A DNA stretch of 64,000 nt from Asparagopsis taxiformis (taxonomy: Eukaryota; Rhodophyta; Florideophyceae; Bonnemaisoniales; Bonnemaisoniaceae), in NCBI GenBank assembly GCA_030407315.1, contig JALQPE010001750.1:16638-80637 (forward strand), given 5' to 3'. The notes under the pieces were generated by a model. The model did not search any database. It worked only from the letters and a program-made list of their open reading frames with translations, and had not been told where the DNA came from. Below are positions 1 through 64,000 of this stretch, piece after piece. The position numbers and the translations under genes were made by a program. The first letter of the stretch is position 1, and every line of letters starts with the position of its first letter.

Positions 1-796
1 GGGCGAGACGACGAGGCGACGGCCTGAGAAGCAACGGCTTGACCCGCCCTAACGGATGGGGCGGGAGCGACGGACGCTTCCGTCGCTGGCGGCGCACCGG
101 CCCCGACGAGGGAGGGAGCGCCCTGCGAAGGGTTCCTCGCTCCACCTCCAGCAGAGCCGGCGGGCCGCGGAGTGTTAGCATCGGTACTACGCGTCGTAAC
201 CATCGTGGTCAGTTCGTACGCAACGAAGACGAACAGTGCAACGAGCACGAGAACGAGAGCCACGCGGGCGAAACGGAACAAGAGAACGAAAGGAACGGAA
301 GTAGTAGTACCCAGCGGGGGAAAGAGGTAAGGAATAACGAAAGGCAACGGCCTGGATGACGATGGTGAGAGGAAGGGTGAGCGACGATCGCTATCACGTT
401 AAGCCGCGGCTTAAATAACCTTCGGACGACCGTTGTCGTAATTCCCGCTGGCAGATTCACGAAAGGGCCGCGGCCTACGCACGTATCGCGCTGAATTGAA
501 GCACACCCGCGTGGTGGAATTGGACACTGCATTTGTTGCAGGGAAACGCCTAAGCGAGGCATTGACGAACGATGCCAACGGGCGGGCCGCGATGATTACG
601 AAAGAGCCGGAGCGCACGCGCGCGCTCCGGCGCCGTGGCGATTCGATCAGCCAACCGGGCCGCGTACGTTTAAGCGAGATTTTTCGGGACAACTGCCACG
701 TCCGCAGTTGTACCCGAAAAGGCGCCACGGCCCCGTGTCTCAGGCGCGTCCTGACGGGCCTCGCGTGGCCGGGACGTCCACGTGTGGGGGTGGGGC
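1..796. other. Unassigned sequence ending in a G-rich tract
   Basis: I see no convincing coding region; the short open frames overlap on both strands and have no recognisable motif. The stretch is CpG-rich and purine-rich around 200-340 and ends in a G-rich run (about 785-795) directly before a possible LTR start. It may be the 3' internal end of an LTR retrotransposon that continues beyond the window edge. Confidence 0.3.
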
Positions 797-1880
797 TGTG
801 TAGTATACGTGGCAATTCCGAAATTGCAAATATTTACGTTTTCCGCGGAATTCGAATTTCGGCGGACACGACCGGCGACAGCAATGCACGAACATTGCTG
901 ACGCATGCGCGCGCGCAACCGGTACACGTGTGCAACGAACGTACTGGCACGCGGCCAACGGACCAACGAGTCCCTACGTGCGACCCACAAGGTCCTTTCC
1001 CATTCGGGGACGTTACGCGCAGTGGTTACACTGTAAAGCGATGCCATCGTGGCTATATTGGTATTGGTATCGTGCCGGGAGGGAAAGGGAACAATACATC
1101 GAACGAGCAACGGCTCTAGTCTACGACTGACTTCTACGTTTTACGTTTACGTTTTCGCCCAGCGAGGCTTCGTCTCCGTCGAGCTGCGTACTCCCTACCC
1201 ATCGCCGCACGTAAGGCTGATTGCGTGTAGTGCCTCCGGGCTTGGTTGAGAGCGCCTCCGGTGACGTACCACCTCGTTTGCTAACGTAATCCTCGCGTGG
1301 ATTGTTGCGTCGTGATGCTCGTGTCTACTCGCTAACCTATCTCTACCTTTCTACCTAACATACAGTCAAACACCAGCGGGTGAACTGTTCGTTCGTTTCG
1401 TTAAGGACAGCGTGTCCGTAGCTCGTACCAGCTACTTCGTCACCGAACTATCGTTCCACAGTACCCTCACCTGCTTGGTGGACCACCATTCACGCTGTAT
1501 CAGCTCCCCTTCATCTCCTTCTCGACCGTTTTTCACTCCCCTCACACACTAATTGTCCGTTGACAACTGGTGTATCAGCGTCACACAGTACCATTTCATT
1601 GTACCACTGATCCAGTGTTTGCGCTATCCCTTCTACCCCTTTATAGTTGGCCTGACAACCCAACCTCTCACCTGCATAGCAGTATCACTTGAACCAAGAT
1701 TCTCAACGTATCGTCTGTGTGGCCTTACAACGCACAGTCAAGCAGGCGATCCGCCTTAGCTCTACCACCTCCGCCCTGAGTCTGACTACCTAGAAAGGAG
1801 GGCGCGAACACCTCGCGGTGCTTAGCCGAATCGGCTCACTACCCCAAGTCGAATTGACAGCTCTGGCATTGCACTACACA
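797..1880 (+). mobile_element. Putative LTR (solo or 3' LTR)
   Basis: The stretch begins TGTGTAG and ends CTACACA, an exact 7-bp inverted pair of the TG...CA kind that bounds LTRs. A G-rich tract like a polypurine tract lies directly before it. The flanking five bases are GGGGC on the left and GGGGA on the right, a 4/5 match to a target duplication. No second copy is in the window and I see no coding capacity, so the call rests on the ends alone. Confidence 0.4.
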
Positions 1881-3374
1881 GGGGATTAAATCTTCCTTTG
1901 TAAGAAGGTGTATTTCAAGGTGATTCCGGAGAGGCGCAGGGGTAGTGAAGGTGATTTCAGAGTTTTAGGCGATGGTATGTTTGGTGGTAGGGGAAAAGAG
2001 AGAGGAATTATGGCGGATTACGTCGCTCGGGTGTGGGAAGGTGTTGCCAGAAAGAGGTCAGTGAGTTGGGCGGAACAAGTCGCTCTATGGTGGGAAGGCG
2101 TCGCCGGAAGATGAGGTGGGAGGGTGGGGGAGAAAATCCCAGTGGTAAGTCTGTGCCTATAACCTGTTGAAGAAGAGGAGATACTGTTTCTCGTTGGAGA
2201 TGTTTATTGCGTCGCGACGGTCCGTGACGGGGATTAAATACTATGTGAGTACTGTAAGGAGTTCCTGTAAGTAGTAGTTATTCGTCAAGTAGTGTCATTT
2301 CGAACTTGAACCTACGATTCTTACGGAATTGAAACGTTTTCAGGTATATCAGCGAAGTTTTTTTGTTTCGAAGAACTTACACCTACTACCCTCGAGGGTA
2401 CACTCCAGTCACACTACTAGACGCTCTGCGGCTGAACCGCCTCATCATCGAAGCAGATAATACGGTTGGTCTCACATTATTTTATTGGATGATGTAGGAC
2501 AGCTGTCGTAGAGGGATGGGGTCCTGACTGGTTGGACCATTTCGTTTGCATCCAATGAAGCGAAGGGTAGAGATATGGCGCGCATGGGGGTCGACGAGGG
2601 ACGATTGGCGAAAGTGTGCCGATAGCAATTTGATAACGGATTTCCATTGGTTATGTGCCGTTTCGTTTCGCAGCATGAAATCTGGTGAGGACGCGATGCA
2701 AAATCTGAGGAGATTTTTCATATAAAATGGATATAAAATTGGTTAAATTTAAGAATCTGAGGAGGAAGTATGAGCTGGTGAAAGGTGTAGTGGGCGGGGG
2801 CTGCGAGCCGCAGATTTGTCGGGGTGAATCTAGCGGAATGACAAGGCGCTGGCCTCACAGTAGTGTATTCCGCCACGTGAAAACGTTCACTGGCACAAGC
2901 CGATTCGAAGCGCCACCGGAATCGAAACGATATTTTACGTGGACCGCACATTTCCGGATATTTCGTGGAAGCGAGCCTATCGCAACTGGTTCGCACAGAT
3001 AGCGTCACAAGTGTAATGGCTGCGATCTGCTTGCAATTTCAACCAATCAATCGAGTGCATTCCAAAAATATGTGGCCTGCAATGGTTGCTTATCTCATTG
3101 TGGCTGTTGAGCCACAAACGGAGCGTTGCCTCGCGTACCAGAACCATATCTGGTGCTCTATCACAGCGAATCTCTTAGTGACAAACCAAGCGGGCGCGTG
3201 GATCGGTGGCGGATGGAAAATTTGCTGCATTTTTCCACGCTTTTACCTTCTGTACATGCCCTCCGTACACGCCGCTTTATTTAATTCTCTTCCCCAGTAC
3301 TTTCAACGTCGCGACTTGGCACTGCACCAGTTTCACAAACTTCTTCATACTTTGCAACACCCACTCGTGCAAAT
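1881..3374. other. Gene-free spacer before the MYB gene
   Basis: No open frame here looks like a real gene. The last few hundred bases should hold the promoter and 5' leader of the MYB gene starting at 3375; no TATA box stands out. Confidence 0.5.
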
Positions 3375-4970
3375 ATGGCGTCTGAAACTCAGTTTGATCG
3401 CCTCGTCCCCGTCGCGGCTGCCGATACTCCTTCGCCAGACAAGCTCCCTTCCGATACTGCACCCCCCGCCAAGAAACCCCAACGCAAGAAGTACGTCCTC
3501 ACCAAGCGTCGGCAGTACTGGACCGAAGAAGAGCATGCCCGTTTCCTCGATGCGCTATCCAAACATGGTCGCGAGTGGAAAGCTATTGAGAGAATTGTTG
3601 CCACCAAGACCGCCGTGCAAATTCGCTCCCATGCACAGAAGTACTTTTTGAGACTTGAGCGCCAAGGCTTAGCCCACCCCATGCCCACTCCAACCTCTGC
3701 ACCCCCTTCCAATCCGCTACCACCGCCCCATCCATCTCCAGTCCAAATGCCTCATCACATCATGCACCATCAACGCATACCTTCGCACCCTTATCATCCG
3801 CCTGTCTCCCACCATGTGTATCCACCGCCCGTAGATATGCGTTATGCTACACATGCCGCTGACAATGGCGCCCCGCCACCGGCCGCTCCATACCAACACA
3901 TGCACACCGCCATGCCTCCCGAACACATGCAAGATATATACCACTCGTATTCGCCTGTGCGCCAACTCGCCCACCCATCCTCGTATTCATACAGTTTCTA
4001 CAATCAAACAACGCCGTCGGCTCAACTGCCTTTACCAATCACTCCCCACTCAGAATATTACCCCCATCACTCCACCAACAATCCCCCACCTCACCATGTA
4101 GTACATCCATGCCAATGCCCCGAGTGCATGCCATCTCGACACCCCTACACGCCCTCTTACTATGTCCCTGTTGCCCACCCCGTCCCCGCCGAGCCGGTAA
4201 TTGGATATCCACCTCCTCCGGTTCGTCATGTATCTCATATCTCTCAAGGCGTGCAGACAACTGCAGCAACTGATGCACCTCAGCCGCAACAAGGAGCTGC
4301 TGAACCGCCAATTGTCCCTCCTTCTACTAATACCCCTGCTGGTCCTTCTGCCGCACCTGTATTGTCGCAGCCTCCACCTACCGGAAAGCCATTGTGTAGC
4401 AACACGGAAGCAGATACTCCGGACCGTGCAAAATCCAACTTCTCCTTACTTCTCACAGCGGGCCGAGAACTGGAGGCAAGAAATGGGCAACCCCAAGCGA
4501 ATTCGACGCCACGCCAGCAACCACCCCCAGGAGCAGAACCCTTCTCTACTACTCCGAAAGCAGATCATATTGGGACGAAGAAGCCTTGCAATACAAGTCC
4601 TGTCTCTTCAGAAGTCGTCCCTGACCGCAAACGGGTTTCGTATGATGAAGAACCAAACAGTTATACTGACCAGCTGGTTCCATTGTATCCGAACCGACCT
4701 GCCGATACTCACGCCCCTGACGTGAATAGAAGCATAAAGAAAAGAAGAATCTCATCCATTATTAACGAAGATGAGAATGCCACCGTAAGGTCACGAAGGA
4801 AGATTAGTGATGCGGAGACACCATCACAATCATCTATGGACAAGTCCAAGCGAAACTTCTTCAAACCTAAAATTGGATTTCCCTGGTCGTCACCGAATCC
4901 TGGGTCACTCCATCACATTCTCTCCGATGAGCATGGAGATGTCCGTGTTCCTATCATGCAAGGAAACTGA
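3375..4970 (+). CDS. SHAQKYF-class MYB-related transcription factor (CCA1/REVEILLE-like)
   Basis: A 531-aa protein with one MYB/SANT repeat at about residues 43-95. It has the spaced tryptophans W49 (YWTEEEH) and W68 (GREWKAI), then ATKTAVQIR leading into SHAQKYF at residues 85-91, the signature of plant CCA1/LHY/REVEILLE-type single-repeat MYBs that bind promoter elements in the nucleus. From about residue 104 to 330 the protein is very rich in proline and histidine with many short HP/PP runs, and the C-terminal third is charged with a basic KKRR patch near 456, so most of the protein is probably disordered. The ATG is the first in frame and is followed at once by conserved sequence; there is no intron. 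The repeat class is certain. A clock or light role as in plants is only inferred from the family. Confidence 0.9.
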
Positions 4971-5202
4971 AACCCATCTTGTTTACCAATACTGGTTGAG
5001 TAACTTTACTCATGCTTATCCTACATTAACTTATAGAGCAATAGAACGACACAGTGAAGAGTATGCTGTCCAAAATTTTCTCGGTAGATGCCCTGCGACT
5101 TTTGATATGGATATGATCCTAAAGATTTCAACTGTTTCGAAAATTAGACGACACAATCGCAAAGAGTATATCACCAGTCCGTGACGAGGGTAGAAGTTCA
5201 AC

Positions 5203-6513
5203 TCAATATTTCGTATGAGGTGGAGAGACACCATTTGCGAGACGTGACGCTCTATTTCTCAACACAACTTGGCTCGCACAGTGAATTCCACCATACATGC
5301 ACGTGATAGCACTGAAATCAAGATATTCTACTGTTCCAGAGAAAAGCGAAGAGGTGGCGATTCGTCTTGCCGAATTCTTCTCTATGGAAACGATTTTTCC
5401 TCTGCCAAGGTTGAGAATGTTGCATCCATAGTTCAATTGTTCCTCACTTGAAATTGGGATGATGGAAAAACCTTTCTCTCGAAGATACGTAGAAAACTCA
5501 ACATCCTTGCGTACTAATCGATATCTACCAATAGTTGACAGAGATGTGACATCTGCACTGGGAGATGGGCTATACACATACTCATCAACTACGCGCCTAG
5601 TAGGACTATTCTCTCCCATCATTTCTTCTAGGACGAGGCAACAATTTTCGGACAGTACGTTAAACACAGTGTCAAGGTGCATACGTTCTTGTCTTTTCTC
5701 TAATTCGTCTTTGACAACAGCCACAGCCTCAGTTCCGATGAGATCCTCTTTCAATAAATATTCCACAGCAGTCTGATTGGAACGTGGACCAATTCCTATG
5801 AACGAAAGTTTGTCACCAACTGGGAAGAAATCGCCACCCTCTAGATGACCAGGTGGTGGAATACGTCCGATTATATTTAAACCAAGTTTTTTGAAGCAAA
5901 ACTGCATAATGTCAACCTCTCGTTCGCGCTGGGGGGAACCAAGCCTCGCCATGACTATGCCCTTTCGTGTCGTAATTTGCTGATCTCGCACAAAAATGAT
6001 ATTGCTCAATGGGTCGAATTGGTACGATGCCTGAAAGCCTGTATCTCTCGGAGACGGAGAAATTGTAACAGTGGGATTTGTGAAGATGATATCTACCAAC
6101 TGTTGCTCTCCCATTTCTTCAATTACCATGCGCTTGTAAGCATCACTGACATAGTACTTTTCTGCTTTCGTTGTTGCCTGTTGCACGGGTGCTTGAATTG
6201 CTGTAGATGTGCTATCATTGCAGAAAGTATACTTGAGACAAGAGAAGGCAAGAGTCTCGAGTGCCACGCGATCACCAACCGAGTGGTCAATGTTAGACAT
6301 GAGAATAGTGCGTACGTCTGCAACGGTTACACCATTCCTTTCCAGCACATCTACAAACGCTTGGTGTGCATCTCGAGCACGTCGAATGTTTACCGGCTTT
6401 TCATATAGTGCACCCGCAGGATGTAGAGAACCCATCGTTTTAGACAGAGCGGAGGGTGTGCAGACTATCACCATAGCGGCGTCATCGTTTTCGTGAAGCT
6501 GTCCAGTTTGCAT
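5203..6513 (-). CDS. Arginine deiminase
   Basis: A 436-aa protein counted from the ATG at 6513; the frame is open a little further upstream but without ATG. Arginine deiminases hydrolyse L-arginine to citrulline and ammonia. The family motifs occur in order: FVRDQQITTRKGIVMARL (the FxRD block), HLEGGDFFPVGD (the EGGD block), MHLDTVF (the catalytic HxD block), and near the C-terminus YGGIHCASQ, which carries the nucleophilic cysteine. Length and order match bacterial and protist ADIs, and every catalytic residue I can place is present. I see no clear targeting peptide, so a cytosolic enzyme is likely. It converges on the MYB gene (232 bp apart) and diverges from the uS3 gene across a spacer of about 0.7 kb. 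Agmatine deiminase was considered, but the FxRD and C-terminal blocks fit ADI better. Confidence 0.88.
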   Translation of the reverse strand: MQTGQLHENDDAAMVIVCTPSALSKTMGSLHPAGALYEKPVNIRRARDAHQAFVDVLERNGVTVADVRTILMSNIDHSVGDRVALETLAFSCLKYTFCNDSTSTAIQAPVQQATTKAEKYYVSDAYKRMVIEEMGEQQLVDIIFTNPTVTISPSPRDTGFQASYQFDPLSNIIFVRDQQITTRKGIVMARLGSPQREREVDIMQFCFKKLGLNIIGRIPPPGHLEGGDFFPVGDKLSFIGIGPRSNQTAVEYLLKEDLIGTEAVAVVKDELEKRQERMHLDTVFNVLSENCCLVLEEMMGENSPTRRVVDEYVYSPSPSADVTSLSTIGRYRLVRKDVEFSTYLREKGFSIIPISSEEQLNYGCNILNLGRGKIVSIEKNSARRIATSSLFSGTVEYLDFSAITCMYGGIHCASQVVLRNRASRLANGVSPPHTKY

Positions 6514-7209
6514 TTTAGCTTGCGGTTGTCGCACACGTGGGGAACATGAACAATAAAATGAAGCTTCACGTAAATACTGGAACTCTGAAGACCAGAGTCA
6601 TACATATTCGTCGTGGAAGCTGATTGTTCAAGTCGACATGAATTGTACAGTTACAATATATGGTGATGTTAGAATGACAAATGATGTGAATTCCGAATCA
6701 CCTGCCCGCTCCATGTGAGAAGATACGAGAGGCTGCAAATTGCACTTGATGACAAAGCCGTCTAAAAATTGTACTCAACGACTTTTGTGATTTGGTGTTC
6801 TCAACTCGACAGCTTCGGCTGACGAACTGGAATCAGCAGAAACAACATCATCAAATTCACAGCAACGGAGTGGAACCATAGCCGAGCGTTTCGCAACCGC
6901 GCGTTGAGAGAGTGGATTCTCTTCTTCGGTCGCTGGACTTCGAATCGTACAAACGTGAAATAGAAAATGTTTTTCAATAAATACTTCCCATCAACAATTT
7001 CTTTTCATCATAAGCAATTAAAAATAATAATTTCAATTATGCAACTTTGCCCTAGCTCAGCAACCTGCCCCCCCGACGCCGCCATTATCCCCCCTACGGT
7101 GTCATTGAATCGTTGCGCACTCGCTTGACCCAACTACCGCAGCCCACTCCTACATCTCGCCGTCGTCGATCGACTGCTGCAATCCCAATTTTCCTAGCTA
7201 CAGGGAAAA
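6514..7209. promoter_or_regulatory. Divergent promoter region between arginine deiminase and uS3
   Basis: This 696-bp spacer lies between two head-to-head genes, so it should hold both promoters and 5' leaders. The stretch at about 6960-7040 is very A/T-rich, and the last 130 bases before the uS3 ATG are pyrimidine-rich with C runs, as is common before eukaryotic ribosomal protein genes. No coding sequence is seen. Confidence 0.4.
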
Positions 7210-8119
7210 ATGTCTGCGCAAATCTCAAAGAAGAAAAAGTTTGTCGCCGATGGTGTGCTCTACGCCGAACTCAATGAGTTGCTGACGCGCGAATTGGCTG
7301 AAGAGGGTTACTCCGGTGTCGAGGTTCGAGTCACCCCCTCTAAGACGGAGGTCGTGATCCGAGCTACTCGTACACAATCAGTTCTTGGCGAGAAAGGACG
7401 CCGCATTCGCGAGCTAACTGCTGTTGTCCAAAAGCGTTTTGCTTTCCCTGAAAACTCTGTCGAGCTGTTTGTCGAGAAGGTCGCCAATCGTGGTCTGTGC
7501 GCCATTGCTCAAGCGGAGAGCTTGAGGTATAAGCTTGTCGGCGGACTTGCTGTTCGTCGTGCATGCTATGGAGTTTTGCGATTTGTGATGGAAAATGGTG
7601 CCAAGGTAGGTTATACGATTTTTTTGTTTTGCTCGACTGCCACGGTTCATATTATCCATTCGACATTTGCTCAGCTTTTGTCCCAGACTACGCGTATTTT
7701 TCCCAGTCTCATCGTCCTGCGGGTTCAGGGTCCCTATGCGTGTATTCAGTCAGTTCGACATATGCCCAGGATACTGATTTCTAACCGATGTTTCTAAACT
7801 TGGTACTGGTTGTGCATGTCAGGGATGTTCGGTTTCGGTGTCCGGAAAGCTTCGCGCTCAGCGTGCAAAAACAATGAAATTCAGTGACGGGTATATGATT
7901 TCATCTGGTCACCCAGTGAAAGAGTATGTAGACACTGCGTACCGCCATGTGCTGCTACGACAGGGTGTGCTTGGTATCAAAGTGATGATCATGCTCCCGC
8001 ACGATCCGACTGGCAAGACAGGTCCGCAAAAGCCTCTTCCAGATGTTGTGACAGTATTGGAACCAAAGGAGGAGTACGTGCCCCCAGCTCCGGCAGTTGC
8101 GCCTGTTGCCGTGATGTAA
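7210..8119 (+). CDS. RPS3: 40S ribosomal protein uS3 (RPS3), two exons
   Basis: Exons 7210-7605 and 7823-8119 give a 230-aa protein closely matching eukaryotic cytosolic uS3. It starts [16 protein letters not shown], has the type-2 KH region with [19 protein letters not shown], then [15 protein letters not shown] and [10 protein letters not shown], and in exon 2 [14 protein letters not shown] and [18 protein letters not shown]. uS3 sits on the head of the small ribosomal subunit at the mRNA entry channel. The intron splits the conserved stretch [14 protein letters not shown] in phase 0. Read through, the first exon would enter unrelated sequence and stop at 7797, so splicing is required. The C-terminus is a little shorter than the animal protein, as is common outside animals. 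Confidence 0.97.
7606..7822 (+). other. Spliceosomal intron of the uS3 gene
   Basis: A 217-bp phase-0 intron with 5' site GTAGGT and 3' site CAG. CTAAC at about 7781 and CTAAA at about 7794 are branch-point candidates about 30-40 nt before the 3' site. The boundaries are fixed by protein homology on both sides. Confidence 0.92.
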
Positions 8120-10293
8120 ATGTGATGTAAACGTCGAGAGATTGGTTTCTAAATGCTTTGCTGTTGAATAGATTTGATGCGTGGGTAGGTGATAGACGGA
8201 GCAATCATCCTAGAAGCGTGCATTGTCGTGAGAATCACGTGGCAACAGCACACGAAAAGGGTTACATATTTGAAGGGATCGATGTCATGCAGCCATCAAA
8301 AGTCGCGTATGTCTATGCATACTCGGCGTACATATCGGAAAGTGTTGACGTACATGCTGTTGACAGAGAGGTTTGAAGTAATTTGAGCGGTTTGCGTGAC
8401 AAATTTGGCTGACGTGCTCTTCGCGAACGAGAAACTAGACGTATTTTCAGTCACTCGTGGATCGGATCGATACAGGGTAAGGCGGTTGTGATGATCACAA
8501 GTGCAAATCGCTTATAAAGTTGGAATATAGATATGGTGGGTGGTGACAGTCAACTGCGATGGTGGCATGGTCGAAAGGCATAATTGAATTTCTGGCCTGG
8601 GTTTGGATTATAAAACGAGTTGCTAGGTGCACTAGCGAGTAGGTTTGCATGGCAGCGATGGCAAGTGTGTGGTGTGGTGGGCCGCAGCGGAGTTGAGCCG
8701 CGCCTCAAGCGCGCGCGCGTTGCGGTTTTGTTTTGCGTCAGGGCCGGGCTGGGATGGAAGGAATGGCGATGGAATGTCAGCAGTACGTGATTGAATTGGG
8801 GAAAAGTATGAAATAATCGGGACGTGCCGTTGAGGAGTTTGTCCAATGAAGACGTCTGTGTTGATCTTGCGTCTGCATTACGGGTGTCCAGTGGTAGTGA
8901 GAGGAGAAGGATGCGTCCTGGCGTGCTAGTGCGGTACAGAGCGAGCACTTTGCACGTGGAATCACACGGGACGGGTGCGGGGCGGCCGAAGCTTTCGTGT
9001 ATCGGCATTTGAGTGTACGGAGTGCTGTGTATGAAGACGTGGCAGTGCAATGGTAGTGTGTTGTGTGGACATAACAGCATGTTGAAAGGTGGTACACGAG
9101 GGCGTGATGGTGGACCGGGCGGGGCTGAACGGGGCGTCGTTGGGCGGGCACTGTACAGTACGAGTGGTGTGGAAATGGGTTGTATGTATCGAATTTGCGT
9201 CAGTAACGGAAGAAACGATGCAGGAGGCCAGAGAGCGGAGTGGAACAGCAAGTGTACTGTAGTGTACGCGCGCACACGGCGGCCGTTGGCGACCGAGTGC
9301 TGTTGTTGGTGGCCGCAGAGCGACTGTACAGTCGGGCCAATATATAATTATATCGTGGAGGGCATGTCATGGCATATGTTAGTAACGAGCAAGACGGACG
9401 GAAGTTGCGTGAAAGAAAAGTCATCGGCACGCGTCTTGTTTGAAACATATGTTGGCTGCTGTCAGGTCAGGCCAACTGCTCTGCGCGACGGCGCAGATCC
9501 ACAACTTAGCAGTCGGGAGGCACGCATCACAGTACATATATGTTGTAACGAGATGTTAATCTGCCGCGCACTACTGTACCGTACAGCGCAGTGCATACGC
9601 ACGTCGATGTATGTATGTTGGGCCATCGAACAAGAGATCTGCAGTACTGTACCCTGATTGCATCCAGCCAACCAAGCCTGCCGACTCGACGCGCCCGGAC
9701 TTGCCTGCCTAATAGCTCCGCGTCATCCACTCGGTTCTACAAGGCAAGACACAGTTTTGGGTGAGCGTCCCAGCTTGCAACATCTCGTTGGCCTACTGAT
9801 ATTTGTAATCGTTCCAAACTCCTTTTGACGGCACGTTGAAGCAACACACACTTGGCGTTAGCTGTTTCAGAAGAGTAAGCGTAATATAAACATATTGTAC
9901 TCGTGCCACATTACAGGTAAGATACGCTCGACGTATAGAAACCCTTCTGCATCGCCACAAGATGGTCCACGTCGCATTAAAATTATTTAGTCCCAATCCC
10001 GCGGTTTTTTTTGTTAAATGCGCCTCTCTACTCCAACTTTGTGTTATGATCCCAAACCTTGCACACACCACCACTCAGTCCTGAGACGGTAGCATCTTAT
10101 GACCACCCTGCGCCACATTCGGCATCAGTCCGCCCACGGTCCGTGGCGCTTCGCCCAGCCCACTTCTCCCGCATCCTTCTACATAAACATTCACTTGCTC
10201 TCCAAACTCTAATCTTCCCATGCACAAACCTCGCTTCAACAACATCATCATTAACGCATACGCTCACGCCATACTCCCTTCAATCAATCCACC
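8120..10293. other. Long gene-free stretch between uS3 and the unknown 482-aa gene
   Basis: This 2.2-kb interval has no gene I can support. From about 8520 to 9660 the plus strand is markedly richer in G and T than in C and A; from about 10060 to 10290 the bias reverses. Open frames in the biased part consist of repeated simple-composition residues and begin without ATG. Short palindromes around GTAC (for example near 9318-9332) occur but form no clear array. The last 250 bases are the probable leader of the next gene. Confidence 0.4.
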
Positions 10294-11742
10294 ATGCCCA
10301 TTAATACCACTCCGCTGCGCGATTATTCCGAGCAAGAACTGCGAGCGCTACCAGCAGACAGCCGTCTCCTTTTCGCTGATAACGTCAGCAATGGCATCCT
10401 CACCTGGCACGCTTCCGAAAACCCTTCAAACACACACCGGCGCCGCAGAGTCCTCCAGGATGATTCAACTGTCACTCCACAGCAATTCAAACAAGTCCTT
10501 TCACACATCCGCGCCCTTCGTTGCATTTCCCGCGGCTTATCATCTTTCTCATTCTATCCAACCACTGAACAGCAATGTCAAGTCAACAACTTTCTCTGGC
10601 GCGCCGCAAACAATGTTTCTTTCGATGCCAGAGAAGCTGCCACTCTCTTCCAGCGTACCGTCTTCATTATCAGCATGCCATCTACCCTCTTCGACTACCT
10701 CACAAAAGTCACCTGGACCCAACTTCAGGACGTCATTTTATTCACTCTCACCAATCTTGCAAACGGCTCAAATGGCCTTCACGTCCTGCGAAATGAACTA
10801 GCTCCATCTCTCGCCTCCCGTCTCGATCATTACTTGCCTGATGCCAACCCCCAATCAACTTGCGACCCTATCGCATTTCGTAACATGCTTGATTACGTAA
10901 TGGACCGCATCGTCTCTGTCGGTCCGTGGGTTATGCCCACTACGCTGTGCTATCTTTCTGCTTCTGACATGACAGAACTGCTCGCTCAGCGCTATGACAG
11001 ACCCATATTTGCCACTCCAGAAAGATTTGAGCTCATGCACAGCATGGTGTGGAATATTTATCGCGATTGGCAGACCTACCGAGAGGTTCTCGTTCAACTC
11101 GGCGGTCGCACTCGCCCGGATGCACTCGAGACTATGGCCAATATCATATCTAGGCGTGCCCAGGGTTTTCTCGATCAGAGCATCCGAGCGGTTTTGCGAA
11201 TTTCTTCAAACATGCAGTTCTGCGACGAAACTTCGCTGCCGCAGAGAAATACACAAGGGCCTCCTTCGCCACCCGTTCCAGCAGTGAATAGTTACCTCTC
11301 TCTTCTCCCAACCGACGTCGTCTTGGGAAAACTCATTCCTAAGCTATGTGATGTTTATTCCACCGATGACGATTGCCATCGCATGGCAGCTTCATCTAGT
11401 CCGATATTGGACGTGCCCACTGAGCCGACGCTGCCACCCAGTGTTCCCTTCTCCTTGAAACATCTTGTGTTGGAGGATCGGATTCTGCTGCAGCTATACC
11501 GAAGTTGTGACCCAGACGATGACGAGGAGATGCGCGAAGCCGAAGAACCACCACATGCGGTGTCAGAAGATAGCGAGAATGAGATTCATCCGCAAGAACC
11601 GGAGCGTCGTGCTGAACCGGGCGCGGAGAGTCCTCGCAGAAGAAGGCTAGATGAACAAGGTTCGTTCCACAGGGTCTCGAATGACACAGACAGTGATAGT
11701 TCTCCCGATGTCGGCGATGCACTGGTTGAGATCGACATGTAG
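10294..11742 (+). CDS. Unknown protein with acidic, disordered C-terminus
   Basis: A 482-aa intronless open frame with a clean ATG after a C-rich leader. I do not recognise the family. Residues about 50-310 read as a folded, mostly helical region with regular hydrophobic spacing and few charged runs. From about residue 395 the protein becomes strongly acidic, with DPDDDEEMREAEEP, then an E/R/P-rich tail containing PRRRR, which looks disordered and nuclear in character. No signal peptide or membrane segment is seen. It converges on the Nudix gene with only about 97 bp between stop codons. Nothing suggests a transposon origin; a lineage-specific host gene is the simplest reading. Confidence 0.7.
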   Translation: MPINTTPLRDYSEQELRALPADSRLLFADNVSNGILTWHASENPSNTHRRRRVLQDDSTVTPQQFKQVLSHIRALRCISRGLSSFSFYPTTEQQCQVNNFLWRAANNVSFDAREAATLFQRTVFIISMPSTLFDYLTKVTWTQLQDVILFTLTNLANGSNGLHVLRNELAPSLASRLDHYLPDANPQSTCDPIAFRNMLDYVMDRIVSVGPWVMPTTLCYLSASDMTELLAQRYDRPIFATPERFELMHSMVWNIYRDWQTYREVLVQLGGRTRPDALETMANIISRRAQGFLDQSIRAVLRISSNMQFCDETSLPQRNTQGPPSPPVPAVNSYLSLLPTDVVLGKLIPKLCDVYSTDDDCHRMAASSSPILDVPTEPTLPPSVPFSLKHLVLEDRILLQLYRSCDPDDDEEMREAEEPPHAVSEDSENEIHPQEPERRAEPGAESPRRRRLDEQGSFHRVSNDTDSDSSPDVGDALVEIDM

Positions 11743-11839
11743 CAATTGTGTATGCAAACAAAATTGCAGTGTATGTATATATCAATAACTTTGTAAATGT
11801 GCTGCTCCCTTGTGTGCGATGTTGGTATTTATAAAAGGG

Positions 11840-12433
11840 CTAGAGTTGGTACAAGTTTCTGATTGCGTTTGTGATAGTAGCCTGTAAGCCTTCCACAAGC
11901 GGTAATTGGTTTACTTGAGCGATTGGGTAGAACTTGGCATCGGCTGCATCGTCGGCCGCGATCGGGTTAGTGGGAGAAATCTCGAAACCTGCAAAAATAT
12001 GCAGTTGCCATGGCGGGGCGTCTTGCACGGAGACGATAACAGTGTCAATTGGATGTGGCTTCAATTTCACATCGGCGCTGGAAATACCTGTTTCTTCTTG
12101 TAATTCTCTTGCCGCGCCATCAAAAAGAGATTCGCCATGACCTAAGCTACCGCCCGGTAGAGCCCATAAGCCGAGATTGGGCTGTTTGCCTCGCTTGACA
12201 AGGAGGACTGACTCCGGCGGCATATTGATTTGCGCAACGTTACCTTTTGTTCGGAATAGTGCCACTGCGACTCCCACGTTGGCAGTTTCAAAATTTTGAT
12301 CGTCTGATGATCTGCATGTGCAGAGATGGCGCTGCACGATTGTAGGCTGGTGTGTGGACGGTGCAGTGGCGTGGAGAAATAGTGTTGAAAGCCGCATGTT
12401 CAGCAGGGCTTTGATTGTTGAAGTTGGTTTCAT
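11840..12433 (-). CDS. Nudix hydrolase, probably organelle-targeted
   Basis: A 197-aa protein with a complete Nudix box at residues 95-117: G95 and E101 in GX5E, then R109-E110 and E113-E114 in REL-QEETGI, which bind the metal for pyrophosphate hydrolysis. The segment before it, GLWALPGGSLGHGES, is typical of ADP-ribose or nucleotide pyrophosphatases; the substrate cannot be told from sequence. The first 40 residues lack acidic residues and contain scattered K/R, S/T and leucines (MRLSTLFLHATAPS), so a mitochondrial or plastid presequence is likely. It lies tail to tail with the acidic 482-aa gene. Confidence 0.9.
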   Translation of the reverse strand: MKPTSTIKALLNMRLSTLFLHATAPSTHQPTIVQRHLCTCRSSDDQNFETANVGVAVALFRTKGNVAQINMPPESVLLVKRGKQPNLGLWALPGGSLGHGESLFDGAARELQEETGISSADVKLKPHPIDTVIVSVQDAPPWQLHIFAGFEISPTNPIAADDAADAKFYPIAQVNQLPLVEGLQATITNAIRNLYQL

Positions 12434-13308
12434 CTATGATAGTGGTGGCAAAAATGTATGGTGCGCATTGGCAATGAAGAGCTGTCGCGGAAACAGTTCA
12501 GCGACTACGATTTAGGTCGGAGGATCTGTTTGACCGAAATCGTTACCCAAGCACGCGATAGGAGCAGAACATGCCAACAACTTGGCAGATACAGACCGTC
12601 CGCGCAGGTAATTCTGCCGCTGGCACTACAACAGTAAACTATCTAAATTTAGATTCTACGCCAGGGAGTACTTGGCATGCTTTCCATGGCCAATAAATTT
12701 ACCAATAGTATATGCCTGGGACAAACTGTCCCCATCCTGTTGTGACTTTTAATTGGACGTGCTCCGTCCACAAGTGTAATGAACGCCGCTGCAACATTTT
12801 GCCCTCCGAGCACCATCACACCCGATAAATTCGAGATCACAGCCCTCTTTGAATGTATAACGAAGTCATGTTCCAAGTTGTGCACTAAAAATTGAGCATC
12901 GTACTAGGAAAACATTGCAGCTTCCGAATTGGTGTTCATCGTAATGTGCTCTGTGATGTTAACTCAGAACTCCGATTGTGCGTCAAGTGAAATTAATGAA
13001 ACACTCTAACGTCTTCCTCAAATTATCTCTCCTTGTCATTGACACAAGTCCTTTCAATTTAATTCGAACATTCAATGTGTGCTTATCATTCTCAGCATCT
13101 ATTGGGTACACAAAGTCCCCTATATATGATCTAAGTTGCAGCTAGATTAACATAGATTAGGACCCCTGATCTAAGCGTTAAATCAAACTCAAAACCGTTC
13201 TCGCCACCATTTCGCCCATACAACAATTCTGAAACTACGTTTAAACTGAGCGCTACGGCATATCTGCTTTGTTTGATATTTCGCTCTAGCCCACAAACCC
13301 TTCTTGAA
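12434..13308. other. Spacer between Nudix and membrane-protein genes
   Basis: The two genes diverge, so this 875-bp stretch should contain both promoters. It is A/T-rich from about 12890 to 13130. No coding region, tRNA or repeat is recognised. Confidence 0.4.
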
Positions 13309-14151
13309 ATGAAGCGATTCACAGAGCACAATCGTGTGTCTCCCCGACGAAAAAATATGCACTCGGCTCCTCGAGTTCGAGATTTCATCCTACAGATAAG
13401 ACGAACCCGCCGTTTGTTGCGCCCCCATCTTCCATTGTTAACAAGGGCACTAATCTCCGTTTTCACAGCGTTCGTGCTTCGGGAAAACGCACACTTTGCA
13501 ATGGGTGATACATGGCATTTCATCATGAGCACAAGTGTTATGCTTGCTTCAATGGCTTCAGTTCTTTCTCTGGTCTTTTTCGACATCAAGTTTTTCAACC
13601 TTGTCCTCATTGGATCTGTCCTTGTATGTTTCTTTGGCGATCTGTATCATTATCAGCAATTTTCTGTTGTTCAACTACTGGCTGGAACAATGTTTCAAAT
13701 AACCGCACTATCTTTTTCGTCATTAGTGGGCCGTCGCAGGTCTCTCAATAAGCCTGGGCATCAGAGGCAGCGCATTCGCTCTTCTGGTGAGGTTCTAGAA
13801 ATATTCAAAGATATCGAAAAAACTGACCTCGTTGAAGCAGGGATAAGAATGCAGACTACTCTGCTTGTCCTCGACTACGCATTATCCGAAAAGCTTGGAC
13901 GCACTCTCTTTCTATTTACACTGCCTTTTGCACTGCTTTTTCTTGCTGGATACTGCACTCAAAGGAACGGCACCGTCGTGATTGTCCTGCTCATAGTTTT
14001 TTCTGTTGTAACAGAGAGCTCACTTGTGCTTGGGTTTAACTTCCCACAGACAGTATGCACTGCCAGTGGCGCTATTCTCGCATTATCTGTGGGACCAGGT
14101 ATGCTTACAACTGATGAATGGATGGCAAGCAAGGAAGACCTTTACTTCTAG
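13309..14151 (+). CDS. Multi-pass membrane protein of unknown function
   Basis: A 280-aa protein counted from the first in-frame ATG at 13309. The first 45 residues are basic (RRKN, RRTRRLLR). They are followed by two or three hydrophobic segments up to about residue 140 (including MLASMASVLSLVFFDI and LVLIGSVLVCFF), a basic soluble loop with GRRRSLNKPGHQRQRIR, and a second group of two or three hydrophobic segments near 205-260 (FLFTLPFALLFLAGY, VVIVLLIVFSVV). That gives about five or six membrane spans with positive loops. I recognise no transporter signature. The length and clean ATG/stop support a real gene. Confidence 0.68.
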   Translation: MKRFTEHNRVSPRRKNMHSAPRVRDFILQIRRTRRLLRPHLPLLTRALISVFTAFVLRENAHFAMGDTWHFIMSTSVMLASMASVLSLVFFDIKFFNLVLIGSVLVCFFGDLYHYQQFSVVQLLAGTMFQITALSFSSLVGRRRSLNKPGHQRQRIRSSGEVLEIFKDIEKTDLVEAGIRMQTTLLVLDYALSEKLGRTLFLFTLPFALLFLAGYCTQRNGTVVIVLLIVFSVVTESSLVLGFNFPQTVCTASGAILALSVGPGMLTTDEWMASKEDLYF

Positions 14152-14391
14152 GTGGGCGAATAGACACACTGGAATGATTTTTTACCAATATCAAATTTTG
14201 AATTGTTCAAGCAATATGGTTCTGGAACGGGAGTCAAGCTACGATGGAAAATATCAATGAGGCAAAGAGGCACGGATCAACGTTTGTTGTTCATGTTGTA
14301 GCCATTTCACCTCTACGCAAAATACAGAAGAGAAACTAGATTTACACCGGGACCGTTTTTGTTAGACAGTGTGCCAATTAAATGATGAGCA

Positions 14392-14964
14392 TCATTTTCC
14401 TTGAGAGCTTTGAGAAAATCGAAGGCGGCGAAGGTTTGTTGCAATTGTGGATTGTCTCCTAGGAGATGTACTTTCGGAAATACGATCCTCGTTTTCTTGA
14501 ACGGCAGAGGTTGATTCACTGATGATGTCATCGACAAAGTCCATCATCTTATCGAGGACTTCACGCTGTTCAGGGGCATTTTCGTCAAAGTTTTCGATAT
14601 ACGACGAGCCGTTTCTATCGAGCATTTTTCGAGTTGCTTCCATAAACTCATGTATTACTTCAGCATCTGTACGGGCACGTTGCACTCGCAATGTTGCTAG
14701 TTCGAATTGTTCTTGTAACCTTGAGTAGAAAAAGATGTCTAGCTGATGTTGACGCGCTTCTTCAAGAAAGGCGGTGACGTGTTGAGTTTGACATAAATGG
14801 TAATATCGCAGTGCATTGTCCCTCTGTATTGTGCTCTCGTTAACTTGTGCTCTGAGCTTTTTGGAGTTTTCTTTCAAGCTTGATACAACTTCGTTCTTTT
14901 CCAGGTGCGCCGATGATGTGGAACGATTAGTGGACTTCTCTCGATACCTGGTCCCGAAGCACAT
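14392..14964 (-). CDS. Small coiled-coil protein, unknown
   Basis: A 190-aa open frame with ATG and TGA. From about residue 25 to 125 it is rich in E, K, Q, R and L with heptad-like spacing (VVSSLKENSKKLRAQV, LQEQFELATLRVQRAR), predicting a long coiled coil, followed by an acidic segment (FDENAPEQREVLDKMMDF) and a serine/arginine tail. The family is not recognised. It lies tail to tail with the membrane-protein gene, about 240 bp away. Confidence 0.62.
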   Translation of the reverse strand: MCFGTRYREKSTNRSTSSAHLEKNEVVSSLKENSKKLRAQVNESTIQRDNALRYYHLCQTQHVTAFLEEARQHQLDIFFYSRLQEQFELATLRVQRARTDAEVIHEFMEATRKMLDRNGSSYIENFDENAPEQREVLDKMMDFVDDIISESTSAVQENEDRISESTSPRRQSTIATNLRRLRFSQSSQGK

Positions 14965-15493
14965 TGGTTCGGTAAAATGGCAGTGGCTTAGGAAAATAAT
15001 GGAGAAGACAATTCTTTAAATAACGGAAAAGGAGTGGTGCGACATCAAAAGGGCGTCGAGAAACATCATATCACGGACCCTTTATGCATCAGTTGTTGGA
15101 ATGTGCTGGTTTTACATCTGCAACAATGATGACTGTCCTCATACGGTATGCTATGCCAACGAAGCCTGCCAATTTAGACCTGGCCAGAGCACACAAGCCG
15201 AGAATACGCTGGCAGTGGCCCAAAATCGATGCGTTGGACTAATACAGTTGTACTATTTCTCGTTGTGTTGTAGGTAACGGATGGACAAAAGGCAAAGGGC
15301 TTTACTTGGTGCTGCTTGTTGGATAATTCAATACTACGTACGTCATCGGCCAGACGGGCAAGGGGTGCGAAACGATGCCGCGGATGCAAACAGTTGTTGC
15401 GCTGATGGTGCTAGAGAATATGCAATATATACATGAAATGATGATTTGATCAGCTTACAACGGTGGCATAGTGGAAGCATCTATGATCAGTGA
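14965..15493. other. Spacer between two minus-strand genes
   Basis: This 529-bp interval has no supported gene. It should hold the promoter of the coiled-coil gene at its left end and the 3' flank of the CHMP1 gene at its right end. Confidence 0.4.
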
Positions 15494-16189
15494 TCAGGGC
15501 CTTGCAGAGGGCGGAGCACCGCCCTGTAGCTTTGCAAGCCTTGCTTCAATGTCTCCATTAGCAGTTTGTTGCTGGACACCAGAGGCGAAATGAGGCTGAC
15601 CAACGGGAGCACTGTACCCTTGGATTTTTCCCTTCACGTCAAGGTTATTCTCATCCGCAATGCGCTGCAACAAACCGTTGACTTGTCCTTGGGGCATTGA
15701 AGAGGACGTTGATTCGCCAATGGCACTGTCCATATATTTGGTCTGCAACTCTAGATTCTCCGACTGCTCGATGAATTTCTCCATAGTGTAACTAATTTGC
15801 GAAACGTCCATACTGCCGAGTGCCTGATCCAAGTTGGATACGACGGCTGTCATACTTTCTGTAACTTGAGCGCGAACCTGTTGCGCTTGCAGTTTAGCCG
15901 AGACAGCTTCCAACTGACTTTGAAGCTTGAGATAACCCATGGCTTCGTGCTGAACTCGGATTGCGTTCTCTGCGTGGATACGAGCGCCATCCATGTTGTT
16001 TTTCGCCATCGCATCCTTCGCTTTCTGCTCCTCAACGGCTATTTGCTTCTGGCTCTTTGCGGCTTGACGACCGATAGTTTTGGATGTGAAGCGCATTTTG
16101 AAAATGACCTCTTGCATGGAGGGTGGAGGTGGGGCCGCAGCGACGGGCGGGGGTGGTGGGGCAGGCTTTGTCTTGCTGAACAGACCCAT
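15494..16189 (-). CDS. CHMP1: ESCRT-III subunit CHMP1 (Did2/Vps46 family)
   Basis: A 231-aa Snf7-family protein. After a proline/alanine-rich N-terminus (residues 8-24), the core has the CHMP1 pattern: FTSKTIGRQAAKSQKQ, then GARIHAENAIRVQHEAMGYL (the conserved ARIYAENAIR block), LDQALGSMDVSQISYTMEKF, and near the end GLLQRIADENNLDV. The C-terminus DIEARLAKLQG is a MIM1 helix (RLxxL) that recruits the MIT domain of the AAA-ATPase Vps4. CHMP1 proteins act late in ESCRT-III filament remodelling on endosomes and at abscission. The poly-proline N-terminal extension replaces the short animal N-terminus and is unusual. The gene is intronless. Confidence 0.95.
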   Translation of the reverse strand: MGLFSKTKPAPPPPPVAAAPPPPSMQEVIFKMRFTSKTIGRQAAKSQKQIAVEEQKAKDAMAKNNMDGARIHAENAIRVQHEAMGYLKLQSQLEAVSAKLQAQQVRAQVTESMTAVVSNLDQALGSMDVSQISYTMEKFIEQSENLELQTKYMDSAIGESTSSSMPQGQVNGLLQRIADENNLDVKGKIQGYSAPVGQPHFASGVQQQTANGDIEARLAKLQGGAPPSARP

Positions 16190-16666
16190 TGCTGTTTGTG
16201 AACGGCGTCGGGGGTTGGTGTGGATTGGGGCGGTGGATGCGGACGCTCAAGGTAAGACGCGCTGATTTCTTCCTCACGAAGATGTCCAATTTCTCTTGTT
16301 ATACAAATACAGGTGGCAAAACTGAACAGCAGAGATTCGGTGCTAGTGGTGCTGTCAAGAAAAAGTTTTGAAAATTCAAGTCATTGCTGGCCAGTAAGAA
16401 AATTTTATATCTAAATCATTGCTGGAATTATGAGCTGCCAGTGAGCATACGCCACGTGGAAAAATACTAATTGGTTGCTGCGAAGGCGATTGGCTAATTG
16501 TTTCAACACAAGTGTCTAGAACGAGCCAGCTTCCAGCGCCTTACATATGCATCGATGTACTTCTTGCTCGACGTAACTGTCTACTCTTCAACATTGTCAT
16601 CGATAGGATCTGCGCCTAGTTTACAAAACTCCGAAAACTTTCGTCAGCAATATGCCTCAAACAGTG
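16190..16666. other. Spacer upstream of CHMP1 and downstream of the ArsA/GET3 gene
   Basis: This 477-bp stretch holds the CHMP1 promoter and leader at its left end and the 3' flank of the ATPase gene. No coding sequence or repeat is recognised. Confidence 0.4.
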
Positions 16667-18964
16667 CTAGCGTTTGAACAATGAACTCGCCATTGCGCGC
16701 AAGCCGTAAATCCCTCGAACTTCCATGTCGAAGAATGGAACTTCTGTGACAGCGATATTCTTATCAGCTCCAGCACCTTTCAAATCAGCCACACACTTCT
16801 CTTGACTTTCCACAATTCGTTCCACGAACCGGCCAGCAGACCCTTCAGGAATCACTTGATTAATGATCAGATTCTGCACCTCAATACCATCTTTGCGAAG
16901 CGACTTCACTAGCCGCTCGCTCTCCACCATGGCCAGACCTGTCGGCACCGTCACAATGGCAAATTGCGTCCTGGACTTGTCAGTCACCAGACGGCTCAAT
17001 TCCTCCATATTTTCACGTAGTCTGCTCACACCTTGTGCGGCCTTATCAACCACGTCTGCAGATTGCTTGCGTCCAAGAACATTCCGTAGTGTGTCAATTG
17101 CAGAATCTAATCGCTTCTTAAGTTTCATTAGTTTGCCAAGAAAATTGTCGAGGAATTCCGGGAAAGACAGCAGTCTCAACGTGTGCCCAGTTGGCGCTGT
17201 ATCAATAACAACTCGGTCAAAGTCACCAAACTTGACTAAGTCCATCACTTGCGTCAAAGCAACCAGCTCATCAATGCCAGGCGGTGCATTATCTAGCAAA
17301 CCAGCAAATTCTTCTAAACCAAGCTTTCGTGCCATATCCACCCCGACGCCTCCTCTGCCTTCCGCGACAAATTCCTTTGCAAGTCTCTGAAACTCTTCAA
17401 TAGCGCCTTCAGTGTCGATTTCCATCGCGAACAGTTCACCTTCCGGTATATCAATGGGAACTGCCATACCCCCTTCCAGTGGTACTTGTAATGCATCTGC
17501 AAGTGAATGCGCTGGGTCCGTAGATAATATAAGCGTCTTGTACCCCTCTGAGGCCAGCGTAACTCCCAGTGAGGCACTTATACTCGTTTTTCCTACACCT
17601 CCTTTGCCACCGACGAAAACGAATTGGGATTCGTCACCGTTGGACACCCGCACAGCGTTGTCAAACAGCGAATTATAAGACTTTCTACGGTTTTCTCGAA
17701 ATGCAATCTTGCCCAACGAAGCTAGGCCATACACTCCACGAACCTCTGTATCGAATCTTGGAACTGTTGAAACAGACAGGCCATATTCATCAGCGATCTG
17801 CTCAGTGGCAAAGGAGATTTCTCGTGCTTGCCCCTTTCTAAGCTGTGTGAGGTAATGCTCAACAGTTCGCTCGTCACCCTCTGGAAGAATCTGATTAATA
17901 ATAGCATGGCGAACCCAAATCCCCTCATCCCACAATTTTTGAATGAGTCGCTTACTTTCCTCAACAGCCAGCACAGTTGCTATAGTAACGACGACAAATT
18001 CAGTCCTTTGTGGATCACGGAACAAATCACTCAATTGAATCATTTTATCTCGATAGGCCGTCACTTCGGCAGATGCAGTTTCCAGGGCGCTATTGACATC
18101 AACTTTCTTCCCTGTAAACATTTTGGCCACATTCCCGATCACACCTTGAGCGTTATTCAATTTTTTGCGCAACGCCAACGCCTGAGAGAGAAACTTGTCC
18201 AGGAAATCCGGAAAGGCTAACAAACGCAGAGTATGACCAGTTGGTGCAGTATCGATAATTACTCTGTCAAAGTTGATGTCCGGATTGTTGTTTTCAACAA
18301 GGTCCAACACGCTTACGAGGGCGATGAGCTCGTCGGCACCCGGTGGAATTGTCTCCAAAACCTCACTGAACTCTTGCAAACGCAGCTTACTCGCTACAGA
18401 TCCCCATCCGGACGTCTTATCGTCCTGCTCTTCATCCGGAGATGTCGCGGGTGCGTTTAGCGAGGAGACCAGCTTCCGGAATTGCTCGACAGCCTCCCTT
18501 GTATCAGACTCAATCGCGTACAGCTCGAGATCAGGCTCAATCTTTCTCAGCTTTCCATCTGACAAATCTACGCGAAGGGCATCACCAAGCGAATGAGCAG
18601 GGTCTGTTGAAATGACGAGGGTGACAAGCCCCTCATCAGCGCACTTAACGGCAACAGAAGCGGCGGTAGACGTCTTGCCTACGCCGCCTTTGCCACCGAA
18701 GAAGACGAATCGTCTTTTGTGCGGCTGCTGGATGAGATTGTCAAGTTGTTCGGCAGAGAAGGTTTCTTGCGTGGTACTTCCAACATTGGCGATAGCAACT
18801 AGCGGAAGATTGGCGGCGGCCGGTCGATAAGTTTTTCGGAGAAGGCGGGTGTGGGTACAGAAGGATATCGCGGTGGGAAGCGTACCATTGAAAGGGAGGA
18901 ATGGGGTTGTTGGGACGAATGCTGCACGGCGTTTGGCGGGTATGGAAGGTAGTGACGAAGGCAT
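16667..18964 (-). CDS. Tandem double-domain ArsA/GET3-type ATPase, probably plastid-targeted
   Basis: A 765-aa protein from the ATG at 18964, with two complete ArsA/GET3 ATPase domains in one chain. The deviant Walker A motif GKGGVGKTS occurs near residue 91 and again near 452; each half also has STDPAHSLGDAL or STDPAHSLADAL and the switch motif VIIDTAPTGHTLRLL. GET3 works as a homodimer targeting tail-anchored proteins, while bacterial ArsA is a fused two-domain arsenite-pump ATPase; this protein is fused like ArsA. Neither half has the CxxC zinc motif of cytosolic GET3, as in plastid GET3B-type proteins. The first 80 residues are rich in S, T, P, A and R (for example PAKRRAAFVPTTPFLPFN), a plausible plastid transit peptide. 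Arsenite handling is possible, but no cysteine triad is evident. Confidence 0.9.
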   Translation of the reverse strand: MPSSLPSIPAKRRAAFVPTTPFLPFNGTLPTAISFCTHTRLLRKTYRPAAANLPLVAIANVGSTTQETFSAEQLDNLIQQPHKRRFVFFGGKGGVGKTSTAASVAVKCADEGLVTLVISTDPAHSLGDALRVDLSDGKLRKIEPDLELYAIESDTREAVEQFRKLVSSLNAPATSPDEEQDDKTSGWGSVASKLRLQEFSEVLETIPPGADELIALVSVLDLVENNNPDINFDRVIIDTAPTGHTLRLLAFPDFLDKFLSQALALRKKLNNAQGVIGNVAKMFTGKKVDVNSALETASAEVTAYRDKMIQLSDLFRDPQRTEFVVVTIATVLAVEESKRLIQKLWDEGIWVRHAIINQILPEGDERTVEHYLTQLRKGQAREISFATEQIADEYGLSVSTVPRFDTEVRGVYGLASLGKIAFRENRRKSYNSLFDNAVRVSNGDESQFVFVGGKGGVGKTSISASLGVTLASEGYKTLILSTDPAHSLADALQVPLEGGMAVPIDIPEGELFAMEIDTEGAIEEFQRLAKEFVAEGRGGVGVDMARKLGLEEFAGLLDNAPPGIDELVALTQVMDLVKFGDFDRVVIDTAPTGHTLRLLSFPEFLDNFLGKLMKLKKRLDSAIDTLRNVLGRKQSADVVDKAAQGVSRLRENMEELSRLVTDKSRTQFAIVTVPTGLAMVESERLVKSLRKDGIEVQNLIINQVIPEGSAGRFVERIVESQEKCVADLKGAGADKNIAVTEVPFFDMEVRGIYGLRAMASSLFKR

Positions 18965-19314
18965 CACGGTCTGTTAGCTCTGGATTCTGCGAGTCGAAGA
19001 GTTGGATGCTGGAACGATGGGAGATACAATCATGTTGATCACTGCGGGTGCCAATTTTAGGAGCAGCTGCACGGTTCATCACAGCAATTGTTTCTAGTAC
19101 CGTCTGGTATGCTGCAAGACTGTTGAGCTCCAAATCACCAACTTGATTTTTTGTGCATTTTTCTACCGGCAAAACGATCAATTGGGTGTTGCCAAACAAA
19201 TTTGTACATTTACTGTAATGCGGTTGAGAACTTTACAGCAACCCTACTGATCGATGGTTCCTGTTCGCGCAAACCTTTGGTTCCTCAAGCGATCCTGTCT
19301 GTGAATCGCAGAAA
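18965..19314. other. Spacer between the ATPase and uL18m genes
   Basis: This 350-bp interval should hold the promoter of the ATPase gene and the 3' end of uL18m. No further gene is seen. Confidence 0.4.
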
Positions 19315-19785
19315 TTAGTTATCAGTGTCCGGCGCGGGAGGCATCTTGGGATGCGGAGGGGTCTTGGTCTGAATGCCACATTCTCTGACAGCATCAATGA
19401 ATGCTTTGATCTTGCCGTGGTATCTCCCGGGACGTCTCCAGTAAACGAGTGAAATACCCTTTTCGTTCGCTCTGCTTCCAAATTTTTGTCCGATAACTCG
19501 TGCAGCAGCCACAGATCCAGTAGCATACGTTCCCTTCGGCGCATCAGGGCCCGCAATCTCGTTTCGAATTTGCTGCATGTTCAACGTCATCATGGCGTTA
19601 GTCAATAGCTAGGGTTGCTGAGCTTCGCAGTTTTGGCGCAGACTTACCGGCTCGTTGCTATGTGCTGCCAGGATCACACGCCCCCCATGCCGATCAAGCA
19701 ATTGCGCATGCACATGGCGATTTGTGAGATTTAAAAGCAGCTCAAACGTGTTGGGTGGTACGCGTCTGACGCGTATACGGCCCAT
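19315..19785 (-). CDS. Ribosomal protein uL18, mitochondrial type, two exons
   Basis: On the minus strand, exon 1 (19785 to 19648) and exon 2 (19572 to 19315) join in phase 0 to about 131 aa. Exon 1 carries the uL18 start RIRVRRVPPNTFELLLNL and NRHVHAQLLDRHGGRVILAA; exon 2 has TGSVAAARVIGQKFGSRA and YHGKIKAFIDAVRECGI, the second half of the fold. uL18 binds 5S or central-protuberance rRNA in bacterial and organellar large subunits. Red-algal plastids usually encode their own rpl18, so a mitochondrial product is more likely. The start is uncertain: the ATG at 19785 gives MGRIRVRR, but the frame is open to 19899 and an upstream codon would add a basic, presequence-like segment. Confidence 0.82.
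19573..19647 (-). other. Short spliceosomal intron of uL18m
   Basis: A 75-bp intron with 5' site GTAAGT, a strong branch-point candidate TGACTAAC, and 3' site ATGCAG about 25 nt further on. Without splicing the frame after exon 1 runs into stop codons; with it, both halves of uL18 join in phase 0. Confidence 0.82.
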
Positions 19786-20105
19786 TGTTTTGCACAGTGG
19801 ATCTAATAGATTTCTCCTGTGCAAGATACGACGGCAAAAAAAATTGAGCCAAACGTGAGTAGAGCAGATCAACGAACCATCGGTCCGGCTGTCCAGCAAA
19901 ACCAGTTGTTAGATATGGGATAATTTCCAGTTTTTAAGTGCATCCAGTTTCCCTAATCGGGCACCAACAATCCTATTTCTGACCCGCACTCTTCTCGGTA
20001 TCTGCACCTACCTAAGGTGTTCCAGTTTCAAGCTACCGTTCTAATCTCAATGCCGTGTCACCCATACAACTCAACACCATGTAGTAAAGTATAAACGCAG
20101 TTCTG
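19786..20105. promoter_or_regulatory. Divergent spacer between uL18m and the F-box gene
   Basis: A 320-bp interval between head-to-head genes that must hold both promoters. Part of it (19786-19899) is open in frame with uL18m and could encode a presequence. No TATA box stands out. Confidence 0.4.
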
Positions 20106-21869
20106 ATGTCAGCTTCGAAGTGCTCTTTCTTCTTTGACATATCTTGTGCTACTCTCATTCCAATCATGTATGCACCCAACTCCAAATCTGCGAACACGGT
20201 CTGCACGCTGAATCATCTCACTACAGACGTACTTTGTCAACTTGCTAATTGGCTCAGTCCGAAGGACCGTCTGAATTTCGCACTGTCGAGCAAACGTCTG
20301 TTTGCACAAATCTGGGGCAACGATGCCATAGAGTATCTTATAGCAACATACCCGTTCGAACGTCGCTTCCAGTTCCAGCTTGACATCATGCTACCTAATC
20401 CGTCCAGGCACAATCATGCCATCAATGGCAACCAAAGCATTAACGCAACATCGTCTCCAAGCGACCGACTGGGCCGGCGAGAACTTGCTCATGCGTATCG
20501 AATCGTTCCAGATCGTGCAACACAGCAACACTTGAACGTTGCCATAAGTTTTGACGGAAAACTACAGGCAGTGCTTCCATACGACAATAAGCTGCGTCTC
20601 ATCAACATTCGCACTGGCCAAATAATTGCAATTCGAGACGTATCACCTATGGTGGAATTTGACGTATGGGATATAACCAAGGGCCGTCGCGAGGGGCGTA
20701 CACACGCGAGTGGAAATGTGTACCCGAATGCCACTGGCCTGGACGTTGAGGTAACACTCGAGTTTTCATTTGATGATAGCATGATATTGCTCTCGGGAAG
20801 AACTCGCGTTATTGTATATAATATTCGATCGGTTGGGAAGGCAGTCCAACTACAAGTCCATGCCCAACTGCGCATTGATGAAGCACTGCGGCAAATTACC
20901 GGACATGTAGACTACGCAAAGGGTGTCGGTGGTGCAGCAGCAATATCACCGGATGGACATACCGTTGCATGGGTTGTATTTAGCGGTAGACCGGCATCCG
21001 TCTATGTGTCATTTTGGGATATCCAGGGCGAAAGATGTCAATGTGTGAAGGAAGTAACCTACATTCACCCGAGGAGGTGGTCAGCGCTTGGTTGGGCTAG
21101 AGTTACATACGCACCGAATGGGAGATATTGTATTCTGGCTGTCAATAGTGCGAAAAAGATGATGCGGATGGAGCGAGTGGGAAATGAGTTCGTACGCAAG
21201 AAGCTATGCCAGTACACATTTGCTGTGTTTGATACTATGGGAGATGATATATATACCGCTACAAGACAACGAAGTGAATGGCTGGAGTTAAGTCATGATG
21301 TGTACGCGGCACAGTTTGGAAGTTCCATTGCAAGCATACTGGACGGCTTGCAGCTTCATGCAGGGACAGACCATATGTATAATCATGATGGGTGTGATCT
21401 GACCAGGCGACAGCAGTTGCGACTTGGAAGCATTGCGTTCAATTGCGTGCATAGTTGCCCGGCCGAAGCGACTTACAAGGCACTGTCATTCGGACAGCAG
21501 ACGAGACATCCTTGGCTTGTGACCAAACAGCCTATGTTTTCCCTTCATTTGGATATGAGCGGCCGAAGGATTCATATTGCGAAATCGCCTCATGCAAATA
21601 GTATCGACGTGTTGGGCAGGAAGGAAGGCCCAAGCTTAGATGGGGTATGTGGCTTATTCGAGCCACAAGTGCATGAGGCGAACTCCAACAAAGTGAACTG
21701 TTCAAATATAAGGCGCAGAGCTTTCAAGCACATTCCTTGGCGGGCCAGTTTTGCGACAGTTACCTCATTTTCGTCCAGTGGGCGGTGGTTGGTAGGGGCT
21801 TCGTTACTGGACGGAGACAAGTGTTGCATCAGTGTACGCAATTTGACAGACGGCGAGTATTTTCTGTAG
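20106..21869 (+). CDS. F-box protein with WD40-like repeats
   Basis: A 587-aa protein with an F-box at about residues 38-70 (LTTDVLCQLANWLSPKDRLN, then FALSSKRLFAQIW), the motif that ties substrate adaptors to Skp1 in SCF ubiquitin ligases. The rest reads as a degenerate beta-propeller: several strands have the WD40-like pattern of a small-residue turn followed by hydrophobic strand sequence, such as ISFDGKLQAVLPYDNKLRLI, ISPDGHTVAWVVFSGRPASV, and near the end FSSSGRWLVGASLLDGD before ISVRNL. No canonical WD dipeptides are seen, so the propeller call is moderate. A second ATG at residue 21 is an alternative start. Substrate unknown. Confidence 0.78.
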   Translation: MSASKCSFFFDISCATLIPIMYAPNSKSANTVCTLNHLTTDVLCQLANWLSPKDRLNFALSSKRLFAQIWGNDAIEYLIATYPFERRFQFQLDIMLPNPSRHNHAINGNQSINATSSPSDRLGRRELAHAYRIVPDRATQQHLNVAISFDGKLQAVLPYDNKLRLINIRTGQIIAIRDVSPMVEFDVWDITKGRREGRTHASGNVYPNATGLDVEVTLEFSFDDSMILLSGRTRVIVYNIRSVGKAVQLQVHAQLRIDEALRQITGHVDYAKGVGGAAAISPDGHTVAWVVFSGRPASVYVSFWDIQGERCQCVKEVTYIHPRRWSALGWARVTYAPNGRYCILAVNSAKKMMRMERVGNEFVRKKLCQYTFAVFDTMGDDIYTATRQRSEWLELSHDVYAAQFGSSIASILDGLQLHAGTDHMYNHDGCDLTRRQQLRLGSIAFNCVHSCPAEATYKALSFGQQTRHPWLVTKQPMFSLHLDMSGRRIHIAKSPHANSIDVLGRKEGPSLDGVCGLFEPQVHEANSNKVNCSNIRRRAFKHIPWRASFATVTSFSSSGRWLVGASLLDGDKCCISVRNLTDGEYFL

Positions 21870-22408
21870 CTCTGTTGTATTCATGAGTTAACGCTTGGCA
21901 ATGCACCGAACGGGGGAGGGCCTATTCTTGTGGCCGGTAACTAGGGGTGATCCTAGTCCCGGACTGGTTCAGAAATATCTCAAGTACATAGCATCGAACC
22001 GCAAAGCACGCTACGAGCCCCTGCCTGGACCACAACGGAGAAGGAATGAAGCCCTGTAGAACAACCGGCACAATCCCCATCATATTGTTACGCGTGGACA
22101 CGGACGAGGAGTAAAAAACGGTGTAAATGTAGGAATGTAGAACAGATGTAATTTACCAAGTCTAGCTTACCTACAGGTTATTCTATCACCGCTCAGAGCT
22201 GCATTAAACTCCCAGCGGTTGTACGTCTGGAACTTTCCAGGCGTCCATCTAACCCTAAATTAAAATTCTGGTAGAAATTACCTGTAGAATTTTTCTTGGA
22301 AAAGTCATTTCCACATGACCCCCCGACCAGACCGAGGCGCCGAGGAAGTCTAGTTTCGCAGGTTTGGAACTGCGCTCGGTATAAAAGCCGGCAGTTCCTC
22401 CGGGTGGG
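21870..22408. other. Spacer between the F-box gene and the piggyBac element
   Basis: No gene is seen in this 539-bp stretch. A TATAAAAG string at 22380-22387 lies between short inverted arms (GGAACTGCG on the left, GGCAGTTCC on the right), which could be a promoter-like relic of another element, just outside the piggyBac left end. Otherwise unremarkable. Confidence 0.35.
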
Positions 22409-22469
22409 TCTAGTGTCTATCGGACATTAAAATTTCCTCATATGAGGTCAACCCTGGCCTCATATGAGG
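22409..22469 (+). repeat. Left inverted terminal repeat of the piggyBac element
   Basis: The 18-bp terminal sequence (22409-22426) is followed by CCTCATATGAGG at 22436-22447 and again at 22458-22469. The two palindromes are probable binding sites for the transposase or its C-terminal cysteine-rich domain. Confidence 0.85.
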
Positions 22470-22589
22470 CAGAAAAAAAATCTACTAGAAATTATTAGAA
22501 TTTAGCATTCCCTCTTTATATCGCTTTTATAAAACTTCTAACGCAAGCATTGCATTGTATAAAGCATTGCTTGCCTTTCGGACACATGT

Positions 22590-22660
22590 CCTCATATGGC
22601 TGAGTGGTTGGCACCTCTCGGGAAAGCCAGAGGGCGGAGGTTCGACTCCTCGCTGAGTTG
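22590..22660 (+). other. tRNA-like segment with Pol III box A and box B
   Basis: TGGCTGAGTGG at 22597-22607 matches the box A consensus and GGTTCGACTCC at 22639-22649 matches box B exactly, 31 bp apart as in a tRNA gene. A D-stem (GCT/GGC), a stem CCTCT/AGAGG with an oversized 10-nt loop, and a 4-bp T-stem can be drawn, but the acceptor stem is only about 4 bp. It is therefore a degenerate tRNA (Ser/Leu-like) or a tRNA-derived promoter, lying inside the piggyBac element downstream of the transposase stop. Confidence 0.4.
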
Positions 22661-22924
22661 CTTGGGCAGCTCGAAAATTCTCTTCGGAGAACTCGCCGAT
22701 TCTTAGTTGCAACTTCTGCTTTAGGATGCTTACGCGCCCACTTGAACATGAGACAGTATAAGGTGACATTTCATAAAGGGGAATTCCGCCATAAGCAGAA
22801 GTTTACTGAGCAAGTCGAGAACGCCAGTCAGAATCGGAGGGGGCTAAAGGAGTATCTCATTTTTCTATTTTGGATATCAATGCGTGACTAAAGGGCGTTT
22901 AAAGCACCCATAGAGAGAGCATAC

Positions 22925-25114
22925 TTAGTAAAAAGGACCTTCGTAGGAAAGATCGTGACACATCTCGACATGCTTTTTAAAGCAATCACGACCTGTCTGA
23001 TGGTGACAGATAAAGACGTCCTTTCGGTATAGTCGTTTGCAAGTGGAGCATACGAACTTCGACTTCTTCGTTCCCTTGCAAATATCGCAACGACCTTGAT
23101 AGATAGCATTGCTATCCCTACCATTGGAAGTCCTGCGAGTGCGAGTAGTCGGCGTCAAATGAGTTCCAATGCCACTACCGCTCTCCATCTCTTCTACATC
23201 AGGTGCATCTGATTGTCGCTGACGTAATCCAATTGCATCCATGGAGTTGTCAATCAGTCCTTCAGCCAATTGGGTATAGAACTGATGAGGTGTCATCCTG
23301 CCCCTGTTGTGCATGGCTCCACAGTACAGCTTCCAGGCATCCACGACGCATATGGCCAAAAGTGACGTGTTGACACGTGCCGACCATTCTTTGACCTCAA
23401 ATTTCTTCTCCAGCATAAGGTCATCTTGGCGACATCGGTTGTGACGGTCAACCTGCGAACACGTCGCATAATATGTTTCACATACTTGCGGGATCTGAAT
23501 GTCAATTTCCTCCTTCCATGTCCTTCCATTCCTGCTTCGATAACGCTCTCGGAATATTGGCGTCCCAGGCTGAGTAGTACCGGCTGTACTAATAAAGTAC
23601 CTTCTGTCACGGTCGATCCACATCACTGCCATCAGATCCGGACCATCTCTATCTTTAGCAACCATAGACACGTGTTCACCCTTTCCAGTGACTTCCAAGT
23701 GGGACAAATGCTGGAGCGGGTATCCCTTTGTAGCATTCTTGACGACACCAGTGAAACGTAGCCCATGCTTGAAGAGTATTTCTGCCGTTTCAACAGAGGA
23801 AAAGTATGAATCGGCACACACGAGGCGATGAGTATAAAACCATGGTTCGACGAGCCTTAATGTGACGGCAGCACCATGCGTCGTTTCGGACTCGAATGCT
23901 TTTCCACGTGTCTCCTCAGCTGACATCACAACATCCATCCTGAGAATGATGCCACTATTGCCACATGATGCAGTTTTCAGCTCACATCCATTCTCAGGCT
24001 TACGGTCCATCGCGACGTAATATGGGAGTCCGATGTCGATCCAGTCACCTCCCAGACCATACCACCTTGACATACTCTCATCCACACATATAGAATCTGA
24101 AGGGAATACCTGAGAGCTTCTGTGGTCATTGATGGCGGTGATAAACTCAGATATGACACCCCACCTGTCAGTTTCGTCACGAACCTTGGAGTATGTCACG
24201 TATTGCCTCAGCTCTTCAAACCGTTTGCGTGACATGATGTGCCCGAGCATTGGTGTGGGGATGTATTTAGTCCCGGATTGACTACTCCAGAGAGAGCGCC
24301 TACCACTGAACTCAAATCGTGACATGAGTACAATGACTCCAAAATACTTCAAAATCTCTCCCAGCGAGGTCGATTTGAGATTCCGCTTTTCCAGTTCGTA
24401 ATTGGAGTATGACACGATAGTACTTAAAAATCCCATCGGAAACATCCACTGGAAATAGTCATATGGTGTCATATCTGATGGACCGTGCCCCTCAGATATT
24501 ATCTCATCCAATGGCCCAATCACCCTCCACGACCGATTGGGGCGCCAACCATTCATTTGCATAGATACATCAGATACAATCCATTCCACGTCATTGCATA
24601 TGACAACCGGCTCATCGGTTGACCCAGTGTCACATGGCTGAGTATTAACACTCGTACTCAAGTCACGCTCTTGCGGCGTGACTGCATCTGATTTTTCGGC
24701 CTCATTCCCGTCACTCCCGGTGTCTTGAGCTTGATCTCCTCCTTCGGTCACATGGTCTTCTTCATCACCTGCAGGTGCCTTCACACTGCAGAGACGCAGG
24801 GATGTCACCTTGTTACCATCGGCCAGCTCCCACTCAGCCTCGATAGATGTCATCATTCGCTTGTTGCCTCTCTCCTTAATGACTCGAATGACAGTTCCGG
24901 ATATCATCTTTGTCTTCCATCCGGCGCCATACATCCTGCGACATTTGGAGATAGATGTCAGTTGTCTGGCAGGGGCGAGAACCCTGTTTCCGACAACTTG
25001 GCGACAATCAACTGGTTTCACCATTTTTTGTGATTTCAGGATCGAGATTGAGTTGACGTAGTTTTCTGATGGAAGGATTAAAATTTCAGCATTCACTCTG
25101 CCCTGCCATATCAT
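22925..25114 (-). CDS. piggyBac-type transposase
   Basis: A 729-aa protein with one ATG and no internal stops. The catalytic DDE region has the piggyBac blocks: CVDESMSRWYG (first Asp), HRLVCADSYFSS (second Asp), and DLMAVMWIDRDRRYFIS (third Asp). The C-terminus is a cysteine-rich cross-brace finger with CDICKG, CSTCKR and histidines before DCFKKHVEMCH, the domain that binds the terminal sites in this family. The N-terminal 110 residues contain a beta-rich module (LAPARQL, GWKTKMISGTVIRV, IEAEWELADG) that could be Tudor/chromo-like, followed by an acidic linker, an addition not present in the classic insect protein. The enzyme would cut and paste the surrounding element. Confidence 0.93.
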   Translation of the reverse strand: MIWQGRVNAEILILPSENYVNSISILKSQKMVKPVDCRQVVGNRVLAPARQLTSISKCRRMYGAGWKTKMISGTVIRVIKERGNKRMMTSIEAEWELADGNKVTSLRLCSVKAPAGDEEDHVTEGGDQAQDTGSDGNEAEKSDAVTPQERDLSTSVNTQPCDTGSTDEPVVICNDVEWIVSDVSMQMNGWRPNRSWRVIGPLDEIISEGHGPSDMTPYDYFQWMFPMGFLSTIVSYSNYELEKRNLKSTSLGEILKYFGVIVLMSRFEFSGRRSLWSSQSGTKYIPTPMLGHIMSRKRFEELRQYVTYSKVRDETDRWGVISEFITAINDHRSSQVFPSDSICVDESMSRWYGLGGDWIDIGLPYYVAMDRKPENGCELKTASCGNSGIILRMDVVMSAEETRGKAFESETTHGAAVTLRLVEPWFYTHRLVCADSYFSSVETAEILFKHGLRFTGVVKNATKGYPLQHLSHLEVTGKGEHVSMVAKDRDGPDLMAVMWIDRDRRYFISTAGTTQPGTPIFRERYRSRNGRTWKEEIDIQIPQVCETYYATCSQVDRHNRCRQDDLMLEKKFEVKEWSARVNTSLLAICVVDAWKLYCGAMHNRGRMTPHQFYTQLAEGLIDNSMDAIGLRQRQSDAPDVEEMESGSGIGTHLTPTTRTRRTSNGRDSNAIYQGRCDICKGTKKSKFVCSTCKRLYRKDVFICHHQTGRDCFKKHVEMCHDLSYEGPFY

Positions 25115-25197
25115 TAATCTCGCCGGCGAGTCTTCTAGTGGTAAAATTGGAGCTATTCGTTTATTTTTTCAATTTAAACTACAGTGGTAAAAAGTGG

Positions 25198-25252
25198 CCT
25201 CATATGAGGTCATTTGACCTCATATGAGGCCACTTGTCCGATAGACACTAGA
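25198..25252 (-). repeat. Right inverted terminal repeat of the piggyBac element
   Basis: This mirrors the left end: CCTCATATGAGG at 25198-25209 and 25218-25229, then the complement of the 18-bp terminal sequence at 25235-25252. The palindrome spacing is 20 bp here versus 22 bp on the left. Confidence 0.85.
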
Positions 25253-25558
25253 CTCCAGACCTTCTTCCACCACTGGCCTCATCGTCACTGTAATTACTGT
25301 AGGCAATTTACAGTATAGCTTAGCTTACTGTAGCTCGATACCTTACAGTAAACGTCCGCTTGCAGTCATCCCATCTCTCGCCTTCTCTTCGGTCGTCTCT
25401 CCGAGCACCCTGCGTAGTCGCGGTCGTCGATTTGTTGAGATCTTGCTTACGTGGGCCTTTCGGTACCTGGCGGGTGATCCATTGAGATTGCCAAGACGAA
25501 ACAGACCGCAACGAAGTCGACTGGGGGGACTGCCCCACGGCGGGAGCTAGCTGCTTGA
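25253..25558. other. Spacer right of the piggyBac element
   Basis: This 306-bp stretch has no gene. It contains repeated TTACAGT/ACTGTA strings (25290-25350) and a G-run at about 25521. It may be LTR remnant of Gypsy A, but no clear TG...CA ends were found. Confidence 0.3.
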
Positions 25559-26947
25559 GCGGCGCGGATCCCCAGACGAGACCCTCCCGTTGCTCCTGGC
25601 ACCTACCGTCGCGAGGGCGGCCAGGAGGTACGCTATCGTCCCGGGGAAGCCGTCCCCTTGCAGGTCAACGAGGTTAACTTCGACGACAAATCCCATCGGG
25701 GAATTCGTCAGAACCTCTTCTGTTGGTTCGGACGTGAAGACGTCCAGAACATCCGCCGCTCCTCCGACCACAGTGGTCGTTTCGTCGTCGACTTTGGCCG
25801 TAATCGTCGCGATCCGTGCCAAGTGACGGCCAGGGAACTGGAGTTCCTCTTCGGGCCTCAGATCGTCGAATTCGCCTCCGATCCTGCCATCTACATCCTT
25901 TCCGCGGAGATGGCCTGCCGTCTCGGTCTCACTGAATCCCACGGTGACACTGAGAGGTACGCCGAATGCCCCGACGACACCGATTGGATCATCGAGAAGA
26001 TCTGGTTGTCGAAGGGCGGTGAAAACGGCGAACTGGAAGGTTGCTTCTACGCCTCCGCCGAAGGGGAACGAACCGGCCATCGAATAGATCTGTATACTAT
26101 GGTTTTCCATCAGGTTTCCGAACCGGCGGAGCGCGACGCGGAACTCCAGGAGCAGGATAATCCCTCTCCTGTGACCCGAGAGAGTGTTCAACCCTCGCGG
26201 GTGAGTTTAATTGCCAGCATCGACGCTTGGTGTTATAAGAATCTTAGCAGGAAGAAACAAGTCAATGTCACCATGGCTCGGGTGCACTCCCCCGAAGCCC
26301 CTGAGTTCTTCGTGGGGACCCCGCGGAACCGCCTGGTGGTACCAGTGCAGGACTTCACCAACAACTGCCTGCGTGCCGCGGCCGCCAATGGTATCGCTCT
26401 TGTGTGCGATTTCGACACGGCCGATAGGTTCTTCCGTCGGGAGCTGGCCCGGGACGAAGAAGAGCGCCTTATTCGTGGCTATTGTACAAGCGTCCTGGAC
26501 TTTGGTTCGGTCTCGAAGGCCATCGCTGATCGTGATCCCTCGACGGTGACTCTGCCCCGAGTGGCGATCCCCTTTTTCGATCTAGGGGCCCCAGATTCCC
26601 GCTCTAGGCAATGGGTGTGGTTGCGGGAGAAACTTTCAAGGGAGCCGGACGTGTACGTGGTGCGGGTTTGGAGTCGAGATGGGCTAAAACACGCCATTTC
26701 TATCGACTCGCGTACCAAGCCTGGTCTGATATACGACTCCTCTGAAGCCTTTGTTATGAGTCTAGAGTCTCGAGCATTCTTCTTAGGTTGTAGTACAAGC
26801 AAGTCGTCGGATTTATCGGCATTCGATGACCTTCGACGCGTCCGACGGGAGGGATCGAATCCAGAGGAGAAGCGCGCGAAGCGTCAGCGCATGAGGAAGC
26901 GTGAGAAGGTCCGCAAAGCGAAAACCGATGGTGCTGGGCCGTCTTAG
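25559..26947 (+). CDS. Antisense ORF of Gypsy A, 5'-truncated, papain-like protease pattern
   Basis: The frame is open from just after a stop at 25556 to 26947 (462 codons) and reads as protein throughout, but its first 100 codons contain no ATG, so the 5' end is probably lost or in an upstream exon. It lies downstream of, and antisense to, the Gypsy A pol remnant. Residues encoded around 26355-26410 read FTNNCLRAAAANGIALVCD, and around 26655-26760 RVWSRDGLKHAISID, then GLIYDSSEAFVM. A cysteine in NCLxxAAAN followed about 110 residues later by HAISID resembles the Cys/His pair of papain-fold peptidases encoded by some transposons. The tail is lysine/arginine-rich like a nuclear signal. The protease reading is inference from pattern only. 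Confidence 0.5.
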   Translation, partial: AARIPRRDPPVAPGTYRREGGQEVRYRPGEAVPLQVNEVNFDDKSHRGIRQNLFCWFGREDVQNIRRSSDHSGRFVVDFGRNRRDPCQVTARELEFLFGPQIVEFASDPAIYILSAEMACRLGLTESHGDTERYAECPDDTDWIIEKIWLSKGGENGELEGCFYASAEGERTGHRIDLYTMVFHQVSEPAERDAELQEQDNPSPVTRESVQPSRVSLIASIDAWCYKNLSRKKQVNVTMARVHSPEAPEFFVGTPRNRLVVPVQDFTNNCLRAAAANGIALVCDFDTADRFFRRELARDEEERLIRGYCTSVLDFGSVSKAIADRDPSTVTLPRVAIPFFDLGAPDSRSRQWVWLREKLSREPDVYVVRVWSRDGLKHAISIDSRTKPGLIYDSSEAFVMSLESRAFFLGCSTSKSSDLSAFDDLRRVRREGSNPEEKRAKRQRMRKREKVRKAKTDGAGPS

Positions 26948-27111
26948 CACAGCACGATTTGATAGAGAGGGAAATGAATCGTATGGAGTAGAGTAGCTAG
27001 TAATGGGTAGAAAGATCTAGAATTGTAATGCATGTGTAGAACAAGGGTTGAATGATTAAAAGGGATTATGAATAGAAAGGAGTGCGAGAGAAGGGTTTCC
27101 CTATTGGAAAC

Positions 27112-29061
27112 TTAATGCAGTAGATGTAGTGGACGCCTACGGAAGAGCAATAGACGTCGAGCATGAATGGGGCGGCGCGATATCTTTGCTTGGTCAGAAG
27201 CGAGTAGGTACCGAGGGTGGCTAGACTGGATGACCTTAAACGGTCCGTACCACTTGGTTTCGAACAACGACAACTTCGTCGTTCCGAAAGCCTTCCCCTT
27301 CGCCACCAGGACCTCGTCGCCTACCTTGAACCTTCGTTCAGGTAGATGGGCTCGAGCTTGGGTATTGCGTAGAGCATTTCCACCCTGCTCGCCTGTTGCG
27401 ACTGGAGGACTAACATATCAAATAGTCGGGATTGAGGATCCAGCGGACGGTCCAGAAGCGGTGACGGGTCGTGGGCGACTACCCTCGGTACCACTCCGTA
27501 CATCAGTTCGAAGGGTGAGGTGCCGCCTGTCATGCAACGACGGCAGTAGCCGTAGAGCACGTGCAGGAGTAGGGTGTCCCATTCGACCGAGTACCTTCCT
27601 TTAACTTTGGCTAAGGACCTCTTGATGTTCCTTACAATCCGCTCGGCTCGCCCGTTAGACATAGGGCAGTATTCGAGCACGGTCTTCCAGTCGATCCCGT
27701 TACTCTTCATGAAGTTCGCGAGTGTCGCGGCTGTGAAACACCCCGCATTGTCGGATACAATGGTAGTCGGGGGACCGAACGGGTAGATGATCTCATCCTT
27801 CACGAAATTGAGTACGACATCCGCGGTACTAGCTGCGGTAGCTCTGGCGATAGGCCAGCCGGTGAGGTGTTCGACGGCGATGAGAAGGAATCGGTTACTC
27901 TTGGCCGTGCGCGGGAGCGGCCCCGCAAAGTCGATGGAGAACGTGTGGAAAAGGCCTGTCAACGACTGACTTAACGTAGTCCGATAGCGGGGTACAGGCT
28001 TGTTCTTCTGACACCCCTCACAACTCTAAACGTAGTCGTAAATGTTCTTGCCCATACGCGGCCACCAGTAACGTTCCACGATAAACTGGCGGGTCGAGGC
28101 GGCTTCCCAATGACCGATGTTTTCGTGGAACATTTGCAGGATTTTGACTCGGAGCGGAATTGGTGCAACTACCTTGGATCCCAACGCGGTACGGCGGAAG
28201 AGTTGGTCTTCCCAGATTAAGAATTCCTTGGAACTACGACGGACCTTTTGTCGGGTGAGACCCTCTATTTCGGGCTCAACTCCACCCCGTAAGTATTGAA
28301 ACACTGCGACTAGGTCAGGCTCTATAAGGAGGGCTTCCGGAACGGCGAACAGAGCGAGGTCGCCCTCATCTTCTCCTGACCCCGGAGCGGTCTGGGTTTG
28401 TTCTAGACGGGACAAAAAGTCGGCAGCGGAGTTCTGCTTTCCCGGTCTGAACGAAATAACGAAGTCGTATTCCGCGAGGAAGTCGAGCCAACGGGCAAGT
28501 CGTCCGTGTATATCCTTCTTCTGGAATGCGTATTGCAACGCTTGGTGATCCGTCATCAGCTTGAAGGGCTGCGTGGACAGAAGATAGAGTCGGAACTTCT
28601 TCAGTGCGAAGATCACTGCTAGGGCTTCTCGTTCGCATGCTGAATATTTTCTCTCGGCCTAATTCATCGTCCTACTAGTGAATTGAATAGGATGAATACG
28701 TCCGTCTTCCTTCTTCTGCGCTAGGACAGCTCCGACGGATACAGAGGAGGCATCTGTCTCGACTACGAAGACAGTATCGAAGTCGGGGAAGGAAAGGACG
28801 GGAGCCGAAGTTAGTTTGTCCTTCAGCGTCCCGAAGGCCTGATTCATCTCCTCTGTACATTCAAAGGAACGTCCAGAAGAAGTATACGGGAATAGAGAAG
28901 CCGAGATGTCGGCAAACCCCTTAATGAACCGGCGATAGTAGCCCGCCAAACCGAGGAAGCTGCGGAGCTCGGAAGCAGTTTGCGGAGGAGCTACGTCTCT
29001 ATTGGCAGAAATCTTGGCGGGGTCTACTGACACCCCATCGTGGCTAACAATGTGATCAAGC
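27112..29061 (-). pseudogene. Gypsy A pol remnant (RT end, RNase H, integrase)
   Basis: Minus-strand pol fragment of a Ty3/Gypsy element. It opens inside the reverse transcriptase thumb region ([14 protein letters not shown], then [20 protein letters not shown]), continues through RNase H ([30 protein letters not shown]) and into integrase (FSIDFAGPLP, TTIVSDNAGCF, GRAERIVRN, the DDE triad). In-frame TAG stops at 28659-28661 and 28026-28028 and a frame change near 27345 break it. After integrase a basic tail ends at 27112; I see no chromodomain, unlike Gypsy B and C. Its upstream part is missing, cut off where the Gypsy B LTR begins at 29062. Confidence 0.85.
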
Positions 29062-29720
29062 TGTCATACCACGCGGTGGTCTGCCCTGGTGGGGTCGTGT
29101 CAACATCCTATTGGATGACCCCGGGTCGGGACTGACCAATAGAAACAGCCTCGCTGTATCTCGCCCAAGTCAAGGGAATGGACCCACTGGGACAATTAAA
29201 GACCCCACAAGGGGCAAATTTTAACTAAGCTGACTCAGCTAACTTTACACTGTAACACTAACAGTTGGTGATCTCGCGGGCTCCCGCAGTCGCCATAATC
29301 AGGGATCTGATTGGTGCACCTAAGGATATTTATTCCTAACTGTCTACCTACCCTAACTGTTTACAGTAACTTAGATTAGTATAAAACGCCTCTGGATTAG
29401 CCAGAGTGCTTAACCTTTTAGAGGTAACGTAAACTCACGTGGAATTTACGACTCCACTGAACAGTGTTTGCATTGCTCTATTCCATCCTTCCAGGACGAA
29501 TTAGCTTTAGCTATACAGCTCGACGGGTTACGTCTTTCGCTCCATCAATACGCACTTCGTGCGTGAGCACCCCCAACCTTCACCCGGCATTACCGGAAGA
29601 CCTTTCGTGATATACTCGCCATTGGCGGTTGACGCAAGATTCGCTTGCTCTACCACGCTACCGAAGCTCGGGACACCTGTAGGGTGGTTTTGCCGTTTTG
29701 CGGATTTTCTACCTACTACA
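29062..29720 (+). repeat. 5' LTR of Gypsy B
   Basis: This 659-bp stretch starts TGTCATACC and ends CCTACTACA, with TGT...ACA termini, and is followed after one base by the primer-binding site. The left edge coincides with the abrupt end of the Gypsy A pol frame. No partner LTR remains in the window. Confidence 0.75.
29380..29386 (+). promoter_or_regulatory. TATA box in the Gypsy B LTR
   Basis: TATAAAA about half-way through the LTR, where the U3 promoter of an LTR retrotransposon is expected. Confidence 0.5.
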
Positions 29721-29721
29721 T

Positions 29722-29740
29722 TGGTCTCTCGACCTAGAAT
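29722..29740 (+). other. Primer-binding site of Gypsy B
   Basis: TGGTCTCTCGACCTAGAAT begins one base after the LTR. Its complement ends in CCA and, counted back from that end, places an A at tRNA position 58 and a C at position 61, the invariant T-arm bases. This supports a tRNA 3' end as primer. The same 19 bases occur after the Gypsy C LTR. Confidence 0.75.
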
Positions 29741-29836
29741 CTTACCGACATCTTAGCCGACCGGCGACACACCGAAACCACTCAAGAAGAGTAAACTCGT
29801 CGTTAGACGTGAGCTCATTGAACAAGAGTAGAAGTG

Positions 29837-31771
29837 ATGCCATCGGACAAGTCTCCGGAACATTCTGACTCCGAGTCAGACCCCATCGGGGGAGGTTCAA
29901 CCCAAGAATTCGTCACTGAGGAAGGAGTCTACCGACTTATGCATGAATATGCAGACAAGATTCTCAATGATAAATTGAAAGAGATGCGTGAGGAGATCAG
30001 CCAAGCTGTTGAGGACACCCTCGATGACCGACACGGCGATCTCGTCTCAACGCTCGTGGATAACACGATTAATTTGCTTGCACCCAAGCTGAAAGCCATT
30101 TGCCACGAAGTGGTAGATGAGAAAGAAGTAGAAGTCTTTTCGGGAACGTGGAAGTCAATCCGTGTGGATTTTCTACAACGGGTTATCCGGCTTGAAAAGA
30201 AGGTCACTGACCTACAAAGGAGAAGCTACGCTAGCTCTTCTTCCGGCGATCATCAGCACCAAGGGCTTTGGAACCAAAAAGACGGCACTGCCGAGAACAG
30301 CGTAGCTGTGGAAGCCGAGAAGCTCGACAAGGTCGTTGGCGTCACCAGACGTTTATCAGATCGAGTGGACTTATTCAGCGAGTCTCTCGCCCGTCCGGGA
30401 ACAAGTCAAAATCCCAACGTGGGTGACCCAGTCTTTGGGTTTGGTGATACACCTTCGAATCCATTCGAAACAGAAGAAGGACCCTTGGAACCAGGCTTAA
30501 CTCCGTTAAGAGCCCGCGAACCCGCGTTCGATCGTGTAGTATCCTACCGGTATTACCGGTTACAAGACAAGTCGTCATCGACAGAAGCTCCAAACGGAAA
30601 GAGTAGAAGTCTCTACAAGATAACGGAAAAGATTCGGAACTTCAATGCGTCCTTGACGCCGTTCGATGGAACGCAACCCATCGATATACTTCGATTCCTT
30701 GCGGAGTACCAAGATGCTTGTGACTCCTGCGGAGTATCAGAAGGAATAGCAACAAAGTTGCTACGTTATTTCCTTGAAGGAGATGCGCAACGATTCATCG
30801 CGTCCGAATCTCGGAAAAGGAAGTTGCTAAATCAACTGCACCAGCAGATAACGTGGCCACAGGCCGTCCATGCTTTACTTTCTCGTTATGCAACGGATAC
30901 AGTTTTGGCTGACGCCTACGACGCGGTCACGCGTATTAAACAAGAACCTCACGAAGATGAGGCAGAATACGCTGATAGACTGCAAGAGGCGGCACTGTTG
31001 TGTGCTAATGTTTTCTCTGAGAGAGACTTGGTAAACTACTACCTCAAAGGGCTACGCCCGGGGGTAAAAGACACCGTTAAGGTGACTGTTGGCCGAGACG
31101 GCGAAGACTTCCTTGCGGTACGCAATTTGGCTAAAGGACTCGGAGATTCCCTAAGAGCCACCACAGCCGACACGGCTAAGACCAAGATGTACCCTAGTAG
31201 GGAGCTTGCCGAAAGGAAACGCAAAGCGTTATTAGCTACCATGGCTAATGAAGACCTCGGAATGAGGAGAGAAATGTCTACGTCGCAGACGATACAACCA
31301 CTGACCGTGGGACCGAACGCGGAGACACCGCCGATGGAGGTACCGCCCCTCACAGAGGAACATGTGAGTCTTGCCGAATCCATGATCCCGAAGGGAGCGG
31401 TCAATTGGCGCTGCTCCGGATGCCGGCAACCCGGTCACGTGCTGTACACATGTCCGTACCTCTCCGGTTCCGTGGGAATGTATTTCGCTTTCGCGAACTA
31501 TGCTTACCAGCAAGAGCCGGAACAAGTCATGCGCCGACAGCAACGGCAATTAGACAAGTTCAAGAGGAAGCAGGTCCCTGCTAAAACAGTTCTCCAACGG
31601 CAGAAACCGTTTCCGCGAATGGTCGCGTTTGCCGAGGACGACAACGTCGTTGAACAAACAAATCGGGCTTCCGGATTGCAACGGAGTATTGGTCCTTCTC
31701 GTTCGGAAGAAACCGCAGTTGATGCTCTAGCATCTTCGGATGAAACATCCGACACTTCGTCGGAAAACTAA
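29837..31771 (+). CDS. gag: Gypsy B Gag polyprotein
   Basis: 644 aa from the ATG at 29837. The N-terminal 200 residues are acidic with coiled-coil character (LKEMREEISQAVEDTLDDR). Residues about 270-450 are a capsid-like retrotransposon Gag region (FDGTQPIDILRFLAEYQDAC, LLRYFLEGDAQRF, YYLKGLRPGVKDTV). A single CCHC zinc knuckle CSGCRQPGHVLYTC lies near residue 540 and would bind the RNA genome. The frame is fully open. Protease and reverse transcriptase follow in other frames. Confidence 0.9.
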   Translation: MPSDKSPEHSDSESDPIGGGSTQEFVTEEGVYRLMHEYADKILNDKLKEMREEISQAVEDTLDDRHGDLVSTLVDNTINLLAPKLKAICHEVVDEKEVEVFSGTWKSIRVDFLQRVIRLEKKVTDLQRRSYASSSSGDHQHQGLWNQKDGTAENSVAVEAEKLDKVVGVTRRLSDRVDLFSESLARPGTSQNPNVGDPVFGFGDTPSNPFETEEGPLEPGLTPLRAREPAFDRVVSYRYYRLQDKSSSTEAPNGKSRSLYKITEKIRNFNASLTPFDGTQPIDILRFLAEYQDACDSCGVSEGIATKLLRYFLEGDAQRFIASESRKRKLLNQLHQQITWPQAVHALLSRYATDTVLADAYDAVTRIKQEPHEDEAEYADRLQEAALLCANVFSERDLVNYYLKGLRPGVKDTVKVTVGRDGEDFLAVRNLAKGLGDSLRATTADTAKTKMYPSRELAERKRKALLATMANEDLGMRREMSTSQTIQPLTVGPNAETPPMEVPPLTEEHVSLAESMIPKGAVNWRCSGCRQPGHVLYTCPYLSGSVGMYFAFANYAYQQEPEQVMRRQQRQLDKFKRKQVPAKTVLQRQKPFPRMVAFAEDDNVVEQTNRASGLQRSIGPSRSEETAVDALASSDETSDTSSEN

Positions 31772-33931
31772 CCGGGGGGAGTGAGGTGTCGCGCTCCCGC
31801 CAGGAGGTGGAACAGCTTCGCTGTAGGGTGGACATCTCACCATCCATATCTCCACAGGATGGAACGAAGAAACCAATACGATTGAACCGTCCTACCCAGA
31901 CACCAACCGGGGATATCCCTTATCCCCTCCCCTCTCAGCCAAAGGCTGCATGTCTTTTGAAGGCAGCCCACTACGTGGTTTTAGGTTCCATCGGAATATC
32001 CGAGACACTTCTAACGCTTATGCGTATGGTTATGGACACCGGTTCCGGTCCTTCGGTCGTCCAAGAATCAACCTTACCCAAGGGATGGAAGGCCTATGCC
32101 GCGCAGACCGGGAATATCCCTCAACTGGCAGACGCCAATGGTAATCCTCTTAGGATAACGGGAAGAATCAAGCTGCTAATACAGCTAGGCCGAAAGCTTC
32201 TGGACGCAGAATTCTTTGTAGCCCCTAAGCTGGCAGTACCAGTTATCCTGGGAACAGGTATCATGAACTCGCATGTAGAGGCAATTAGATGCCGCGCTCA
32301 GCGCATTGATGTGCATGATGGTGGCTCGATAGCCATACTGCTTATGCAGAATGTGAGTAAAATGAACAACTCTTCTTCTTCTTGCTATGTACATGAGTCA
32401 AGCCCTACGCAGGGTACTGATTTGGATCACCAGTCCAACCGGATCCGGCTAGCAAGAGAAATCACCCTTCCCCCCCATGAGTCAAGTAACCGCATCGGTT
32501 GTCTGTGCTGGGGGCGGACTAAGCCTCCTCGAGGCAAAGGAAAAACTTTTCCACCGACAGCATATCTCAATGCCGAACGGCATTGCCGAAATCATTCCTC
32601 GAACAGTCTTCACTGTTATTCTAACGAATTTTGGGTCAGCAGAGAGATACCTCCCGAAGGGGACGGTTGTTGGTATTGCTCGTCGAGCACCCGGCACAGC
32701 CGATCGAAGGCTCCCCTGTGAGTTGTACTCTTCCGGTACAAACCGTATCATCAGTCTGACCAACCCGGCGACGGGAATCAAGGAGAAAGAGAATCCACAA
32801 TGGCGGGAGGATGTATCCTTGGAACACCTTCAACTACCGCAGTTGAAGGATAAAATTATAACGATGCTATCGCAGCATGAGTCCATGTGGGACGGGTCTC
32901 TTGGAGACATTAGAGCAACAGAGCATCGGATTGATGTAATCGAAGGAAGTCGACCTCGTCGACAGCAACCATACAGGATGGGACCCTTGAGAAGGGAGCT
33001 GGCAAGTAAGGAGATCATCTCCATGCTAGAGAAAGGGGTCATCGAACCCTCGAATTCTGAGTGGGCTGGCCCAGTTGTCTTGGTACCCAAGAAGGATGGT
33101 AAGCTACGCTTTTGCGTTGACTACCGCCGTCTCAACGACATCACAATATCGGAAGCTTATCCGTTGCCCCGTATGGACGATTGTATAGACTCCTTAGGAG
33201 ATGCACGCGTGTTCACCACGCTCGACTGTAACTCGGGCTATTGGAAGATTCCCGTTGCCTCCGAGGATCGGGATAAGACGGCCTTTACGTCGTACCTTGG
33301 AACATATCGATTTAAACGATTGCCCTTCGGGCTGAAGAATGCGCCCGCCACGTTCCAACGTGTTATCGATATTATCTTAAGCAGCGTACGCTGGCAAACT
33401 TGTCTCATCTATCTTGACGACGTCATCGTCTTCTCACGGAGTGAGGAAGAACACCTTCATCAGGTGGATCAGGTACTCACACTGTTGAGGAAGGCAGGGG
33501 TAACCCTAAAACTGGCCAAGTGCCACTTCTTCGAAGCGAAGGTAGATTACCTTGGACATGTGGTTATGCCAGGTAAGCTGGCGGTCGCCCAATCGGCAAC
33601 GGACGCTATTGCGAAAGCAACTTTTCTGACCACACCTACGCAAATGCGTTCTTTCCTCGGGAGCTGCGGGGTCTTCCGCCGTTTCGTGAAGGGGTACGCG
33701 GATATCTCCCACCCCCTCAACACGATGTTGACTAAGGAAAACCTACCGAGCTTCGGTTCAATGCCTCCAACACAGGAACAACGCCACGCGTTTGAACAAC
33801 TCAAGGAATCCTTGGTGAAACCACCAATATTGGCTCTGCCAAGAGTGGGTAAACCCTACATCGTAGACACGGACGCTTCTGCGTATCAGATAGGGTGTGT
33901 GCTGTTGCAACAGCAGGATGACGACGGCTAT

Positions 33932-34778
33932 TGTGGGGGTTAAGGCACAACTTGGGAGGTGTTCCGGTCGAAGGTGCCTCCGAATCCCTGAGGTGGGGAG
34001 CGGAGGGTAGTTTATATAGACTAGGTGGTAGCTCTAGGAGGGGTAAAATGAAGGGTAACTACGAGGACCTACAAGGAGTAGGTATCGGGAGATCAACCAA
34101 TAGGAGAGGAGAATGGGAGATATTGTTGGTGGTGGCGGATCTGGAAACGGTCATGAGGAGAGTGTGACACAGAGGGCCACGTGTCCGAGTCCAGCAATGT
34201 CACACGTGTCCGAGTCCAGCAATGTCACACGTGTAAGAGTCTAGCAATGTCACACGTGTAAGAGTCTAGCAATGTCACACGTGTAAGAGGTTGGCAGGAA
34301 CCCCTGACACGTGGAAACCTGGAACCGGGCGCGACCGGGCCCCGCAGGGCGGCTTGCAGTGTAAGCTTATATTTCTTACATGTAAGCTTACAGTTGAAAT
34401 TTCATTGAAAAACGAGGTTTCCGTCAGTTACAGTTGTAAGTTACCTGTCATATGGGCGTATAGGTGTAAGTAACCCTGTAAGTGGGGCGAAAGTGGCTGA
34501 AAAAGCCATGTAATCTTGTAAGTAACCGTGGCAGTCACATGACAGGTGTTGTAAGTGTATCATAACATGTAAGTAGCCTACTCAAGTGTCTCCTAGGTGG
34601 TGTAAGGTATATGGAAAGCTGTAAGTAGCCTCGTAGGAGTGGTTACTGTAAGCTTCCCTTGTAGTTGGGAGCTTTGGTCTCTGTGGAATTTTATTATCTT
34701 ATTGGTTGGTCGGGGTATGGTGTTGGAAGAACAGGAATCTAGTGTTTACCATGAGGTCTAGAGGACTGATCCCTTACA
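33932..34778 (+). mobile_element. Solo LTR inserted in the Gypsy B RNase H gene
   Basis: An 847-bp stretch starting TGTGGGGGTTAAGG and ending GATCCCTTACA (TGT...ACA ends), flanked by the direct 5-bp repeat GCTAT at 33927-33931 and 34779-34783. Removing it with one GCTAT rejoins the RNase H reading frame as compared with Gypsy C. It carries a TATATA string at 34013-34018, a 25-bp tandem array and many TGTAAG motifs, and has no coding capacity. Its sequence differs from the LTRs of Gypsy B and C, so it marks another LTR family. Confidence 0.9.
34175..34297 (+). repeat. 25-bp tandem repeat in the solo LTR
   Basis: Three full copies (34198-34222, 34223-34247, 34248-34272) and two partial ones of a unit built on TGTCACACGTGT followed by CCGAGTCCAGCAA or AAGAGTCTAGCAA. 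Each unit contains CACGTG, the E-box/G-box palindrome, so the array may be a promoter or enhancer of the LTR. Confidence 0.85.
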
Positions 34779-37670
34779 GCTATCGTCCTGTAGGATACTG
34801 GTCGCGGAACTTAACCAAACCCGAAAGGGGATATTCTCCGAAAGAGCGCGACTGTCTCGCTGTAGTATGGGCAGTCACTACCCTCAGACCATACCTTGAG
34901 CAAACAAAGTTTGTGGTACGATCCGATCATAACGCGTTGCGTTGGTTGATGAATATCACCGACCCATCCGGGCGCCTTTGCCGTTGGCGACTCCGCCTCT
35001 CAGAGTTTGACTACACCATAGTCTATCGCCCAGGTAGGGTTCACCAAGTACCAGACGCTTTATCGCGTGTTGAAACGGAAGGGTTAGACCCACATCCAGT
35101 GGATGACGAAGTTCCCACACTCTTCGCGTATGATCTTACCCAGGAAGTAACTGTTACAGAAGAGATGAACCCTTGGTTCTTTGATGTGCTCATCGCGCGG
35201 AATTCCACTGACAAATCCCTAACGGGAATAAACCCAGCTGTCCTAACGACACACCCTCAGACAGAGGGTTGCGAACCGATAACACTCAACGAGTGGATTG
35301 AGGAACAACACTCCGATGACTTCTGTCAACAAGTATTTACCAGTCAGAAGCCTGACTCTCTCTTCTTTGAAGATGACCAAGGTGTCTTGCGACGTAAATC
35401 CACCCTTGACAATTCCCACCAAGTGGTTGTACCAAGAACACTCAGGCCCCGCCTGTTGAAGATGTGTCATCACGACGTACTCGCGGGTCACCCCGGACAA
35501 AACCGTATGTATGAGACTATGCGTCTCTCGTATTATTGGCCTGCCATGGCCGCGGATATCACCGCTACGGTTGAACGTTGTCAGGCTTGCGCTAGAAACC
35601 GACTCAAGTTGCGTAGACACGCTAACACATTGAAACTATTCCCAGCTTCAGCACCGCTGGAAGAAGTCTCTATAGACTTATTAGACCCGTTGCCTAAAAC
35701 AAAGAAGGGTAACCTTCACCTTTTAGTAATTACCTGTCGCTTCACGAAGCTTACTCAGGTTGTACCATTACGCAGTATCACTGCTTACCATGTGGCTGTT
35801 GCCTTTTGCACCCATTGGGTTTTCAAGTACGGTCCCTCTAGGACGTTGCTTTCCGATAACGGACCTCAGTTTGCTTCCAAACTTTTTCAGGCTGTTTGCC
35901 TGCAACTTGGAACAAAGAACTTATTCACAACAACCTACCACCCTCAGACCAACGGTCAGGTAGAACGGTATAACCGTACGTTGTTGAACATGTTACGCAA
36001 CTACGTAAATGAGAACCAGAATGACTGGGATGTGTACGCACCAGCGTTGACTTACGCGTACAATACGCACGTGCACCGAACGACAGGGACAACACCCTTT
36101 GACCTTATCTTAAGTAGACCTCCACCACCTTACTCCCTTCATCACTCAACGAGATCACGGCAAAACCCGGACGCTTTCTTGAAACAGGATTTCCTGCAGC
36201 GGATTGCTCACGCAATTTAAAAGGCCGGTCAACGGCTACAAGCCACGCAAGCGCGTTATAAACGGGACTTTGACCGAAGGATCCGGAAGACCAAACGACT
36301 CCTTCAGGAGGGTGACTACGTCTACCTTGACAACCCCGAAGTACGGGAACGAAACAAGTTGACGCCACTGGCGCAAGGACCTTTTAAGGTTGCTAAAGCC
36401 GGTAGGCGTACCGTCCATATTGAACGTGATGGACTTGTCGAACAAGTTAGCCAAGACCGCGTGACGTATGCGTCACAACCTGAACAGGAAATACCGCACT
36501 CACGGTTAACTTCTAACGGAGCACCCGTACCTGCGGCAAGAACCGACGAGCAAGCCGCCAACACGGTGCCGAGTATGGCGGAAGAACGACTACGTCGCGA
36601 GGCATCAGGTCCGCAGCGCGTACCTCTTCACACCGGACAACCCCCAGGTCACCCTGTAACCAAGCCTTTGTCATCCCGCTCCGCGGTTGAAGGTGATTCC
36701 GTAACTAACACACCGAGTATCGGTCCGAGACGAACCGTCTTTGAGGAGGGGGCCCAGGCTGACATACGTCGTAATAACAATGCTGCTTCACAGCCGATGT
36801 CCGCTCAACTTGACCTCGCCGAGGATGAAACTCTTGACACAATGCAGGAACCTGCTTCCCAAGACGCCAACAAGACGTTCTCCCGGCTACGCCGATCAAC
36901 CCATATGGCACCAACCGGAATAAGTCCGAAGAAGAATAGTCGTTCTCGTCGACAAACAAGAATAAGCCGACCACACGGCATGGAAATATCCCAAGAAGCC
37001 ACTTCGGCTGAGCCGATAAACCCTGCGGGTGACACGGCCAACACCGGGAGCAGACGACGCTCGTCGAGCCAAGAGGTTATACCCGAACCGGGAACTGTCT
37101 CCCAGAACCTGGAACCACCTGAGGAACAGGAATTCGCCATAGACGACTTGATCGATTATATCGTCGACGACGATCAGGAGGAATGGTTCCTCGTGAAGTG
37201 GTACGGGTACCGTGACCCTACGTGGACGCAACGGAACAACGTGCCAGACGAGCAAATATCTCGGTACTTCCGGAAAGTTGACCGCCCAGCGGGTAAGAAA
37301 ACGTCTAAACGACGAACGGCCAAAAGGCGTGGTAAGTAGAACGGCAGAGCTGCCCCACAGCAAAGCTGTTGTACGCAAGAGCGTCAGTAGGAACGGCTAG
37401 TGATCGCGGCGTCACCGCTAATGAACACAAGGTTGAGCCGGTAAGACCCCACGAACAGCACCCGTCGGGTTGGCCAAATAACAAAAACCGCGAGCGGTAG
37501 AAATATGAAGCCAATCGGCGGAAGAAAAATTCCATAAAAACAACAAAAACATTCCAAATTTTAATGGGAGACATGACAAAGCCGCACACGGCGCATGGAT
37601 GAACGATCTAACATGAGAGTGAAACGCAAATGCGTATAAGAAGGTAAACCCGGTTACGGAAGGAAGACGT

Positions 37671-39095
37671 CTAACGTCGGAAGTTGTCGGAGGGACGGGG
37701 ACGCTGATGCGAAGGGTAGGAAGAGGTTGGCCTCAATGACCGGTTGGTCGGATGTTGAGCTGTAGAACGACGAGTGTCACGAGGACGAATGCGTCCAGCA
37801 TCCCGACGGGAAGTGGTTAAACGAGCCGGTGGGCGATGATGAGGCACAGCAGGGACTGAAGGAACCGATACAGTTGGAGAATTGGTGACCACCTCATCGG
37901 ACATATCCGGAGACTCCTCCCTCACGGGATCCCGTGCTTCGATGCGCTGAAGCAACGGCGGAGTCGTGTTAACTGGAGAAGCGCGCCGGGCGCGGACGTT
38001 TCGACCATCGTCGCGCTCAGCGGGAGAACGATCCCGACGACGACCGGATATCCCTCCTCGAGGTTGAATACTAGCTGGAGTCTCCAGGGCGTGTGTCGTA
38101 TCCCTACCCCGCTCATGCGGTATGCGCCTACGCGCAAGATCCTGAAGCTCTCGGACTCTTGTTACTAGTTCATCAAACGTCTTATGCCTCGCAGTTAAGT
38201 CCTTTTCCAATTTTGACACCTTCTCTTCCGCTAAGCGGCGACCTGTACGCTCTGCGCGATAGCGCGTTACTGCAGCATCCCGTCGCTCGCGACTCTCCTT
38301 GTACCGGGTACCCAACGTGACACACGTTAACGCCAAAGTATCCAACGCATTGCGAACGGGGTAACCGTCATCCCGTGGATGAAACACCGACGAAAGTTGG
38401 CCATCACCAAGACTTTCCGCCAATTGGCGAACATTCGTAACCGATAATAACTGCGCCGCAGACAAACTGGATCCAAGAACATCCGCGCGAGCGGTAGCAA
38501 GACCGACCGTACCGTCATCCTCGAGTGACTGACCGGATTGACGGTCTGGTGACAGAAACGGCGCTGCCGTAGAAGCCGGAAGACCCGGACGGGTAGAGCG
38601 AGAAAGATCCAGTGGGGCTGGTGGAGGGACAACTGCCGGGGGTTCCATCGCTTCGTAAGAAGCTGGCTCTACAGGAGCAGTTGGATGAGGGGAGACGCCG
38701 GAATCGGCTGGACGATAATGACTAGCAGGTGTCGAACGCCCAGGGCGTGGAACGTGCATCTCCCGTTCGGGTTTGTACATGTAGTCCTCCAAATCTCCGT
38801 CGGAGTAACTTGGCGGGTCGACCGTAAGATAGCCGTCCTCGGCAAATTCACCGTCCCGACGAAACGGAGGAGTCTCAACCACAGTCCCGTCCCGGGTAGT
38901 ATATGCCGCGGCCTTCGCCGGTTTGAAGGGTAAACTCGGATGCGAGTAAAGGAAGATCTTCTCGGGCGCAACGCCTTCGATTGTACAAGCAATCTCCTCT
39001 ATACCATCGATGGTCTTGTAAAAAGCCTCGAGGAGGTCGATGATAACCTTCACATCTACGCTACGCGTCTTCGGTACAACCGGTGATAACGGCAT
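37671..39095 (-). CDS. Antisense ORF of Gypsy B, unknown coiled-coil protein
   Basis: A 474-aa open frame on the strand opposite to gag/pol, between the chromodomain and the lost 3' LTR. The first 45 residues look folded (VDVKVIIDLLEAFYKTIDGI). A proline/serine-rich stretch follows, then at about residues 260-325 a charged coiled coil (TGRRLAEEKVSKLEKDL, then TFDELVTRVRELQDLARR), and a basic R/P-rich tail. The family is not recognised. The ATG at 39095 touches the Gypsy C LTR, so the true N-terminus may have been removed by that insertion. Its position parallels the antisense ORFs of Gypsy A and C. Confidence 0.55.
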   Translation of the reverse strand: MPLSPVVPKTRSVDVKVIIDLLEAFYKTIDGIEEIACTIEGVAPEKIFLYSHPSLPFKPAKAAAYTTRDGTVVETPPFRRDGEFAEDGYLTVDPPSYSDGDLEDYMYKPEREMHVPRPGRSTPASHYRPADSGVSPHPTAPVEPASYEAMEPPAVVPPPAPLDLSRSTRPGLPASTAAPFLSPDRQSGQSLEDDGTVGLATARADVLGSSLSAAQLLSVTNVRQLAESLGDGQLSSVFHPRDDGYPVRNALDTLALTCVTLGTRYKESRERRDAAVTRYRAERTGRRLAEEKVSKLEKDLTARHKTFDELVTRVRELQDLARRRIPHERGRDTTHALETPASIQPRGGISGRRRDRSPAERDDGRNVRARRASPVNTTPPLLQRIEARDPVREESPDMSDEVVTNSPTVSVPSVPAVPHHRPPARLTTSRRDAGRIRPRDTRRSTAQHPTNRSLRPTSSYPSHQRPRPSDNFRR

Positions 39096-39904
39096 TGTGG
39101 TGCAATTTAAGTTGGTCGATGGAACCGATGCGAGCGCGCGCGTTTACGTTAGTCCGCAAGCATCCGTTTGAGTTAGTTTAGTAAGCGAGCGTACGCGTGG
39201 CGCCTTGATTACGTGTCACGGAGCGTCAAAGCGAGCGCGTGCGCGCGTACGTTGCCACGAAACCGCGAGCCGCGCCACATGTAGCGATTTCCGCGAATTT
39301 CCCTTTATTTCCCTTTTTTGGGTTTTTTAGGACGAAAGTCTTTTTCCCAAAATATTTCCCTTTTTGCGTGCGAGCGTGCGGCCGCCGCCGGCCGGCCACA
39401 CAAGGACAGCCTGTCCCAAGTAAGTTAGCTATTAGTGGTCCCATGGCTTCGCACCCTACCAATAAACAGTCAGCACTTTCGCAGCTACGAGTTAAGCGTT
39501 GAGCGCGTCGCGAGGACCGATTGCGTTACGACGTTGCGTGCGGATTGCTCACGATCGCCGACGTACGTGCGCGCGCGCCGCGTTTACCGACCGTCGAATT
39601 GCGTCGCACCGCGAGACCGCGCGTTGCGTCGCATACCGCTAGGCCAGGGATTTACGACCCCTGCGTGGATCGTGTTGAGCTCGAGTTTACTCGGTGATCT
39701 CACCCTGAGATCACGGCTTGCGCCGGCCCGCGAATCCCGTGTTGCGATCGACCCTGCGCGTTCCGCCGTTGTACCACCCGATCGCTAGCGCGACCGAGCG
39801 ACGTGCGAAACGCAAGTTCACGAGCGCGTTACGGTTCAACACGCCCTGAAAAGGCAAGCGATTCTAGAACTCTCTTAGTGACCGCCATCCCGGCTGGTCC
39901 TACA
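39096..39904 (+). repeat. 5' LTR of Gypsy C
   Basis: Starts TGTGGTGC and ends GGTCCTACA, two bases before the primer-binding site. Bases 39096-39250 recur at 51683-51837; beyond that no partner exists, so the right edge is inferred from the ACA end and the primer site. G/C-rich with runs of CGCG. Confidence 0.75.
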
Positions 39905-39906
39905 AC

Positions 39907-39925
39907 TGGTCTCTCGACCTAGAAT
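39907..39925 (+). other. Primer-binding site of Gypsy C
   Basis: TGGTCTCTCGACCTAGAAT, identical over 19 bases to the site of Gypsy B although neighbouring sequence differs. Complementary to a tRNA 3' end by the CCA, A58 and C61 positions. Confidence 0.78.
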
Positions 39926-40480
39926 TGCGCGAACCGACGTGCGAACTCAGCGAAGAACAGAAACTCCGCTTGGGGAAACACGGGACGCCAAACCTATCGC
40001 TTACTCTAATTCTTCTTTTATCCGTTCGTCGTGCGCGACAGCGAGGGCGATTGACGCGTGCGCGCGTATCGCTATCCCGGAAGCGGTGCTATAGCCTCTC
40101 TGGTTTGTATAACTACCCTACCTCTACTACGACGATTCGCAGCGCGGAACGACGCGATCGACGACGCAGCGCGTGCGCGCGCTAGTTCGCAACCCTAACG
40201 CGGGTTCGGCGGTGCCGAAAATATTGGGTTCGCAGACGATCGAGACCCGTCTTTGCGCGTTCCGAGCGAGGAAGAAGCCCTCCTGCGAGCGAACTCGTCC
40301 CCCTCACCCCTACTACGCGCGCCCGATACGCAGACAATTTTCGGGAAGCGCTTCCCTTTTTACTTGCCAATTTTTCGACGCGCCGACGCGAGATTTTGAC
40401 GCGCGCCGAATTCCCCTTTCTCCTTCCCCATCATCCCTTTTTCCCTTTTCCCTAGGCGACGATCGAACGCGACCGCGCCG

Positions 40481-42517
40481 ATGGATCCCCCTACGCGCGA
40501 GCGATCGAACGCGCCGACCGAACCGCCGCCAGTCGCGTCGCAAACGCACGCAGTCGACGCCCTGGTCGCTTCACACATCCCTGACCCTACCGCTTCCCCG
40601 TGGCCGCCGCTACCGACGCAAGCGCTCGCGAGCATTGACGACGACGCGCAAACGTCCGACGATGGCGCCGCAACGAAGCGCGAGGCCGAGTTCCGCGTTT
40701 CCGACGTGCACGCTACGCCGTCCGCAACGCTTCCGAGCTTGGTTCGACAAGTAGTGGACGACCCTACGTTCCAATGCATGCTCCAGGCAGAAGTCCGAGC
40801 GGCTGTGGACCGCGCCATCAAGGGCCAATCACGTGGATTGACGGCTCAGATGAGGGCGCAAGTCCACAACCTAATCGTCACTACGATGGACTCCCGCGAG
40901 GAGCACAATACCGACCGCGCGAGCGCCGTTACGCGCGAAAACCGAACGCGAACCACAGCGCGCGTGACTCCGACGAACTACGCGCGTAACGCGGATCCCG
41001 AAGGATGGCTGGAACTGGCGCGCCAGGATCTGTCATTCGACGATCACCCGCGCTCGAATAGCGACGACGGACCCGCGCACCCCGGGCTGGTAGAGATCCA
41101 GCCGTTGAACGAGCTGTTCACGCGCGCGCTTTCGTACCGCACGTATCGCTTGCGAAATACGGACCGCGCGTTTAATCGGGACATCGCGAGCGAACTGGCC
41201 AACACCGCGAAGATGGTGCGCCATTCGATGCAAGGAGAGAATTTCACGGGCACTGACGGAATCGCGGTACTATCGTTTCTGAAGTACTTCAAGAGCGCAT
41301 GCGACGACACCGGCGTATCCGAAGGCGCAGCGCTTCCGATTCTCAAGTATTTCCTGGCCGACGAAGCGCGCGACACGTTCCAAACGTACGTGGGACGAAC
41401 GTTCCGAGGAGCGCGCGCGGGCGTCGATTCGATTACGTGCTACGCGGAAGCCGTTCAGTGGCTCTTACTAACCTACGCGCGCGAAGGCGACGTTGCGCAA
41501 GCGTACCGCGACGTGGCGCAACAAACGCAAGACCCGAAGGAAACCGAAACGCAATTCGCTACGCGATTACGACGACGAGCGCTGCGCTGCGGCGACGCGT
41601 TTAGCGAGCGAACGCTTGTTTCTATTTTCGTCGATGGTCTACGCCCCTACGCGCAACACCTCGTGCGGGACGCGCTGTCTCGTGACCCGCGGCGATACAC
41701 CTTTCGAGAGCTAGTCTCTATGGCGCAGAGCCACGGGGACACGCACCGAGCGATGACGCCGACAACGAGCGCGCGACCGCTACTGCGACGAACGCCTGCG
41801 CTCTACGTAGACGAGGACGAGACACCGATGATGCAAGCTCTGACCGTGGGGCACACCCCGCCATCAGGCTTCTCATCGCCAAACGTCTCAACCTCCGCCG
41901 CGACACCGCACGCTCCGCGCGAACGGAAGTTCTCGACTCCGAGCCCCATGCGAAGTCCGACCTCGCTTGGCACTCCTTCGTCGAATTACCGCACGCCACG
42001 CTCGCGCGACGCCTCGCCCGCCGACCGCTCACGACGCACTGCGCATACCGACGACCGGGAACGCGAACGCGCGGGACCGTACACGGCGCACATACCGCGC
42101 GCGACTTACCCACCGCCCATCGTGAGGCAGACGGCACCGGCCGACACGTCTCGCACGGCAGCGTTCCGATGCCTGTTATGCAGGAAGTTCGGGCACCCGA
42201 TGGTGAATTGTCCACTGCTCTCGTCCGAGCAGCAGGCCGCGATTCGCGAAATGCATAGCCACGCGCGCCTAACGCCCGAAGAACTGAACCTGCAGCGCAA
42301 CGTTCAGGTCTTCGAAGTCTCTGCGCACGCCGACGCGAACGAGAGCGAGCGACAGCGCGTCGACGGCAACGAGCGAACGCGCGAAAACGAGGGCGCACGC
42401 GAGCGTGAGCGCGAAAACGATCGGACGCGCGAATACGACGCGCATGACGGCGAGCAGCTCACGCCCCACTCGGTTCGTTTTGCAGAAGACCCGGGAAACG
42501 CCTACGAGGAGCCGTAG
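40481..42517 (+). CDS. gag: Gypsy C Gag polyprotein
   Basis: 678 aa, ATG at 40481 after a leader of about 550 bases. The capsid-like region at about residues 230-420 parallels Gypsy B Gag (GTDGIAVLSFLKYFKSACDD, PILKYFLADEARDTF, IFVDGLRPYAQHLV). The zinc knuckle CLLCRKFGHPMVNC lies near residue 565. The C-terminal 80 residues are a repetitive stretch of E, R, N and D (RERERENDRTREYDAHD). pol follows in the frame one base back, as in Gypsy B, so a -1 frameshift or re-initiation is needed to make pol. Confidence 0.92.
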   Translation: MDPPTRERSNAPTEPPPVASQTHAVDALVASHIPDPTASPWPPLPTQALASIDDDAQTSDDGAATKREAEFRVSDVHATPSATLPSLVRQVVDDPTFQCMLQAEVRAAVDRAIKGQSRGLTAQMRAQVHNLIVTTMDSREEHNTDRASAVTRENRTRTTARVTPTNYARNADPEGWLELARQDLSFDDHPRSNSDDGPAHPGLVEIQPLNELFTRALSYRTYRLRNTDRAFNRDIASELANTAKMVRHSMQGENFTGTDGIAVLSFLKYFKSACDDTGVSEGAALPILKYFLADEARDTFQTYVGRTFRGARAGVDSITCYAEAVQWLLLTYAREGDVAQAYRDVAQQTQDPKETETQFATRLRRRALRCGDAFSERTLVSIFVDGLRPYAQHLVRDALSRDPRRYTFRELVSMAQSHGDTHRAMTPTTSARPLLRRTPALYVDEDETPMMQALTVGHTPPSGFSSPNVSTSAATPHAPRERKFSTPSPMRSPTSLGTPSSNYRTPRSRDASPADRSRRTAHTDDRERERAGPYTAHIPRATYPPPIVRQTAPADTSRTAAFRCLLCRKFGHPMVNCPLLSSEQQAAIREMHSHARLTPEELNLQRNVQVFEVSAHADANESERQRVDGNERTRENEGARERERENDRTREYDAHDGEQLTPHSVRFAEDPGNAYEEP

Positions 42518-42609
42518 CGGGTGGGCCGGCTCCTCCTCACTCAACGGATACGCGACGCGCGACGACGCAACCACCGCGCGAAAAACCGCCTCCGTTACCA
42601 CCCGAAACA

Positions 42610-45600
42610 GTGGTCCTGTTTCAGACCCCTACCGCGAACTACAAACTCGAGACCCGCGTCGGGTATAATCAACGCACGGCCACCGCGGTGACCGCCGTGC
42701 TTGATACTGGCGCAGGCCCGAGCCTCATTCGCGAAAACGTACTAGGCGCCGACTGGAAGCGCCACGCTACGCCGCCGACGCTGCGCTGCGCGATTATCGA
42801 CGCGAACGGACGACGCCTCGCGCCAAACGCGTCGCTGCGACTTAGCGTTTTTCTAGGTGCCCGAGCGCATCTCCAAACCTTTTTGGTGATGCCACGCTTA
42901 TCCGTCCCATGTATCTTGGGAGCAGACTTCATCGACCGCGTAGTCGAAATTATCTACACTGGACCGCAGCGCGCGTTGCGAACCCGCTATGGCGACCACG
43001 TCCCGATGCTTCCGCGTACGCCGACGAAACCGCGCCGCGCGCCGACCGCGAAGACGACCCGACCCACAAGCTTCGCGCCTATTCGCGCTGCGCGCCGCAC
43101 ATCGATTCCGCCGAACGCGTCGCGAGCGATCGACGTTACCACGAGCGCTGAAGGGCGCTGCATCATAGTTCCCGCGACTAACCTCTACGCGCAGAAACTA
43201 CTCCGTTTAACCAACGGGGAGACGCTGGTTCGAAGGAATGTACCCTTCCGAGTACAGGTACACAACGCTGGCACTCGTCTACAAGTATTGCCCAAAGGCA
43301 TGAAGGTAGGCACCGCCGTGCCCAACCCCGTGGGATGTCTACAAGTCGCTCAGGAAGCGCCGGACCCGCAAGACCGACCGCCCGACGACGCGACGCGACG
43401 CAACGTTACGACACCGCCGGACCCGCGCGAGACCGACGAAACTGCGAGCGCGACGCCGTCTTGGGAAGAACTCTTACGCGCGACGCTACGCGACGAGCGA
43501 GTAGACGACGACCTGCACGCGGAAATTATCGAGATGCTACGAAAGCATGAGCGCATGTGGAGCGGCACGCTGGGAGCCATTCACGCGACGGAGCACCGCA
43601 TCGAGCTGGTTCCGGGGGCGACCCCCGTGAACCAACCGCCGTATCGCGCCGGACACGCGTCGCGCGAGATTATCCGTACGCAAGTGGAGAAGATGCTCCG
43701 CGCTGGGGTAATCGAACCCGCTACGTCGGAATGGGCGAGCCCGGTCGTGGTCGTACCTAAGAAGGACGGGACCTCCCGCTTCTGCATTGACTACCGCCGC
43801 TTGAACGCCGCCACCGTGAAGGACGCGTACCCGATTCCGCGCATGGACGATTGCGTCGATTCGCTCGGTTACGCGACAGTTTTCACGACGCTGGACTGCA
43901 ACTCGGGATACTGGCAAATCCCAGTGGCGCACGCCGACCGCGATAAGACTACGTTTACGTCGCACGTCGGTACGTACCGCTTTCGCCGCATGCCTTTCGG
44001 ACTTTCGAACGCGCCCGCGACGTTTCAGCGCGCGCTCGACATTTTGCTCGCGAACGTGAAGTGGCAACATTGCCTTGTCTACCTGGATGACGTAATCATC
44101 TTCTCCGCCGACGTAAACGCGCACGTGCACCACGTCGACGAGATACTGGGAATCCTCGGACGCGCAGGCGTTTCGCTGAAATTCGCGAAGACCGAGTTCT
44201 TCAGGCGCTCGGTGGACTACCTGGGACATACTATTTCGCCTGGAAAGCTCTCCGTACCGACGACGAAGTGCGACGCGCTGCGCGATGCGACGTACCCGAC
44301 GACGAAGACGCAGCTGAGAAGTTTCCTAGGAACTTGCAATGTATACCGCCGATTCGTCGAAAAATTCGCGTTCGTCGCGGCGCCGCTTACGCAGTTGCTA
44401 AAGAAGGACCAAGGAGACAACTTACCCGCGCCGACGCCGGAGCAAACGCGCGCGTTCGAATCATTGCGACAAGCGATGTTGTCTCCGCCAATCCTCCGTC
44501 TACCGCGCGAAGGACACCCGTATGTGCTCGATACAGACGCGTCGCAAGGGCAAATCGGATGCGCGCTACTTCAGCTAGACGCGGACGACGACGTACTACA
44601 TCCAGTCGGATACTGGTCGCGCACGCTTAACGACGCAGAGCGCAACTATTCGACGACGGAACGCGAGTGCCTCGCTGTCGTATGGGCAGTTTTGCTATTA
44701 CGCGCATATTTGGAAGGACGGAAGTTCACGGTTCGCACCGACCATAATTCGTTGCGTTGGATCCTGAACATGACGTCCGCGGAAGGACGACTCGCGCGCT
44801 GGAGATTGCGACTCGCCGAGTTCGAATTCGACGTCGAATACAAAAAGGGAAAACGCCACGTTATCGCCGACGCGCTCTCGCGAATGGCCACGCGAAGCTG
44901 CGACGAGACGGAAATACCGGACGAGATACCCTGCTTCGGCGCCGCGAACATCGTCGAACCGCACGCGAACGCATGCGACCGAACCGACGCTGCGCTATTA
45001 TGCGACTACGCAGAATACTACCCGAGCTTGGCCTGCCTACTGGCAACTCGGTCGTGTATCGAGCCGCCCGTATCCACTGACGAGTGGATTCGCGAACAGG
45101 CGACGGACGAATTCTGCCAGAACGCGAGACGCGACGTCGAAACCGCGCCGCGTTCACGCTTCCATCTGTCCCCCGACGGGATACTAATGAGGACCGCTCC
45201 GCTCGACGACGCGACGCAGATAGTTGTGCCCGAAGCGATAAAAGGACGTATTCTGCGAGCGAACCATTACGCGGTAACTGCAGGGCACCCGGGCGCGCGA
45301 CGCATGTACGACGCAATTCGACGCGCGTATTACTGGCCGATGATGAGCGTAGACGTCTACACCACGGTGAGACAATGCGATGCGTGCGCGCGCAACCGCG
45401 TTACGCAATATCGCCATACGAACGCCCTGAAGCTATTCCCCGCGACGCGCCCGCTCGAAGACGTCGCTATCGATATTCTGGGACCGCTGCCCGAGACCCC
45501 GCGCCAACGCCGCTTCGTACTCGTAATCGCCGATCGCTACAGCAAGCTCCGTAGACTCATCGCGCTCGGACGCGTATCCGCGCTCGCCGTCGCAAAAGCG

Positions 45601-46767
45601 TTTTGCAGAGATTGGGTCTTCGTTTACGGACCGCCGCGCACGCTACTTTCAGATAACGGACCGCAGTTCCGCTCGAAGTTGTTTCAGGAAACGTGCGCGC
45701 TAATGGGAACGCGTAACATATTCACGACTACCTATCACCCGCAGTCGAACGGGCAGGTCGAGCGTATGAACCGTACCATCGTCGCGACGCTGCGCCACTA
45801 CGTCGACGAAGAGCGAAAGAATTGGGACGAGCACCTAGACGCGCTGGCGTACGCATACAATCGCGCGATACACCGCTCGACGAATACGTCGCCGTTCGAA
45901 CTCACGCTCACGCGCTACCCCGTATCGCTGGGGACGGAGCAGGTCGACACGATTCGCAGCACGCCGTTCCTCCGCATGGAGTTTCTTGCGAAGCTATCCG
46001 ACGCGTACGCGCGCGCCGCGAACGCGCTGAAGAAAGCGCAAGCGAGATACAAACGCGACTTCGATCGCGGCGCACGCACGGTGAACAAGAGCATCAAAGT
46101 TGGCGACCAGGTATATCTGGACACTCGCGCGGGAGCGACGACCCGAACGAAGCGCGACGACGGAACGCGCCCTTCGAAGTTGGACTATCCCGTGTCGGGA
46201 CCCTTCCCGGTCACAAGCTGCCGCGGGCACACTTACGAAATCATAATCGACGGCGTGCCCGAACTCGTCAGCTCCGATCGGATTCGCCTAGCACCGCGCA
46301 ACGCGACGCGCGCGCCGGTTACGCCAAGCGGCGAAGAAGGGGTGACTGACGCGGAGGACACAAGCGACGCAGCGCGACGTGACGAACGCGTGCTTGATGA
46401 CGCACGCAAGGTCAATCCTGAAGCAGGATATGGAACGCGGGAGTTCATGATTGACAAATTGACGGCTGAAGGTGTCGACGACACCGGAGCGCCCGTATTC
46501 CGTGTACGCTGGAAGGGCTTCTCTCCGCGCGACGACACTTGGGAGCCCGAAAGTTCGTTACCCGCGCCCATCGTTGCCCGTTTCCGCCGCGACCGTAGAC
46601 GCTCCGCCTCTGAAAACACTGCGCGCAACACCGAGATTGACGCCTCGTCACCGCGCAATCGTAGAAAGCGACCGACACGCGGCGACGCCCCACGTATAAC
46701 GCCACCAACCCGCGCGAGCGCGCGCATCGCGAGTCGACGAGCGCCTTCGCATGCACCGCGCAACTGA
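42610..46767 (+). CDS. pol: Gypsy C Pol polyprotein with chromodomain
   Basis: 1385 codons with no stop; the frame is open further upstream overlapping gag and lacks an ATG near its start, so it is probably made by -1 frameshifting from gag. Domains: protease (LDTGAGPSLI, residue ~32; ILGADFID), reverse transcriptase (LVYLDDVIIFS, Tyr near 491), RNase H (VLDTDASQGQIGCALLQ, ~640), integrase with HHCC (HYAVTAGHPGARRMYD, CDACARN, ~885-935) and the DDE triad D955, D1015 and E1051 with the standard 35-residue gap between the last two, then a chromodomain at ~1276-1335 (FRVRWKGFSPRDDTWEPES). The chromodomain would guide integration to marked chromatin. All catalytic residues are present, so it may be functional. 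Confidence 0.94.
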   Translation: MVLFQTPTANYKLETRVGYNQRTATAVTAVLDTGAGPSLIRENVLGADWKRHATPPTLRCAIIDANGRRLAPNASLRLSVFLGARAHLQTFLVMPRLSVPCILGADFIDRVVEIIYTGPQRALRTRYGDHVPMLPRTPTKPRRAPTAKTTRPTSFAPIRAARRTSIPPNASRAIDVTTSAEGRCIIVPATNLYAQKLLRLTNGETLVRRNVPFRVQVHNAGTRLQVLPKGMKVGTAVPNPVGCLQVAQEAPDPQDRPPDDATRRNVTTPPDPRETDETASATPSWEELLRATLRDERVDDDLHAEIIEMLRKHERMWSGTLGAIHATEHRIELVPGATPVNQPPYRAGHASREIIRTQVEKMLRAGVIEPATSEWASPVVVVPKKDGTSRFCIDYRRLNAATVKDAYPIPRMDDCVDSLGYATVFTTLDCNSGYWQIPVAHADRDKTTFTSHVGTYRFRRMPFGLSNAPATFQRALDILLANVKWQHCLVYLDDVIIFSADVNAHVHHVDEILGILGRAGVSLKFAKTEFFRRSVDYLGHTISPGKLSVPTTKCDALRDATYPTTKTQLRSFLGTCNVYRRFVEKFAFVAAPLTQLLKKDQGDNLPAPTPEQTRAFESLRQAMLSPPILRLPREGHPYVLDTDASQGQIGCALLQLDADDDVLHPVGYWSRTLNDAERNYSTTERECLAVVWAVLLLRAYLEGRKFTVRTDHNSLRWILNMTSAEGRLARWRLRLAEFEFDVEYKKGKRHVIADALSRMATRSCDETEIPDEIPCFGAANIVEPHANACDRTDAALLCDYAEYYPSLACLLATRSCIEPPVSTDEWIREQATDEFCQNARRDVETAPRSRFHLSPDGILMRTAPLDDATQIVVPEAIKGRILRANHYAVTAGHPGARRMYDAIRRAYYWPMMSVDVYTTVRQCDACARNRVTQYRHTNALKLFPATRPLEDVAIDILGPLPETPRQRRFVLVIADRYSKLRRLIALGRVSALAVAKAFCRDWVFVYGPPRTLLSDNGPQFRSKLFQETCALMGTRNIFTTTYHPQSNGQVERMNRTIVATLRHYVDEERKNWDEHLDALAYAYNRAIHRSTNTSPFELTLTRYPVSLGTEQVDTIRSTPFLRMEFLAKLSDAYARAANALKKAQARYKRDFDRGARTVNKSIKVGDQVYLDTRAGATTRTKRDDGTRPSKLDYPVSGPFPVTSCRGHTYEIIIDGVPELVSSDRIRLAPRNATRAPVTPSGEEGVTDAEDTSDAARRDERVLDDARKVNPEAGYGTREFMIDKLTAEGVDDTGAPVFRVRWKGFSPRDDTWEPESSLPAPIVARFRRDRRRSASENTARNTEIDASSPRNRRKRPTRGDAPRITPPTRASARIASRRAPSHAPRN

Positions 46768-46859
46768 CGCGCGGAACGGGGCTGAACACGCCAGTTCCGC
46801 CCAGCGGAACCGACGCGTAGATAAAAACGCGGGCCAAGCCTCCCATCGCCGCTTGTCGT

Positions 46860-47290
46860 TTTCGCCATGCAACCGCGCCACCGTTTGCCACGCAATCGTT
46901 TGCATCGTATGTCGCGCAACCGTTCGACGCAACGCGACCGCGCTCGACCGACGCCACGCAATCGCGTTCACCCTTCGCCGCGCTACCACGCAATCGTTGT
47001 TGTCGTTCGCCGCGTAATCGTTTTGTCGGACGCCGCGCGTTCGTTTCGTCGTTCGCCGCGTAATCGTTTTGTCGGACGCCGCGCATTCGTTTCGTCGCAC
47101 GCCGCGTAATCGTTGCGTCGGACGCCACGCAATCGTTTCGTCGCACGCCGCGCAACCGCGTCACCGAACGCTACGCAAACGTCGCATCTCGTCGAACGCC
47201 ACGCAATCGCTTCGTCGAACGCCATGTAATCGCTTCGTTGAACGCCACGCGACCGCGCTTTATCATCGCCGCGCAACGCGCACATCGTCG
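46860..47290 (+). repeat. Degenerate ~20-bp tandem repeats in the Gypsy C spacer
   Basis: About twenty imperfect units built on CGCCGCGTAATCGTTTCGT with variants (CACGCAATCG, CGAACGCCACG). They lie in the non-coding spacer between pol and the antisense ORF. The rest of 46768-48671 holds no gene; it includes A-rich lines near 47680-47810. Confidence 0.75.
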
Positions 47291-48007
47291 TTTGCCACGC
47301 AGTCGCCGAATCGTCGTTTGCACCGCGCGTAAGGCGCCAACCACGCGAGTGACTAAGCCTTTCACGAACCGAAAGCTGCGAGCTGACTCGCCGATGACGC
47401 CTGACCACCTAGGGGGCCGCAGAACGCGCTACACTCACAGTGCCTTTTTCGCGCGAAAATGGGAGCGACTCCGATAATTGACCGCACGCGATGCGCGCTG
47501 GTTGGCCCAGGCATTGTAGCCCTAGGGCTGTCCCGGAAAATTGGCCGCCTGCAAATTGCCACTGATTGGGACTGACGCATTGCGCCACTCTCGCGCGAGC
47601 GCTACACTGGAATCCGCCGCCGGCCGCCGAAAAAATCGCGCGGAAATTGCGTGCAAATGCAGCGGAATAACCGGGCCAAAAAAAATCGAGCCAAAAAAAT
47701 CGCCCAGAAATTGGGTTCGATTTTGGCCGAAAGACCGGGCCATTTGATCAAGTTAAAAATATCGGCTCAGAAATTCCACCTGGAATTTTTGGCGCCAAAT
47801 TTTTGATCAATCCATTGCTGGCCAGCCTCGCGTGTCACCGGTAGCGCGTTCTAATTGGTGCGCTTCCTGACCGCACGTATCTCGCGATCGCCGACGCATT
47901 CGGCGTATGAGGAGTGTGCAACGCAAACCGCCACCCACGTGCGCGTTCGGAGGGAACTGGCGCCGGAAAATACGCCTCGCTAGGACTATACCACCGGTAG
48001 ACTGACC

Positions 48008-48150
48008 CCCATACGCGACGAAACGCGACGAAACGCGGACGAAATGCGAACGAAGCGCGTCGAGACGCGACGAAGCGCGACGAAGCGCGTCGAAACGCGA
48101 CGAAACGCGAACGAAAACGCGACGAACGCGCGACGAACGCGCGACGATAA
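48008..48150 (+). repeat. Short tandem repeat (ACGCGACGAA family) in Gypsy C
   Basis: About fourteen units of a 9-11-bp motif, ACGCGACGAA with AAGCGCGACG variants, lying before the 3' end of the antisense ORF. Non-coding. Confidence 0.75.
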
Positions 48151-48671
48151 GCGCGACGAGAACGCACCCGTTCTGTATGCCTACCGGCCAACAGCTCTAT
48201 CCCCCTCTCTCCCGCCTCGCCCCACGCGCCCCCAACCGCGTCGCTCGCGAATTCCGAGCGTCGACGCGGTCACTGGGCAATCACCGCTTCAAGCGGCGAC
48301 TCGCGCGACGAAATTCGCACCGAACCTTGGCTAGTAGCTCCCCACCCGGACGTCCGCACGACACTCCGAGGAGCCGCTGGACGCAGCCGCAGTCGCGCGC
48401 AGTACACCGTCGAGCTTACGCATGCGCCGCAAACGCCACCCGCGCCGCGCGGACGAAAGGAAGAATGGCCAAGGCAAAGTTAACAAAACATAAGAGGTTT
48501 AATCAAGGGAGTAGAATGGACTACCGGCTAGCCCGGATTTGGACGAAGAAGCTCACTCACGTGCGTTATCCTCGCGGCGCGTGTGTCGGCTCGAAGAACT
48601 GCCCGTTGCGCCGCGCGCGCGAGCACGACTTGAAGCCGTGTCTGCTTGGTGATTGCGTCGTCGCTCGGAGT

Positions 48672-51476
48672 TCAGCACGCGCACGACGCGCCCGTCTTGC
48701 ACGCCGAGGCGCAAGGGAGGAACGCCGGGACGTGCAGCCGCAGCGGCCGCCGCGCGAGTGCGAGTCGTGGGACGCGCACCACCGCGACCGATGCACCACC
48801 TCCCCCTTCCGCTCCCTCGTTAAGACCGCTGACCGACTGCGTCTCGCTGTTAGACACCACCCCCGCCGCAGACGTTTCGGGCGACCGCTGCACTAAGCCA
48901 ACGATATCATTCAGAGTCGTGCCGAGGCGATGCGTGCGTTCGATCGTATCCTGGATCCTACGAACGGTCTCTCGTTCACGCGCAGTATACACCCGACGCA
49001 CCGCAGCAACACGCTCCGCGCCCCGTTGACGTTCGCCTGCGAGATTCGCTTCGACATCGCTAAGCGCGCGTTCCGCCCGTTCCTGCGCCGAAGTAGCAGC
49101 CTCACAACGTTCTTGGAGGGTCGTGATCATCGCGCGATTGCCGCTGGCAGCCCGTTCGTAATTCGCCACGCGTTCTTGCAAGTCGCCGATGTCCTTGTGC
49201 ATCCGCTCGATCCGCGTCGCATCTTCCCCGGCCTTGCGCTCTAACGTCGCCTCACTTCCAGCCGCGTCCTTAAGTGTCTTTTTAGCCTCGTGCACGAGAC
49301 TCACCGCTTCGTCGCGCGTTGCGTTCGCTTTGGTAAGGCGCGCCGCAGCGTCGTCGCGCGCTTGTGCAATCGTCGTCACCCGCGCCAGCGCCTCGTCACG
49401 GCTCTGCTCGACCGATGTCAGACGCGCCAGCGCTTCGCTGCGGCCCTCCACAGCGGAAGCCATTCGCGCCAAAGCGTCGTCGCGAGCCCCTTCGAGCAAC
49501 GCCACGCGCGCCAACGCCTCCTCCCGGCCCTTTTCGGCGGCGGCAAGCTGGCCCCGCAACACGTTCGCGTCTGATTCGGCCAAAACATCACCCGCCTCGT
49601 TGACAGCGGCCGCCGCGTCACTTTCCGCCACGTTATCAGCCGTTGCGTCGCCTGCGCCCGTGCGGCTGCCCGCAGCAGCACCGTCACCCGCGCCGCTCTT
49701 CGCCGCGCTGCTGACCGCCGCCCCGCCGTCGCCCGCACTGCTGGACGCCACAGCCCCGCCGTGGCCGGAAGACGCCGCTTTCAAGTCCTGCAACTCGTTG
49801 TAAACCTTCACGTACTCCGCGCGCAGCGCCGCGTCGAGTCGCTCGACGTCGATGGGATCGCGCGGCGGCTCGGAGAAAAGGGAATACCGGCCGTCTCGGA
49901 AGCGCCGACGTTCGATCGCCAACAACGCCGCCATGCCAAGGTACTGCGCATACTCGCGCGAATCGGTCGCGCGCATAACGTGCAGTTCGTTAGTTGATAG
50001 CGCGGATAACACGGCATCAACGGTAACGACATCGCGCGCTTCTAAATTCGCAAACGCGTCGCGCGACGGATTGCGCGGCGACTTGAGAAGGAGATGTGGA
50101 ATTTCAGTATGCCGGTGAACGCCAAGCGAACCATGCGCCCAGTCGACGACGCCGCGCTCCGCGCTCCAGGGCAACCATTGCCCGCCCTCCTTGAAGTCCA
50201 TGCCAGGCGCGAGATCGAAAACCGGAGTTTCGTCCCACGCGCACGCGCGATGCTCCGTCAGGAGACTCTCGAGGTGCGCCGCCGTATACGTTCCGCCCCG
50301 CACGATCGCCGAAACGCCGACGCGCTCGATTCCCGCGATCAGTTTTTCGTTTAAGCGCAAGAAGCGGCGCTCGACGTAAGCGACGTGAAGCCGCGCGGCG
50401 GCAACCATCACCACCCACTCGCTCAGAGCGATAGCCCAGAAATACGAACGAGCCTCGACCGGAACGTCGCGCCCGAGCAGTACCGACGGCGCGTAATGGA
50501 ACACGCAGGGAAGCGGCACCGACAACGAGTCGGGCGCTTCCGGCCAATCGCGCGCATCGTAACGCGGGAAGAAAGCGGCGACGCGGTCATCAGGAAACTC
50601 GCGAAATTCGATATCGCGATACGTAACGAAGTAGCCCGACGTGCGCCGCAAACGCAACTCGCGCCGCGCTTCCGGGCGCATATCCGCGTTAAGGAACCAT
50701 GGCACGCTCGCCTCCCCTTCGTGCTCGACGTCGTTCCACGGAACGCCGCCGTCAAGTAAGAAGCCCGCACTGGGCGCCGCGGCCCATGGATCGACTCGCG
50801 CAAATTCGTCGCGACGCATCACGCGCAACCGGGCCAAGTAGCGTACGAGTCGTTCGTCGGCTTCGTCCTCGAGAAAATACGCGTCGCACGGTAAGTTCGC
50901 GGGGACCGCCAAATCGCACGACGCCGATTCGCGCCGCGCGTCCCACACCGCTTGCGCGTCCTTGTGGCCGGATAACACGGCATAGCGCGATACATCAGCA
51001 ATGCGCGTCCACTGAAAGCGCTGCGGGTAGAAGTGGCGACGGCCCAATTCCGCCCACGTCGGCATAGGGCGTGGCATGAAACGGAACGCGATCGGGTCGT
51101 CGTAGCGCGCGCGCGGAATCGACTCGGGAGCGTCTTGCGCGGCCGACCGAAGCGAAACGGACGCAGGCGCAGGAACCGAACGAAGCGGGACGCCGCTCCC
51201 GGAACGCGCAACAGACGCAGAAGTTGGAGTCGCGGTCGCATCCACCGTAGCGACAACGTCAGACGACGCGACGACGCCACGGCCGCTCGCGGTTACGGGT
51301 ACGGTTGAGGAGGATGCTTGCGCCATGGACATGTAATAGGGACTCTCCGGGCTTGAAAGAGAAGGAAACGCGATGCGCGCAGGGCGAGGAGACGCGTTCG
51401 TGGGCGTCGACGGTTCGTCGCGAGGCGCAGCGCCGGCGCGAAGCCAACTCGGCAGAGCGTTATTATCGCGCGACAT
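48672..51476 (-). CDS. Antisense ORF of Gypsy C, large coiled-coil protein
   Basis: A 934-aa open frame on the strand opposite to gag/pol, between pol and the 3' LTR, with an ATG at 51476. Residues 1-110 are disordered and S/P/A-rich. About 120-560 read as a folded domain I do not recognise (PMPTWAELGRRHFYPQRF, WFLNADMRPEARRELRL, SYFWAIALSEWVVMVAAARL). An alanine/glycine linker follows, then about 650-870 a long coiled coil with a repeated pattern (REEALARVALLEGARDDALA, RSEALARLTSVEQSRDEALA). The C-terminal 60 residues are low-complexity with several cysteines. Codon use is as CG-rich as the rest of Gypsy C. A 2.8-kb frame without stops in such CG-rich DNA could partly reflect base composition, but the folded region looks like real protein. 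Confidence 0.62.
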   Translation of the reverse strand: MSRDNNALPSWLRAGAAPRDEPSTPTNASPRPARIAFPSLSSPESPYYMSMAQASSSTVPVTASGRGVVASSDVVATVDATATPTSASVARSGSGVPLRSVPAPASVSLRSAAQDAPESIPRARYDDPIAFRFMPRPMPTWAELGRRHFYPQRFQWTRIADVSRYAVLSGHKDAQAVWDARRESASCDLAVPANLPCDAYFLEDEADERLVRYLARLRVMRRDEFARVDPWAAAPSAGFLLDGGVPWNDVEHEGEASVPWFLNADMRPEARRELRLRRTSGYFVTYRDIEFREFPDDRVAAFFPRYDARDWPEAPDSLSVPLPCVFHYAPSVLLGRDVPVEARSYFWAIALSEWVVMVAAARLHVAYVERRFLRLNEKLIAGIERVGVSAIVRGGTYTAAHLESLLTEHRACAWDETPVFDLAPGMDFKEGGQWLPWSAERGVVDWAHGSLGVHRHTEIPHLLLKSPRNPSRDAFANLEARDVVTVDAVLSALSTNELHVMRATDSREYAQYLGMAALLAIERRRFRDGRYSLFSEPPRDPIDVERLDAALRAEYVKVYNELQDLKAASSGHGGAVASSSAGDGGAAVSSAAKSGAGDGAAAGSRTGAGDATADNVAESDAAAAVNEAGDVLAESDANVLRGQLAAAEKGREEALARVALLEGARDDALARMASAVEGRSEALARLTSVEQSRDEALARVTTIAQARDDAAARLTKANATRDEAVSLVHEAKKTLKDAAGSEATLERKAGEDATRIERMHKDIGDLQERVANYERAASGNRAMITTLQERCEAATSAQERAERALSDVEANLAGERQRGAERVAAVRRVYTARERETVRRIQDTIERTHRLGTTLNDIVGLVQRSPETSAAGVVSNSETQSVSGLNEGAEGGGGASVAVVRVPRLALARRPLRLHVPAFLPCASACKTGASCAC

Positions 51477-51673
51477 CACGAAAAGCGAGCGCGTGTGGCG
51501 TTAACGGAGCGAACGCGCGCGGAATGGAGAAGAAGGATGGAATGGAGACAGAAGGATGGAAGAGAAGCAGAAGGATGGAAGAGAAGAAGAAGATTGGAAG
51601 AGGAGAACAAGACAGAAGAGAGCTGAAGGTGTGCACAAGAACGTTACGCGCGAGGACGCGCTGTGAAGTTAGT

Positions 51674-51837
51674 CGGGGGGAGTGTGGTGCAATTTAAGTT
51701 GGTCGATGGAACCGATGCGAGCGCGCGCGTTTACGTTAGTCCGCAAGCATCCGTTTGAGTTAGTTTAGTAAGCGAGCGTACGCGTGGCGCCTTGATTACG
51801 TGTCACGGAGCGTCAATGCGAGCGCGTGCGCGCGTAC
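51674..51837 (+). repeat. Polypurine tract and truncated 3' LTR of Gypsy C
   Basis: CGGGGGGAG at 51674-51682 directly precedes TGTGGTGC, the LTR start. The following 155 bp match 39096-39250 with one difference and then stop abruptly at 51837, where unrelated coding sequence begins. About 650 bp of LTR are missing. Purine-rich imperfect repeats (AGAAGGATGG family) lie just upstream at 51520-51600. Confidence 0.88.
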
Positions 51838-53541
51838 TCTCGGACTGGCTGCAGAAGAAGGGGAAGATTTACCATTTCATGTCCTGAGCACTTCCTTGGA
51901 AGCAGTGCAGGAAGAAGTACCGAAGACGGAAAACGGAGTTTCAGTTGTCCCAGCAATTTTTGACCCGTACCGTTCCGCAGTGATAGCAGCTGACCATCTA
52001 ATGTCTGGACTGGCACAAGATGTACTGAACGCTTGTATTTCAGCTGCCAGCCCACGAATTCGAGAGGTAGCTGAATTGCAAATTCTGGGCGCTCTGAAGA
52101 AGTTCAGGATGGGAAGGCAGAACCGTTTATTTGGAACCAACAATCTGCTTTCCATGAACATGAGTGACATATTCAGTGTGCTGCTGATAGCACCTATGGC
52201 ATTCGAAAACGCAGCTCGAATGATGGATGGGAAAGGGGAAGGTCATCGTGAAAAATTTGATGGGGCCGTCAAACTAGTAGTGGTGTTTCAGAAGCTGGTT
52301 TCGTGTATTAGTTTCATGCCCGTATGGTGGAAAGACGGTCCCCATGAAGTAGAGACGGCTGACGGAGAAGGTGCCAGGAATGAATACATTCTGGGAAGAA
52401 CTGTAGACTACGTGGAGACGTTAAATGAGTATTGTCGGAAAGTGAAGGGAGCAGGAGCACATTTGGACAAGCCTAATGTTCATCGTCTTGTCGAGTTTGT
52501 GTTCATACGCTTCCTGCCTACGGCTCTGTGAAGCACGTGCAGGAGCTTATATTCGAACGGATGCATCAGCCGCTGAAGAAAGGTGTGAGAATGTCCAATC
52601 ACCAAAGCGAACAGCTTTCAGCGCTGGAATTAGTTCTTGCGGATGACTGGCAGACGAGAGTGGCCATTGTTTTGCGCGAAATCGGCATGGAGCCACAACA
52701 TTGGTCCTCGTCCGAATGCTCTCAAATGGTCAACGTTCTTTCACAGGAGCTAGGGAGAGAAATAGATGTGGAAGACGAGGTAGTGAAAAACTGCTTCCAG
52801 GAACCGGTTCTCCAGCTTCTCTCCCAGCGTCGAGGAAAGATATTGTCGGCGGATGGTGAAATTGTGACATGGAGAGGGCATCGAGGTATATCTATTGACG
52901 AGGTCAAGGAGTACATGAATGGAAAATGTGATATGGCAGAGGGTGCTGTAGGTGTTTTCAAACGGTTCTTTACCGAAAGGTACGGAAGCGGAACAAGCGG
53001 GTGTGGAAAGTATGCCGAATGGGTGAGAAGAGTTTCTAGAAGCACTACGACAGAGTGGGGAAGGAAAACAGTGCAGAGGTCTGGCTCTCTAGAATCAGGA
53101 GCTATCATCCATGCTGTTTGCCCTGAACAGAGGATATGCGAGGATGGTGCAACTTCACAAGCGATTCTGTACCCGGCGTCTCGTCTCACATCAGAGATAA
53201 TGCGGGGAAGAATTAATTATGAACCGCGGTTTTTTATTGTTCTAGCGTTCTTTATCCTGAGGAACGAGAGTGCGAGAGATGAGCAAGGTACAGCTTATGG
53301 AGTTTGCCTGGGTTTGCAAAAAACTGATGAAGGAGTGTTCAAGGTCGAAGAGAGGCGACGAACAGTAATTGTGGAGATGAGTGAGGGAGTCACTGAGGTG
53401 TTTGGTATGCACTATTGCAATGGGAGTGTATGCGAATATGATGAGAACATGAGGGAGGTAAGGCACGGACCCGGACTGCTGGAGGGTGGAGAGATATATG
53501 CACTATGTAGGCGAGACGGATTTCCACCGAGGGCTGCATGA
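51838..53541 (+). pseudogene. Truncated, frameshifted transposase-like gene
   Basis: Protein-like sequence starts directly after the cut LTR, in the frame that stops at 52529-52531; the next frame continues to 53541. The switch occurs near 52515 in the middle of a motif (HRLVEFVFIRFLP, then YGSVKHVQELIFERMHQPLK), so a one-base change has broken a single gene. The N-terminal part is missing. The first half contains DPYRSAVIAADHLMSGLAQD and GALKKFRMGRQNRLFG. An Asp in ADHL and a Glu in ELIFERMHQ, separated by helical sequence, would suit the last two acidic residues of a DDE transposase related to the CACTA/Tnp2 type. That is pattern-based inference; I do not firmly recognise the family. The final 200 residues have no motif I know. 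Confidence 0.55.
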
Positions 53542-53661
53542 TTTTTAGGGAAGAATAAAATGAATAACCAGATGCATCACATACGAATTGTACACTCTAG
53601 GGCGTTGGTGGATTGGTGCGAAGTAGTGGGGAGGGGATCTGAGAGGATGGAGGGAGGTATG

Positions 53662-53975
53662 CTTACAGCAAAGTCATCGTTACGATGATTTTGCTGTAAG
53701 AAAACGTTTCCATTACAGTGGCCAAGAATTTTTTACCGGGTAAAAAAATCGTGGCAGCTGTAATGATTTGCTTTCTTACAGCAAAGTCATCGTAACGATG
53801 ACTTTGCTGTAAGGAACCGTTTCCTTGCAGTGGCCGAAGAATTTTTTACCGGGTAAAAAATCAGCAAGAAATTTTACCGGGTAAAAAAATTGTGGCCGCT
53901 GTAATGATTTGCTTTCTTACAGCAAAGTCATCGTTACGATGACTTTTTTGTAAGAAAACGTTTCATTACAGCAAA
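53662..53975. repeat. Palindrome array I
   Basis: Three copies of a 39-bp palindrome (P1) at 53662-53700, 53775-53813 (exact) and 53916-53954, each two arms of CTTACAGCAAAGTCATCGT around one A/T base. Between them lie copies of a second palindrome (P2, for example 53711-53765) with arms CATTACAG-GGCCA and centre TTTTTACCSGGTAAAAA. The first P1 copy has one arm mismatch and the third two. The array lies between the transposase-like pseudogene and the ParB-like gene. Confidence 0.95.
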
Positions 53976-54784
53976 TTCATCGATTGTTAAGGTTAAGTAA
54001 CCAACTTTAGGATGTCCAGAGGACCTGCTCGTTGTAAGGAATATTGATCAACTGACGAAGAGGAAGCATTTTAAATCGACTAGGGTAGGAACGCAATGAG
54101 ATTTGGTATGCAAGAAAACTGAATCGCAGTAGTGAATAGATAGTTGAAATGAATTCATATTGATGTTCTTTGGTGTATTGTCCATTGGAGCACATTGAAA
54201 AACATTTATATGATCACCGTTTAAATAGTCTATGAATCCTTTGTAGCCGAGTACGCCAATGGGAAGAAATTCAAGCAGTGGCCTGCACGGGAACCGTTCA
54301 TTTGTGAGTAGCGAAAGTTAGTGTAGAAATGAATTTTTCAGACTTGTAGGAGAGGTGGATCGTAGTAAATGTATAAAACTCACGTAGAATCGATTGATAG
54401 GAATCAATGGTACGGAAGAAGAAGCGAGGTGGAGAGTGTGGATGAAATAGGTTGTTGGAATATGAATGATAATTGACGTGGTGAGGTAAACGGGTTCGAT
54501 TGCATTATATGCGCTAGAGGTACATACTATTAGGTGTAGATTGATGGAAAGGGCTAAACGCTTCGTGGAGGTATCAGGATCAGGTAGAGTCAGAGGTGCT
54601 GAGCGGGTGCAGCGTAAGGTTCATCAGGACTGAAGGTAGGTAGGGAATGTATTGTCCGGACAGTATATGAGAGGAAGCTGAGAGACGGGAAGCGCACTCG
54701 GAGGTACCACAATTGTGGATTTCATCGTCTACACAACATTTGAACAGAGAACTGATTGAACGAACTGAGATTGCAGGGATTACA
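53976..54784. other. Leader region of the ParB-like gene
   Basis: This 809-bp stretch between palindrome array I and the ATG at 54785 has no gene and is A/T-rich in the first half. It should contain the promoter of the ParB-like gene if that gene is expressed. Confidence 0.4.
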
Positions 54785-56296
54785 ATGGGAGACAATAGTA
54801 TCATGAATACTACAGCGGAGAAGAGCAATTCTCCTTCTGCTGAAGAGAAAAGCGTCACTATTGCTCAGTACAGCTCTTCTAAAGTGCAAGTTGATCCTCG
54901 CAAAGTGAAATTTCCGACAGTGACCTCCCGTTTGGTGCGACCGGGTCGTGTAAACGAACTGGCCAGCATTTTCATGGATAGAGGTTTCTCTACCACTGGA
55001 ACTATGATTACAGTCTGCAAAATGGAAGATAACGAAGGAGACGAGTTTTACTGCATCGATGGCTCTCATCGCATAGCTGCTCTGCAACTATGCCTGGAGA
55101 AGTACTCAGGAAAGAACAGGGATTCCTTGGAATTGGTTTGGGTACAACAGTTGATTGCGCCGAACGGGCGTCTAATTTTCGATGCGCTGGAGGTTCTGAA
55201 ACTGTCTCTCGAAGCCAATATACAAACTCACGATGTCGCTTCTGTGAGCATTGCCGACAATGTGTGTGCGGTCATAGAGTTTCTCAGGTTTTCCAACCAG
55301 ATGGATCTTCCTGTTGTCCGGCTTATTCCTATTCTGAAAGAAGTGAGCTATATTCTGCCGTCCGACAGGAACCGTTCGGAGAACTCGTATAGGCAGTACA
55401 TCAACATTGCGAAGGGGTTCAATCGCACAGACAGCGTTGCTTTCGTGTACTGGAGCTCTATCCCTAGCGTTTACAATGCTTTGGATAGGAACAGAGAAAT
55501 CGAGGATGCAAGAACCGAGGGAAGAGATCCGGACTTTTCTCGAATTGACTCTGCCGATATGTACGGGTGCGTGCTCGATCTTGTCAATAACGCAATATTC
55601 CGCAATGGCACGGACGGACGCGGGACGCGCGATAAGGAGTGGTTCCAGTGGTTTGTGCTCGAGATGACAGCGTCGTGGACAAGGATGAGGAGGAAGAGAG
55701 GACTTGTCAGAAATATCGGAAGCGGAAGTCCGTTCACGATGCGCACTTGGCTACTGGCTCTGTTGGCCATCTATGATATGGCAGAGGTCGTCCGCAAATG
55801 GTTGAACTCTGCAACGATGGAGGAATTCGTGCGAACGGATTTGGCAGCAGAAAACGCGAAGGAGGTCGGGGATAATGATCATCGCATTGGAGAGCGCATT
55901 GTATTCGTCCTTGTCGACTTTCATGACGACGTGGTAGACAGAAGCAGTCTGAGAACCAAGAACGGGATGTTTACAAACAGTTTTTACGACAAACTGGAAT
56001 ATGCTACCGGGACAAAGGCAATGCAGGAGACGAAAGCGGAGGAGGAGAGGGAACGGAATCGCATGACCCCCGGAGAAATAGAAAAAGCACTTGTTGATGG
56101 CGCCAAAGCAGAAGACGAAGAAGCACCTACTGCCGCAGAACAGGGAAATAATTCTACAGAGAAGGAAACGGTGGAAACTTCTGGTCCTGTTCAAGCAGAA
56201 GAAGGAGTATCTGCCGAAGCCCAAGTAGAGCAGGAAGTTTCTGCTGTTGTGGAGGAAGAACAGGAATTACTCCAAATGTGGTGGCTGAAGAAGTGA
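54785..56296 (+). CDS. ParB/sulfiredoxin-fold domain protein (unit 1, first part)
   Basis: 503 aa from the ATG at 54785. Residues about 45-110 match the ParB-like fold: SRLVRPGRVNELASIFMDRG (the Rx-helix that opens ParB domains), a strand ending FYCIDGSHRIAAL with D92-G93-S94-H95-R96 in place of the ParB GERR/GxHR box. In bacteria this fold gives ParB CTPases, nucleases, sulfiredoxins and a serine kinase. Beyond it are blocks conserved with the second copy at 59830-60790: THDVASVSIADNVCAVIEF, AFVYWSSIP and FVLEMTASWTRMRRKRGL. The last 90 residues are a charged linker (EEERERNRMTPGEIE). The frame ends at 56296, but linker-like sequence goes on in the next frames towards the dioxygenase, so the two parts were probably one protein. 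Flanked by palindrome arrays. Confidence 0.68.
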   Translation: MGDNSIMNTTAEKSNSPSAEEKSVTIAQYSSSKVQVDPRKVKFPTVTSRLVRPGRVNELASIFMDRGFSTTGTMITVCKMEDNEGDEFYCIDGSHRIAALQLCLEKYSGKNRDSLELVWVQQLIAPNGRLIFDALEVLKLSLEANIQTHDVASVSIADNVCAVIEFLRFSNQMDLPVVRLIPILKEVSYILPSDRNRSENSYRQYINIAKGFNRTDSVAFVYWSSIPSVYNALDRNREIEDARTEGRDPDFSRIDSADMYGCVLDLVNNAIFRNGTDGRGTRDKEWFQWFVLEMTASWTRMRRKRGLVRNIGSGSPFTMRTWLLALLAIYDMAEVVRKWLNSATMEEFVRTDLAAENAKEVGDNDHRIGERIVFVLVDFHDDVVDRSSLRTKNGMFTNSFYDKLEYATGTKAMQETKAEEERERNRMTPGEIEKALVDGAKAEDEEAPTAAEQGNNSTEKETVETSGPVQAEEGVSAEAQVEQEVSAVVEEEQELLQMWWLKK

Positions 56297-57905
56297 TTCC
56301 TGCTGTCGCGACGAAAGCAATAGAAGAGGCACCTCTGAGCACCCCGAAAGAAGCAGAAGACCGTCCTGCCGCAGCAAAAGGGGAGGACAGGAACGTCCTG
56401 CCACGCGTCTTGCAGCAGCTGAGAAGAGGGAAGCAGAACGTCTTGCTGTTCTCCAAAAAGAACAGGAACGTCTTTCAGCTTCAAGGGCAGAGCGGGAAAG
56501 TCGTGCCAGGGATAATTCGCCGGGAAGGATTGTCAGAGAAGATCTTCCTCAGGGAAGGAAACAAAGCGGCGATACGCAAAGTCTGGATATCAACTTGGAC
56601 AATAGTGGTCGCATGGACATAGACACGCCTGGACAACAAGCTGGAGATGCGCAGAACCGCTCTGTGATATTGAAACTTCGAATCAGGACACCAGAAACTT
56701 ACAGCACTAGCCCGGCCGAAGTGGACAAGGAGAATTCGGGAAGAAGCAGGAGTTCTGGTGGAAGCGGCGATGAAAACGAGTCCAGGTTGCATAAGAAGCG
56801 AAGAAGGGAAGATACTAGCGCGAAGTTTTCTGAGCCCAATACGCCGGATGACAACATTGAGATTGGGCCTCCCCGGGAAAAGAAGAGTAGAGTCAATGCA
56901 AGAAAACGAACGACTGGAGAAGAAGCACCACTCTTCACTGACGAGCAAGAAAACTCCCTTCCAGACCGCACATTCGCAGAGGAGATACCTGAGAAGCTGC
57001 CTTTATGCGTTCCTTCCAACTCGAGAATGAAGTATTATATCACAGAAGAAGACATTGATACAATCCGGACGGAGATAATGGAAGCAGCTGCAGGCTACTC
57101 TACTTTGGTATGTCCCCTCGGTTCTTGTGAAAGCCAACAATACTTCAGCTACCAGAGAAGAATGATCGACGAGCTTGGTTACGTGGTGTTGCAAGACATT
57201 TTCTCTTCTACTACAGTGGGAGCAGCTACGCACGAGTTATTCACACAGATGGCCAGCACATTCCAAGGTACTACAAGTGGCTCGAGTGCAAGTCAGAAGA
57301 ACCCGTGGAAACCACTTCGACCGAAAGACAGCACTGGTGTATTCAAGACGGACCGGAAAAGCATCTGCGATGACCTTGAGCAAGAAAGCGCGCGGCAGTA
57401 CAGGAACAAGCTGATTCTGGAGCTAGGTAAGGCGATTTGTGCGGAGAACCTGAAGCTCGGGTTTGGAAGAGAAGAAGCGGTGGTCTTTCCAGAAACGGGT
57501 CTTCGTCTGATTTTGACCGCAGAAGGTAGTCAGGAGCAACTTATGCATACCGATGTTCCCGTCCGTGAGGGAACTGGAACTGGTCCTCTCAACTCGCCAT
57601 CATATTTCATGATGGCTGCTGGTGCGGATGGGTTCATCATTCGTATCGCCAAGTTCAGCCATGTGTGCCTAAGTCATCCAGCGAAAGACAAGTACCGCGT
57701 GCCAGTGACGAATGTGCGCATCCCACCGTATTCCCTGCTTGTATGCCGAACGGACGTGTATCACGGAGGAATGGGATTCGCGGAGGGTCGTTCTTCGGTG
57801 AGGTACCCGCATCCTATCCGGTCCCATCTATCACTGCGAACTTCCAGGGAGAAGTTGCTACAGCCTCCCTTCAATGTCAACTACTGGGAGCGTTTAGATA
57901 TCTGA
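56297..57905 (+). CDS. 2-oxoglutarate/Fe(II) dioxygenase-like protein (unit 1, second part)
   Basis: From the first in-frame ATG at 56613 the product has 430 aa; the same frame upstream (from about 56420) also reads as charged linker (EKREAERLAVLQKEQERL), which suggests fusion with the ParB-like part through one or two frame changes at about 56270-56420. Residues about 136-215 and 255-410 form the domain. H312 and D314 in LMHTDVP, H384 in DVYHGGMGF and R397 in SSVRYP fit the HxD...H...R iron and 2-oxoglutarate site, with SPSYFMMAAGADGF between. Such enzymes oxidise DNA or RNA bases, proteins or small molecules. A basic, serine-rich stretch (HKKRRRED) near residue 60 resembles a nuclear signal. 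Substrate unknown; pairing with a ParB-like domain points to DNA. Confidence 0.65.
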
Positions 57906-58155
57906 TGAAATTAGTTCTTAATAGCATTCTATGGCAGGCATCAAGGCCGCCTTCAAGTAAACGATGAAAGTTAGGCTAGTACATGACGTTTGCGTATGTA
58001 GACGGGTCAGGAGATATACAATACTCAATTTAATATGAGAAGGGGAGGAAACTATGGCGGGCACTACTAGAATAGAACAAGGTAATATCGCAGTCGTCTT
58101 TGGTTACAACATTGAGGTGAGGAAGGCTTACAGATTATGCAGTTTCGCTGGGGTG

Positions 58156-58260
58156 CTGACAGCAAAGTCATCGTAACGATGACTTTGCTGCAAGCATCCC
58201 GGGTAAACGGCTTCGGCTGTAAGCGGTTGGGAGTTTCGTCCGTCTCCCACCTGGGAAGGT
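58156..58260. repeat. Single P1 palindrome with unit-end sequence
   Basis: A P1 copy at 58156-58194 with two changed bases near its tips is followed by GTAAACGGCTTCGGCTGTAA and GGGAGTTTCGTCC. The same strings occur in reverse orientation at about 63366-63400, just outside array III, so the two sites are inverted relative to each other around unit 2. Confidence 0.85.
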
Positions 58261-58761
58261 GAGAAGGGAAGTGTGGAGCCGGGAACATCGTACAACGATG
58301 GTTTGGACGACTGTTGACGGTTCTGGGGAGCACGCTGCGTCGTGCAAGCCTGGTTTGCGCTGGCTGCACTACCTGGTATTGAACGGTTCTGTGCGCAAAG
58401 TTTACTCATGAAGGAGGTAGGGTGTTGTGTACCACACCAACCATAGTTACTAACATTTGCAGTGTACTCTAGTGATGTAATTATTATTCTAGTTTCTAAC
58501 TATACAATGATACTAAGTAAGTCAGATGTGCACAGAGCATGGTCTAAGCCTAGCACGGTAGAGAAAGATGGAAGAAAGATTGAAGGGTAGGCATGCAGAG
58601 GTATGAAGGCAGCAGTATGTGTAGACTATGGCAGTGGTAAGAAAATATTTCATGCACCAAAGGGTGGGCAGAGTGACATTAGAGACATGGTGTGTAGGGG
58701 AAGGTAGGTGGAGATGATGAAGGAGGACAACAGAAAGGAGAGCGAGGGTTGAGACCAACGG
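58261..58761. other. Spacer between units 1 and 2
   Basis: About 500 bp without coding sequence; open frames here are short and lack features. It separates the single palindrome from array II. Confidence 0.4.
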
Positions 58762-59085
58762 CTTACAGATGGAGCAGTTTACCAGGGATGCTTACAGCAA
58801 AGTCATCGTTACGATGACTTTGCTGTAAGGAAAGGTTTCATTACAGTGGCCATGATTTCTTTACCCGGTAAAAAAATTCCTGGCCGCTGTAATGAAAACG
58901 TTTTCTTACAGCAAAGTCATCGTAACGATGACTTTGCTGTCAGGAAACAAAACATTACAGTAGCCATGATTTCTTTACCCGGAAAAAAAATCCTGGCCTC
59001 TGTAATGAAACGTTTCCTTACAGCAAAGTCATCGTAACGATGGCTTTGCTGTAAGGATCCTTGGTAAATTGCCTGAGCTGTAATT
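58762..59085. repeat. Palindrome array II
   Basis: Three P1 copies at 58791-58829 (exact), 58905-58943 and 59017-59055, spaced 112-114 bp, with P2 palindromes between them (58839-58894 and about 58951-59006). The outer ends are themselves inverted: CTTACAG plus TTTACCAGGGATG on the left and CCTTGGTAAATT plus GAGCTGTAA on the right, so the whole 320-bp block can fold on itself. It lies about 200 bp before the start of unit 2. Confidence 0.95.
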
Positions 59086-59288
59086 GTCGTACAACGAAAA
59101 GTGATGTGGAAGGTTCGGATTGGTCAACCGCTGAATATCATAACCAGGGTGTATACTAATAGGAATATGTCAGTTCTCTGAGTTTCGCCTATCTTACTCA
59201 GCTTACGCAGCAAAACAGCTTGTCGTTCAGATCTTCTTCTCTCTTTCTCAATCTTTCACTCTTCGTTTGTCAATCACTCATCAAAACA

Positions 59289-62200
59289 ATGGCTCAACAA
59301 TCCCCCAACGCTTTCGACCGCCAGGTGCGCTCTGCCAGCCGCCGTGACAACGATTCTCCCACTCCTTCTCCCTCTCCTTCTCCTTCTCTGGCCCCCCTGT
59401 CCCCATGGACGTTTGCGAAGCTGCTGCAGCGCTGACCCAGCTCAGCCCAGCACCTAAGCCCGTCCCCTCCCCCCCTTCCGCTTCCGATCCCGCGGTTGTC
59501 CCGACAATCGACGCTGGCGTTCCCGCAACTCCGCTTCCGGCTCAATCTGCCGAAGCGGCGCCAGCCGTCGAGGGATCTGGTGCTCCTCTGCCTAGCTCGC
59601 CTGCTCCGGACATGATCATCGCGTCCGGCAGCGACTTGGCAGAGGATGCGGAGAAGGTCGATGATCACAACGCTCGTGACATCGTACCGAACAAGCCTCT
59701 CCGCAGCACCAGGCTGGCCTACCCTGGCACAGTGCCCATCCCGGTGGATGTGGACTATGACATAAGTCCGGAGAGCTGCCGAAACATTCCAGTCTTCATT
59801 TCCCCCTGGATGTTTCTCCTCCGGCAGTCGTGTCCAGGGTGGTCAGGCCGCATCGCGTTGATGAGTTGAAGAAAACGTTTCTCACTCAGGGATTTTCCGT
59901 GATTGCTTCACGCGTGTCCGTCTGCGAGGTGATTGATTCCAATGCCAAAGTCCGACTGCAATACGTCGATGGATCTCACCGAGTGACCGCGTTGAAGGCC
60001 ATTCTCGAGTCGGCTGGACCTGCTCCTGCGAAGGACAGTCCAGAGTGGGAGGAGTTTGTCAAGTCTGACATCTACCGTCGCTTTGGAACTATTCCAGTCG
60101 ACTTTCTCCTCCCACCGACTCGGCTTGGCCGGGATGTCTTCTGCTCCGAAGAAGTACTCCCGCTTTCACGGCTGATGAACTTCCACACCCACAATGTCAG
60201 CGAGGTAACAGTTGCTGACAATGTGTGCTCTGTGATGGAGTTCATCAATATCCACCGCCTGGGAAAGAAGAAGATCGAGCCGACCGTTCAGTACATTAAA
60301 GAACGGAAAGCGCTGAGCTGGATTCGTCCGAGACAGCTCATGCGCTACGTCTCCATCGCCCGAGGTTTCAAGACCATTGAAAGCCCTGCTTTCAAGTACT
60401 GGTCGAGCATCCCGAACAGGCCGGAGTTCGTGCAGTTCTTTCGACCGAGGATCTGGCTGGTTGTACGGTGAACTTGTTGTTCAATGGGTCGTTCAGGAGT
60501 GCTCCGGATGTGCAGAAGTGTTTCATCCTGGAGATGACGGCGCGCTACACTTGTAGCCGTCGGTCGGCCGGGCTGAAACCGTACTCGGTTGGTACCATTG
60601 GGCAGGAATGGATTGCTGGTTTGTTGGAAATCTTCGGGTACGTGAAGGAGGTGGCCGAGTACTGGAACGTGTCGGATGTGTTGAGGATGCTGGATGGGTC
60701 AATTCCCAGCGTGGGTGACCCGAGCAAGAGCTTCGACATTCGCTCGCGCGTTGTCGAAGTTCTTGCTCAGATGGTCCCCAAGAAGGGGTGCTGGGCAGAC
60801 TTCCGTCCCAAGGAAGGCCCCCCGATGGTTACAAGTCCGAGAACATTTTTCCCCGTAAGAAGTCTGTCTTCGGAAGGACGCCAGGAAAATGCTCCTGCGC
60901 GTCACTGGGTACCGCGACATGAAATGCGGAAACGCTTTCACGCGATGTACCCAGACATCCCACATGCTGCGCTCCCAGCCACATGTGGTGATGATGCCCC
61001 CATCCCTTCCTCTTCCAATTCCTTGCCCATCCCTTCATCCTCCATCCCTTTGCCCCCACCACCTCAACTGGAATCTTCCAGCAATTCCGAGGTTGCCCCT
61101 GTTCCTCTCTCTACCCCTGCCGTGTCGGCATCCTCCCCTGCGGTGACCCCGGTCAAGCCGACTGCGCGTGGTCCCCAGGATGGCAGCGAACGCTCTGGTC
61201 CAGTTTCCCACGCCGGGACTGGTACCCCCAACCGTCCTGTCCAAGCCGCGCAGGAGCAGGTCTCACCGGCTTCGCAGCCTGAGCCTGCGACTCCGGCTGC
61301 CGAGCAGCACCCTGCTGCTCCGGCCCCCGCTGTCGAAGCTTCCCGTTCTGCATCTGCTAGCAGTTCGGGAAGCTCCAGCGATGACAGTTTCGTCCCTTCA
61401 CCATCCGGTGGGGTTGGACAGAAGACGGTTGCGAGGATTTCGACGGAGGGCCCTACTCCCGAGAATGTGGTCGAGGGCAGCAGTGCGAAGGGCGGTGCAG
61501 ATCCTGACGAAGATGTCATTGAAGTCAGTGATTCTGCACCGCCCGGAGTGGAAACTTCTGGGAGGAAAGTGATTCCCAGAAGGAGTACCCGCCTGCAAGC
61601 GAGTCGTTCCGGTCGTGGTGGAACGGCGGGTGGTGCTGTGGAGGTCGTCGAGCTGGAGAGCGCCCCCGAGGATGCGGGTGAAAACTCCATCCTCGGGAAG
61701 CGTAACTTGGAAGCCGCTTCTGCGACGCCCGAGCCTTCTACCAAAAAGAGAAGGCTCGGTGAGACTTCATCAAGTCGTCGTCAAAGAAATCCAAGTCGGC
61801 TTCCCGAGGTCGCTCTCGGGAGCCGGTTCTCCAGTTCGACGACGCCCAGGAGAATCCCATTCCCGACAGTATCGTCGATGAGAATGTGGCCGCCGTTCTC
61901 CCCAGCGCAATTGCGTCTGGCAGCCGGATGAAGTACTATATGGAAAGTACGACGGTGGAGACGGTTCGGGCGGAAATGAGGGCGGCAGCATTCCAGGTAG
62001 CTGCATCGCCGGGTGCTGAGGATACGGTGGTGGACAGGTACTTTGCGGTGAAGAAGGCATTGTTGGAAAACTTGGGGGTTATTGTTTTGGAACGCTTGTT
62101 GGAATCGTCCACGGCTGGGAGTGCGACGCATGAGCTGTTCGGTCACTTCGCTAGGCAGTTCCCGCTGGTTGAGGAGGTTGAAAAACCCTCCCAGCAGTCT

Positions 62201-63036
62201 GATTCTAACGATGACGACAGGGAGCCACAGGACGAGCCGCCAGCTTTCGCAAAGCCCGGCTTCGATCCTTCGCCGTGGCAGTTCATCCACAACGTGGGTG
62301 ATGCGAAGGACCGCATCGATGGTGGTCGGGCGCCTCTCTCTGCCGCGGCGTGAGTTGTGCGACAAGTTGGAGGAGGGGAATTTGGAGATGTACAAGAACA
62401 AGTTGGTGGCAGAGCTTGCTCTTGGTGTTTGTGCGGAGTTCTTGAAGTTGGGAATGGAGGGTGATGATCCTGTCTTCTTCCCGAAGACAGGATGCGGCTG
62501 TTCTTACAGCAGATGGGGCTGCGGACCAGGATGGGCACACGGACTTCAAGGTATCAACGAGTCGTGTTGCAGGACCTACCGAGTCTCCATCATATTTCAT
62601 GATGTCGAGCGGAGCAGATGGATTCTCTATAGTAGCTGCCCCTTATAGTCATGTATGCCTGGCCAATCCGGACGCCGATATGTGGAAGGTTCCCATTCAT
62701 AGGCTGTATGTGCCACCCTATTCCGTATTGGTTGGTCGCGGTGACCTTTACCATTACGGGGTCGGCTTCAAGCGCGGAGATATTCCTGCGGGCGAAAAAG
62801 TGGTCTATGGCCTGCCCACGCGCGGCCACATTACTGAAGACGGAGAAGGACGTCCTCACGGACCACATCACACCGTCGAATATTACAAGTACGAAGGAGC
62901 AATAGATAGCATATCAGAAGTATTAAAACCTATACTACTGTTCCCTGCTATAAAGCTCTGTCTTTCTCATCTCAACATGTATCTTAGCCCACTTTTCAAT
63001 CTCATCTATACATCTGTCCTTCATCTCATAGTTTAG
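59289..63036 (+). pseudogene. Second ParB-like/2OG-dioxygenase gene, frame-disrupted
   Basis: A diverged copy of unit 1 spread over several frames: N-terminus MAQQSPNAFDRQVRSASRRD (59289), serine/proline-rich stretch (59405-59780), ParB-like core (SRVVRPHRVDELKKTFLTQG, YVDGSHRVTAL; 59810-60440), the conserved blocks THNVSEVTVADNVCSVMEF and AFKYWSSIP, then FILEMTARYTCSRRSAGL (60468 on), a 350-residue disordered linker with STKKRRLG, and the dioxygenase (SRMKYYMESTTVETV at about 61920; GHTDF, ESPSYFMMSSGADGF and DLYHYGVGF at about 62530-62765). Frame changes fall near 59400, 59800, 60460, 61890, 62350 and 62490. The iron-binding HxD and H are still present. Here ParB-like region, linker and dioxygenase follow each other without any gap, which supports one ancestral polypeptide. 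Unspliced introns are an alternative to decay for some frame changes. Confidence 0.75.
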
Positions 63037-63377
63037 TGTACTCAGCAGATTGATTGCTACTTTTTAATATTAGTCTAAACGTTATATGATTTACTAGCTA
63101 GGCCGTAGGGGGAGACTAGTTTCAACCCTTGACAACGCGCAGATTTCGACTACGAGAGCCGTCACTGTGATAAATTATTTGTAGAATTTTCGTCTATCTT
63201 CCCACCTACACTAGGCTACCTATATATATACAGGGTATAACATGAACAGAGGAACACGTGAGGTAAAAATACTCCGAGAGCTGCTCAACAGCCGTACAGA
63301 CCTTTGCTGAGCAATTTACCGACTCTCCACTTCGCTTCTCACCTTTACACGATGGAAGAAGGACGAAACTCCCTGCT
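63037..63377. other. 3' flank of unit 2
   Basis: No gene is seen in this 341-bp stretch. It ends with the inverted counterpart (63366-63400) of the unit-end sequence at 58204-58235. Confidence 0.4.
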
Positions 63378-63720
63378 GCTTACAGCCGAAGCCGTTACCA
63401 GGGTTCCTTACAGCAAAGTCATCGTAACGATGACTTTGCTGTAAGGAACCGTTCCTTGCAGTGGCCAAAGAATTTTTTACCGGGTAAAAATCAGCAAGAA
63501 ATTTTACCGGGTAAAAAATTGTGGCCGCTGTAATGATTTGCTTTCTTACAGCAAAGTCATCGTTACGATGACTTTGCTGTAAGAAAACGTTTCATTACAG
63601 CGGCCACAATTTTTTTACCCGGTAAAGAAATCATGGCTGCTGTAATGATTTGTTTCTTACAGCAAAGTCATCGTAACGATGACTTTGCTGTCAGCACCGC
63701 CGGAACTGCCAAAGCTGTAA
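63378..63720. repeat. Palindrome array III
   Basis: Three P1 copies at 63407-63445 (exact), 63545-63583 (exact) and 63656-63694 (one change), with P2 palindromes between, such as 63593-63647. The outer ends are inverted: GCTTACAGCCGAAGCCGTTA on the left and GCCAAAGCTGTAAGC on the right. Same layout as arrays I and II. Confidence 0.95.
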
Positions 63721-64000
63721 GCAGTCTGGCTTCACCTCTCCCCCATTTCTCACTCCGCCTTCAGCACCCAGCCTCTCTGGTGACGACTGACGCCTTTCGT
63801 TTCCCCCCTCACGCCCCCTCTCGCAATGAAATACTCGTCTATTACCACGATAGGCTACTCGTACTGCCGCCTTAATTTTCCTCTACACACACCCTCCCAT
63901 CCGTCTCTTCCGTACTACGATCTAGGCTATCCTACCTACGATTATAGTGTATAGTGAGTAGCTAGAGTCCTACTTATTGACGATATAGTGCACCGGAACC
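63721..64000. other. Window end
   Basis: No gene is recognised in the last 280 bases. Confidence 0.4.

Follow-up and report, generated by a model that had tools for sequence, protein, structure and literature searches.

The two ParB-like genes in the 64,000-nucleotide stretch of DNA that we analyzed (the window) lie on a 26.4-kb DNA transposon with CACTA-type ends and make up two of its six ORFs. These genes, named PBD1 and PBD2 in the present analysis, each encode a ParB-like region, a charged linker, and a 2OG-Fe(II)-like region. In our preferred reading, to which we assign a probability of roughly 55%, the element is a giant, abundant CACTA-type DNA transposon of the EnSpm/Plavaka group that carries PBD1 and PBD2 as cargo in what is probably a red alga. 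A sequence-only reading had suggested that the pair might hide or mark a mobile unit, and the evidence for such a unit proved stronger than proposed. Because both genes are cargo of this single element, we ruled out a free-standing system or host genes. As part of this preferred reading, we infer that writer and oxidizer enzymes tethered by ParB-like domains may act on the element's own DNA.

Analysis of a sister copy (C337) revealed CACTACGGTGTTGA on both the left and right ends, forming 5'-CACTA...TAGTG-3' terminal inverted repeats. Subterminal repeats were also present, with GACAGTAAA found nine times, always within 1 kb of an end (four left and five right), and ACAGT found 56 times in the element, 32 of them within 1 kb of an end. 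Past PBD2, the C337 copy continues with a gene encoding ParB, methyltransferase, and SET domains (PMS) and a pair of ORFs of unknown function before it closes with TAGTG at its right end. All 40 scored matches of a 2,216-base query to its own genome, which include the window's own place and were drawn from 848 first-look candidates, were 99 to 100% identical over the full query length. The unit is therefore far from a chance pattern: at least 40 near-identical copies were scored, and the genome probably contains hundreds. The host genome is also phycobilisome-bearing. The element has probably been active recently. In three element pairs, target-site duplications matched over 2 bp in one pair and over 3 bp in none; this absence of clean duplications may reflect chimeric assembly across long repeats that are nearly identical.

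An intact transposase-like gene in a sister copy (L042:70-3870) encodes 1,267 amino acids, in which we recognized by eye the CACTA-like motifs GDYPAV, CHIC, DKPNVH, and FERMH; it is a candidate for the DDE transposase with C(2)C and H(3-4)H motifs expected of CACTA/EnSpm elements. This protein had no match in Pfam, and our first idea of a KDZ-type transposase was given up in view of the CACTA ends. Giant elements in Bostrychia were reportedly termed "giant Plavaka" by Petroll in 2025.

The window copy of the element is left-truncated, beginning at position 51833, and its right side is lost past the contig end at 64000. The 3' part of the transposase-like gene (51833 to 53541, forward strand) is 99.0% identical to the C337 copy. 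Between this gene and PBD1 is a palindrome array (53662 to 53954) with the 39-bp palindrome P1 at 53662, 53775, and 53916 and a second palindrome, P2, between them. PBD1 (54785 to 57905, forward strand) is followed by a P1 palindrome with two mismatches (58156 to 58194), a second array on the 5' side of PBD2 (58791 to 59055; P1 at 58791, 58905, and 59017), and PBD2 itself, also on the forward strand with approximate ends at about 59289 and 62909. A third array on the 3' side of PBD2 (63407 to 63694; P1 at 63407, 63545, and 63656) precedes the element remainder, placed by comparison with C337 (63695 to 64000).

As the sequence-only reading had claimed, PBD1 and PBD2 are two diverged copies of one architecture that align in both end regions, at 34% identity in the ParB-like region (E = 6e-43) and 35% in the 2OG-like region. 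The two proteins share DGSHR, ADNVC, and YWSSIP without change, as well as the H-x-D, H, and R residues in the C-terminal block, and the proposed basic patch was read from the sequence of each linker (KKRRRED and KKRRLGE). They are real paralogues, but both are broken in the window copy. In the C337 copy, PBD1 (1,086 amino acids; L023:3663-6920) and PBD2 (1,215 amino acids; L041:136-3780) are each one uninterrupted ORF, which rules out introns or split genes. From the start given in the sequence-only reading (window position 54785), the PBD1 frame was open in 12 of 21 examined copies, which did not include the window copy. In the window copy, PBD1 has two frameshifts, PBD2 has 17 sites with gaps whose length is not a multiple of three, and the transposase-like gene has one frameshift; 19 of these 20 frameshifting gaps are 1-nucleotide deletions, possibly from read errors or decay. 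With about 8,000 candidates scored per search, no PBD relatives were found beyond the element's own protein; likewise, viral contigs yielded no PBD relative and phage records no PBD2 match.

The predicted ParB-like core of PBD1 lies at 54884 to 55111 on the forward strand, with DGSHR at about 55058 to 55072. Supporting the ParB-like assignment made earlier, a profile of the PBD1 and PBD2 N termini matched the ParB domains of PMS and its relatives in hhalign at 93.9% probability (E = 1.5e-7), with reversed and 10 column-shuffled control profiles all at or below 0.1%. The PMS side was anchored by phrog_1033 ("ParB-like partition protein"), matched by six of six methylase-protein members (best E = 3.5e-6); this family matched PBD1 at E = 0.0066 and did not match PBD2. 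PMS has a DGxHR-type motif and a modeled alpha/beta ParB domain (pLDDT of 65 to 90 over residues 11 to 90). Foldseek matched this domain to phage ParB proteins and, more modestly in fold terms (target TM of 0.33, rank 48), to Noc at E = 4.4e-3. For PBD1 and PBD2, placement in the ParB/Srx fold comes from the DGxHR-type motif and the profile. PBD1 also gave weak Pfam lines over the DGSHR block to GmrSD_N (E = 0.051) and DndB (E = 0.18), both conflict-system ParB/Srx members. In Pfam, the N-terminal piece of PBD1 scored best against SNRNP27 (E = 0.0009, short of that family's cut-off), which we attribute to chance; in PHROGs it scored best against phrog_30083, a family of unknown function (0.0023). 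Sequence searches of the PDB with PBD alignments gave zero matches or four at chance level, and the methylase ParB alignment alone gave four, all at chance level.

An HxD...H...R triad is the signature of the 2OG-Fe(II) dioxygenase superfamily. The putative 2OG-Fe(II)-like region of PBD1 (56934 to 57902, forward strand) contains these residues in order (H968-T-D970, H1040, and R1059), with HTD at about 57546 to 57554 and the second H at about 57762 to 57764. The dioxygenase-like domain claimed earlier therefore stands as an invariant motif in both paralogues and is a candidate identity by motif only; no 2OG family profile, TET/JBP included, matched the PBD proteins in Pfam, PHROGs, or NCBIfam, and membership in TET/JBP was dropped. 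The AlphaFold2 model of PBD1 had a mean pLDDT of 30, too low to show the double-stranded beta-helix expected of this superfamily and making a fold search with it meaningless.

Sampling across copies covered the 3' part of the transposase, where variation was neutral, and the PBD genes other than the 2OG-like region of PBD2. The ParB-like regions showed little protein-sequence variation among copies. Whole PBD1, counted per copy, had 89 nonsynonymous and 30 synonymous changes, which is near neutral. Its 2OG-like region had eight nonsynonymous and seven synonymous changes and looks constrained, with substitution counts in PBD1 being small.

PMS combines on one protein a ParB domain, a CcrM-like DNA methyltransferase of the N6_N4 type and beta class (PF01555, with DPPF/Y followed by FxGT), and a SET domain over its cut-off (PF00856; 27.5 versus 22.4 bits). 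PF00856 also exceeded the cut-off in P0003 to P0007 and had no match in P0008; P0003 lies in a second element family of this genome. The earlier proposal of self-targeted DNA modification becomes more plausible because this gene sits on the same element, and it is kept here as a proposal. The common ParB-like domain and the helical part behind it would bring PBD1, PBD2, and PMS to the element's DNA, possibly by docking at the palindrome arrays on either side of the cargo genes. The PMS methyltransferase would write a DNA mark, most likely N6-methyladenine, its SET domain would write a histone mark, and the PBD dioxygenases would oxidize or remove a DNA mark. Jointly, these activities could sustain the element's expression and mobility, or regulate it, as a counter-silencing device.

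ParB-like domains can act as nucleases or NTPases instead of tethers. Those on this element might be nickases or NTPases that aid transposition or excision, with the dioxygenases as passengers or acting on proteins (e.g., histone or transposase hydroxylation). The weak GmrSD_N and DndB lines at DGSHR point this way, but a homologous ParB-like domain joined to both a DNA methylase and dioxygenases fits a shared targeting role, and the apparent constraint on the PBD1 2OG-like region speaks against passengers, so that we regard this explanation as unlikely. Fungal EnSpm, Plavaka, and KDZ elements that carry TET (PMC12730594, in the portion available) offer a precedent for dioxygenases that erase host-made 5mC silencing marks, as proposed for the fungal TET/JBP proteins. 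We consider this quite improbable here: the assembly had no match to a C5 DNA methyltransferase domain, CpG observed/expected was only mildly low in the element (0.86 versus 1.02 in the first 22 kb of the window), and TET/JBP profiles did not match the PBD proteins. GATC occurred 49 times versus 103 expected, and TTAA and GANTC were at 0.19 and 0.78 of expected; these counts did not pick out a single methylation target.

A tentative alternative, to which we give appreciable but less than even weight, assigns the palindrome arrays no binding role and treats them as nested small foldback or MITE-like insertions through which cargo cassettes swap between element types. P1 had 9,235 forward and 9,275 reverse matches genome-wide (control, 0), its count varied from 10 in the partial window copy to 17 in C337, and a further element (L058) with the same left end has such arrays next to 1.9 kb of sequence that in other respects shows no relation to the present element. 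However, dyad symmetry was 38/39 in the 12 units shown, and arrays flank both PBD genes in the two copies examined (window and C337), which is compatible with binding. A complete self-borne epigenetic toolkit, in which a ParB-aimed N6-adenine and histone methyltransferase writer and two ParB-aimed dioxygenases that erase or modify the self-made mark would meet at the element's own palindrome arrays in a host lacking C5 DNA methylation, is doubtful as a whole. If the preferred reading is right, algal selfish DNA would have assembled a self-aimed DNA- and histone-modifying system out of phage-type parts, with writer and oxidizer carrying the identical kind of aiming domain. The many near-identical copies and lack of a detectable 5mC enzyme would provide a clean setting for an element-made, element-removed mark, and the function of transposon-borne dioxygenases would become directly testable. 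The algal case would also join the fungal ones with a candidate targeting domain named.

Published work already covers giant CACTA elements of red algae as well as transposons with ParB-methylase cargo. Giant EnSpm elements are described in Chondrus (16 to 20 kb, four to five ORFs; cited in PMC6431247) and Bostrychia (Petroll 2025, as cited in PMC12477816), and ParB-methylase-like proteins are known from red algal transposons (PMC12477816); as far as these excerpts extend, the present element resembles them in its giant CACTA-type form, several accessory ORFs, and ParB-methylase-like protein. Like PMS, the 1,104-amino-acid protein of the 21.5-kb Sola1-1_Ec32 transposon of Ectocarpus joins a ParB-like domain to an N4C/N6A methyltransferase, and self-marking was proposed for it; this element belongs to the Sola-1 superfamily in a brown alga, and the available text mentions neither a ParB-dioxygenase nor a SET domain (PMC12477816). 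As to the earlier remark that no such eukaryotic system was described, ParB joined to a DNA methylase is already known from algal transposons, and the ParB-dioxygenase fusion may be undescribed: the literature searched, a scope outside which the Bostrychia giant-element report most likely to mention it falls, contained no record of it. The fungal TET elements share a DNA transposon with CAC...GTG ends and a 2OG-Fe(II) enzyme (here by motif), but they differ in host and TET/JBP profile, and the accessible part of their description mentions no ParB domain (PMC12730594). The bdelloid N4CMT-SETDB1 loop similarly couples a bacterial-type amino-methyltransferase to histone methylation in a eukaryote; in the sections seen, it involves a host gene with a chromodomain tied to transposon silencing rather than a transposon gene (PMC8885841).

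Phage and bacterial fusions also place a ParB/Srx domain ahead of a DNA methyltransferase (PMC5512222; BFVD matches), but those described in the available portion are prokaryotic and contain no SET or dioxygenase domain. PMS matched 15 loci in viral contigs, all inside residues 550 to 909 (the methylase region plus the segment preceding it), and 39 phage records, in the methylase region among the matches listed. The VIA-align rows span the methylase part of PMS alone and so say nothing on the rest of the protein; they do not include Noc, the Foldseek match. Prokaryotic or phage ParB-methylase fusions are a possible source of the PMS gene.

Both units proposed by the sequence-only reading at window positions 54785-63036, each with a DGSHR block and an HTD...H...R block, are present. 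The N-terminal parts of the two encoded proteins, PBD1 and PBD2, are identical at 113 of 334 residues (34%; E value of 6e-43), and their C-terminal parts show 35% identity. The DGSHR, ADNVC, and YWSSIP blocks are invariant between them, as are the C-terminal H-x-D, H, and R residues.

We searched the whole assembly (141.5 Mb, 3156 contigs), in which the window lies at the end of contig C1628, for the 2216-base start of the first unit. All 40 places scored, including the window's own, were full length and 99 to 100% identical, so that the units belong to a mobile element with further copies; this count comes from the scored places among 848 first-look candidates, which were only partly scored. 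When 20 of the scored copies were fetched with flanks, sequence to the left of the window breakpoint at 51833 continued in 19, and the remaining copy (L027) started at its own contig end. The start of the second unit was present in 15 of the 20 and absent from the fetched part of five (L015, L017, L019, L021, and L026). Two of these five (L017 and L021, on C214 and C2302) are rearranged, with the methylase gene close behind PBD1 in the same orientation, and are 100% identical across the 3.2 kb compared.

The layout of the element was derived from two longer loci, on contigs C337 and C2584. C337:91920-118325 holds a 26,406-base element with the CACTA end CACTACGGTGTTGA at the left and its inverse at the right, where the contig also ends. 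On C2584, the copy retains the right end but no left terminus and abuts an inverted copy in head-to-head arrangement; the lack of a left terminus between these copies (L030 and L010) may reflect an inverted dimer or an assembly artifact. Allowing up to two mismatches, we found 564 + 542 left ends and 317 + 338 right ends genome-wide (backward control, 0), numbers that do not give the copy number of the element because ends were counted and another element type has the same left end. Of the contigs with both ends among the matches listed, we tested three (C44, C74, and C168, spaced 27.2, 25.3, and 26.1 kb), and target duplications were unclean, with a 3-bp duplication in none of the three and a 2-bp match in one. 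Chimeric assembly across such long, nearly identical repeats could explain this.

The C337 copy encodes, on the plus strand, a transposase-like protein of 1267 amino acids, PBD1 (1086), and PBD2 (1215), followed on the minus strand by PMS (1155), which has a ParB-like N terminus, a DNA methyltransferase domain (PF01555; 2.4e-16), and a SET domain (27.5 bits; cutoff, 22.4). Element coordinates 22341-23699 and 23981-25501 cover two ORFs of unknown function, one of 453 amino acids on the plus strand and one on the minus strand of about 508 from the first Met (537 stop to stop). Pfam and NCBIfam gave nothing over cutoff for PBD1, PBD2, the transposase, or the 453-amino-acid ORF. The transposase-like protein contains GDYPAV, CHIC, and FERMH blocks, which we take to recall CACTA transposases. 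Another abundant family of this genome (C45, C142, C1579, and others) encodes a ParB-methyltransferase-SET protein, P0003, 43% identical to PMS and open in 40 of 40 scored copies.

The ParB-like core suggested for both units was supported by comparison with PMS. A profile of the PBD1/PBD2 N termini matched six PMS-type ParB domains at 93.9% (E value of 1.5e-7), with DGSHR aligned to DGAHR. A local rerun gave 88.0%. Reversing the profile reduced this to 0.1%, none of 10 column-shuffled versions exceeded 0.1%, and none of the eight other windows of the PMS alignment exceeded 0.3%. All six PMS-type domains matched PHROG 1033, a ParB-like partition protein (best, 3.5e-6); PBD1 reached 0.0066, and PBD2 had no match to it. 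The PMS structure model (mean pLDDT, 54.8; residues 11 to 90 at 65 to 90) matched the ParB-family protein Noc (Foldseek E value of 4.4e-3; target TM, 0.33) at rank 48, behind many methyltransferases, and also several phage ParB and ParB/Srx proteins. DNA binding by these ParB-like domains is putative.

The dioxygenase-like domain stands at the level of its motif. H968-T-D970, H1040, and R1059 occur in the C-terminal part in the order typical of 2OG-Fe(II) enzymes. The profile libraries searched gave no match to this region, even when it was cut out alone, and an AlphaFold2 model built on two sequences had a mean pLDDT of 30.

The window copy lacks the left 4.8 kb of the element. Compared with C337, its transposase carries a single frameshift and its PBD1 two, and its PBD2 contains 17 gap sites whose lengths are not multiples of three. 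Across 21 copies, PBD1 is open from window position 54785 (residue 47 in our numbering) in 12, and a stop at residue 8 interrupts it upstream in 10, making 54785 the better start. Among unique variants relative to C337, the PBD2 ParB region (15 copies) had 28 synonymous and 3 nonsynonymous changes (site-ratio-corrected value, 0.03). For the other regions (20 copies each), the synonymous and nonsynonymous counts, small in PBD1, were 3 and 2 for PBD1 ParB (0.19), 2 and 9 for its linker (1.35), 7 and 8 for its 2OG region (0.34), and 10 and 32 for the sampled transposase part (0.94). Against a reading of constraint, the whole of PBD1 counted per copy was near neutral (89 nonsynonymous and 30 synonymous), and at the PBD2 3' end, in two copies only, nonsynonymous changes exceeded synonymous ones. 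Counted per copy, PBD2 residues 100 to 400 had 96 synonymous changes and 1 nonsynonymous change, a synonymous level far exceeding that of PBD1 in the same copies.

A 39-base palindrome, P1, self-complementary at 38 of 39 positions in the 12 sites shown, occurs at 17 sites in the C337 copy (two mismatches or fewer; reversed control, 0). The sites form five clusters that flank PBD1 as well as PBD2 on either side and extend to the PMS 3' end; no site is close to the termini or to the final two ORFs. In the window copy, the same intervals hold 10 sites. Across the genome, P1 matched 9,235 times in forward and 9,275 times in reverse orientation (control, 0), largely the same sites since P1 is near-identical on both strands. 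A 1.9-kb stretch (L058; C21:13310-15195), taken from another element that shares the left end, has only the arrays in common with this element (79 to 100% by blastn; better stretches, 95 to 100%). The arrays are therefore present in more than one type of element, and the otherwise unrelated interior of L058 suggests that cargo is modular and exchanged between arrays. The arrays could be either binding sites or nested repeats. The C337 element has 49 GATC sites versus 103 expected and TTAA at 0.19 of expected; both depletions are weaker in the first 22 kb of the window.

Most likely, the ParB-like domain would be the common aiming part of the PMS and PBD proteins, with PMS placing both DNA and histone marks on the element and the PBD proteins oxidizing a DNA mark there. 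The analysis establishes the gene content, the ParB homology, the class of the methyltransferase, and the recurrence of near-identical copies bounded by CACTA ends; we infer the targeting, the substrate, and the benefit to the element. C5 DNA methyltransferase had no match in the assembly, with 10 of 14 controls positive, although an intron-split or unassembled gene could escape. With no such enzyme detected in the host, the PBD proteins could act on methyladenine made by the element itself. A fungal transposon-related TET is reported to act on 6mA, and SET and TET/JBP genes are reported from other transposons (PMC12730594). Giant EnSpm elements of red algae (PMC6431247, PMC12477816) and ParB-methylase cargo of algal transposons (PMC12477816) have been published. 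Among the matches listed in the open-licence literature, neither a fusion of ParB and dioxygenase nor this set of genes was reported.

A search of the assembly for phycobilisome linker domains yielded 13 matches from 14 candidates, spread over 10 contigs; among 14 controls, only Synechococcus matched, a pattern that indicates a probable red alga as host. Elsewhere, the window contains two LTR retroelements of the Ty3/gypsy type that encode integrase and chromodomain (29822-37336 and 40400-46764), a PiggyBac-like transposase (22928-25168; DDE_Tnp_1_7, E value of 1.4e-46), and two host-type genes, for arginine deiminase (5206-6597) and a tandem two-domain ArsA-type ATPase (16670-18973).
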